A stretch of 25,059 bases of DNA from a virus. Numbering within the stretch: position 1 is the stretch's first letter; every line of letters starts with the position of its first letter. Shown piece after piece: positions 1-25,059 of the stretch. Both the position numbers and the translations under genes were made by a program. The stretch is taken from the IMG/VR virus record IMGVR_UViG_3300042691_015741, positions 1 through 25,059 of that record. The stretch is one strand, 5' to 3'. Under the pieces are notes generated by a model, which did not search any database, had not been told where the DNA came from, and saw only the letters and a list, made by a program, of their open reading frames with translations.

Positions 1-5
1 ACACC

Positions 6-326
6 ATGACCAAAGCAAAACCCCACCCCGTCTGGCACATCGCCAACCTTGAACGCGAAGTCGCCACAGGCAAGGTCACCACGGTTCATTACACAGTGGA
101 CCTGCAGGACGACACCTACAGCGCTGGTGCCTACGGCAGCATCGGCGTTGACGGTGACATCACCGTCGCCTTCAAGGATCTCCAAGAGTCTCACTGCATC
201 CAGTGGGTGAAGGACCAGCTGGGCGAGGAGAAGCTGCAGGAGATCGGTGCTGCCCTTCAAGAGCAGATCGAAAACCAGCGTGCGCCGAAGATGGCCAGCG
301 GCTGCCCCTGGGCTGGCGCTGCTTAG
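6..326 (+). CDS. DUF7936-like cyanophage protein
   Basis: A 106-residue soluble protein opening MTKAKPHPVWHIANLERE, followed by alternating polar and hydrophobic segments (residues 18-55) that look like a beta-sheet, then a helical tail. The opening and the pattern around VTTVHYTVDLQDD resemble small conserved proteins of cyanophages and cyanobacteria that I associate with DUF7936. That assignment is from memory, and no catalytic motif is visible. The ATG follows ACACC, matching the 3' end of the leader motif seen before several early genes further right. Its TAG stop overlaps the stop codon of a convergent 27-codon gene. Function unknown. Confidence 0.7.
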   Translation: MTKAKPHPVWHIANLEREVATGKVTTVHYTVDLQDDTYSAGAYGSIGVDGDITVAFKDLQESHCIQWVKDQLGEEKLQEIGAALQEQIENQRAPKMASGCPWAGAA

Positions 327-406
327 GCGGGCCTCCGCAAATACCAGACGAGCAGCACGCAGGTGAGCAGCACCATCAGGGTGATGCTGACAACAAACCC
401 CACCAT
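323..406 (-). CDS. 27-residue single-pass membrane peptide
   Basis: A very small gene reading MVGFVVSITLMVLLTCVLLV and then WYLRRPA. Residues 3-21 form one hydrophobic helix followed by a positive RR cluster, which suggests an N-out, C-in single-pass membrane peptide. Its ATG overlaps the TGA of the upstream gene by one base (TGATG), continuing a chain of overlapping stop/start codons back to the HNH endonuclease gene, so translational coupling is likely. Its stop overlaps the end of the convergent gene at the window start. Function unknown. The coupled start and the clean hydrophobic helix are the only evidence that it is real. Confidence 0.5.
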   Translation of the reverse strand: MVGFVVSITLMVLLTCVLLVWYLRRPA

Positions 407-690
407 CAGAGGACCATCTTTTCGCGTTCTGGATCCCAGGAACCTTCAATCACAGGGCCCTCTATGGGCCCTTTTCTGTCGGCATCCATCGCGTTAAGAC
501 TGACCAGCCAGGCTTCCAGCGCATCGCGGCTGGTGGTCTTGATCGGCAGCTTCAGGAACTTGCGCAGGTCAGTGACGCTGCGGGTGTAGATGCTGGCGTT
601 ACGGGCGTAGCAAACGAACCAGCGGCCTGACAGGTCAAGCCCTGTTTCGATGGCCATCGTGGCCCCTAGGGAAAGGCGATCACGCTTCAT
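406..690 (-). CDS. Hypothetical protein (94 aa) of the HNH cassette
   Basis: A 94-residue protein beginning MKRDRLSLGATMAIETG. The start at 690 was chosen because its ATG overlaps the TGA of the upstream gene (ATGA), as with its neighbours; an upstream in-frame ATG would overlap that gene far more. A central basic stretch (TRSVTDLRKFLKLPIKTTS) could contact nucleic acid, but no domain is recognised. The C-terminal part carries the repeated GPIEGP sequence, encoded by a DNA palindrome at 455-471 that may serve as a terminator on the other strand. Function unknown. Confidence 0.6.
   Translation of the reverse strand: MKRDRLSLGATMAIETGLDLSGRWFVCYARNASIYTRSVTDLRKFLKLPIKTTSRDALEAWLVSLNAMDADRKGPIEGPVIEGSWDPEREKMVL
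455..475 (+). terminator. Candidate rho-independent terminator inside an antisense gene
   Basis: GGGCCC, a 5-base loop TCTAT, GGGCCC, then TTTT. On the + strand this is a strong GC hairpin with a short T tract, about 130 bp past the stop of the rightward gene ending at 326. It also encodes the GPIEGP repeat of the leftward gene, so it may simply be coding sequence. Confidence 0.35.
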
Positions 691-845
691 GGCCACCGCC
701 AATCTTGCCGCTTGGGCTGGAAGCCATGCTCCTTGGCCCACTTGAGGAAGGGGTCAATGCTGGAGAAGGTGCGGCAGTTGTCCTGACGCACTTCTGCCGC
801 TGTGACTGGCGGCGGCTCTGGGGGGATGCAAGCGGTGATGATCAT
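687..845 (-). CDS. Hypothetical protein (52 aa) of the HNH cassette
   Basis: A 52-residue protein starting MIITACIPPEPPPVTAAE and ending in the aromatic, basic KEHGFQPKRQDWRWP. A proline-rich segment (residues 8-14) precedes a short amphipathic stretch. The start at 845 is fixed by an ATGA overlap with the upstream gene, and its own stop makes the same overlap with the downstream gene. No family recognised. Context places it in a coupled leftward unit with an HNH endonuclease. Confidence 0.55.
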   Translation of the reverse strand: MIITACIPPEPPPVTAAEVRQDNCRTFSSIDPFLKWAKEHGFQPKRQDWRWP

Positions 846-1060
846 TCGCCTTCTGGATGCAGGAAGGAGCGGACGAGGTGTGAGCGCGAGCGGTAGTGCT
901 GAAACCACTCGGCGTTTTCAGCCAGTAGGCAGGCGCCGCCAGGCAGTTCGAGGATGTGCGCGTAGAGCTGGTTGATGGCCTCCTCTTGGTGAGAGGCGCC
1001 GCGATACCAGAGCCAAGCGTCACGCCAGGTGCCGTGGCCCATGAGGGTGTCTTGGATCAT
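842..1060 (-). CDS. Hypothetical protein (72 aa) of the HNH cassette
   Basis: A 72-residue, tryptophan-, tyrosine- and histidine-rich, mostly helical protein starting MIQDTLMGHGTWRDAWLWY. The start at 1060 was chosen over an ATG three codons upstream because it gives the same ATGA overlap seen at every junction of this cassette. No transmembrane helix, signal peptide or known motif is seen. It is the second gene of the leftward unit, directly after the HNH endonuclease. Function unknown. Confidence 0.6.
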   Translation of the reverse strand: MIQDTLMGHGTWRDAWLWYRGASHQEEAINQLYAHILELPGGACLLAENAEWFQHYRSRSHLVRSFLHPEGE

Positions 1061-1695
1061 GGGCCACAAGCTTGCGTAGGGATAGCGTGATAGGCGCGCT
1101 TTAAGAGCGCAACTTTCGTTGACGTAGCCACATGCGTTGTGTGCGTGCCGGCGCTGTCAGGAAGCATCTCAGTCCACTTTGCCAAAACCGCACTGACGTG
1201 CTCTTGGCTGGCTGACGGCGGCAGGCCGGCTTCTCGCCAACACCGAATCGGCCAATACGTCTCGTAGCAGCCCCGATTACGGGTGTCTTTAACCCAGGAC
1301 AAGAAGTCGGCGGGATCGTCTGTGTCAGGGGCCTCGGCGTGGCAGTCAGCGCACAGCGGCATCACGTTGTCAGGGGCAAGCGTTCCTCCTAGTTGCTTGG
1401 GGACGATGTGACAGCGCTGCAGGCTGCGCTTGCATCCGCAGCGCCAGCAGTGGGTGGCAGCTTCAGCCCAGTCGCAGCCAATGTCAAAACCCTCATCCAG
1501 TAGCGGCATCCAGTGCTGAATTGCGGCTGTTATCCAGCGCTTGCGGTAAGTGGGCCTTGACTCCAAGAGGTGAGTCGCTTCGGCCAAAAGCTCTTTAATC
1601 CTGGCAACCGTATTTGGCGGGAAATCTTGGCTCAGTAACCAGTCGGAATCGGCGACGAGCATCGCTGCCGTGTCCAGCGTCATCGGTTTTCTCAT
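1057..1695 (-). CDS. HNH endonuclease
   Basis: A 212-residue protein with a C-terminal HNH nuclease core: CWRCGC, then LQRCHIVPKQLGG, then NVMPLCADCHAE. The CxxC and CxxCH pairs probably bind structural zinc, and the histidines near CHIVP and the DCH motif would form the beta-beta-alpha metal active site that cuts DNA. The N-terminal half (about 75 residues) is helical and unassigned. I chose ATG at 1695; a GTG seven codons upstream is possible. It heads a leftward cassette whose genes overlap by ATGA and is divergent from the serine recombinase, about 30 bp away. It could be a free-standing phage or homing-type nuclease, or one aiding packaging or exclusion. The family is clear; the role is not. 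Confidence 0.85.
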   Translation of the reverse strand: MRKPMTLDTAAMLVADSDWLLSQDFPPNTVARIKELLAEATHLLESRPTYRKRWITAAIQHWMPLLDEGFDIGCDWAEAATHCWRCGCKRSLQRCHIVPKQLGGTLAPDNVMPLCADCHAEAPDTDDPADFLSWVKDTRNRGCYETYWPIRCWREAGLPPSASQEHVSAVLAKWTEMLPDSAGTHTTHVATSTKVALLKRAYHAIPTQACGP

Positions 1696-1725
1696 TTGTA
1701 AGATGCGCTTTATCACGACAGTGTA

Positions 1726-2997
1726 GTGCCGGTGCGGGTAGGCTATTGCAGGGTCTCAACCAAGTCGGCTGAGCAGTCCGCGTCAATCGAGGCCCAAGCC
1801 CAGCGCTTGACTGACTACGGCTGCGACCGCGTGCTCGTGGATCACGGCATCAGCGGCTTTAGGGAGGCTGGGCGTAAGGGCAGCGCCTTCCCAGAGCTGA
1901 TCGACCTGATCCTGTCGGGGGTCGCTACCGAGGTCGTCGTCTCCAACTTTGACCGCACCCAACGGCGGGCCAAGTGGGGCGCCCAGTTGCTGGATGCGCT
2001 TGAAACATCAGGCTGTCGGCTGCTGGAGCTGGACACGGGCACCTGGCTGGACCCAGCCAACAACCCAACCGATGTGTTGATGGCACAGATCCGCAGTGCC
2101 GTTCAGGAAAACGAGTCTCGAATCAGGCGCCTGAAGGTGAGGAAGGCGTTGGCGGAGCGCAGAGCGCAAGGCAAGTACGCCAGTGGGAAGGTGCCGTTTG
2201 GCTACCAGCACGTAGATGGCGAAGTCTTGCCACACCCCGAGCAGTGGGAGGCCGCCAAGGAGCGCTGGCAGCAGCTGGCCGACCTGGACTTCAATCTGGC
2301 CGGCTGGATCAAGCGGTACAGCGCTGAGATCACCCCGCGAGGCATTAAGGCGTGGGTTGTTAATCCAACCCTGCGCGGCAGTGTTCACCGCAGGCCCGGA
2401 ATGGTCTGCGAGCCACTAATTACTCCGCAGCAGTGGGCCGAGGCTCAGTGGCATCTCAAAATTCGCACGGTTGCCCGCGGGGTAGGGCTTGACCGTCAAG
2501 TCCACCTGTTCACGGGTCTGGTCAAGTGCGAGGTCTGCGGCAAGAGCCTGCACAACGTCCGTGATCGCGCCATCCCGCGCTTGAAGTGCAAGACCCGTCA
2601 CTGCACCCGGTACGGGCAGGGGCTGCGAGTGTCCCAAGTGCGGGAACAGGTGATCGCTGCACTGACTGAGCGCCACCAGCAGATGGCTGAGTTGGCATCT
2701 ACTGCCGTTGTCATCGAGACACCAGAGCAGCTGCAGCTCAAGACGGAGATCGCCACGTTGGAGCAGGTAGCTCATCTCCCTGGCGTAGCCGAGGTGCTTG
2801 CACAGCAAAAAGCCCAGCTGGCTGCCATGACGAAGCAACCAACTGGGCCAAGGCTTGAGCTGTTGTCAGACCTGTTCGCTGATCCCACCACGCTGGAGCT
2901 GGCAACTGATGAGGAGTTGCGAGCTGTCGTGATCGAGTTCATTGGCTCGATCGTGTGGCTGGGTGGGCTGGAGAGCCTGCGCATCACGCTTCGCTAG
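1726..2997 (+). CDS. Large serine recombinase (XisF-like integrase/excisionase)
   Basis: A 423-residue site-specific recombinase. Residues 1-140 form the resolvase catalytic domain: GYCRVST places the nucleophile at Ser11, and NFDRTQRR (75-81) carries the conserved arginines. A recombinase domain follows (about 145-245, GKVPFGY and TLRGSVHRRPG), then a zinc ribbon (CEVC at 268-271 and CKTRHC at 288-293) and a helical C-terminus that probably includes the coiled coil governing synapsis direction. The closest relatives I can name are XisF-type recombinases that excise DNA elements in cyanobacteria. It starts with GTG only 31 bp from the divergent HNH gene and has no clear Shine-Dalgarno sequence. 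It probably integrates or excises this element or a smaller neighbouring one. A second, tyrosine-type integrase lies at 15.2-16.1 kb. Confidence 0.93.
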   Translation: MPVRVGYCRVSTKSAEQSASIEAQAQRLTDYGCDRVLVDHGISGFREAGRKGSAFPELIDLILSGVATEVVVSNFDRTQRRAKWGAQLLDALETSGCRLLELDTGTWLDPANNPTDVLMAQIRSAVQENESRIRRLKVRKALAERRAQGKYASGKVPFGYQHVDGEVLPHPEQWEAAKERWQQLADLDFNLAGWIKRYSAEITPRGIKAWVVNPTLRGSVHRRPGMVCEPLITPQQWAEAQWHLKIRTVARGVGLDRQVHLFTGLVKCEVCGKSLHNVRDRAIPRLKCKTRHCTRYGQGLRVSQVREQVIAALTERHQQMAELASTAVVIETPEQLQLKTEIATLEQVAHLPGVAEVLAQQKAQLAAMTKQPTGPRLELLSDLFADPTTLELATDEELRAVVIEFIGSIVWLGGLESLRITLR

Positions 2998-3035
2998 GGC
3001 CCGCTGAGCAATAGCAATTAGCGCTTCACGAACTG

Positions 3036-3944
3036 TCATGCAGCGCTCTTGTATGCCTGGCGGCGGAGCTTGTTCAGCGAACGCTGCTCAGAGGATTGAA
3101 TGGCCTGCCTGGTGCAGCCCAGCTGACGGCTGGCTTCGACCTGCGAACACGGCGTCTTGCCTTTAAGCCCAAAGCGCATCGACAGCACATCGGCCTGTTG
3201 CTCTGTCAGTTGTGACATCCACAGGCTCAGGCGTTCAATGCCGTCGGCCACCTCCATAACGGCCATGGGGCCGTCTTCAGTGCCCGCCAGCATCTCCAGC
3301 CGTGTTGACGAGTCATCGTTCGAGGTGCAGCGCTGATCAAGGCTCGTTGGGGCCTCGACATGGTTGAGGTAATGCCGCATCACATGGGGTGTGATGCCAC
3401 AGAACTCGGCGCATTCCTCTGGTGTGGGGCTCCGCCCGTTGTCCTTGACGAACACAGGCACCCAGCCGCGAAGCTTGTTCAGGCAGTCAATGGCGTTGAC
3501 TGGCAGGCGGATGCTGCGGTCCTGTTGGCTGATGGCGCGGCTGATCCCCTGGCGGATCCACCAATAGGCATAGGTGGAGAACTTATAACCGCGGGTGGGA
3601 TCGAATTTCTCGATCGCCCGCGACAAACCAAAGCTGCCCTCCTGGATCAGATCGCTCATCTCCAGGTTGCGCACTGCGCAGAGGTAGCGCTTGGCGACAT
3701 TGACAACCAGCCGCAGGTTGGCGTTGAACATGCGCTCGTAAGCGCGGCGGCCACGGCGAATGGCGCGGCGCTGTTCAGGCGTTGGCGCTTCAACGCCCCT
3801 AACAACGATCCAGTCCTGGACGGCGCGACCGAGAAGAAGCTCCTCTTCATGGGTCAGCAGGGGGACACGGCCCGCTTGGTCCAGGAACCAGGAGATCGCA
3901 TCCCGATCACGGGAGGTGCTGCGTGAATAGTCGCGCCGTGCCAT
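3036..3944 (-). CDS. Group 2 RNA polymerase sigma-70 factor
   Basis: A 302-residue complete primary-like sigma factor. Region 1.2 is at about 15-45 (ISWFLDQAGRVPLLTHEEE). Region 2 is at 73-148, with LIQEG for core binding and FSTYAYWWIRQGI for -10 recognition and melting. Region 3 is at about 150-215 and region 4 at about 235-300. The region 2 sequence is close to cyanobacterial SigA/B/D-type proteins, so it should recognise TANNNT-type -10 boxes. The region 4 helix-turn-helix (CTRQAIQSSEQRSLNKLRR) departs from the usual VSRERVRQIE, suggesting altered -35 or activator contacts. It is the last gene of the leftward early operon, overlapping its upstream neighbour as TGATG. It probably redirects host polymerase to phage promoters. 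Acquisition from a host group 2 sigma is inferred. Confidence 0.93.
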   Translation of the reverse strand: MARRDYSRSTSRDRDAISWFLDQAGRVPLLTHEEELLLGRAVQDWIVVRGVEAPTPEQRRAIRRGRRAYERMFNANLRLVVNVAKRYLCAVRNLEMSDLIQEGSFGLSRAIEKFDPTRGYKFSTYAYWWIRQGISRAISQQDRSIRLPVNAIDCLNKLRGWVPVFVKDNGRSPTPEECAEFCGITPHVMRHYLNHVEAPTSLDQRCTSNDDSSTRLEMLAGTEDGPMAVMEVADGIERLSLWMSQLTEQQADVLSMRFGLKGKTPCSQVEASRQLGCTRQAIQSSEQRSLNKLRRQAYKSAA

Positions 3945-4234
3945 CAGAACAAGTCCTCAGGCTTGATCGGTGCCGGATCAGAGGTGACGCCCAGCAGGTA
4001 ATCGTTGCCGGCCTTGCTGGTGCGTGGCAGCAGCTTTTGGCTAACGGTGACGCAGGCTTCGCCCTTCTGATTGGTGGTGATCAGAGCAGCCTCACTGTTT
4101 GCCCAGGCGTAAAGGGCATTGATCTGCTCAATAGGCCATTCAGACTTGGCCCAGAACTCATCGGTCTTGCCTTCGATCTTGCTGCGGTTGAAGGTCGAGA
4201 ACAGGGTGAAGGCGTTGGCGGGAAAGTCACTCAT
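3944..4234 (-). CDS. Hypothetical protein (96 aa), early operon
   Basis: A 96-residue soluble protein beginning MSDFPANAFTLFSTFNRSK. A helical, tryptophan-containing middle (FWAKSEWPIEQINALYAWA) precedes a beta-rich segment (AALITTNQKGEACVTVSQKLLP) and an acidic tail ending in IKPEDLF. I do not recognise the family. An acidic C-terminus ending in phenylalanine resembles single-stranded-DNA-binding proteins, but no OB-fold can be confirmed, so this is only a thought. It overlaps the upstream gene by 8 bp and the downstream sigma gene by 1 bp. Confidence 0.65.
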   Translation of the reverse strand: MSDFPANAFTLFSTFNRSKIEGKTDEFWAKSEWPIEQINALYAWANSEAALITTNQKGEACVTVSQKLLPRTSKAGNDYLLGVTSDPAPIKPEDLF

Positions 4235-4433
4235 GAGAAAGATGGAAGTAATCGGTGAGGATCAAACGGAGTGCGCTGTTGACGCTGAGGTCGCGTTCCT
4301 TGCAGAACTGCATCAGCGCTGAATAGGTCTCGGGCGTGAGCTTGGCGGAGATGCGGAAGCGGTTTTTCACCTCCTCTCGCGCTTGCCGAGCCCACTCGTC
4401 ACGCATGTACTGGTGAAAAGCCGCCTCGTTCAT
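4227..4433 (-). CDS. Small ribbon-helix-helix-like protein
   Basis: A 68-residue basic protein. The segment FRISAKLTPETYSALMQFC followed by RDLSVNSALRLILTDYF fits the beta-strand, helix, turn, helix layout of CopG/Arc-type DNA-binding proteins, preceded by a charged helical N-terminus (MRDEWARQAREEVKNR). It overlaps the upstream gene by ATGA and the downstream gene by 8 bp. It may regulate the operon or bind DNA in recombination or replication. The fold call is from pattern only. Confidence 0.6.
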   Translation of the reverse strand: MNEAAFHQYMRDEWARQAREEVKNRFRISAKLTPETYSALMQFCKERDLSVNSALRLILTDYFHLSHE

Positions 4434-4615
4434 AGGAACAGTGGCATCTGGATGTGATCGACAACGAGGTCGGGGTACAGGTGAAGGATCATCCGCGCCC
4501 GCTGCGATGCCACTTCAACAGATGAGAAGCGCAGCGCCAGGTTGGGATCCAACGTGAAGGGGCTGGTGGTGTCCCCAATCAGGCTGTGATCAGCCAGCCA
4601 GCTCTGGGTGCTCAT
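4430..4615 (-). CDS. Hypothetical protein (61 aa), early operon
   Basis: A 61-residue protein starting MSTQSWLADHSLIGD. The ATG at 4615 was preferred because longer in-frame versions add a serine/threonine/proline-rich stretch that is plainly the shadow of the upstream gene. It still overlaps that gene by 26 bp. The C-terminal half (RFSSVEVASQRARMILHLYP) is helical, and the protein ends IQMPLFL. No family recognised. Confidence 0.5.
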   Translation of the reverse strand: MSTQSWLADHSLIGDTTSPFTLDPNLALRFSSVEVASQRARMILHLYPDLVVDHIQMPLFL

Positions 4616-4811
4616 TGATTTGAGCAGGAAACGAGTCCTCGCGGGGAAGGCTCTGGAGGAGCTGGAGGCAGTTGCGGACGGTGGCTTCGTGTTGGGTGTA
4701 GTCGCCATAGGAGACAAACCGTGAGCGGAAGAACTGTTTGTTGGCTTGGCGATGGAGGTCATCGCGGAGGTCATGAAGTGCGGCTAGAGCGAGGTCGAGG
4801 TAGGGGCTCAC
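4590..4811 (-). CDS. Hypothetical protein (73 aa), early operon
   Basis: A 73-residue mostly helical protein (LDLALAALHDLRDDLHRQ, then ATVRNCLQLLQSLP) with no transmembrane segment. It starts with GTG at 4811, two bases past the stop of the ERF gene, so it is probably translated by re-initiation. No family recognised. Its position directly after the annealing protein suggests a recombination or replication accessory. Confidence 0.55.
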   Translation of the reverse strand: MSPYLDLALAALHDLRDDLHRQANKQFFRSRFVSYGDYTQHEATVRNCLQLLQSLPREDSFPAQINEHPELAG

Positions 4812-4813
4812 GA

Positions 4814-5521
4814 TCAGGAGGGAGGGAGCGCTGCAAGGAACTGTTGGATGAAGTCGCCGTGTTGCTTCTCTTGAAGGTGGTCGCTGATGCGGGCACGTTC
4901 AGGGAGATTGAATTTGCCGCGGTACTCGGCAACCAGCTGGTCAAACGCAGGTCGGTTGTCGGTCATGAGTTGCTTCATGACAGCCAAAAGCTCTTCACGT
5001 TCATCCTTGGCGAGCGGCGGCTCCACCTGTTCGGTGCTGGGTGACGCCTCAGCTTTAGCGGGCTTAGCTGCCGGTTGCGCAGGGGTAGCAGAAGTTTTAA
5101 CAGGAGCTTTCGTCTGCGGCTTGGTCTGCTGCAGCGGCGGCCGCTGATCGGCGCCATCACCGTCGTCGTCTTCCATGCCGGCGGCCAAGTTGAGGATCGC
5201 CAGCAGGGCAAATCGGCGCTGATAGGTCACAGCCCCGCCCCAGTCGTGCAAAGCGTTGCGGCCCTTGACCTCAATCAAAGGCACATCGCTGTCCACGGTT
5301 TCACCGCTGCCGTGGCGGAGAGTGGTGCGAAGGATGATGGCGCCTTCGGTTGGGATGAAGGTCTGCGTGACGGCGAGGCCGGCTTCGCTCAGTGGGGTGG
5401 CAATAGCGCTGAGCACATCAGCAAGGGAAGCAAAGGAGCCGTATTGGGCTTTGCTGTTTTTGTGGATGGTGCCGACGGCCTTGTGAAAGCTGGCCAGGGC
5501 GGTGGTGAGTGATTCAGTCAT
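4814..5521 (-). CDS. erf: ERF-family single-strand annealing protein
   Basis: A 235-residue recombinase of the ERF superfamily, which anneals complementary single strands and promotes phage recombination or circularisation. The N-terminal domain (1-125) shows the family layout: FHKAVGTIHKNSKAQYGSFA, LADVLSAIATPLSEAGLAV, then the GGAVTYQRRFALLAILNLAAG signature and the acidic EDDDGDGAD turn. A proline/alanine/lysine-rich linker (about 127-170) leads to a helical C-terminal domain. It overlaps its upstream neighbour by 8 bp and is the second gene of the leftward operon driven from about 5.78 kb. A partner nuclease is not adjacent; the PD-(D/E)XK nuclease at 10.3 kb on the other arm is a possible partner. 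Confidence 0.93.
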   Translation of the reverse strand: MTESLTTALASFHKAVGTIHKNSKAQYGSFASLADVLSAIATPLSEAGLAVTQTFIPTEGAIILRTTLRHGSGETVDSDVPLIEVKGRNALHDWGGAVTYQRRFALLAILNLAAGMEDDDGDGADQRPPLQQTKPQTKAPVKTSATPAQPAAKPAKAEASPSTEQVEPPLAKDEREELLAVMKQLMTDNRPAFDQLVAEYRGKFNLPERARISDHLQEKQHGDFIQQFLAALPPS

Positions 5522-5744
5522 TGATGCTGGGCAAACGTAGGGCCTTGCGAGCTGCGATCACGGCTAGGTGCCAGTCCTGAATGGCTACGCGCTGATCAGG
5601 GCTGAACGACTCCCAGTCGATCGTGTCAACGATGGAGACGATGACGGCGTATGCCTCGTCGAGGGCGTCGTCAACGGCTTCGATGGATTCGGCGCAGCGG
5701 TTGAAATAGTCCGCTGCTTCAGGGGGTGTGACTCGTTGAGGCAT
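5514..5744 (-). CDS. First gene of the leftward early operon, unknown (76 aa)
   Basis: A 76-residue acidic helical protein (AADYFNRCAESIEAVDDALDE, then AVAIQDWHLAVIAARKALRLP in essence, residues 52-72). The ATG at 5744 lies about 17 bp past the expected transcription start of the strong leftward promoter, and its end overlaps the ERF gene by 8 bp. The first codons carry CGAGTCACACC on the coding strand, the core of the leader motif found before other early genes here, which could mean this start evolved from such a leader. Function unknown. Confidence 0.6.
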   Translation of the reverse strand: MPQRVTPPEAADYFNRCAESIEAVDDALDEAYAVIVSIVDTIDWESFSPDQRVAIQDWHLAVIAARKALRLPSIND

Positions 5745-5767
5745 CGCTGCTGCGGATGTGCAGCACG

Positions 5768-5796
5768 ACCATACGCGGCCAGGGTGGTTGGGTCAA
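5768..5796 (-). promoter_or_regulatory. Leftward early promoter
   Basis: On the minus strand: TTGACC, a 17-bp spacer, then TATGGT. Spacing is ideal for sigma-70, and the -10 fits TANNNT. Transcription would begin near 5761, just before the ATG at 5744. The -35 box lies within a candidate operator, so repressor binding would block it. Confidence 0.7.
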
Positions 5797-5804
5797 CCCC
5801 TACG
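5786..5804 (-). promoter_or_regulatory. Candidate operator site 1
   Basis: The minus strand reads CGTAGGG, GTTGA, CCCAACC: one full half-site of the motif that is perfectly palindromic at 10972-10990, with the same 5-bp spacing. It overlaps the -35 of the leftward promoter and the last codons of the regulator gene. Confidence 0.55.
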
Positions 5805-6494
5805 CATTGCGATCGGGGAAAGCGTTGCAGTGCCGCCGCCCCAGGCATTCAGTGCCTGCGCAGGGCGGCCCAATTCCCCGGGCACCGAAAGCGCTGTCGC
5901 TTCGTCACCTGACCAGTCGGACCAGCCGGCCAGCACCTCGCGGAAGCGGTCTAGCTCCGTGGCGGTGAGCATCGAACAGAACGGCTTGAGCCCCTCCCAG
6001 GCTTCCTTGGGGTTCAGCATCTGGTCGGTGGCAATGCGGCGGAAAGCCTCGCGGCACATTTCGCTGAGTCCCTTGGCGTCGTCATCGGTCAACACCGGCT
6101 CGGGCTCGGGCGCCAAGTATTCGTCCGCGAACGGTGCTTCACCAATAAATAAGGAGAAGAAGTCGCTGGCAGTGGCCGGCCGGCCGTCGGCGGTTATGAA
6201 AGGGTCAGCCTCCTTGAGGCGATCGCGCAGCCCGCGGGCGGTGACAGCGGGGAAGTCTTGTGCGGCGACGGAGGCGTTAAGCCGGCCAAGGGCTACCCAG
6301 AACTGGGGCTTGCAATCGAGCTTGCCTCTGGCCAGGAGCGATGCCTGGCTGTTCCACACCCCGCCGACGTTGCCAATGGCCAAGGAGAAGTCGTGAAAGG
6401 TTTGCTGCGACCAGCCGTTGCGCTTCATCCATATGGCGAAAGCCTTGCCGAAGGCGTCACGGTTTAGCTGCTGCTCGGCAGGGATGTCGGCCAT
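5793..6494 (-). CDS. Putative phage transcriptional regulator (repressor-like)
   Basis: A 233-residue soluble protein. Its N-terminus (residues about 10-75: AFGKAFAIWMKRNGWSQQTF, then FSLAIGNVGGVWNSQASLLARGKL) has the spacing of an XRE-like helix-turn-helix, with SQQTF as helix 2 and the VWNSQASLLARG segment as the recognition area. The remainder is helical with an acidic centre, and no peptidase or dimerisation domain is recognised. It lies leftward between candidate operators at 5786, 6522 and 6624, at the divergence between the two early arms, which is where a CI-like repressor would be expected. Its leader carries CTGAGTCACCCC. The repressor call rests mainly on location and the operator pattern. 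Confidence 0.55.
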   Translation of the reverse strand: MADIPAEQQLNRDAFGKAFAIWMKRNGWSQQTFHDFSLAIGNVGGVWNSQASLLARGKLDCKPQFWVALGRLNASVAAQDFPAVTARGLRDRLKEADPFITADGRPATASDFFSLFIGEAPFADEYLAPEPEPVLTDDDAKGLSEMCREAFRRIATDQMLNPKEAWEGLKPFCSMLTATELDRFREVLAGWSDWSGDEATALSVPGELGRPAQALNAWGGGTATLSPIAMRRG

Positions 6495-6502
6495 TGACTG
6501 AC

Positions 6503-6514
6503 GGGGTGACTCAG
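6503..6514 (-). promoter_or_regulatory. GAGTCAC leader motif before the regulator gene
   Basis: The minus strand reads CTGAGTCACCCC, 8 bp before the ATG at 6494. It is a variant of the CCGAGTCAC(A/C)CC leader found before four rightward genes. Confidence 0.4.
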
Positions 6515-6521
6515 CCTGAAG

Positions 6522-6540
6522 CGTAGGGGTAGACCCAGTA
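6522..6540 (+). promoter_or_regulatory. Candidate operator site 2
   Basis: CGTAGGG, GTAGA, CCCAGTA. It matches the left half-site and the CCC of the other sites at the same spacing and lies 28 bp upstream of the regulator start, consistent with autoregulation. Confidence 0.5.
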
Positions 6541-6594
6541 TTTGCATAGAGGCACGGCGTATCGGCCGCGACGTGCTGCAGGCTGCGTAACGGA

Positions 6595-6621
6595 TTGTGA
6601 CAGCCCTATTGCCCCTATGGT
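6595..6621 (+). promoter_or_regulatory. Candidate rightward early promoter
   Basis: TATGGT at 6616-6621 is identical to the -10 of the leftward promoter. The best -35-like sequence, TTGTGA at 6595-6600, gives a short 15-bp spacer, so the upstream element is weak. Operator site 3 begins two bases after the -10, over the expected transcription start, which would allow repression. Confidence 0.4.
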
Positions 6622-6623
6622 TG

Positions 6624-6642
6624 CGCAGGGGTCTACCCCAGT
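6624..6642 (+). promoter_or_regulatory. Candidate operator site 3
   Basis: CGCAGGG, GTCTA, CCCCAGT. Same 7-5-7 layout as the other sites with one change in the left half. It sits across the likely start of rightward early transcription. Confidence 0.5.
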
Positions 6643-6670
6643 GCTATGACAGATGCATCGGAGGGGGAAA

Positions 6671-6683
6671 CCCCGAGTCACCC
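6671..6683 (+). promoter_or_regulatory. GAGTCAC leader motif before the metallopeptidase
   Basis: CCCCGAGTCACCC, followed 7 bp later by CACACC directly before the ATG at 6697. It looks like a leader copy split by a short insertion. Confidence 0.45.
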
Positions 6684-6696
6684 GATTCCTCACACC

Positions 6697-7203
6697 ATGA
6701 AAAAGCTCTTCGCCGCAGCCTTCGCTGCACTTGCCATCGCTACCCCTGCGCAGGCCAGCACCGCTGACGTTCGTCAGCTCATGGACCTGATCAAGCAGAC
6801 GGGCACCACCATCAGCTTCAACACCAACCGTCAAGACTCCCACTGCATCAACAACGCTGGTTACTACTACCTAGATCACGACAGCAACCAAAAGGTCAAA
6901 ACTGACCTGCTCGTGATCTGCCGCGATCAGGTTGATCTCAACAACGCCGACAAGGTATGGGAAGCGCTGTCTCACGAAGCCACTCACATCATGCAGGCAT
7001 GTACGGGTGACACGGCGTTTACCGAGGAAGACCATCCCACCATGTTCCGCGAGCTGAACCGTAAGGCGCCTCACTACTCCAAGTTGGTGGATAACTACCA
7101 CGGACGCGACGCTCGCTACGAAGCCGAAGCGTTCTGGATGGAACTACAGCCCGAAGAAGACGTGATCGGGTACTTCAAGGACATCTGCTTCAAGAAGGAC
7201 TGA
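6697..7203 (+). CDS. Secreted HEXXH zinc metallopeptidase
   Basis: A 168-residue protein with a clear signal peptide: MKK, a hydrophobic core AAAFAALAIA, and an AQA cleavage site after residue 20. The mature protein carries HEATH (93-97), the zinc-binding HEXXH motif with Glu94 as catalytic base. ARYEAEAFWMEL (139-150) supplies a plausible glutamate third ligand, as in gluzincin-type enzymes. Several cysteines (50, 75, 102, 164) could form disulfides outside the cytoplasm. I chose ATG 6697 because it starts the signal peptide and follows CACACC; an ATG 17 codons upstream would bury it. As first gene of the rightward arm it is probably expressed early or in the lysogen. Its target is unknown; envelope proteins or peptidoglycan-linked proteins are guesses. 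Confidence 0.8.
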   Translation: MKKLFAAAFAALAIATPAQASTADVRQLMDLIKQTGTTISFNTNRQDSHCINNAGYYYLDHDSNQKVKTDLLVICRDQVDLNNADKVWEALSHEATHIMQACTGDTAFTEEDHPTMFRELNRKAPHYSKLVDNYHGRDARYEAEAFWMELQPEEDVIGYFKDICFKKD

Positions 7204-7222
7204 CCACCTCTCACCTGTTCAC

Positions 7223-7238
7223 CTACCGAGTCACACCA
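7223..7238 (+). promoter_or_regulatory. GAGTCAC leader motif before the 45-aa membrane protein
   Basis: CCTACCGAGTCACACCA directly abuts the ATG at 7239. There is no purine-rich Shine-Dalgarno sequence. Near-identical leaders occur at 7390 and 8851. Confidence 0.55.
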
Positions 7239-7376
7239 ATGAAAGAAACCAACAAGGCTGCCGTAGCCGCTGTCTTCTGCCTCTTCCTACTTGGGGCGCT
7301 TGGTTACACCGTTCGCTGCCACCCAAGCCTTGCTGCCTATTCCCATCTCGCACCGCACCAAGGCCGCTGCCGCTGA
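7239..7376 (+). CDS. 45-residue membrane or secreted peptide
   Basis: A small gene encoding MKETNKAAVAAVFCLFLLGA and continuing to a histidine- and cysteine-containing tail ending QGRCR. Residues 7-24 form a hydrophobic helix after a short charged N-terminus, so it is either a single-pass membrane peptide or a signal-anchored one. It is supported as real by the leader motif directly before its ATG, the same as before the genes at 7409 and 8870. It sits between a secreted peptidase and a methyltransferase. Function unknown. Confidence 0.6.
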   Translation: MKETNKAAVAAVFCLFLLGALGYTVRCHPSLAAYSHLAPHQGRCR

Positions 7377-7389
7377 TCTGTCGACTCAT

Positions 7390-7408
7390 CCACCCACCGA
7401 GTCACCCC
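7390..7408 (+). promoter_or_regulatory. GAGTCAC leader motif before the methyltransferase
   Basis: CCACCCACCGAGTCACCCC directly abuts the ATG at 7409. It differs from the copy at 8851 at two positions. Confidence 0.55.
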
Positions 7409-8134
7409 ATGAAAAGCTTCTCTAACTTCACAAACCAGTCCTGCTTTGACCTGCTTGCCACTGTTCCCACAGGCACCGTTGATCTCGTTCTGATTGACCC
7501 GCCCTACCTCATCAGCCGTGATAGCGGCTTCGAGTCCGGCAACAATCCTGATTACGACCGCCTCAAGATCAGCATTGATTTTGGCAAATGGGACCATCGT
7601 CTAGACGGATTCGACCAGGCCATTCACGAGTGCTACCGCGTCCTCAAGCAAGGTGGCACCTTCATCTGCTTCTACGACCTCTGGAAGATAACGGAGCTAG
7701 CTCAGACGATGGAGGCAGCCAAGTTCAAACAGCTGCGTTTCCTTGAGTGGGTCAAGACCAACCCCGTCCCCATCAATCAGTCGGTCAACTACCTGACCAA
7801 CGCCCGCGAGATCGCTGTCCTTGGTGTCAAAGGTGGCAAGCCCACCTTCCATAGCAAGTACGACAACGGGATCTATGAGTACCCAATCGAGCACAGCAAG
7901 GGTCGCTTCCATCCAACGCAGAAAAGCCTGAAGCTGATCAAGGAGTTAATTGAAAAGCACAGCAACCCAGGCGACGTCGTTCTTGACTGCTTCGCCGGCA
8001 GCTGCACAACAGGTGTTGCGGCACTGGAACTTGGCCGCGAGTTTGTCGGCTGCGAGCTGGACCCGGATTACTTCAAGCAGGCCAGCAAGCGCTTGCATCT
8101 AACCGCTACCGCTGCGCAGGGACAGCTGATCTGA
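7409..8134 (+). CDS. Beta-class DNA N6-adenine/N4-cytosine methyltransferase
   Basis: A 241-residue S-adenosylmethionine-dependent DNA amino-methyltransferase. The catalytic motif DPPY is at residues 30-33, preceded by VDLVLI, and the AdoMet-binding motif (VVLDCFAGSCTTG) is near the C-terminus. Catalytic motif first and AdoMet motif last, with HPTQKS between them, is the beta-class order. FAGSCTT varies from the usual FxGSGTT at one position. Its TGA overlaps the ATG of the next gene, an HNH nuclease, by one base. The pair reads as a type II restriction-modification unit, although an orphan methyltransferase that evades host restriction is also possible. Recognition sequence unknown. Confidence 0.9.
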   Translation: MKSFSNFTNQSCFDLLATVPTGTVDLVLIDPPYLISRDSGFESGNNPDYDRLKISIDFGKWDHRLDGFDQAIHECYRVLKQGGTFICFYDLWKITELAQTMEAAKFKQLRFLEWVKTNPVPINQSVNYLTNAREIAVLGVKGGKPTFHSKYDNGIYEYPIEHSKGRFHPTQKSLKLIKELIEKHSNPGDVVLDCFAGSCTTGVAALELGREFVGCELDPDYFKQASKRLHLTATAAQGQLI

Positions 8135-8829
8135 TGGCGCTGCTTACACGACTGCACACCATCACTGGCCGCTTTGTCTGGGATGAAGCGCTGCAGATGT
8201 GGCAACCCAACCCAGAGAAGCCCCCAAGCGACTGCGAGTGGCGCGTTTGTGAGCTCATCCGCCCCGATCGGAATGGCCACAGCGACTGGTTCGACGTGGA
8301 ATGGCTCAAGCGGCAGCTACCTGCCTGCGCAGATCGCATTGGCGGCAACGGGAGCAACATGTTTACCCGTCAACTGGCCAAGGACTTCCTGTTCGCTCCT
8401 GAACAGGCGCAACGTCGCCAAGGCTCCAAGGTGATCGCCAGGCGCGCCTACGGCCTCACCAAGGCACGCGCTGAGCAGTTCCCCATCCGAAAGGACATCA
8501 GGGACACGGTGTCAAAGGGCTTCTGCGCAGTCCTGCACACCAAGGCCCAGATCGAGGTTGACCACAAAGATGGCCGCAAGGACAACTGGCTGGTCAATGA
8601 CACTGTTCACCAGCGCCTTGAGGATTTCCAGGCACTTCATAAGACGGCAAACAACGTAAAACGTGGCGTGTGCGCCAACTGTGAGCGCACGAATCGCCGC
8701 TTTGATGCCCGCGTGATGGGGTTCACCGTTGGCTGGACTGAAGGCAGCGCCGAGTATCAAGGCACCTGCAAGGGGTGCTTTTGGTATGACCCGATCGCAT
8801 TTCGACAGAGCCTGATCAGCGCCGATTGA
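8134..8829 (+). CDS. HNH nuclease, probable type II restriction endonuclease
   Basis: A 231-residue protein with an HNH-type core: IEVDHKDGRKDN (residues 140-151, with DH and N), then LEDFQALHKTANNVKR (162-177, with a histidine and two asparagines). Two zinc knuckles follow, CANC (180-183) and CKGC (212-215). The C-terminal pattern (VCANCERTNRRFDAR, later FWYDPIAFR) is one I associate with HNH restriction enzymes, but I cannot name the recognition site. Translational coupling to the upstream methyltransferase (TGATG) supports a restriction role. The stop codon TGA is the start of a 16-bp sequence repeated after the next gene. No truncation is visible. Confidence 0.8.
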   Translation: MALLTRLHTITGRFVWDEALQMWQPNPEKPPSDCEWRVCELIRPDRNGHSDWFDVEWLKRQLPACADRIGGNGSNMFTRQLAKDFLFAPEQAQRRQGSKVIARRAYGLTKARAEQFPIRKDIRDTVSKGFCAVLHTKAQIEVDHKDGRKDNWLVNDTVHQRLEDFQALHKTANNVKRGVCANCERTNRRFDARVMGFTVGWTEGSAEYQGTCKGCFWYDPIAFRQSLISAD

Positions 8830-8842
8830 CGATGCGCTGCAG
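8827..8842. repeat. Direct repeat, copy 1
   Basis: TGACGATGCGCTGCAG. It begins with the stop codon of the HNH nuclease and is repeated exactly at 9179-9194, where it begins with the stop codon of the membrane protein. A CCACCT follows both copies within about 15 bp. The two copies flank the membrane-protein gene and its leader. Confidence 0.85.
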
Positions 8843-8850
8843 CAGTTGAT

Positions 8851-8869
8851 CCACCTACCGAGTCACACC
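8851..8869 (+). promoter_or_regulatory. GAGTCAC leader motif before the membrane protein
   Basis: CCACCTACCGAGTCACACC directly abuts the ATG at 8870. It is the best-preserved copy of the leader motif. Confidence 0.55.
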
Positions 8870-9181
8870 ATGACAACCCTTCAAACCGTCAATCCTGACC
8901 ACATCACCCGTCGTCAAAAGGCAAGCCCGCTTGGCGCTGGCATCTGCGTCGGCTTGGTTGGCCTTTTTGCGGCCGTGCCGATCGGTATCCGCCAGAAAGA
9001 CTGGAAAGTGCCAGTCTTCTCCGCTGGCGCTGCCTTTGCCGCTGCCTATTTCATTGCCTTGGTTACTTACTCCGAAAGCACGCAGGAGATAAGTCGTGGG
9101 GCGGCCAAAGCGGCGGGGAATATAGCCGGCGGACTGGCTGCCTATGTTCTGGTGCGCAAGAACAAGAAGGAGAGCGAGTGA
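8870..9181 (+). CDS. Small two-helix membrane protein
   Basis: A 103-residue protein with hydrophobic helices at about residues 22-40 (AGICVGLVGLFAAVPIGI) and 49-69 (VFSAGAAFAAAYFIALVTY). A third, glycine/alanine-rich stretch (84-95) precedes a charged tail ending RKNKKESE. The start at 8870 was chosen over an ATG eight codons upstream because the leader motif abuts it. The gene is bracketed by the 16-bp direct repeat, suggesting insertion as a unit. It could be a superinfection-exclusion or lysogenic-conversion protein, but no family is recognised. Confidence 0.65.
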   Translation: MTTLQTVNPDHITRRQKASPLGAGICVGLVGLFAAVPIGIRQKDWKVPVFSAGAAFAAAYFIALVTYSESTQEISRGAAKAAGNIAGGLAAYVLVRKNKKESE

Positions 9182-9326
9182 CGATGCGCTGCAGTATCTC
9201 CACCTGCTCCTGCAATTCCTGATTGCGTTGTAGCGCCTGGGCCAGCAACTCAAAAGGATCGTGTACGCCGTCGGCCACAAGCTGGCGGCGTCTTTGCTTG
9301 ATCTGAGCCTCGGTGGACGGGGCCAT
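9063..9326 (-). CDS. Leftward coiled-coil protein, 3' end disturbed
   Basis: An 87-codon frame whose first 49 residues look genuinely coded: MAPSTEAQIKQRRRQLVADG, then DPFELLAQALQRNQELQEQV, a short helical or coiled-coil segment. After ILQRIVT the frame runs antisense through the end of the membrane-protein gene and loses protein-like character. At the other copy of the 16-bp repeat (8827-8842) the same strand and frame reads VDQLLQRIVNRR and then stops, which looks like the original ending. The gene has a good promoter at 9353-9383. I take it as a real small gene whose 3' end was displaced or duplicated when the membrane-protein cassette arrived. Confidence 0.45.
   Translation of the reverse strand: MAPSTEAQIKQRRRQLVADGVHDPFELLAQALQRNQELQEQVEILQRIVTRSPSCSCAPEHRQPVRRLYSPPLWPPHDLSPACFRSK
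9179..9194. repeat. Direct repeat, copy 2
   Basis: An exact second copy of TGACGATGCGCTGCAG, beginning with the stop codon of the membrane-protein gene. On the minus strand it encodes LQRIV of the leftward coiled-coil gene. Confidence 0.85.
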
Positions 9327-9352
9327 GGCGCTCCGTGCTTTGGGGTCACACC

Positions 9353-9383
9353 ATTATGCAACCGCCGGTTCACAAATTGTCAA
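9353..9383 (-). promoter_or_regulatory. Leftward promoter for the coiled-coil gene
   Basis: On the minus strand: consensus TTGACA, a 19-bp spacer, then CATAAT. The boxes are near consensus but the spacer is 2 bp long. The spacer contains AACCGGCGGTT, a near-perfect palindrome that could bind a regulator. A transcript would start about 20 bp before the ATG at 9326 and oppose the rightward early transcript. Confidence 0.5.
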
Positions 9384-9421
9384 GTCGCGTATGAGACTCG
9401 AAATGAAGCGCATTGCAGTGG

Positions 9422-9450
9422 TTGCGCAGCGGTAGCGCAGCGGATACGAT
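9422..9450 (+). promoter_or_regulatory. Promoter with tandem repeats before the RHH gene
   Basis: TTGCGC, a 17-bp spacer, then TACGAT (fits TANNNT), with the ATG 22 bp further on. GCGCAGCGGTA (9424-9434) and GCGCAGCGGATA (9435-9446) form a tandem direct repeat across the promoter. TTGCGCA (9422-9428) and TGCGCAA (9450-9456) form an enclosing inverted repeat. Tandem repeats of this period are typical operators for ribbon-helix-helix proteins, and the next gene encodes one. Confidence 0.5.
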
Positions 9451-9471
9451 GCGCAAGCACCACGCAAGCCA

Positions 9472-10107
9472 ATGCCACTCGTCACGCTTTCAGTTCGCAT
9501 CGCCCCAGAAGAGCTGGAGTACCTCGATCAGCTCGCTTCACAACATGAAGGAATCCTCTCAAAGCAAGGCGTAGTCAGGCTTTTGCTGCAACACGCTGAG
9601 CGCTCTAACTGGGACCCCCTTGACAAAGGAGGCGAGATGGCAAAAAATCTGGAACAGCCAGGCCAGGCACAGGGCACGGCTGGCTTGCTTCCAGAAATTG
9701 CCACCCCCCCTGTTTCTTTGTCGACCCGACAAGAGAAACAGCCGAAGAGCGCCGCATTCGCGGCTACTCCGCTTCCAGCAGAGCTGGAAACGGTGAGACA
9801 CACATTTATTCAGTTCGGCAAGGTCAAGAAAGGCGATCGCGGTGAGCACGGCGCGAAGCTCGCTGCCACCGGCTTGCGGAAGATTGGCGAGAAGTACAGC
9901 TGGGACATCGCGCGTGAGCAGCTGGACCTGGCGGTGAACAACCGCTGGAACGGCATCAGCCTCAGCAACTACGAAAAGTTCTTACCTAAAGCCGCTACCG
10001 CTGCGCAGGCGGAGTTCAAGCACCCCGCAGCGCGCGAGTTCCGCAATGGGCGCTTCGTTGATGAAGACGGCCCAACCACTAACCCCGCGTTGGAGGGCTT
10101 CCTGTGA
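9472..10107 (+). CDS. Ribbon-helix-helix regulator with C-terminal domain
   Basis: A 211-residue protein. Residues 3-42 (VTLSVRIAPEELEYLDQLAS, then SKQGVVRLLLQHA) fit a ribbon-helix-helix DNA-binding domain: a beta-strand followed by two helices. A glutamine/proline-rich linker (about 60-105) leads to a helical C-terminal domain (FIQFGKVKKGDRGEHGAKLA, then WDIAREQLDLAVNNRWNGIS) resembling C-terminal parts of phage replication or regulatory proteins, though I cannot name a family. It overlaps the next gene by ATGA. Its promoter carries tandem GCGCAGCGG repeats, so autoregulation is likely. It could control the rightward replication and recombination genes. Confidence 0.65.
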   Translation: MPLVTLSVRIAPEELEYLDQLASQHEGILSKQGVVRLLLQHAERSNWDPLDKGGEMAKNLEQPGQAQGTAGLLPEIATPPVSLSTRQEKQPKSAAFAATPLPAELETVRHTFIQFGKVKKGDRGEHGAKLAATGLRKIGEKYSWDIAREQLDLAVNNRWNGISLSNYEKFLPKAATAAQAEFKHPAAREFRNGRFVDEDGPTTNPALEGFL

Positions 10108-10472
10108 AGAAAGCCTTTGACCTCACCGAGACGCGCATCCTGCTCCGTCGAATGATCGCTAGCGGTTACCTCACCCTTGAGCAGCTCGATCAACCGTCCC
10201 CTGGCTGGGAAGCCAACGCCAAAGCCTTCCGCCTGCACTACCCCAAGTACCAGCAACCCGAGTACCGAAACCCCCTTCGTGACCCAGACACCAGCGAATC
10301 CATCCAGCCCATCAATCCCCGTGATCTCGCTCCAGCCCATACCGGGCCTGACTTTTCACCCCGAGATTCATCGCTATCACTACCGGGGACGCTGGATAGC
10401 TCACTCGATCACCACGGTGGTGAACGACAAGACCCCAGCTCAGATGGCACGGATCATGAGTACCCGTTCTGA
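10104..10472 (+). CDS. Small conserved-looking phage protein with out-of-frame tail
   Basis: A 122-residue protein. The first 60-70 residues (FDLTETRILLRRMIASGYLT, LEQLDQPSPGW, YPKYQQPEYRNPLRDP) look like a small conserved cyanophage protein type. From about residue 73 onwards the frame overlaps the start of the nuclease gene and becomes serine/aspartate-rich, as an unselected alternate frame would. Homologues, as I recall them, end soon after the YRNPL segment, so the tail may come from loss of an earlier stop. It starts by ATGA overlap with the RHH gene. Function unknown. Confidence 0.55.
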   Translation: MKKAFDLTETRILLRRMIASGYLTLEQLDQPSPGWEANAKAFRLHYPKYQQPEYRNPLRDPDTSESIQPINPRDLAPAHTGPDFSPRDSSLSLPGTLDSSLDHHGGERQDPSSDGTDHEYPF

Positions 10473-10944
10473 ATGGGAGCCCAGGGGCAACACCGTTCAC
10501 GCCTGCCTTGAGCAGTTCCTGCTCCACGGCGAATCCGGGGACCCCGGCGATTACAGCGATTGGGTCACGCCACTGATCAGCCACCCCATGTGGAAGACCT
10601 GGAAGGCCGTTGCTGTCGAAGCACGCCTGCTGGACGAGCGCCACTCGATTGCAGGCAGCTTTGATGCCCTGCTCCAAAACCAGAACGACGGGCGCCTCGT
10701 CTTGGCTGACCTCAAGACCCAAAGCAGCGCCCACAGCAAACCCAGGGACATCAGCCCCCAGCTCGGCGGCTACATGAACCTGATCGACCAGTGCTACCCA
10801 GAACTGGCCGGGAAGATCGAGCGTGGCATTGCCATCTGGGCTAAGCCCGGCGCGTGCAACATCACCCCGTTTGATGCCCCGGCCTGCATCGAGGCGTATC
10901 TGTCGGCGCGTTCGCTGTTCCTCTCGCAGCAACCAGACTTCTGA
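10321..10944 (+). CDS. PD-(D/E)XK nuclease (phage exonuclease/RecB-like)
   Basis: A 207-residue nuclease from the GTG at 10321. Typical features appear in order: GLTFHPEIHRYHYRGRWIAHSITTVV in substance near the N-terminus, PRGNTVHACLEQFL, then GSFDALLQ with the first metal-binding Asp, LVLADLKT with the D-x-K pair, and QLGGYMNLI with the conserved glutamine and tyrosine. This is the Cas4/lambda-exonuclease-like arrangement that resects DNA ends. The in-frame sequence before 10321 is Pro/Ser/Thr-rich and is a shadow of the preceding gene, so the later GTG was chosen; the start remains uncertain. It may work with the ERF annealing protein on the other arm. Confidence 0.85.
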   Translation: MISLQPIPGLTFHPEIHRYHYRGRWIAHSITTVVNDKTPAQMARIMSTRSEWEPRGNTVHACLEQFLLHGESGDPGDYSDWVTPLISHPMWKTWKAVAVEARLLDERHSIAGSFDALLQNQNDGRLVLADLKTQSSAHSKPRDISPQLGGYMNLIDQCYPELAGKIERGIAIWAKPGACNITPFDAPACIEAYLSARSLFLSQQPDF

Positions 10945-10971
10945 TTGCAACAACCCTCTTTCATACCCTTG

Positions 10972-10990
10972 CGTAGGGTTGACCCCTACG
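10972..10990 (+). promoter_or_regulatory. Perfect palindromic operator candidate (site 4)
   Basis: CGTAGGG, TTGAC, CCCTACG: a perfect 7-bp inverted repeat with a 5-bp centre, in the 74-bp gap before the gene at 11019. It shares its half-site and spacing with the three sites around the regulator gene. The centre includes TTGACC, a -35-like hexamer, but I see no good -10 at the right distance. The preceding TACCCTTGCGTAG also resembles sequences at 23408 and 25032. Confidence 0.6.
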
Positions 10991-11018
10991 GCATCCTGAG
11001 GCAGTCACCACCGCCACC

Positions 11019-11348
11019 ATGCAATGCACTTCCGAACAGCAGGTTTCTTCCTCGGCCTGGCGCTGGCTGCTGCTGCCATTCACGTTGGCCGTACTAGCCC
11101 CGCTGATCGCGCTCAGAATCACCCTCAAAGCCCTATCGCTGCGCAAACGCACGCCAGCGGCCTCTACACGGGCCCCTGAGCGCCCCTCGGCTGCCATGAC
11201 CCCTAAAGACCGCGAGGAGGCCCTTGACGACGCTTACACGGCCTTCTGGCTGGAAGCGCTCTCTGACCCCCAAGCGCAAGCCTCCTGTATTCACCACCTC
11301 AACCGTTGCCTACTCCTCGATCCCTCACGACATGACCACAAGCCCTGA
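11019..11348 (+). CDS. Single-pass membrane protein (109 aa)
   Basis: A 109-residue protein with one strongly hydrophobic helix at about residues 14-38 (WRWLLLPFTLAVLAPLIALR), followed by a basic, proline-rich cytoplasmic-type tail (SLRKRTPAASTRAPERP) and a helical C-terminus (KDREEALDDAYTAFWLEALS). Its ATG follows GCAGTCACCACCGCCACC, which loosely resembles the GAGTCAC leaders. The perfect operator candidate lies 28 bp upstream, so it may be under repressor control. It overlaps the next gene by 17 bp. No family recognised. Confidence 0.55.
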   Translation: MQCTSEQQVSSSAWRWLLLPFTLAVLAPLIALRITLKALSLRKRTPAASTRAPERPSAAMTPKDREEALDDAYTAFWLEALSDPQAQASCIHHLNRCLLLDPSRHDHKP

Positions 11349-11628
11349 CACCCTCATCGCCTTCATCACCTCCGCTCAAGCTCAAATCAAAGCCACACAG
11401 GCACACATCGACGCCTGCAAGCTCCAGCTACAAGCCCTCTACGAAACCGGCGACATCCCAGACAAACTCTCCACTCCCTCCGGCTCCGCCACTCTCACCA
11501 CACGCACCTCCTGGTCCTACAGCTCTGCTGTCAAACAGCTTCAGGAACTCGAACAGCTCGAAGGCGTCGCTACCAAAAAAACCTCCTCCTCCTGGACCAT
11601 CAGGCCCGCAGCTGATGACAACGCATGA
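11332..11628 (+). CDS. Conserved-looking small phage protein (98 aa)
   Basis: A 98-residue protein: a helical N-terminus (IAFITSAQAQIKATQAHIDA, then CKLQLQALYETG), a strand-like middle, then SWSYSSAVKQLQELEQLEGV and ATKKTSSSWTIRPA. The WSYSSAVKQLQ...GVATKK...SSWTIR pattern recalls a small protein common in phage early regions, but I cannot attach a named function. ATG 11332 was chosen because upstream in-frame sequence overlaps the membrane-protein gene. Its stop overlaps the next start (ATGA). Codons here are strongly C-ending (CTC, ATC, ACC). Confidence 0.6.
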   Translation: MTTSPDTLIAFITSAQAQIKATQAHIDACKLQLQALYETGDIPDKLSTPSGSATLTTRTSWSYSSAVKQLQELEQLEGVATKKTSSSWTIRPAADDNA

Positions 11629-11780
11629 CCAGCACCTGCAAACGCTGCAAACGCACCACTCGCAGACTCGATCTCCTCTGCTCTCGCTGCTACACACTCC
11701 TCTACCCAAAAGCCGACGCCATCTGGCGTGAAGACATCGGCTGGTGGCAACGCCTTCTCGTATGGCTTCATCCCTACTAA
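11625..11780 (+). CDS. 51-residue zinc-ribbon protein
   Basis: A small protein with CKRC at residues 5-8 and CSRC at 19-22, separated by a basic stretch (KRTTRRLDLL), followed by a tryptophan-rich tail (IWREDIGWWQRLLVWLHPY). The two CxxC pairs fit a four-cysteine zinc ribbon, suggesting nucleic-acid or protein binding. It overlaps the preceding gene by ATGA and stops 10 bp before the RusA gene, which supports real translation. Function unknown. Confidence 0.65.
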   Translation: MTSTCKRCKRTTRRLDLLCSRCYTLLYPKADAIWREDIGWWQRLLVWLHPY

Positions 11781-11790
11781 CCAAAGCCGC

Positions 11791-12216
11791 ATGACCATCA
11801 CCTTCGTTGCCTACGGCTACCCCGCACCTCAAGGCAGCAAGCGACACCTCGGTCGCGGCATCCTTGTTGAATCCTCACTTCACGTCAAACCCTGGCGGCA
11901 AGACGTAAAACAAGCCGCTATCGCCTCCACACCCGATCATTGGGATCGCTCTCATCCCATGACCGTCTCCATCGTCTGTCGCTTCAAGCGCCCTAAAGGC
12001 CACTTCGGCAAAAAGGGCATCAAACCCTCCGCTCCCACTCACCCAGCCGTTCGCTCTGTCGGTGACGCAGACAAACTGGCCCGCGCCATCCTTGATGGCC
12101 TCACAGGCATCTGCTACGACGACGACTCCCAAGTCGTCTCCCTCTCCATCCAAAAGCGTTACTGCATTGGCGATGAGCCCCAAGGCGCCCTCATCACCGT
12201 TACCCCTCTAACCTGA
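11791..12216 (+). CDS. rusA: RusA-family Holliday junction resolvase
   Basis: A 141-residue endonuclease of the RusA family, which resolves branched DNA made during phage replication and recombination. The signature GDADKLARAILDGLTG followed by CYDDDSQV carries the catalytic acidic residues, and the N-terminus YGYPAPQGSKR matches the usual RusA start. Length is close to the family's 120-140 residues. ATG 11791 was chosen because upstream in-frame sequence is a shadow of the zinc-ribbon gene. The ERF protein and the PD-(D/E)XK nuclease encoded elsewhere in the window would supply substrates. Confidence 0.93.
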   Translation: MTITFVAYGYPAPQGSKRHLGRGILVESSLHVKPWRQDVKQAAIASTPDHWDRSHPMTVSIVCRFKRPKGHFGKKGIKPSAPTHPAVRSVGDADKLARAILDGLTGICYDDDSQVVSLSIQKRYCIGDEPQGALITVTPLT

Positions 12217-12236
12217 TACAACTTCCGATTGGGTCC

Positions 12237-13439
12237 GTGACCTCAATCAATAGCCTCATCCCTGATCACAAAAACGCTCGCAGGCGCACTGATCGCTCTG
12301 CGTCCCTCATCAAGGAGTCCATCGACCGTTACGGTGCCGCTCGCTCCATCGTCATCGACGAGGACAACCGCATCCTCGCCGGCAACGGCACCATCGAGGG
12401 TGCTAAAGCTGCTGGCATCAAGAACGTCCGCATCATCGAAACCGACGGCGACGAGATCATTGCCGTCCGCCGCACCGGCCTGACCGAAGACCAGAAGATC
12501 GGCCTCGCCGTCGCAGACAACCGCACCTCTGACCTCTCCGAGTGGGATCAGGAGATGCTGCGCCGCCTCTCCGAAGAGCACGACATCTCACCCTGGTTCA
12601 ACGACGACGACCTCAACGAACTCCTCGCCGTAACCGAACTACCCCCTGAAGAAGGCAAGACCGACCCCGACGACGTTCCCGAACCACCAGCTGACCCCAT
12701 CACCAAGCCCGGTGACCTCTGGATCCTCGGCAACCACCGCCTCCTCTGCGGTGACTCCACCAACATCCAGCACGTTGAACGCCTCATGGATGGGCAGAAG
12801 GCGGACATGGTGTTCACCGACCCGCCTTATGGCGTTGCTGTTGTTAAAAACGGCATGGTCGGAGCTGATTTTGGTGTTGCCAAGAAAGGTCAATACGCTG
12901 AAGTCATTGGTGATGACACGACGCAAACCGCCCATGACGCCATAGCTATCTGCCAATCGCTGCAGATACCCGTGCAGGTCTACTGGGGTGGCAATTACTA
13001 CGCAGACAAGCTCCCGCCAACCTCTTGCTGGCTTGTCTGGGATAAGCGTGGTGACTCTGGCATCGTCAACACCTTTGCAGATTGTGAGCTGGCATGGACG
13101 AACATGACAGGACCAGCTCGCATACATAAACAGCTTTGGAATGGGATGATCCGTGAAGGAGAAAAAGACAAGCGAGTTCACCCCACGCAAAAGCCAGTGG
13201 CCTTAGCTGACTGGGCCATTGGCCAATATCTCAAAGGGGAGACTGTCCTAGATCTTTTCCTCGGCTCAGGCTCTACCCTCATCGCTTGCGAAAAGCAGCG
13301 CAAAGCCTGCTACGGCATGGAAATGTCCCCCGCCTACTGCGACGTGATCGTCAAGCGCTGGGAAGACTTCACCGGCAACACCGCTATCTGTCACCCCTCA
13401 GACTCACACTTCAACCAGGATCAAGAGGAGCTGTTCTGA
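12237..13439 (+). CDS. ParB-like/DNA methyltransferase fusion
   Basis: A 400-residue two-domain protein. Residues 1-100 form a ParB/Srx-like nuclease-fold domain (IPDHKNARRR, IVIDEDNRILAGNGTIEGAK, IGLAVADNRTSDLS). Residues 155-385 are an N6-adenine/N4-cytosine methyltransferase with DPPY at 195-198, HPTQKP at 315-320 and FLGSGS at 341-346 (beta-class order). Phages often encode this fusion beside the terminase. Likely roles are protection from host restriction or marking DNA for packaging. It starts with GTG, and its TGA overlaps the next ATG (TGATG). Codon use shifts inside the gene: CTC/ATC/GTC-rich up to about 12.8 kb, then GTT/ATT-containing to about 13.26 kb, which suggests a recombinant methyltransferase segment. 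Confidence 0.92.
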   Translation: MTSINSLIPDHKNARRRTDRSASLIKESIDRYGAARSIVIDEDNRILAGNGTIEGAKAAGIKNVRIIETDGDEIIAVRRTGLTEDQKIGLAVADNRTSDLSEWDQEMLRRLSEEHDISPWFNDDDLNELLAVTELPPEEGKTDPDDVPEPPADPITKPGDLWILGNHRLLCGDSTNIQHVERLMDGQKADMVFTDPPYGVAVVKNGMVGADFGVAKKGQYAEVIGDDTTQTAHDAIAICQSLQIPVQVYWGGNYYADKLPPTSCWLVWDKRGDSGIVNTFADCELAWTNMTGPARIHKQLWNGMIREGEKDKRVHPTQKPVALADWAIGQYLKGETVLDLFLGSGSTLIACEKQRKACYGMEMSPAYCDVIVKRWEDFTGNTAICHPSDSHFNQDQEELF

Positions 13440-13762
13440 TGGCTCGTAAGTCCACTGCTGCTGAAAAGGACTACCGCATCAACCGCGTGGCACGCCTCCT
13501 GAGCAACGGTGCTGTCCGTTCGGAGATCTGCGAATACGCGAAAAAAGAGTGGGGGGTCTCAGTCGGGACCGCCGATCGCTACATCGCAGGCGCACGCGAG
13601 GTTCTCAAGGCTGACTGGGACATTGATCGCCGCACCTTTACAGCAGAGCTGCTGAGCCAGTTGGCCAGCCTGCAGAAGGAGGCCAGGAAGAACGGCAACC
13701 AAGCGCACGTTGCCCTGGGCTGCATCAACACTGCTGCACGCATTGCGCAGCTGTTGAACTGA
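13439..13762 (+). CDS. Terminase small subunit (putative)
   Basis: A 107-residue basic protein starting MARKSTAAEKDYRINRVARL. Residues about 20-52 (LLSNGAVRSEICEYAKKEWG, then VSVGTADRYIAGAREVL) fit a helix-turn-helix of the kind used by small terminase subunits to bind the packaging site, followed by helical oligomerisation segments ending in ARIAQLLN. It overlaps its neighbours on both sides by one base (TGATG) and lies just ahead of the large subunit, with one tiny gene between. The call depends on position as well as sequence. Confidence 0.75.
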   Translation: MARKSTAAEKDYRINRVARLLSNGAVRSEICEYAKKEWGVSVGTADRYIAGAREVLKADWDIDRRTFTAELLSQLASLQKEARKNGNQAHVALGCINTAARIAQLLN

Positions 13763-13923
13763 TGGATGTTGAAGTGCTGGACACGGAGCTGATCAAGGTC
13801 ACGCTCACCCGTGACGGATTCAGCGCTTCGGCCTTCGTCACATCGCATCATTTGGCTGAGCAGAAGCGCCCGCAGCTAGAAGCGGCCATCAACAGGGAGG
13901 CTGCGCGTGCCTTCAATCCTTGA
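13762..13923 (+). CDS. 53-residue protein between terminase subunits
   Basis: A small gene encoding MDVEVLDTELIKVTLTRDGF and SASAFVTSHHLAEQKRPQLE, ending RAFNP. A beta-hairpin-like N-terminus leads into an amphipathic helix. Its ATG overlaps the small terminase stop (TGATG), and its end overlaps the large-subunit GTG start by 17 bp, so it is translationally linked to both. No family recognised. Confidence 0.55.
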   Translation: MDVEVLDTELIKVTLTRDGFSASAFVTSHHLAEQKRPQLEAAINREAARAFNP

Positions 13924-15229
13924 CGCCTGCCCTGGTGGTCTTCTGCTTGAAGAGCCCATCACCGCAAGCGAGAGCACTGATTGGCTGCCGTTTGCTGAGC
14001 AGCTGTATGGCTCGTTGACAGGTCCTCAACGGCAGGTGTGGGACAGCCCTGAACGGTTCAAACTGCTGTGTTCAGGCCGTCGTTTTGGCAAGACCTACCT
14101 TTGCATCTCCAGGCTGGTGGCATGGGCTATTGAGCACCCTGGCAGCCTCAACTGGTATGTGACTCAGAATTACAAGTCAGCCAAACAGATTGCATGGCGG
14201 CAACTGCGCTCCATGATCCCTGTTGAAATGTTCGCCAAGAAAAATGAGGCTGAACTTTCAGTAGAGCTGAGCAACGGTAGTGTTATCGCTCTAAAAGGTG
14301 CGGAGAATGCAGACTCCCTGCGCGGCGTCAGCCTTTCCAGCCTGATCGTTGATGAGGCCGCCTATGTCAAGCGTGAAGCATGGGAAATGGTGTTGCGTCC
14401 TGCGCTGTCAGATCAGGGCGGCCCTGCCTGGTTCATCACGACCCCTGCTGGGTTGAACTGGTTTCACGAGCTCTGGGAACAGGCGCAGGAGGAGGACGAC
14501 TGGACGACGTTCAGCTTCACGACGATCGAGGGTGGCAACGTCCCGCCTGAAGAGGTGGCCGCGGCTAAGCGCACGCTGGATGAACGGACCTTTAAGCAGG
14601 AATACCTAGCCAGCTTCGAGACGTTGACAGGGCGGGTGTTCCCTGATTTCAGCGATGACAACATCAGCGACGACATCCACGACATGGGCGGGGACATCCT
14701 GTGGGGCACCGACTTCAACGTGAGCGTGATGGCTGGGGTGCTGGCCAGCAAGGTGGGTGACACGCTCCACATCTGGGACGAGGTGGCGGTGAAGCAGTCG
14801 AACACCGACGAGGTGTGCGCGATGTTGAAGGCGCGGTTTCCTGATCGGCGGATCGTGGCGTATCCCGATCCAACGGGTTCAGCGCGTAAGACCTCAGCTG
14901 CTGGTGAGACCGATCACGGGATTATCAGGCGTCATGGGTTCCAGTGCATCAGCCCGAAGCATCCATGGGCAGTGAAGGACAGGCTGAACGCAACGAACTG
15001 GCTGATCCGCACGGCGGCTGGGGAAATCCGCCTATTCATCCACCCGCGGTGCAAGAACACGATCAAGGGCCTGAAGAACGTGACGTTCAAGGAAGGGGCC
15101 GAGGACTTTGTGGTGGACAAGACCGCAGGGATCGAGCACTGGTGCGACGGATTGGGCTATTTGATCTTGTCGGCGATGAACCAAGTGAAGCCTTGGCAGA
15201 CAGGCAGTACGAATGTGGCGCTGTGGTGA
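13907..15229 (+). CDS. terL: Terminase large subunit
   Basis: A 440-residue packaging motor and nuclease. The ATPase domain has Walker A CSGRRFGKT (55-63), Walker B LIVDEA (146-151) and the coupling motif FITTPAG (176-182). The RNase H-like nuclease domain starts with GTDFN (Asp269) and continues with AYPDPTG (Asp321) and a late Asp near IEHWCDGLGY. It translocates DNA into the prohead and cuts it at headful or cohesive sites. It starts with GTG, overlapping the tiny upstream gene by 17 bp. It is followed, unusually, by a leftward integrase rather than by the portal gene, which lies 6.7 kb downstream. Confidence 0.96.
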   Translation: MPSILDACPGGLLLEEPITASESTDWLPFAEQLYGSLTGPQRQVWDSPERFKLLCSGRRFGKTYLCISRLVAWAIEHPGSLNWYVTQNYKSAKQIAWRQLRSMIPVEMFAKKNEAELSVELSNGSVIALKGAENADSLRGVSLSSLIVDEAAYVKREAWEMVLRPALSDQGGPAWFITTPAGLNWFHELWEQAQEEDDWTTFSFTTIEGGNVPPEEVAAAKRTLDERTFKQEYLASFETLTGRVFPDFSDDNISDDIHDMGGDILWGTDFNVSVMAGVLASKVGDTLHIWDEVAVKQSNTDEVCAMLKARFPDRRIVAYPDPTGSARKTSAAGETDHGIIRRHGFQCISPKHPWAVKDRLNATNWLIRTAAGEIRLFIHPRCKNTIKGLKNVTFKEGAEDFVVDKTAGIEHWCDGLGYLILSAMNQVKPWQTGSTNVALW

Positions 15230-15242
15230 GTAGTCATATCCA

Positions 15243-16130
15243 CTAGAGCACTGGCATTTCGTAGTCAGCGGTGGTGGCGGCGTAGTGCTTCCAGATCACT
15301 TCACTGGTGTTGCCAGCCCAGTTAGCGGCCTGAGTGACGGGGATTCCAGCTTCTAGCCAGCGGCTGATGGCAACGTGTCGGAGGTCATAGGGGCGGTATG
15401 GCTTCTTGATCAACCCAGCGCTATGCAGCTGCTGCATACGCTTGGCGAAGAAGCTCTGGAACGCCAAGCGGTTCCAGGGGAACACGTATTCACTGTGTTG
15501 CGGCAGGCCAGCAATGATCTCCTTGGCTCGGGCGTTCAGCGGCACCCAGCGTTTTTTGTTGGTCTTGGTGCTGTTCTTAAGGCCGTGGGTCAAGGTGTAG
15601 TTGCTGTGGACAAGGACGCGCTCACCGTCGATGTCGGTCCATTTGATGGCCCGCACCTCACCAGTGCGCATAGCGGTTTGCATCATGAACTCAGCAAACA
15701 GGCACCAGTTGACGTTTTTGTAGGCGAGCTTGGCTTCGAGGGCGACGAGCACCAGGGGGATCTCTTCCCGTGGGATGACCACGACTTCGTGATCGCTTTG
15801 AGGCGCTTTGGGCATCCTGAAATTGGCCACGGGGTTGCGCGGCAGGATGGCGATGTCTTCTGCTGACGCCCAGCGGTAGAGGCTGCGGACGTACATGCAG
15901 ACGCGCCTAGCGGCCTTTTGGGGCTGTTGCTGCAGGAGCCATGCAAGGACTTGCCGCCCTTCGGAGAGCTCTTGGATCGGGCAGCGTGCCAGCCATTTGC
16001 TGACCTGTGTGTAGTCGCTTGTGAGGCTGGTGGGGCAGAGGGAAACGCTGCGTTCTGCCTTGAAGAGCTCCCAGGTTTGCAGGAGGGTCTGAGTGGGCGC
16101 AGCGGGGTGCGCACGATAGTCTTCGGCCAT
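15243..16130 (-). CDS. int: Tyrosine recombinase (phage integrase)
   Basis: A 295-residue integrase. The N-terminal core-binding domain (about 15-105) is helical. The catalytic domain has TAMRTGEVRAIKW (Arg155), a beta-hairpin lysine near STKTNKKRW (189-193), PYDLRHVA (Arg251) and the nucleophile in WKHYA (Tyr283). The usual first histidine of HxxR is Tyr248, and the later His/Trp position reads AGNTS (Asn274). Both substitutions are in line with integrases I recall from cyanobacteria. It faces left, tail-to-tail with the large terminase (13-bp gap), inside the morphogenesis genes. An attachment site is expected nearby, but none can be identified from one sequence. A second, serine-type recombinase is present at 1726-2997. 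Confidence 0.93.
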   Translation of the reverse strand: MAEDYRAHPAAPTQTLLQTWELFKAERSVSLCPTSLTSDYTQVSKWLARCPIQELSEGRQVLAWLLQQQPQKAARRVCMYVRSLYRWASAEDIAILPRNPVANFRMPKAPQSDHEVVVIPREEIPLVLVALEAKLAYKNVNWCLFAEFMMQTAMRTGEVRAIKWTDIDGERVLVHSNYTLTHGLKNSTKTNKKRWVPLNARAKEIIAGLPQHSEYVFPWNRLAFQSFFAKRMQQLHSAGLIKKPYRPYDLRHVAISRWLEAGIPVTQAANWAGNTSEVIWKHYAATTADYEMPVL

Positions 16131-16144
16131 CGGGTCCAGTAAGA

Positions 16145-16219
16145 GTGGATCTGATCACGGGTCAGGCAGTTGACGCTGCGCTGGCCTACACCATTGCTAG
16201 CACGGCTGAGGGTGGTTAG
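16145..16219 (+). other. Gap beside integrase with a 24-codon remnant-like frame
   Basis: Between the integrase start (16130) and the next small gene (16249) there is one short frame from a GTG: MDLITGQAVDAALAYTIAST, ending AEGG. It reads like the C-terminus of a structural protein and may be the remains of a gene cut when the integrase arrived. Short inverted sequences around 16210-16230 (GGTGG and CCACT) are too weak to call. The integrase promoter and the attachment site may lie in this gap. Confidence 0.25.
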
Positions 16220-16248
16220 AGCCGACCACTAGGCGGCTTTTGAAGAAG

Positions 16249-16332
16249 ATGCCTGGCGTGCCCGTGGTGCGGAAAGTGATTGCTGTCAGGGCTGATGGCA
16301 CCGTGAAGACGGTGATCAATCGGCCTGCATGA
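16249..16332 (+). CDS. 27-residue late-region peptide
   Basis: A tiny gene encoding MPGVPVVRKVIAVRADGTVK and ending TVINRPA. It has a beta-hairpin look and no membrane segment. AAGAAG directly precedes the ATG, and a TTG three codons upstream is another possible start. The stop overlaps the next ATG (ATGA), which supports translation. Function unknown. Confidence 0.45.
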   Translation: MPGVPVVRKVIAVRADGTVKTVINRPA

Positions 16333-16493
16333 CCTGGAAGCCGCCGCGGCCACAGCGCCCCCGCGATCAGTGGGGGCAATTTCGTTCCAAGGCCAGCATC
16401 AAAGCTGAGCAGGAGGAAGCACGGTTTGAGAGCCTTTTGATTGCAAGGGAAGAGCTGTTCTGGCAGGGGCAGGAAGCCTCAGAGCAGAACTAG
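16329..16493 (+). CDS. 54-residue charged helical protein
   Basis: A small gene with a basic, proline-rich start (MTWKPPRPQRPRDQWGQF) and a long charged helix (KASIKAEQEEARFESLLIAR) to the end. It overlaps the upstream tiny gene by ATGA. It lies among late genes and may be a small virion or assembly protein, but no family is recognised. Its TAG stop sits within GAACTAGGAG, a weak relative of the late-region motif. Confidence 0.5.
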   Translation: MTWKPPRPQRPRDQWGQFRSKASIKAEQEEARFESLLIAREELFWQGQEASEQN

Positions 16494-16543
16494 GAGCTTT
16501 GCCTAGGCGTCAGCCCTACGATTGCGTAGAGACTGAGGTGGCC

Positions 16544-16795
16544 ATGGGGCTTCGCGGGTACAAGCGTGATGCGAACGGTCGCTTTGCTGGTGCTGGCGGG
16601 CAAAGGCGTCAGGAAGCCAGGCTTGCGGCGAATGAAAAGCGGACGCGGAAGCGGGCGGAGACGGTTACGGAGGTTGCGGCGTTAGGCGGCAGGTCTGAGA
16701 CGGTGCAGAAGATGGCGAAGAAGGTGCAGAAGAGTGCCAAGGTGAATGAGAAGGCCAAGAACGTCTACAAGAGCAAGCGGATCAGGGGTCGTTGA
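16544..16795 (+). CDS. Small very basic late protein (83 aa)
   Basis: An 83-residue lysine- and arginine-rich protein starting MGLRGYKRDANGRFAGAGGQ, continuing as a basic helix (VQKMAKKVQKSAKVNEKAKN). A start of the form KRDxNGRFA is common in small phage proteins. The high charge suggests DNA or RNA binding, perhaps packaged with the genome. ATG 16544 with GAGGTG upstream was preferred to a TTG at 16499. The palindrome CTACGATTGCGTAG at 16516-16529 precedes it. The late motif GGGGAAGCTAGG begins three bases after its stop. Confidence 0.55.
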   Translation: MGLRGYKRDANGRFAGAGGQRRQEARLAANEKRTRKRAETVTEVAALGGRSETVQKMAKKVQKSAKVNEKAKNVYKSKRIRGR

Positions 16796-16797
16796 TC

Positions 16798-16809
16798 GGG
16801 GAAGCTAGG
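16798..16809 (+). promoter_or_regulatory. Late-region 12-mer motif, copy A
   Basis: GGGGAAGCTAGG, 17 bp before the ATG at 16827 and 2 bp after the preceding stop. Exact copies are at 17117, 19876 and 21067. A purine-rich GAGAGG also lies nearer the start codon, so the 12-mer is not simply the ribosome site. Confidence 0.65.
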
Positions 16810-16826
16810 CGAGAGGTTCAGTAGCG

Positions 16827-17108
16827 ATGCCAGTTCCTAGCCCGCGTACACCGATCTGCGTGGCACGCGGCAGGATTGCTGATCTGCAGGCGAACGTTGG
16901 CAGCCTGTTAGAGGGGGAGATCTGTTATGCGCAGGATGAAGATGCGCTGTATGTGAAAGAGGGAGCTGTATTAGTGAGATCGACTGGTCGCCCTGTCACT
17001 TGGCAAGGAATCACGGGTCGGCCTGCTGGTGTGCAGCTGCTTGATCTGCTGCAGTGGAATGGCACCGACTGGGTGGCTGATCGACGTTTGGACGGGGGCA
17101 ATTTCTAG
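16827..17108 (+). CDS. Small virion/fibre-type protein (93 aa)
   Basis: A 93-residue protein that looks like the end domains of the next, larger protein joined without a shaft. Residues 13-50 (GRIADLQANVGSLLEGEICY, AQDEDALYVKEG) resemble the virion-anchoring N-terminal domain of phage fibre and tropism-determinant proteins. The end (LLQWNGTDWVADRRLDGGNF) matches the W(N/D)GTDWV and GTF ending of the 400-residue fibre protein. It is probably a minor fibre, collar or decoration protein. Late motif copies lie before and after it. Confidence 0.6.
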   Translation: MPVPSPRTPICVARGRIADLQANVGSLLEGEICYAQDEDALYVKEGAVLVRSTGRPVTWQGITGRPAGVQLLDLLQWNGTDWVADRRLDGGNF

Positions 17109-17116
17109 TCCTGGCA

Positions 17117-17128
17117 GGGGAAGCTAGG
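17117..17128 (+). promoter_or_regulatory. Late-region 12-mer motif, copy B
   Basis: GGGGAAGCTAGG within GGCAGGGGAAGCTAGGTCA, 20 bp before the fibre-protein ATG. The flanks CAG and TCAGCA are shared with copy D, so similarity extends beyond the 12-mer. Confidence 0.7.
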
Positions 17129-17148
17129 TCAGCAGTGCCTCAATAGTC

Positions 17149-18351
17149 ATGCCCGCCACCATCAGGATCAAGCGTCGTGCTGCTGGTGGGGCTGTAGGTG
17201 CGCCAGCCACTCTGGCCGCGGCGGAACTTGCGTTTAACGAACAGGACAACACGCTCTATTACGGCAAGGGCGACAACGGTTCTGGTGTAGCAACCAGCGT
17301 TATTGCGATCGGTGGTTCGGGTACGTTCCCTAGCACTGGCACGGGCAACACCTGGTCGGGGGCAAATAATTTCACGGGCGGCGTCACCCTTGGCGGTACG
17401 ACTGCTGTTACTGGCACCATCAATTTCAACGGTGCAACGATTCAGAACTTCAGGCTCGATGACCTGAGCGATGTAAATATCGGCAAGACCATTGCGCTGG
17501 CCAATGGTCACATGATCGCTTGGGACGGCACCGATTGGGTGAACGTTCCTGCCCCAAGTGGTGGTGGTGGTGGCACGATCACCAGCGTCAGCGCCACGGC
17601 GAACAGCGGCGTCAGCGCCACAACGACCACAGGCGCTGTCGTCATTGCTGGAGTAGATGCCACCACTACTGCCAAGGGCGTAGTGCAACTGGCCGATGCC
17701 GCTGCGATCACGGCTGGCACCGCGTCGCGCGTGGTGGATGCAGCGCAGCTGCTGGCGGCCAAATACACCCTGCCGACCGCTAGCGCCACGGTGCTTGGCG
17801 GCATCAAAGTTGGCACCAACCTGGCGATTGACGGCACTGGCGTGCTGAGCGCCACCGTTCCTGGTGCATTGACCTTTAAGGGCGCCGTTGCTCCAACGAG
17901 CACTGCGCCAGCAACGCCTGCTCCTGTGAAGGGTGACGTTTATGCCATGAACGCCACTGGGACGCTGGACGCCAGCTGGGGCCTGGGCGCTAAGGCGGTG
18001 GATTCTGGCGACCTCGTGATGTACACGGGCACCGCCTGGGATCACGTTGGCAACAACCACGCCACGGTGGTGGACATCACCGTTACAGCGCCGCTGACGG
18101 CTGACAAGACCAACCCTGCGCAGCCTGCACTGAATATCAACGCAGCCACTGCAACAGCAGTTGGCGTGGTGCAGCTGGCCGATGCCACGGCCATCACGGG
18201 CGGCACTGCAGGGCGGGTTGTGGATGCTGCGCAGTTGAAAGCTGTGGCGGACAAGCTGCCTGCTGGCACCGTTGCCGATCAAATGTTGAAGTGGGACGCC
18301 ACCAATACAAAGTGGGTAGTGACAGGCACTATTGACTGCGGAACCTTCTGA
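17149..18351 (+). CDS. Tail fibre / receptor-binding-type structural protein
   Basis: A 400-residue glycine/alanine/threonine-rich protein. The N-terminus (IRIKRRAAGGAVGAPATLAA, AELAFNEQDNTLYYGKGD) is a virion-attachment domain of the phage fibre/tropism-determinant type. The shaft has short beta-repeats and a poly-glycine hinge (138-142). The segment AKGVVQLADAAAITAGTASR (175-194) recurs as AVGVVQLADATAITGGTAGR (337-356), each followed by VVDAAQL. The C-terminus (LKWDATNTKWVVTGTIDCGTF in substance) resembles that of the preceding small protein. It probably trimerises and contacts the host. The late motif lies 20 bp upstream, and its TGA overlaps the next ATG. Confidence 0.8.
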   Translation: MPATIRIKRRAAGGAVGAPATLAAAELAFNEQDNTLYYGKGDNGSGVATSVIAIGGSGTFPSTGTGNTWSGANNFTGGVTLGGTTAVTGTINFNGATIQNFRLDDLSDVNIGKTIALANGHMIAWDGTDWVNVPAPSGGGGGTITSVSATANSGVSATTTTGAVVIAGVDATTTAKGVVQLADAAAITAGTASRVVDAAQLLAAKYTLPTASATVLGGIKVGTNLAIDGTGVLSATVPGALTFKGAVAPTSTAPATPAPVKGDVYAMNATGTLDASWGLGAKAVDSGDLVMYTGTAWDHVGNNHATVVDITVTAPLTADKTNPAQPALNINAATATAVGVVQLADATAITGGTAGRVVDAAQLKAVADKLPAGTVADQMLKWDATNTKWVVTGTIDCGTF

Positions 18352-18548
18352 TGAGCACTGCGCCTGGCATTGGCCCGCAGCTAAGCGCTGAGGAGCGCTT
18401 TGCTTTGGAGGTGACCAGGCGTATGGCTTATGGAGCTCCTAGGGAATCCTTGGCCTGGCTGATGCAACGGTTGCATCAGGACAATATGGTGCTGCGTAAG
18501 GCGCTGCTGGAGATGATCGGTGAAGATCAAAGCCAATTTGAGCCTTAA
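18351..18548 (+). CDS. Small helical late protein (65 aa)
   Basis: A 65-residue helical protein (LSAEERFALEVTRRMAYGAP, then WLMQRLHQDNMVLRKALLEM) with an acidic tail. It starts by a one-base overlap with the fibre gene stop (TGATG) and ends 29 bp inside the next gene. No membrane segment is seen, so it does not look like a holin. It may be a fibre-assembly or head-tail accessory; no family recognised. Confidence 0.55.
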   Translation: MSTAPGIGPQLSAEERFALEVTRRMAYGAPRESLAWLMQRLHQDNMVLRKALLEMIGEDQSQFEP

Positions 18549-18936
18549 GAAGTGGAACGGGCCTCAGCTAGCGCAGCGGGCTCGTTTTGTATTTGGCAAA
18601 TACTGCACGGAATTGTTCCCGCGGTTTCAGGACAGCATCGTGCAGCAGCGGTACGACTGGCCGCAGATCACGATTAGGAGCAACGGGCAGGTGGTGACCA
18701 GTCCGCGCAACATTGTGGATTCTGGGGCGTTCAAGCTGTCGCAGGAGCGCACGATGATCAATGCGACCACCTGCCTGTTTACCTGGAATGTGCCGTATAG
18801 CAGCTTGATCCTGACGGGGTATCGGACGAAGAAGGGTACGCAGATGCCTGCGCGAGACTGGATTACACCCGTTTTGAGGGAAGAGTTTCCGATGGCGCGG
18901 TTCTTTGAAGCTGAGTGGAAGAGGCTGGGCTACTGA
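18520..18936 (+). CDS. HK97 gp10-like neck/tail-completion protein (putative)
   Basis: A 138-residue protein. Its layout is an N-terminal amphipathic helix (WNGPQLAQRARFVFGKYCTE), a beta-rich core with SPRNIVDSGAFKLSQE (turning around a conserved-looking DSGAL/F-type motif), then RDWITPVLREEFPMARFFEA. This recalls HK97 gp10-type and related head-tail completion proteins, where IVDTGxL is common. It starts with GTG, overlapping the upstream gene by 29 bp, and ends in a TGATG overlap with the MuF-like gene. Neighbouring head and connector genes support the call. Confidence 0.6.
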   Translation: MKIKANLSLKKWNGPQLAQRARFVFGKYCTELFPRFQDSIVQQRYDWPQITIRSNGQVVTSPRNIVDSGAFKLSQERTMINATTCLFTWNVPYSSLILTGYRTKKGTQMPARDWITPVLREEFPMARFFEAEWKRLGY

Positions 18937-19886
18937 TGACTGACCTTGAATCGTTTTTGGCGCAGGCGATCAGACAGCGGAAGCTGGAGCAGAAGCTGAC
19001 GAAGTACGCGCTAACGCGGTTGCGGGAAGCATTGGGCTGGGTGCGGGGTCAGATCGAGTTTCATGGCCTGACGCAAATTGGCCCGAACCGAACGGAGCGC
19101 TTGAAAGTGCTGCGCATGGAGGTCGAGACCTACATGAAGGAGCAATACGCCACCCCACTGATGCAGACGATGCAGGTCAGTGAGGTGATGAATGACTTCA
19201 TTGATCAGCAGTTGAGTTTGGCGAGGCAGGTAGTGGTTGCCACTGGTGGCTCTGCCAGTGGTGCGTTGACGGCGAGCGCGGTGCTGCCGCAGGCCATGGG
19301 GCAGGTGATGGTGAACGGTGTGCCGTGGGGTGAGCTGCTGGTGGATCGGCTGCCAGCGTCAGTGGCGGACAAGGTGAGCAGGATGCTGGGGTTGTTCCCT
19401 GACGATGTGGGCAAGGTGTTTGCCGATGCGATCGTCAGACCGACCGAGCGTCACGTCGAGGCGATCATCACCAGCGGTGTGCAGGACACGGGCAGCATTG
19501 CCCAACAGCTGTTGTGGCAGATCGAGACCAGCGACGCCTGGAAAACGGATAACCAGCAGGTGTGGTCAGCGATGTTGGATAGCAGGGTCTGCGCGACCTG
19601 TATGGGCAGGGACGGCAAGCGGTATCCGATGGATTACGTGAAGGTGAGCCCGCACCCGAACTGCCGTTGTGTGCTGCTGCCCGAGAGCTTCTTTACTCAA
19701 GATCGTCCTGTCGAGGGCGATGGCGGAAAAGTGGTGGACATCGACACGACGCAACGAGCTACGGAGAAGTGGTTGCGAGATAACCCCCAGACGGCACGGA
19801 AAGTGCTTGGCGTCAAAGTCGGCAATCAGTTCGTTGAAGGCAAGATCAGCCTTGATGTAGCGGTGAAAAAAGCAGGGGGAAGCTAG
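18936..19886 (+). CDS. MuF/SPP1 gp7-like minor head protein
   Basis: A 316-residue protein, helical for about 200 residues, with the phage Mu gpF-like C-terminal domain at 205-250: VWSAMLDSRVCATCMGRDGK, RYPMDYV, then PHPNCRCVLLP. The CxxC pair (219, 222) with HPNCRC (240-245) is the family's likely zinc-binding signature. Such proteins bind the portal and enter the prohead, sometimes being ejected with DNA. It ends GGS, with its stop codon inside the late motif. The portal gene is normally adjacent but here lies 2 kb downstream. Confidence 0.85.
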   Translation: MTDLESFLAQAIRQRKLEQKLTKYALTRLREALGWVRGQIEFHGLTQIGPNRTERLKVLRMEVETYMKEQYATPLMQTMQVSEVMNDFIDQQLSLARQVVVATGGSASGALTASAVLPQAMGQVMVNGVPWGELLVDRLPASVADKVSRMLGLFPDDVGKVFADAIVRPTERHVEAIITSGVQDTGSIAQQLLWQIETSDAWKTDNQQVWSAMLDSRVCATCMGRDGKRYPMDYVKVSPHPNCRCVLLPESFFTQDRPVEGDGGKVVDIDTTQRATEKWLRDNPQTARKVLGVKVGNQFVEGKISLDVAVKKAGGS

Positions 19887-19887
19887 G
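19876..19887 (+). promoter_or_regulatory. Late-region 12-mer motif, copy C
   Basis: GGGGAAGCTAGG containing the TAG stop of the MuF-like gene and lying 11 bp before the connector ATG. AAAGGG nearer the ATG is the likely ribosome site. Confidence 0.7.
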
Positions 19888-19898
19888 TCCAAAGGGCA

Positions 19899-20483
19899 AT
19901 GTCGCTGGCGAGTCTTGGCGGTTCGACCGTCGCCAACAGCTATCTGACAGTTGCAGAAGCTGATGGCATCGCCGCAACGATGCTCGGGACGTTGAAGTGG
20001 AACGACGCTGCAACGACGACGTTGCAGAAGGAAAGCGCACTAATTCAGGCGACTCTGCAAATGGAGACGCTGGGCTGGGTGGGGACCAGGGCCGTGGCAA
20101 CGCAGCCGCTGTCATGGCCGCGAAAGGATGCGAAGTGCGGCGAGAAGTCATACGACGCAACGACAGTGCCGCGTGAGGTGGAGCTGGCAACGTTTGACAT
20201 GGCCGAAGCGTTGCTGGGCAATCCTGGTCTGATCACAGGATTAGGGTCTGGCACTAGTGGTTCTGGTGGCAGTGGTGAACTGGTGCCTGGGGTGCCGAAT
20301 AAGGACCTGAAGCGCCTGAAGCTGGACGTGATGGAGCTCGAATGGCGTGATGGGGCCACGGGTTCGGCGACAGTCAAAACACCCCTATCGGTGTTGCCTC
20401 ATTTGGCGGGGATTCTTGGCTGTCTGACCACCAGCGTGCGGCCGAGTGGTGCCAGCTGGATGGTGCCTGTGATCCGCGGGTAA
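19899..20483 (+). CDS. Head-tail connector (DnaT-like/gp6-like adaptor)
   Basis: A 194-residue protein with the start pattern of phage head-tail adaptors often labelled DnaT-like: NSYLTVAEADGIAATMLGTL, W, then KESALIQATLQMETLGWVGT and PLSWPRKDA. These proteins form the ring beneath the portal that joins head to tail. A glycine/serine loop (121-132) precedes the C-terminal strand region. Late motif copy C lies just upstream, and the TAA stop is within CGGGTAACAGGG, a weak relative of the motif. Confidence 0.8.
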   Translation: MSLASLGGSTVANSYLTVAEADGIAATMLGTLKWNDAATTTLQKESALIQATLQMETLGWVGTRAVATQPLSWPRKDAKCGEKSYDATTVPREVELATFDMAEALLGNPGLITGLGSGTSGSGGSGELVPGVPNKDLKRLKLDVMELEWRDGATGSATVKTPLSVLPHLAGILGCLTTSVRPSGASWMVPVIRG

Positions 20484-20504
20484 CAGGGTGCCTACCCTGT
20501 CCCT

Positions 20505-21077
20505 ATGGCAACGTATGAGCAAGGTGATTTAGGGCTTGGCAATACGCCGCGGCCGAAGCGGCGGAGCAACTCGCACCTTGCAGAACCGTTGACGAAGGAA
20601 GAGCGAAAGCGGTTTGGTGAGCTGTATGTGGAACACCAAGGTCTGATTCGCCTGTTGGGCTGCAAGATGTGCCGCAAGTATCAAGCGGTGGACAAGCTCG
20701 ATATTTACAGCTGCATTGATATTGGATTTTTGAAGACGTGCAGAGCGTTTGACCCGACGTTGGGGTTCAAGTTTTCAACGCTGCTAACAAGGTTCTGCGA
20801 GGGGACGATCCTGCATTTCATGCGGGATCACAACTGGCATGTGAAGGCGCCGAAGAAGGTGCGCGAGCTTGGGATGGCAGCGCGGAACCTGGCGACAGCG
20901 GGCTACAGCGTGGCTGACACCATGCGCGTGTTGGGGGTGAGCCGTGACGAGCTGCGCTTGGCGATTGCTGCCACCGCTGGCATCTATCACGAGCAAAACG
21001 AGTGGGAAGGTCACGCCTGTCAGCGGCCGACACCGATGGAGCGGCTGGAGGCTGAGGAGATGGCAGGGGGAAGCTAG
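20505..21077 (+). CDS. Region-4-less SigB/SigF-like sigma factor
   Basis: A 190-residue sigma-like protein. Residues 32-108 match sigma region 2: FGELYVEHQGLIRLLGCKM, LDIYSCIDIGFLKTCRAFDP and TLGFKFSTLLTRFCEGTILH. MRDHNWHVKAPKKVREL (106-122) matches the LRDHGWSVRVPRRLQEL type sequence of group 3 SigB/SigF factors. Region 3 (133-156, YSVADTMRVLGVSRDELRLA) follows, and then the protein ends without a region 4. It should therefore bind core polymerase and a -10-like element but not a -35. T4 gp55 is a precedent for a late sigma lacking region 4. It lies among late genes, with the late motif at both the preceding and its own 3' end. It could instead be a non-transcriptional remnant, but the frame is intact. 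Confidence 0.8.
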   Translation: MATYEQGDLGLGNTPRPKRRSNSHLAEPLTKEERKRFGELYVEHQGLIRLLGCKMCRKYQAVDKLDIYSCIDIGFLKTCRAFDPTLGFKFSTLLTRFCEGTILHFMRDHNWHVKAPKKVRELGMAARNLATAGYSVADTMRVLGVSRDELRLAIAATAGIYHEQNEWEGHACQRPTPMERLEAEEMAGGS

Positions 21078-21078
21078 G
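21067..21078 (+). promoter_or_regulatory. Late-region 12-mer motif, copy D
   Basis: GGGGAAGCTAGG containing the TAG stop of the sigma-like gene, 20 bp before the GTG of the tail tube gene. It is flanked by GCAG and TCAGCA as in copy B. Confidence 0.7.
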
Positions 21079-21098
21079 TCAGCACACACTGGCTAGCC

Positions 21099-21566
21099 GT
21101 GGGATTTTTTAACGCCTTCGGGTACAAGTTCTACGTCAAGGCGGGCACGAGCGCGTCTACCGCGCCCACGGCATCTACGGGCATGGTTGAGGTGAAGAAC
21201 CTGTCGAATGCTGGCATCAGCTCCAGCACCGATACCCAAGAAGTGATCACCTACGACACCAGCACTAACGGCTGGAAGCAGCAGATCGTGACCGCCAACA
21301 GCTACACGATCAGCTGTGAGCTGAACATTGACACAGAGGATGCTGGCTACAAGCTGCTGAAGGAAGCAGCTCGGGATTCGGCGACGGGCAAGATGGTCGA
21401 GTGGATTCGTGAAACTCCGATGGCGGCTGGCGGCACATCGGCTGAGAAGCACGCAGGCGTGGCTGCTGTGGGCAACTTCAGTGAGGACATCCAGGCTGGC
21501 AACGTTGCCAAATGCACGTTCGACTTAGTGGGCTACGGCCCTTATGTTTTGACTGAGGCAGCCTGA
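21099..21566 (+). CDS. Major tail tube protein
   Basis: A 155-residue beta-rich protein starting from GTG: MGFFNAFGYKFYVKAGTSAS, MVEVKNLSNAGISSSTDTQE, then VTANSYTISCELNIDTEDAG and CTFDLVGYGPYV. Short beta-strands, an early loop asserting a difference (NAGISSSTD) and a late TFDLVGYG strand fit siphovirus tail tube proteins, which stack as hexameric rings. Late motif copy D lies upstream and a strong terminator directly follows, as expected for a highly expressed virion protein. The assignment is by pattern and context. Confidence 0.75.
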   Translation: MGFFNAFGYKFYVKAGTSASTAPTASTGMVEVKNLSNAGISSSTDTQEVITYDTSTNGWKQQIVTANSYTISCELNIDTEDAGYKLLKEAARDSATGKMVEWIRETPMAAGGTSAEKHAGVAAVGNFSEDIQAGNVAKCTFDLVGYGPYVLTEAA

Positions 21567-21587
21567 GCCTCGCGTGGGAGGGAGAAG

Positions 21588-21612
21588 CCCTCGCCTCTGG
21601 CGGGGGTTTTTT
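21588..21612 (+). terminator. Rho-independent terminator after the tail tube gene
   Basis: CCCTCGCC, loop TCT, GGCGGGGG, then six T. The 8-bp stem has one G-T wobble. It lies 21 bp past the tail tube stop and would isolate that transcript from the portal gene. Confidence 0.85.
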
Positions 21613-21726
21613 ATTGGTTGTACGCTTAACAGTGGCAGGTGGTGACTCTCTGCCGGTGGCGGGATGGCTGGCCCATCCCCCACTCAAAAGTCAAGAACTA
21701 GACTGCGCTCAGCAGATGGCAGCGGT

Positions 21727-21879
21727 ATGGCGTGCTGGATTCCAGGCCCTTGGGGCAATTTCCAAGGCAGGCCAGTGCAGCCTGAATCGCCACATCAGGC
21801 AGCGATTGCTGAGCCAGTGAAAACTGATCTGAAGGAACCCGTGCGTGGGCGTCGGGTTCAATCTGGTCGGGAATCCTAG
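21727..21879 (+). CDS. Possible 50-residue proline-rich protein
   Basis: A short frame encoding MACWIPGPWGNFQGRPVQPE, ending SGRES. It is rich in proline, glycine and glutamine, with a WxxGPWGNxQGRP opening that looks protein-like. Its stop falls inside the diverged late motif before the portal gene, as the stops of the MuF-like and sigma-like genes do in their copies. No clear ribosome site is seen, and another frame overlaps it. The remaining 114 bp back to the terminator hold nothing I can identify. Confidence 0.4.
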   Translation: MACWIPGPWGNFQGRPVQPESPHQAAIAEPVKTDLKEPVRGRRVQSGRES

Positions 21880-21880
21880 G
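21868..21880 (+). promoter_or_regulatory. Diverged late-region motif, copy E
   Basis: CGGGAATCCTAGG resembles GGGGAAGCTAGG with one extra base and a changed centre. It lies 17 bp before the portal ATG, the same distance as copy A from its gene, directly after a terminator where a new promoter would be needed. Confidence 0.5.
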
Positions 21881-21897
21881 TTTAAGGCGCTGCTGTA

Positions 21898-23397
21898 ATG
21901 ACGAACTCGTCGCCAAGCATCTATAGAGCGCAAGGTTGGACGGGTGCGCAGACGCTGCAAGGTGGTGCGCTTGAGCAACCTGACAACCCAGGAGCTCGTG
22001 ATCCACAGATTTTGGCGATGGTGCCAGCGTGGGAGCGCGTTGGGATGGCACTCGCCGACTCGACTAGTCTTCGCAACTACCGACAGCGGTTTATCCCTCA
22101 GCTGCCTGGGGAAGATGACAAAGGATACGAAGCGCGAGTAAGCAAGTTCGTTCACGTTCCTTGGTTTGAGGAATTAACAGAACTGGCGGTGCATAAGTTG
22201 TTCCGCAAGACACTGAATTTCGAGACTGAAGATCAGCAGCTGGAGGAGTGGTCAAGCGACGTTGACGGGGCTGGCACTGATCTTGAGGCGTTCTGGAAGC
22301 TGGTGACGAAGATCGCCATGCAGTATGGCCACTGCCATGTCCTCACCGACATGGCGACGGACGTGACGCCGCGGACGCTGCTGGAGGAGCAGCAGTTGCA
22401 GATCAAGCCGAACTTGTTCGTGATTCGTCCGCAGCAGGTGATCGGGTTCCGCACCAAGCGGGTGGCTGGCCGTGAGGTGGTGACGCAGTTCCGTTATATC
22501 GAGCTGGCGCAGAAGGAAGACGGCCGTTACGGCAGCGTCTGGGTGGAGCGCGTGCGAGTGCTGGAGCCCGGCCGCTTCGAGCTGTGGGAAAAGAAGGATG
22601 AAGGCCCAGAGGGCTGGGTGCTGATCGAGGATGGCCGTTACGGCCTGAAGGAGATTCCGATCTCCACGGTCTACGGCAGGCGCGAGGGCGTGATGCTGAG
22701 CAAGCCGCCGCTGCTTGAGGCCGCCAATCTGAACCTGCTTTACGACCTGGCGCTCTGCGATCACTCGCATCAGATGAGCGTCGCGGCGACCCCGATCCTT
22801 GTTCTGAAGGGTTTCGATCAGAACCAGGCCGACCTGACGGTGAGCGTGAACCGTGCGCTGGCGATGCCGCCCGAGGGCGATGTCAGCTACGTGACCACCG
22901 ACTCTGCATCTTTCCAAGCCCAGGAGAACTACCTGAAGTTCCTGGCGGATCGGATGAATCAGGTGGCGATCGTCGGGTTCAAAGAGCAGAAGAACGCAGC
23001 AGAGGCCGCGTCAGCAAAGCGGCTTGACCACTCTGACGAGGATGCTGCCCTGAGCACGGTGGCAACCAGCATCGAGGCGGCGGTGAAGCGCTCGATCGAC
23101 TGGGCACTGGAATACATGGGCCGCAACGCCACCTTCGAGGTTGGTATTCCCAGCAACCTGAGCGACGAGATGCTGACGCCTCAAGACGTGCAGCAGCTCT
23201 TAGCCCTCAACACTAGTGGTGTTATCACCAAGGAAACCTTGCTGGAAACACTGGTGCGGGGTGAGGTGTTGGATGTGGATCCACAGGAAGAGGCTGAAAT
23301 GGCCAGCCAGCAATCGCTGGACGATTTGGTGCAGAACCAAGAGGTGATGCAAGCGTTTGCACCGCCTGCTGCAAGTGCAGGGAAACCCCCTGCCTAA
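21898..23397 (+). CDS. Portal protein (DUF4055 type)
   Basis: A 499-residue protein of the portal family labelled DUF4055. A helical N-terminus (AMVPAWERVGMALADSTSLR, YRQRFIPQLPGEDDKGYEAR) is followed by WFEELTELAVHKLFRKT, a strand-rich wing domain (VIRPQQVIGFRTKRVAGREV, IPISTVYGRREG), then the stem and crown helices (ANLNLLYDLALCDHSHQMSV, ENYLKFLADRMNQVAIVGFK). A ring of twelve would form the DNA channel and docking site for terminase and connector. It lies after the tail tube gene and a terminator instead of beside terminase. A diverged late motif precedes it. Confidence 0.88.
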   Translation: MTNSSPSIYRAQGWTGAQTLQGGALEQPDNPGARDPQILAMVPAWERVGMALADSTSLRNYRQRFIPQLPGEDDKGYEARVSKFVHVPWFEELTELAVHKLFRKTLNFETEDQQLEEWSSDVDGAGTDLEAFWKLVTKIAMQYGHCHVLTDMATDVTPRTLLEEQQLQIKPNLFVIRPQQVIGFRTKRVAGREVVTQFRYIELAQKEDGRYGSVWVERVRVLEPGRFELWEKKDEGPEGWVLIEDGRYGLKEIPISTVYGRREGVMLSKPPLLEAANLNLLYDLALCDHSHQMSVAATPILVLKGFDQNQADLTVSVNRALAMPPEGDVSYVTTDSASFQAQENYLKFLADRMNQVAIVGFKEQKNAAEAASAKRLDHSDEDAALSTVATSIEAAVKRSIDWALEYMGRNATFEVGIPSNLSDEMLTPQDVQQLLALNTSGVITKETLLETLVRGEVLDVDPQEEAEMASQQSLDDLVQNQEVMQAFAPPAASAGKPPA

Positions 23398-23424
23398 TCT
23401 TGTCCTCTACCCCTGTGTAGCCCT

Positions 23425-23625
23425 GTGGCTGGTCTAATTGTCTCTGCGGGCATTGTTTCTGGCCAGCTGATTTTGGGTCTGGATGACGGCAGCATCGTGA
23501 ATGCTGGCGTTGTTCAAGGTCCTCAGGGTCTGCAGGGGCCTCAGGGACCGATGGGCGCGACGGGTCGCCCTGGCACTGATGGCAACACGGTGCATAGCAG
23601 CAATGGGTGCGCAGGCGTGATCTAG
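23425..23625 (+). CDS. Collagen-like small protein, probably truncated
   Basis: A 66-residue protein starting GTG: MAGLIVSAGIVSGQLILGLD, then DGSIVNAGVVQ and a collagen-like run of Gly-X-Y triplets (about 33-53) ending TDGNTVHSSNGCAGVI. The opening is typical of small collagen-like proteins in cyanophages, which as I recall continue past DGNT with a sequence containing DLG. Here the frame stops, while the overlapping frame reads RRRDLGPGQTTAGDM. This suggests a frameshift or a fusion junction near 23605. It probably decorates the virion or the fibre. TACCCCTGTGTAG lies directly before the start. Confidence 0.6.
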   Translation: MAGLIVSAGIVSGQLILGLDDGSIVNAGVVQGPQGLQGPQGPMGATGRPGTDGNTVHSSNGCAGVI

Positions 23626-24488
23626 GCCCTGGTCAGACCACGGCTGGCGACATGTTGAAGAACGCCAATGAGCACAGCAAAAAGCTGGTGCTGGGTAAGC
23701 ACACGGAGGCGTTTAACAAGCTGACGGGTAAAGGCGGGCAGTACGAAAAGGACCCGCAGGGTGCGGTACGGAAGCTGCTTGGCAATGGTTTGCCACCAGG
23801 ATCGACACCATCTAGGCCAACGCGGGGGCCTGCGCCCAAACCGCCTGCACCACCGAAGGCAGCGCCTACCCCACCGCCTGCACCGAAGCCAAAAGCGCCT
23901 GCATTAGCTCCGAAGGAGGCTCCCAAGCAACCAGTCAAACCACCAACCAAAGCGCTTAAGCAATGGACATCTGACGATGGCTATAAGCACATGAGAGCAG
24001 AGCAACTGCGTCAAGCTGAAGCCAACGGCGTCAAGCTCACGCCGTTTGAGCGTGGGCAGATTGAGCAATATCCCACGTCTGCTACACAGAAAAAGAATTT
24101 GGAAGCTCTTACTCAGTACATCAACACTGCCGAAACCTACAAAGGCAGCGTTTATCGTGGCTTGAACATGGGCAAAGAAGAGTTTGATACAATGCTGGCA
24201 AGCATTCAGTCTGGAGCGCCTACTAATGCGCTGGAAAGCTGGACGAAGAACGGAGACTTAAAGACTTTCACGATTGGCGGGAAGAATCAAGTAATCATGT
24301 CTGTTGATAACAAGCGTGGCGTAGATATCTCGTCCTTCTCTGAGTGGGGCGACACTGAACAGGAGGTGCTGCAGCCAAACGGGGTGCGGTACAAGGTGAA
24401 GAGTGTTGTGAGGGAAGAAATTGATGCTGGCTTTAGCGCTAAGGGGGTTTACCGTTACCGAGTGGACCTAGAGCAGCTAGATGACTAA
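23607..24488 (+). CDS. Probable mono-ADP-ribosyltransferase effector
   Basis: A 293-residue protein counted from GTG 23607; ATG 23652 is an alternative start. Residues 1-65 are helical and basic, 66-116 form a proline/alanine/lysine-rich linker, and 155-293 carry an ADP-ribosyltransferase signature of the R-S-ExE class: YRGLN with Arg184, ESWTKN with Ser211, and EQEVLQPNGVRYKV with Glu251 and Glu253. The glutamate pair is the catalytic ExE seen in C3/VIP2-like toxins and T4 Alt-type enzymes. It would transfer ADP-ribose from NAD to a host protein. Location after the portal suggests a virion-carried, injected protein. The frame overlaps the collagen-like gene, and DLGPGQT before the ATG may be coded. 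Confidence 0.7.
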   Translation: MRRRDLGPGQTTAGDMLKNANEHSKKLVLGKHTEAFNKLTGKGGQYEKDPQGAVRKLLGNGLPPGSTPSRPTRGPAPKPPAPPKAAPTPPPAPKPKAPALAPKEAPKQPVKPPTKALKQWTSDDGYKHMRAEQLRQAEANGVKLTPFERGQIEQYPTSATQKKNLEALTQYINTAETYKGSVYRGLNMGKEEFDTMLASIQSGAPTNALESWTKNGDLKTFTIGGKNQVIMSVDNKRGVDISSFSEWGDTEQEVLQPNGVRYKVKSVVREEIDAGFSAKGVYRYRVDLEQLDD

Positions 24489-24639
24489 GCCCCGCGACAA
24501 CCGCTTTTCTGATCCGCCGCCGTTGCCAGCGCCAGATCCGGCTGACTACCCCAAGGGGTTGAAGCCAGGCGATCCGGGCTTTCTTGATGCTCTGGCAAAG
24601 GAAGCGGGTTTTGCTGTGACGTACAAAAAGGCTGAGTAG
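24481..24639 (+). CDS. 52-residue proline-rich protein
   Basis: A small gene encoding MTKPRDNRFSDPPPLPAPDP, then YPKGLKPGDPGFLDALAKEA and ending YKKAE. A proline-rich disordered half precedes a short helix. It overlaps the end of the ADP-ribosyltransferase gene by 8 bp, suggesting coupling. It could be an immunity or chaperone partner for that enzyme, or a small virion protein; the sequence does not decide. Confidence 0.5.
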   Translation: MTKPRDNRFSDPPPLPAPDPADYPKGLKPGDPGFLDALAKEAGFAVTYKKAE

Positions 24640-24649
24640 CCTTCAAGAG

Positions 24650-25021
24650 ATGACTCACACTCCTGAGCAGGCGCTGGCGGAGGCTCGGCACCTGTATGAG
24701 CAGCGCAAGCCTGTCGGTTGGCGCACCTTCCACCTAGGCGGCATCAAAGTGGCCAATCGGGTGCGCTGGTATGAGATGCAGGTGAAGCGGGCTTACCCGT
24801 TCATGGACTGGGAGGAGGCGGAGCGAGCCTTCTTTGGTGACCTGTCCACGGTGCTGGCGTATGTGAACACTGGGCAGGACGTGAACCTTGTCGGCGACAT
24901 GCGGCAGACCTTCCGCAGCCTGTGCCGTGTAGCAAGGGGTGCAGCAGAGCGCATCCATAATTCTGACCCTGCTGATTTACAGCGCAGACTGGCAATCTTT
25001 GGGTTGACTGGAGCCAAATAG
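24650..25021 (+). CDS. Hypothetical late protein (123 aa)
   Basis: A 123-residue helical protein (TPEQALAEARHLYEQRKPVG, WRTFHLGGIKVANRVRWYEM, DWEEAERAFFGDLSTVLAYV) with basic and aromatic patches. The ATG lies 11 bp past the previous stop with AAGAG upstream. No membrane segments or catalytic motif are seen. It is placed among virion genes and could be a tail assembly chaperone-like or minor structural protein; not recognised. Confidence 0.55.
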   Translation: MTHTPEQALAEARHLYEQRKPVGWRTFHLGGIKVANRVRWYEMQVKRAYPFMDWEEAERAFFGDLSTVLAYVNTGQDVNLVGDMRQTFRSLCRVARGAAERIHNSDPADLQRRLAIFGLTGAK

Positions 25022-25048
25022 ACTGCGGACATACCCCTGCCTAGAGTC

Positions 25049-25059
25049 ATGTCGTCCTG
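25049..25059 (+). CDS. Start of next gene (cut by window end)
   Basis: An ATG followed by TCG TCC at the window edge, 28 bp past the previous stop. TACCCCTGCCTAGAGT directly precedes it, similar to the sequence before the collagen-like gene. Only three codons are visible, so nothing can be said of the product. Confidence 0.3.

Follow-up and report, generated by a model that had tools for sequence, protein, structure and literature searches.

How ribosomes choose starts that have no Shine-Dalgarno (SD) sequence is poorly understood, and most genes of this phage have such starts. In the window, i.e., the whole stretch of 25,059 nucleotides analysed here (IMG/VR virus record IMGVR_UViG_3300042691_015741, positions 1 to 25,059), a short leader stands before several unrelated genes, raising the question of what it does and how it came to be repeated. 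A short, exact, phage-specific leader of this kind is a natural probe of SD-less starts, in which a single heptamer can be mutated. It also suggests how a phage can make the genes that it captures immediately expressible; in this phage, these are a probable restriction-modification pair and secreted proteins.

Leader copies at gene starts

Three exact copies of CCGAGTCACMCC are present in the window, separated by 0–1 nt from the ATG codons at 7239, 7409 and 8870 (Table 1). In 600 first-order Markov simulations, exact copies averaged 0.003 with a maximum of 1, and none occurred ahead of an ATG. At a tolerance of up to three mismatches, 43 copies are found where 46.7 are expected; this is no enrichment, and the signal therefore resides only in copies with 0 or 1 mismatch. 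The near-identical leaders that an earlier note reported at these three starts are thus borne out, and their identity right up to the ATG holds at 7409 and 8870 but is interrupted by one extra A at 7239.

Three further copies have one mismatch. That at 6673–6684, previously described as a split copy before gene 6697, is indeed a one-mismatch match, but it is really part of a separate, conserved structured leader (see below). The variant reported before the divergent start at 6494 is likewise found, with one mismatch; the L123 homologue of this 233-aa gene begins AGAGTCACCCTCAACTC-ATG. The third copy, at the 76-aa gene, is absent from the earlier list. Codons resembling its ACGAGTCACACC occur in L010, L122, L123 and L127, and a protein-level constraint (RVTP; RISP in L124) would explain this word as well.

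GAGTCAC occurs ten times in the window, five times upstream of starts, once just after a start and four times antisense within genes or distant from starts. In the structural region (13907–25059), no start-associated copy of the leader was found. The short leaders sit 20–40 nt past the preceding stop codon, with no apparent -10-like box upstream of them. The earlier remark that the leader contains no SD sequence is true but not distinctive, as only some 10 of the 45 plausible starts in the window have an SD core. The first gene of the window has only five bases in front of its start.

Among seven related contigs, GAGTCAC ranks joint first of the 7-mers upstream of starts (7 of 30 occurrences, p=5e-6). 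Host genomes were reached through a D1 (PsbA) query; in 400 Cyanobiaceae genomes, CCGAGTCACMCC has three matches versus four for a backwards control, and CCGAGTCACMCCATG is at chance level. These counts rule out a host-wide word, and the leader is not the common genomic word considered as a refutation in the earlier note. The host counts, the rank of the heptamer and the unrelated genes downstream lend support, short of proof, to the phage-specific start signal proposed there. In the 16S rRNA of a host genome (G055), no complement of the leader of at least 7 nt was found, so there is no known way for the ribosome to read it. The leader also resembles the 16S stretch CCCGTCACACCATGG, with both in the same sense; this was taken as chance.

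Table 1. Leader copies, genes and boundaries of the cargo slot in the window
Feature	Positions	Strand	Remarks
Word ACGAGTCACACC	5725..5736	-	Within first codons of 76-aa gene, just after start codon
233-aa gene, left border of slot	5793..6494	-	No family match
Variant word CTGAGTCACCCC	6503..6514	-	Ends 8 nt from ATG 6494 of divergent 233-aa gene
Predicted cargo-operon promoter	6621..6650	+	TTGCGC, 18 nt holding operator-like palindrome GGGGTCTACCCC, TATGAC
Structured 5' leader (predicted fold)	6657..6686	+	ATCGG-A-GGGG[GAAA]CCCC-GAGTCAC-CCGAT; GAGTCAC at 6675-6681
Cargo gene 1, 168 aa	6697..7203	+	Signal peptide MKKLFAAAFAALAIATPAQA, HEATH motif
Short leader CCGAGTCACACC	7226..7237	+	One extra A, then ATG 7239
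Cargo gene 2, 45-aa peptide	7239..7376	+	Hydrophobic N-terminal part; no family match
Short leader CCGAGTCACCCC	7397..7408	+	Directly abuts ATG 7409
Cargo gene 3, type II N6/N4 DNA methyltransferase	7409..8134	+	PF01555 1.9e-37; PADLOC MTase_II
Cargo gene 4, ICEA family	8134..8829	+	PF05315 1.5e-31
Flank word TGACGATGCGCTGCAG, first copy	8827..8842	+	
Short leader CCGAGTCACACC	8858..8869	+	Directly abuts ATG 8870
Cargo gene 5, 103-aa membrane protein	8870..9181	+	
87-aa convergent gene, slot border	9063..9326	-	Flank conserved
Flank word, second copy	9179..9194	+	3' boundary of slot; 3' end of convergent 87-aa gene

The structured leader of gene 6697

The leader of gene 6697 has the general form ATCGG-A-GGGG[loop]CCCC-GAGTCAC-CCGAT and is predicted to start at the transcription start. 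We infer that the sequence at 6621–6650 acts as a promoter; a -10-like hexamer lies a constant 5 nt ahead of NATCGG in all seven copies, and palindromes with four mismatches to GCGTAGGGGTNNACCCCTACGC are located at 6623 and 5784 (0.1 expected). The structured, probably transcript-terminal form before gene 6697 and its conservation elsewhere are missing from the earlier note.

Beyond the window, five virus contigs and one island in a host chromosome (G055) have the structured leader at the head of cargo genes, the known sample being six virus contigs and one chromosome. Copies are present in L122, L123, L124 and G055, and diverged copies, found by a model with neither in its training set, in L127 and L129, where the core word reads GATTCAC and AGGTCAC, respectively. 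In L010 the only structured copy is doubtful, and some cargo genes are of the SD type. A 16-mer scan of IMG/VR gave eight matches, of which L010 alone has a clear leader and the remainder were taken as chance. A loose scan for the structured leader gave 16 stretches; the true ones belong to five contigs (L122, L123, L124, L127, identical to L159, and L129, identical to L151), and the others, which gain no score from the model, were taken as chance.

The predicted fold is compatible with all five sequences used to build the model, among which no covariation is seen. Folding energies are no better than those of shuffles. Each genome has one structured copy, whose 4-bp stems are of fixed sequence. 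A covariance-model search with Rfam 15 gave zero matches at 6480–7450 of the window and only implausible sub-threshold matches in L107.

Contents and borders of the cargo slot

The 233-aa gene at the left border is 72% identical to its L010 copy, and its L123 homologue has 213 aa. For the 87-aa family at the other border, a Pfam search gave nothing above threshold. Within the slot, the HEATH motif of cargo gene 1 suggests a metallopeptidase. The ICEA gene has no leader of its own, its start overlapping the methyltransferase stop, and its product is a probable restriction partner of the methyltransferase; this gene and the second gene of L129 are cargo without the word. No leader was found at viral relatives of the methyltransferase, and the leader therefore belongs to the slot.

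The contents of the slot vary from phage to phage and include proteins that are secreted or lie in the membrane, a probable type II restriction-modification pair and a helicase. The structured leader precedes differing cargo in L122, L123, L124, L127 and L129, and differing cargo terminates in a common 3' flank, TGATCAGCGSCGRTTGACGATGCGCTG, in the window, L010, L122, L127 and L129; the comparison of related phages proposed earlier thus yields different genes behind the same leader. A GAGTCAC leader stands before each of four consecutive genes in the G055 island, which shares with L123 a layout of the structured leader first and short leaders afterwards. The core word is retained in G055, L123 and L010 despite drift of the adjoining sequence.

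Two 16-nt copies of part of the flank bracket the leader and gene 8870, and this duplication is probably the scar of insertion of the leader-8870 unit. Also, DNA encompassing leader and signal peptide is 75–81% identical between genes with unrelated mature proteins. Of the mobile leader-plus-gene units suggested in the earlier note, the variable cargo before a constant flank and the duplication stand; a recombinase or site dedicated to them was not found, and exchange assisted by homology therefore suffices. Integration next to a tRNA, prompted by a T-arm-like sequence ahead of the L010 leader, was rejected, as no tRNA was found. A DNA search among isolated phages found no close relative, and searches with the portal and 233-aa genes found no named host prophage.

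Possible roles of the leader and known systems

With slightly better than even confidence, we regard the repeat as a phage-family translation or 5'-leader signal that at the same time denotes the 5' end of an exchangeable cargo ('moron') slot. Its carriers would be temperate phages of picocyanobacteria, forming a small family in which a single phage promoter with an operator-like palindrome would drive the whole slot. The transcript would begin at about AUCGG, which would pair with CCGAU in a 5'-terminal stem; a GC hairpin would lie within it, together with GAGUCAC left exposed. For the majority of the later cargo genes, the signal would be a shortened, unstructured one composed of a C/A-rich stretch, CCGAGUCACMC and ATG; it may take over from SD pairing for initiation or regulation, and its most likely reader would be a trans-acting factor supplied by phage or host. 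Since the leader is alike before unrelated cargo genes, leader and constant 3' flank would offer homology for recombinational gain and loss of leader-plus-gene units. A tentative proposal, which we consider possible but doubtful, is that GAGUCAC is the recognition element of SD-independent, trans-acting initiation and that a standard leader lets this cyanophage family express captured cargo; one 5'-terminal structured GAGUCAC could then set message stability or regulation, with bare repeats before later genes. The leader looks like a virus-specific switch for whatever genes the virus picks up.

The repeat might instead lack a regulatory job of its own and be copied along by homologous or micro-homologous recombination via leader and flank, its identity reflecting recent shared descent of 5' ends. 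Such copying fits the duplication surrounding the 8870 unit and the similar leader and signal-peptide DNA of otherwise unrelated genes; however, the core word is kept where neighbouring sequence has drifted, its position beside the ATG is retained, and it is also part of a structured leader conserved among diverged phages, and we judge this explanation unlikely. GAGTCAC as a DNA-level operator or promoter element, bound near gene starts by a phage or host regulator, seems quite improbable: the word is asymmetric, has a single orientation relative to the gene and, within an apparent operon, is placed immediately at start codons with no -10-like boxes upstream. In its favour, phage operator-like palindromes are close by, and the word also occurs near the divergent start at 6494 and just past that of the 76-aa gene, although protein conservation can explain the latter copy.

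There is very little to be expected from a riboswitch-like reading, in which the structured leader would be a ligand-sensing or protein-binding RNA that regulates the operon, with the short copies as its remnants. A compact 5'-terminal stem, an invariant unpaired heptamer and a variable loop are consistent with it, but Rfam gave no match, the element is too small for most riboswitches, neither a terminator nor an anti-SD switch is seen, and the short copies are precise rather than decayed. Chance or a host-wide start context is next to negligible: SD sequences are missing at most window starts and CACCATG-like contexts recur, but the exact copies far exceed the simulated number, relatives keep the word at the same place, and the host counts of CCGAGTCACMCCATG refute this explanation for the exact word.

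Stem-loops of the ompA type at the 5' terminus stabilise bacterial mRNA. The window leader is similar in its predicted stem-loop at the extreme 5' end of the transcript, and differs in its conserved heptamer, which is unpaired and recurs stemless before later genes. A closer parallel in layout is given by the Start-Associated Sequences (SAS) of actinobacteriophages, which lie 3–7 bp before start codons (PMC3203893). Both are short, asymmetric, one-orientation repeats at the start codons of several non-structural genes in one phage family, precede unrelated gene families and are absent or rare in the host; both have an extended form carrying an upstream inverted repeat, termed ESAS in the actinobacteriophages. 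In sequence, the leader consensus CCGAGTCACMCC falls outside the SAS consensus GGGATAGGAGCCC (up to two mismatches) and is unrelated to GGGATAGGAGCCC or GGGAAAGGACCCC. The leader lies 0–1 nt from the ATG (8–15 nt for variant and structured copies), has fewer copies and belongs to cyanobacterial hosts. SAS hold an SD-like core able to pair with 16S rRNA, whereas the window leader is free of this core, which confounds the SAS/ESAS cases. For ESAS, imperfect 17-bp inverted repeats stand ahead of about half of the copies, which is not so for the window leader; its extended form occurs once, at the cargo operon head and predicted transcription start. A literature search found no cyanobacterial counterpart of the leader, and the parallel in actinobacteriophages, which are unrelated, suggests a phage strategy that recurs and is still unexplained.

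Integron cassette arrays have 3' attC sites and an adjacent integrase. The window repeat is 5', and no integrase adjoins the array. Morons are a general concept for cargo genes of temperate phages, with a promoter and terminator of their own and expression in the lysogen as further traits; of these, a promoter-like box is seen at the slot. To our knowledge, descriptions of morons or hotspots do not include one leader that recurs at consecutive cargo genes. The constant borders, variable accessory genes and probable restriction-modification pair of the slot resemble those of cargo hotspots, e.g., the P2/P4 antiviral hotspots (PMC9122126).

Short leader and its start context

Exact copies of the short leader CCGAGTCACMCC end 0–1 nt upstream of the ATGs at three starts in the window, against an expected count of 0.003 by simulation, in which no copy preceded an ATG. 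This bears out the near-identical leaders described at these starts in the earlier note. Single-mismatch copies lie at three further sites (see table), and looser matching across the window gave no enrichment. Of the 7-mers that lie upstream of starts in seven related contigs, GAGTCAC shares the top rank (7 of 30 occurrences, p=5e-6), a statistic that is only supportive because related sequences are not independent. That the leader lacks a Shine-Dalgarno (SD) sequence is correct but ordinary here, as about 10 of 45 plausible starts in the window have an SD core (all gene starts are predicted). The leader word is absent before some cargo genes and altered in the related contigs L127 and L129. 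A 76-aa gene of the window and of several related phages likewise has CGAGTCACMCC in its first codons, perhaps owing to protein-level conservation (RVTP).

The possibility of a host-wide word was rejected by the count in host genomes that the earlier note had proposed: CCGAGTCACMCCATG has no match in 12 genomes picked from the D1 search, and three matches, in 2 of 400 Cyanobiaceae genomes, versus four for the backwards control. G055, a Cyanobiaceae genome, holds two of the three, one of which is a true leader member.

Features of the window
Feature	Position	Strand	Remark
Serine recombinase (XisF-like)	1726-2997
Sigma-70 factor	3036-3944	(-)	early module
Erf-like annealing protein	4814-5521	(-)
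76-aa gene	5514-5744	(-)	CGAGTCACMCC in first codons
CCGAGTCACMCC, one mismatch	5725, 6503	(-)
CCGAGTCACMCC, one mismatch	6673
GCGTAGGGGTNNACCCCTACGC-related palindromes	5784-5805, 6623-6644
GCGTAGGGGTNNACCCCTACGC-related palindromes	6520-6540, 10965-10990		by eye
CCGAGTCACMCC, exact	7226, 7397, 8858		before ATGs 7239, 7409, 8870
Type II methyltransferase and ICEA-family partner	7409-8829		inside leader array
TGACGATGCGCTGCAG	8827-8842, 9179-9194		flank word
Large terminase	13907-15229
Tyrosine integrase	15243-16130	(-)
GGGGAAGCTAGG	16800, 17119, 19878, 21069	(+)	late-gene starts 16827, 17149, 19899, 21099
Sigma-70-type gene	20505-21077	(+)	among structural genes
Portal	21898-23397

The window, a linear IMG/VR virus record of 25,059 bases, has the gene content of a temperate tailed phage. 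Cyanophages S-H1, KBS-S-2A and S-2L are among the closest records of its portal (~30% identity), and no DNA-level similarity to isolated phages was found. These portal relatives and the G055 island described below suggest that the host is a picocyanobacterium. This one phage record carries both a serine recombinase and a tyrosine integrase, and two sigma-70-type genes.

Structured leader and its relatives

In G055 (locus L107, minus strand), four consecutive genes are each preceded by the leader, as TGCATCGGAGGGGGAGCACCCCCGAGTCACCCGACAACCACC-ATG at the first gene and, in order, CCACCTAACGAGTCACCCC-ATG, CCACCACCGAGTCACCACC-ATG and CCACCTACCGAGTCACCCC-ATG at the later three. The window leader GATGCATCGGAGGGGGAAACCCCGAGTCACCCGATTCCTCACACC-ATG (6697) corresponds to the first of these. 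A variant copy had been noted before 6697, and a one-mismatch copy does lie there, but it belongs to a different, structured form matching G055. The G055 array is probably a mobile island, since a phage-type integrase gene lies 3-4 kb from it and a T5orf172 gene adjoins it.

Pattern scans also detected the structured module in virus contigs L122, L123 and L124 and, among the 400 Cyanobiaceae genomes, in none besides G055. A covariance model built from five sequences (window, G055, L122, L123 and L124) recovers diverged copies in L127 (E=1e-7) and L129 (E=8e-4), neither used in building, and a doubtful copy in L022, the L010 contig (E=0.02). The family is small: a clear structured leader is present in six virus contigs and a short leader in one more, and the remaining member is one chromosomal island. 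A -10-like hexamer (TATGAC, TATGAC, CATAGT, CATAAT, GATGGT, CATAGT, CATGAT) is located 5 nt upstream of NATCGG in all seven clear copies, and from this fixed spacing the transcript is predicted to start at about AUCGG. All five building sequences can adopt the fold AUCGG-A-GGGG(loop)CCCC-GAGUCAC-CCGAU, with constant stems and a variable loop, and as a prediction this structure is likely; the stems show no compensatory change, folding stability is no higher than that of shuffled sequences, and an Rfam search gave no match.

Cargo slot and probable unit insertion

The slot is bordered on the left by a 233-aa gene in the window and L010 (a 213-aa homologue in L123). Its right border, shared by the window, L010, L122, L127 and L129, is TGATCAGCGSCGRTTGACGATGCGCTG, where a small convergent gene (87 aa long in the window) has its 3' end. 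The cargo differs from phage to phage. The window carries a protein with a signal peptide, a 45-aa peptide, a methyltransferase with its ICEA-family partner, and a membrane protein; L122 has a membrane protein of 150 aa, L123 two proteins of secreted or membrane type, L124 a helicase-type gene, L127 a secreted protein rich in repeats, L129 two proteins and L010 a single secreted protein. No homology beyond signal peptides was found among the cargo proteins compared; an N-terminal stretch, NTELANAQR, is common to L122 and L129 cargo by eye. Viral relatives of the methyltransferase lack the leader in seven loci; therefore the leader belongs to the slot, not to this gene. The methyltransferase and its partner probably form a restriction-modification pair that the phage carries as cargo. 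In L010 (4100-4620), SD-type cargo genes have a repeated hairpin-like block, CCCCTAGTTAATAGGGGC, between them.

The flank word TGACGATGCGCTGCAG occurs twice in the window, enclosing the leader and gene 8870. This duplication is the scar expected if a leader-plus-gene unit was added behind an existing flank and brought a downstream flank of its own, and so supports the earlier idea of leader-plus-gene cassettes. The simplest insertion route would be ordinary homology, not a dedicated recombinase.

Proposed leader recognition and comparison with SAS

A promoter with the operator-like palindrome GCGCAGGGGTCTACCCCAGTGC would initiate the cargo message, whose folded 5' end would expose GAGUCAC; the genes further downstream have the bare word beside the ATG. 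A signal acting at the RNA level is favoured by the orientation and distance of the word and by the absence of apparent internal promoters. As no 16S complement of at least 7 nt to the leader was found, recognition would most likely depend on a trans-acting reader.

The closest known phenomenon is the Start-Associated Sequences (SAS) of cluster K mycobacteriophages. These asymmetric repeats of 13 bp, of unknown function, typically lie 3-7 bp upstream of start codons, are confined to non-structural genes and are absent from the host; about half are extended by inverted repeats (ESAS) (PMC3203893). A SAS survey is available (PMC12699233), and PMC7302621 covers cluster EF Microbacterium phages. 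The present leader resembles SAS/ESAS in position, asymmetry, absence from the host and an extended hairpin form, but differs in sequence, in having no SD core, in arrangement and in host. Since it lacks some defining features of SAS and ESAS, it is not counted as a member; by analogy, it would work like SAS, as a variant of the same kind.

Operator-like palindromes related to GCGTAGGGGTNNACCCCTACGC are located near divergent promoters at four sites in the window. A second repeat, GGGGAAGCTAGG, sits about 18-28 nt upstream of four late-gene starts; it may be a promoter of late genes or a further start-associated element.

Follow-up and report, generated by a model that had tools for sequence, protein, structure and literature searches.

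What would a sigma factor without the -35-binding region 4 do among the virion genes of a siphovirus-like phage? The window, by which we mean the whole stretch of DNA analysed (25,059 bases, one IMG/VR record), encodes such a protein within its structural neighborhood, in which a MuF-like head protein, a head-tail adaptor, the short sigma, a tail tube and a portal are found (Table 1). The reading that we favor, with considerable confidence, is that of a late sigma resembling gp55 and derived from group 3 (SigB/F), which would read a one-piece, extended -10 promoter; descent from SigB/SigF-type stock with loss of region 4 is part of that reading.

Table 1. Positions of the sigma genes and candidate promoters discussed in the text (window coordinates unless an accession is given)
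Feature	Position	Strand	Remarks
Short putative late sigma factor gene, 190 aa	20505..21077	+	regions 2 and 3, then a tail like region 3.2; region 4 lacking
TACCCT, -10-like box	20493..20498	+	T-12 A-11 C-8 T-7 counted from the sigma ATG
Candidate late promoter GGGAAGCTAGG	16799..16809	+	before ORF 16827-17108
Candidate late promoter GGGAAGCTAGG	17118..17128	+	before ORF 17149-18351 (fibre-like)
Candidate late promoter GGGAAGCTAGG	19877..19887	+	before head-tail adaptor gene 19899-20483
Candidate late promoter GGGAAGCTAGG	21068..21078	+	before tail tube gene 21099-21566; TAG shared with the sigma stop
Candidate degenerate late promoter GGGAATCCTAGG, one base longer	21869..21880	+	before portal gene 21898-23397; weak
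Full-length group-2-type sigma, 302 aa	3036..3944	-	regions 1.2-4
P-SS2 gp003, annotated SigF/RpoS-like sigma	NC_013021 2091-2732		no detectable region 4
S-CBS2 gp077, annotated SigF/RpoS-like sigma	NC_015463 56832-57452		no detectable region 4
S-CRES1 gp20, annotated SigF/RpoS-like sigma	OQ587939 12308-13042		no detectable region 4

A short sigma factor among the structural genes

The first-pass annotation had described the protein as sigma regions 2 and 3 ending at 190 residues without region 4, and several independent searches agree with that description. Pfam recovers Sigma70_r2 at residues 40-111 (E 6.8e-5; 23.0 bits, just under the cut-off of 24), finds no Sigma70_r4 in the window's protein and gives no match for Sigma70_r3 itself; a PHROG sigma family matches at E 2.9e-14. 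Region 3 is recovered by profile alignment. A family profile built from 42 members matches S. aureus SigB (PDB 8x6g; E 9e-8) along residues 7-159 of its 256, which correspond to regions 2-3, and this match upholds the proposed group 3 affinity. The same profile aligns with region 3 of the phages' own full-length sigmas (profile-profile E 1.2e-10); in the 302-aa sigma of the window the alignment reaches residue 234, short of that protein's region 4 (residues 242-294). The best sequence matches are to sigma families other than gp55. Structure prediction, the check proposed for the region 2 fold, returned a confident AlphaFold model of region 2 on its own (pLDDT 90.7), for which the top matches in the PDB are region 2 domains of sigma factors (TM 0.73-0.80 against the SigE domain 8b3z); the whole-protein model is moderate (pLDDT 74, pTM 0.51), with low TM-scores of 0.3-0.4 against sigmas.

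Orthologues were recovered from viral contigs, 19 at first and later 87, and a search of GTDB genome contigs for relatives found none. Across the 83 loci examined, the proteins are 171-192 aa long (one is cut to 158 aa by a contig edge) and share an end point with a similar C-terminal signature, mostly HxCxRPTPxExLE; since all 83 stop at one place, truncation artefact is excluded. Family members are 42-77% identical, 27 residues are invariant across 42 sequences, and the order adaptor, short sigma, tail tube is constant in most loci.

The window also carries a full-length sigma (Table 1), a candidate early or middle sigma of the same phage. Other features of the record deserve mention in their own right. 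In the segment 13907-23397 the portal follows the tail tube, and in two relatives (G006 and G010) it precedes it. A second repeated element, approximately CACCTACCGAGTCACACC, is found at 6676-6703, 7217-7244, 7388-7415 and 8849-8876; elements of this kind stand directly before the ATG of several early/middle-region genes and are distinct from the late motif described below. A 423-aa ORF at 1726-2997 resembles, by reading, a serine recombinase, and a tyrosine integrase is encoded at 15243-16130. The protein of 23607-24488 combines weak ADP-ribosyltransferase similarity (Pfam E 0.006) with a minor-head-protein PHROG match (E 1.3e-18) and is possibly a virion-borne enzyme. Scans of the window for tRNA genes and Rfam families found nothing.

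The late motif and the promoter of the sigma gene

A short repeated element before late genes had been noted alongside the sigma, and it proves to be a promoter-like motif present in dozens of related phages. In the window it takes the form GGGGAAGCTAGG, exact at 16798, 17117, 19876 and 21067 on the plus strand. With two mismatches allowed, four matches in the window alone are unexceptional (21 of 100 shuffles), and relatives are therefore needed for statistics on the motif. Across these relatives the element is overwhelmingly non-random: AACCTAG ranks first in an unbiased 7-mer scan (z 8.8; 56 dereplicated loci), the sigma strand contains GGNAANCTAG 162 times, where order-1 random sequence gives 6-10, and the 11-base form reaches 116 occurrences, compared with no more than 10 for any of 60 permuted patterns. 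The core is GGNAANCTAGG, so that of the GGGGAA core first described the element itself stands and the leading G, which is not conserved, does not. The likeness once suggested to the GGGTAT -10 box of SigB/F is likewise partial; aligned at A-11, the GG and A positions are shared. Variants in relatives keep the pattern (GGGAACCTAGG, GGAAACCTAGG, GGCAACCTAGG, and GGCAACTTAGG in one clade). All 83 short-sigma loci carry at least one copy of GGNAANYTAG on the sigma strand, and thus no orthologue was met in a phage lacking the motif, an outcome on which the first-pass annotation had staked its proposal. Near-complete genomes hold 3-11 copies, in the late module or directly before it, although some are low in strict motifs (G008, with 3 sites).

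Placement of the motif is similarly constrained. In 140 dereplicated sites, information is confined to positions 1-11 plus a preference for A within 14-17 (positions 14, 15 and 17), which places an A-rich, putative start-site signal 3-4 nt downstream of the motif. The 60 nt upstream are flat, with at most 0.08 bits per position except at the base adjoining the motif, and no conserved -35 element at fixed spacing is therefore present upstream of these sites. A start codon lies 15-50 nt downstream of 126 of the 140 (control 26%), mostly at 25-35 nt, and at 55 sites the preceding reading frame terminates on the motif's TAG, as the short sigma gene does (21075-21077). Ten records of 40-50 kb contain 92 sites; 84 fall within the late arc, and the other 8 are no more than about 300 nt from its edge, before the first late genes such as terS. 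Some motifs are paired divergently and would serve a connector operon of two genes that lies on the opposite strand. At 4088-4110 of L010 the divergent late promoters overlap (CCTAGTTTCCCGGCAACCTAGG) and would drive two structural operons in opposite directions, and similar overlaps occur in L011, L013, L014, L018, L038 and L077. The geometry of the motif looks like that of a -10-only, one-piece promoter, and the coupling to the short sigma that had been claimed for it holds in dozens of related phages, without a conserved -35 element.

Directly upstream of the short sigma gene itself there is no late motif; a TANNCT box is found instead, conserved family-wide at -12 to -7 from the ATG (54 loci). 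TANNNT at -12 precedes 7 of 11 sigma genes, versus 0 of 174 late genes and 4 of 446 other genes. This spacing predicts a leaderless mRNA, and suggests a sigma transcript made by a host-type, or phage group 2, sigma. A late promoter also precedes the adaptor gene upstream of the sigma, in the window and in several relatives. An inverted repeat at 20483-20489/20494-20500 (ACAGGGT-GCCT-ACCCTGT) lies before the sigma gene, and L011-L014 have inverted repeats (ATCAGCAGGCGCTAGCCTGCTGAT) upstream of the gene as well; the overlap of these repeats with the predicted -10 box and start of the sigma gene suggests an operator.

Co-occurrence in a sister contig and in cultured phages

The sister contig L121 (6.1 kb, positions 1-6116) preserves the order capsid, adaptor, tail tube, connectors, tape measure, and lacks both the short sigma between adaptor and tail tube and the motif. 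Its adaptor-tail tube gap holds a TAGAAT -10-like box instead.

Three cultured cyanosiphoviruses, P-SS2, S-CBS2 and S-CRES1, encode group 3 sigmas of 213, 206 and 244 aa in which Pfam detects no region 4, and to which the window family is homologous along regions 2-3 (profile E 7.5e-16; group 2 sigmas are more distant, at E 1.9e-8). These sigmas differ from the window family in having only about 27% identity, a longer C-terminus and a gene that adjoins terL, whereas that of the window family sits between adaptor and tail tube. Their promoter motif is related but looser, GGNANNCTA; the strict form GGNAANCTAG appeared unenriched in the three genomes, and the looser form at the right distance was enriched. 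It stands 24-42 nt upstream of 14 (P-SS2), 19 (S-CBS2) and 19 (S-CRES1) annotated genes, against a mean of about 0.5 gene starts and a maximum of 6 for 300 permuted patterns, and the genes behind it include those for tape measure, tail, head, portal, endolysin and terS. In some of the metagenomic genomes, such as G005 and G008, the looser form gains little over permuted patterns. By comparison, KBS-S-2A, S-H1, P-HS2 and S-2L, which have related portals and no short sigma, have 0-1 GGNANNCTA sites in promoter position. Short sigmas that are only about 27% identical are therefore accompanied by one and the same kind of promoter. That sigma and motif co-occur partly reflects shared ancestry, with L121 the one clear co-loss, and the weight of the co-occurrence is reduced by this phylogenetic dependence. 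Because the short sigma is inherited together with the late motif, it is very likely, on this comparative evidence, the switch that turns on the late (virion) genes. The window family is represented throughout by metagenomic contigs, and the related isolates indicate that its phages very probably infect cyanobacteria.

Proposed mechanism, alternatives and known systems

The domain content, conservation, motif, placement, lack of a conserved -35 element and co-occurrence described above are properties of the sequences; from them we infer that the sigma recognizes the motif, where and when transcription starts, and which contacts are made. The short sigma would first be made, leaderless, from its host-type promoter (TANNCT before the ATG), would bind core RNA polymerase via region 2, and would then direct it to the one-piece late promoters GGNAANCTAGG, where a -35 contact would not be needed. 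The A-rich position 14-15 of the motif may be the start site; with position 15 taken as +1, the motif would be numbered G-14 G-13 N A-11 A-10 N C-8 T-7 A-6 G-5 G-4. At sigma-70 promoters, region 2 flips out the bases at -11 and -7. Here A-11 and T-7 would be the flipped bases, read by region 2, and the GG at -14/-13, the extended -10 position, could be read by the start of region 3. Reading through from the late promoter of the adaptor-sigma operon into the sigma gene would add positive feedback, by which the short sigma may reinforce its own synthesis.

It is possible that the short protein is half of a split sigma, contributing regions 2-3 only and obliged to work with a separate sigma-4-like or flap-binding partner. 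SPO1 gp33/gp34 and B. subtilis SigO/RsoA are split-sigma precedents in which the region-2-bearing chain is without region 4, as here, but no partner gene was found in the present genomes. T4 gp33 provides a further precedent (PMC2988020), and short HTH ORFs with weak Sigma70_r4 similarity do occur in some genomes; yet the search for a separate region-4 gene returned full-length sigmas and scattered weak HTH matches, with no small region-4-like gene recurring in all genomes. The motif also has no conserved -35 partner sequence, although gp33 needs none. A check for a gp33-like coactivator gave no candidate common to all genomes, but a sigma-4 surrogate may have been missed, as sequence conservation is poor among gp33-like proteins (PMC2988020). 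Taken together, an obligatory partner seems rather unlikely, if a serious contender. No match to the sliding clamp families PF00712 and PF02916 was found in the 10 phage records of 40-50 kb; the host sliding clamp may act as activator. The opposite arrangement can be put forward tentatively, at somewhat less than even confidence: a stand-alone minimal sigma, whose regions 2-3, unaided by a phage clamp or a sigma-4 surrogate, would be enough for cyanobacterial core polymerase to transcribe late genes strongly and promoter-specifically across a large group of cyanobacterial siphoviruses.

Other readings would detach the motif from the sigma, or the sigma from any function. Some other DNA-binding protein of the phage could recognize the motif, and the presence of a full-length sigma in most of these genomes would suit a scheme in which the motif is the site of a different activator or of a phage group-2 sigma and the short protein is an anti-sigma-like decoy or regulator. 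We consider this improbable: G002 and G003 have the motif and no full-length sigma, KBS-S-2A has an rpoD-type sigma with neither short sigma nor motif enrichment, and the motif has -10 geometry. The narrow distance to downstream start codons might instead point to a translation or RNA-processing signal, but at 25-35 nt from the start the motif is too far for a Shine-Dalgarno sequence, it forms overlapping divergent pairs on both strands, and it is specific to the late module and co-occurs with the short sigma, all of which make such a signal very improbable. Hardly credible is a decaying, functionless gene of host origin; the sub-threshold Pfam score would fit decay, but the identity range, the invariant residues, the constant synteny in most loci and the constant C-terminus argue against it.

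The favored reading, a late sigma of group 3 ancestry, invites comparison with T4, in which gp55 lacks region 4 and late promoters consist of a short -10 element without a -35, gp33 fills the flap site and activation comes from the clamp (PMC2988020). The present system is like T4's in its region-4-less sigma and in late promoters without a conserved -35 element. It differs in its promoter sequence (GGNAANCTAGG, unlike the T4 late -10 box), in the absence from the searches of a PF00712/PF02916 clamp gene and of gp33, and in a sigma that keeps the region-3 segment, shows group 3 SigB/F affinity and accompanies siphovirus-type structural genes. Because neither the T4 promoter sequence nor a clamp gene was found, the short sigma is not assigned to the gp55 family; its promoter code is independent, and its origin, from group 3, probably so as well. 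With SigB/SigF (S. aureus SigB 8x6g, B. subtilis and cyanobacterial SigF) it shares region 2, including the RDHNWxVxAPxxVRxLG-type segment, region 3, and a motif whose GG...A resembles the GGGTAT -10; it differs in lacking region 4 and a conserved -35, and in the extra CTAGG downstream half of the motif.

The P-SS2 genome paper reports two sigmas, one of group 2 and one of group 3, suggests a regulon of its own for the latter, and describes a search for sigma-70 promoters only (PMC2784084). In the openly readable literature searched, we found no prior description of the missing region 4, of a region-4-less siphovirus sigma or of the motif, nor of late regulation in these siphoviruses. Late promoters of staphylococcal phage K are likewise presented without -35 elements (PMC11598898), so that such systems may be commoner than known.

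The sigma and its promoter would together constitute a defined late-transcription switch for widespread, probably cyanobacterial, siphoviruses, and their presence in cultured S-CBS2, S-CRES1 and P-SS2 makes this directly testable. The gp55 logic of a region-4-less sigma seems here to have arisen a second time, from group 3 stock, and the short sigma offers a test of how little sigma factor is enough.
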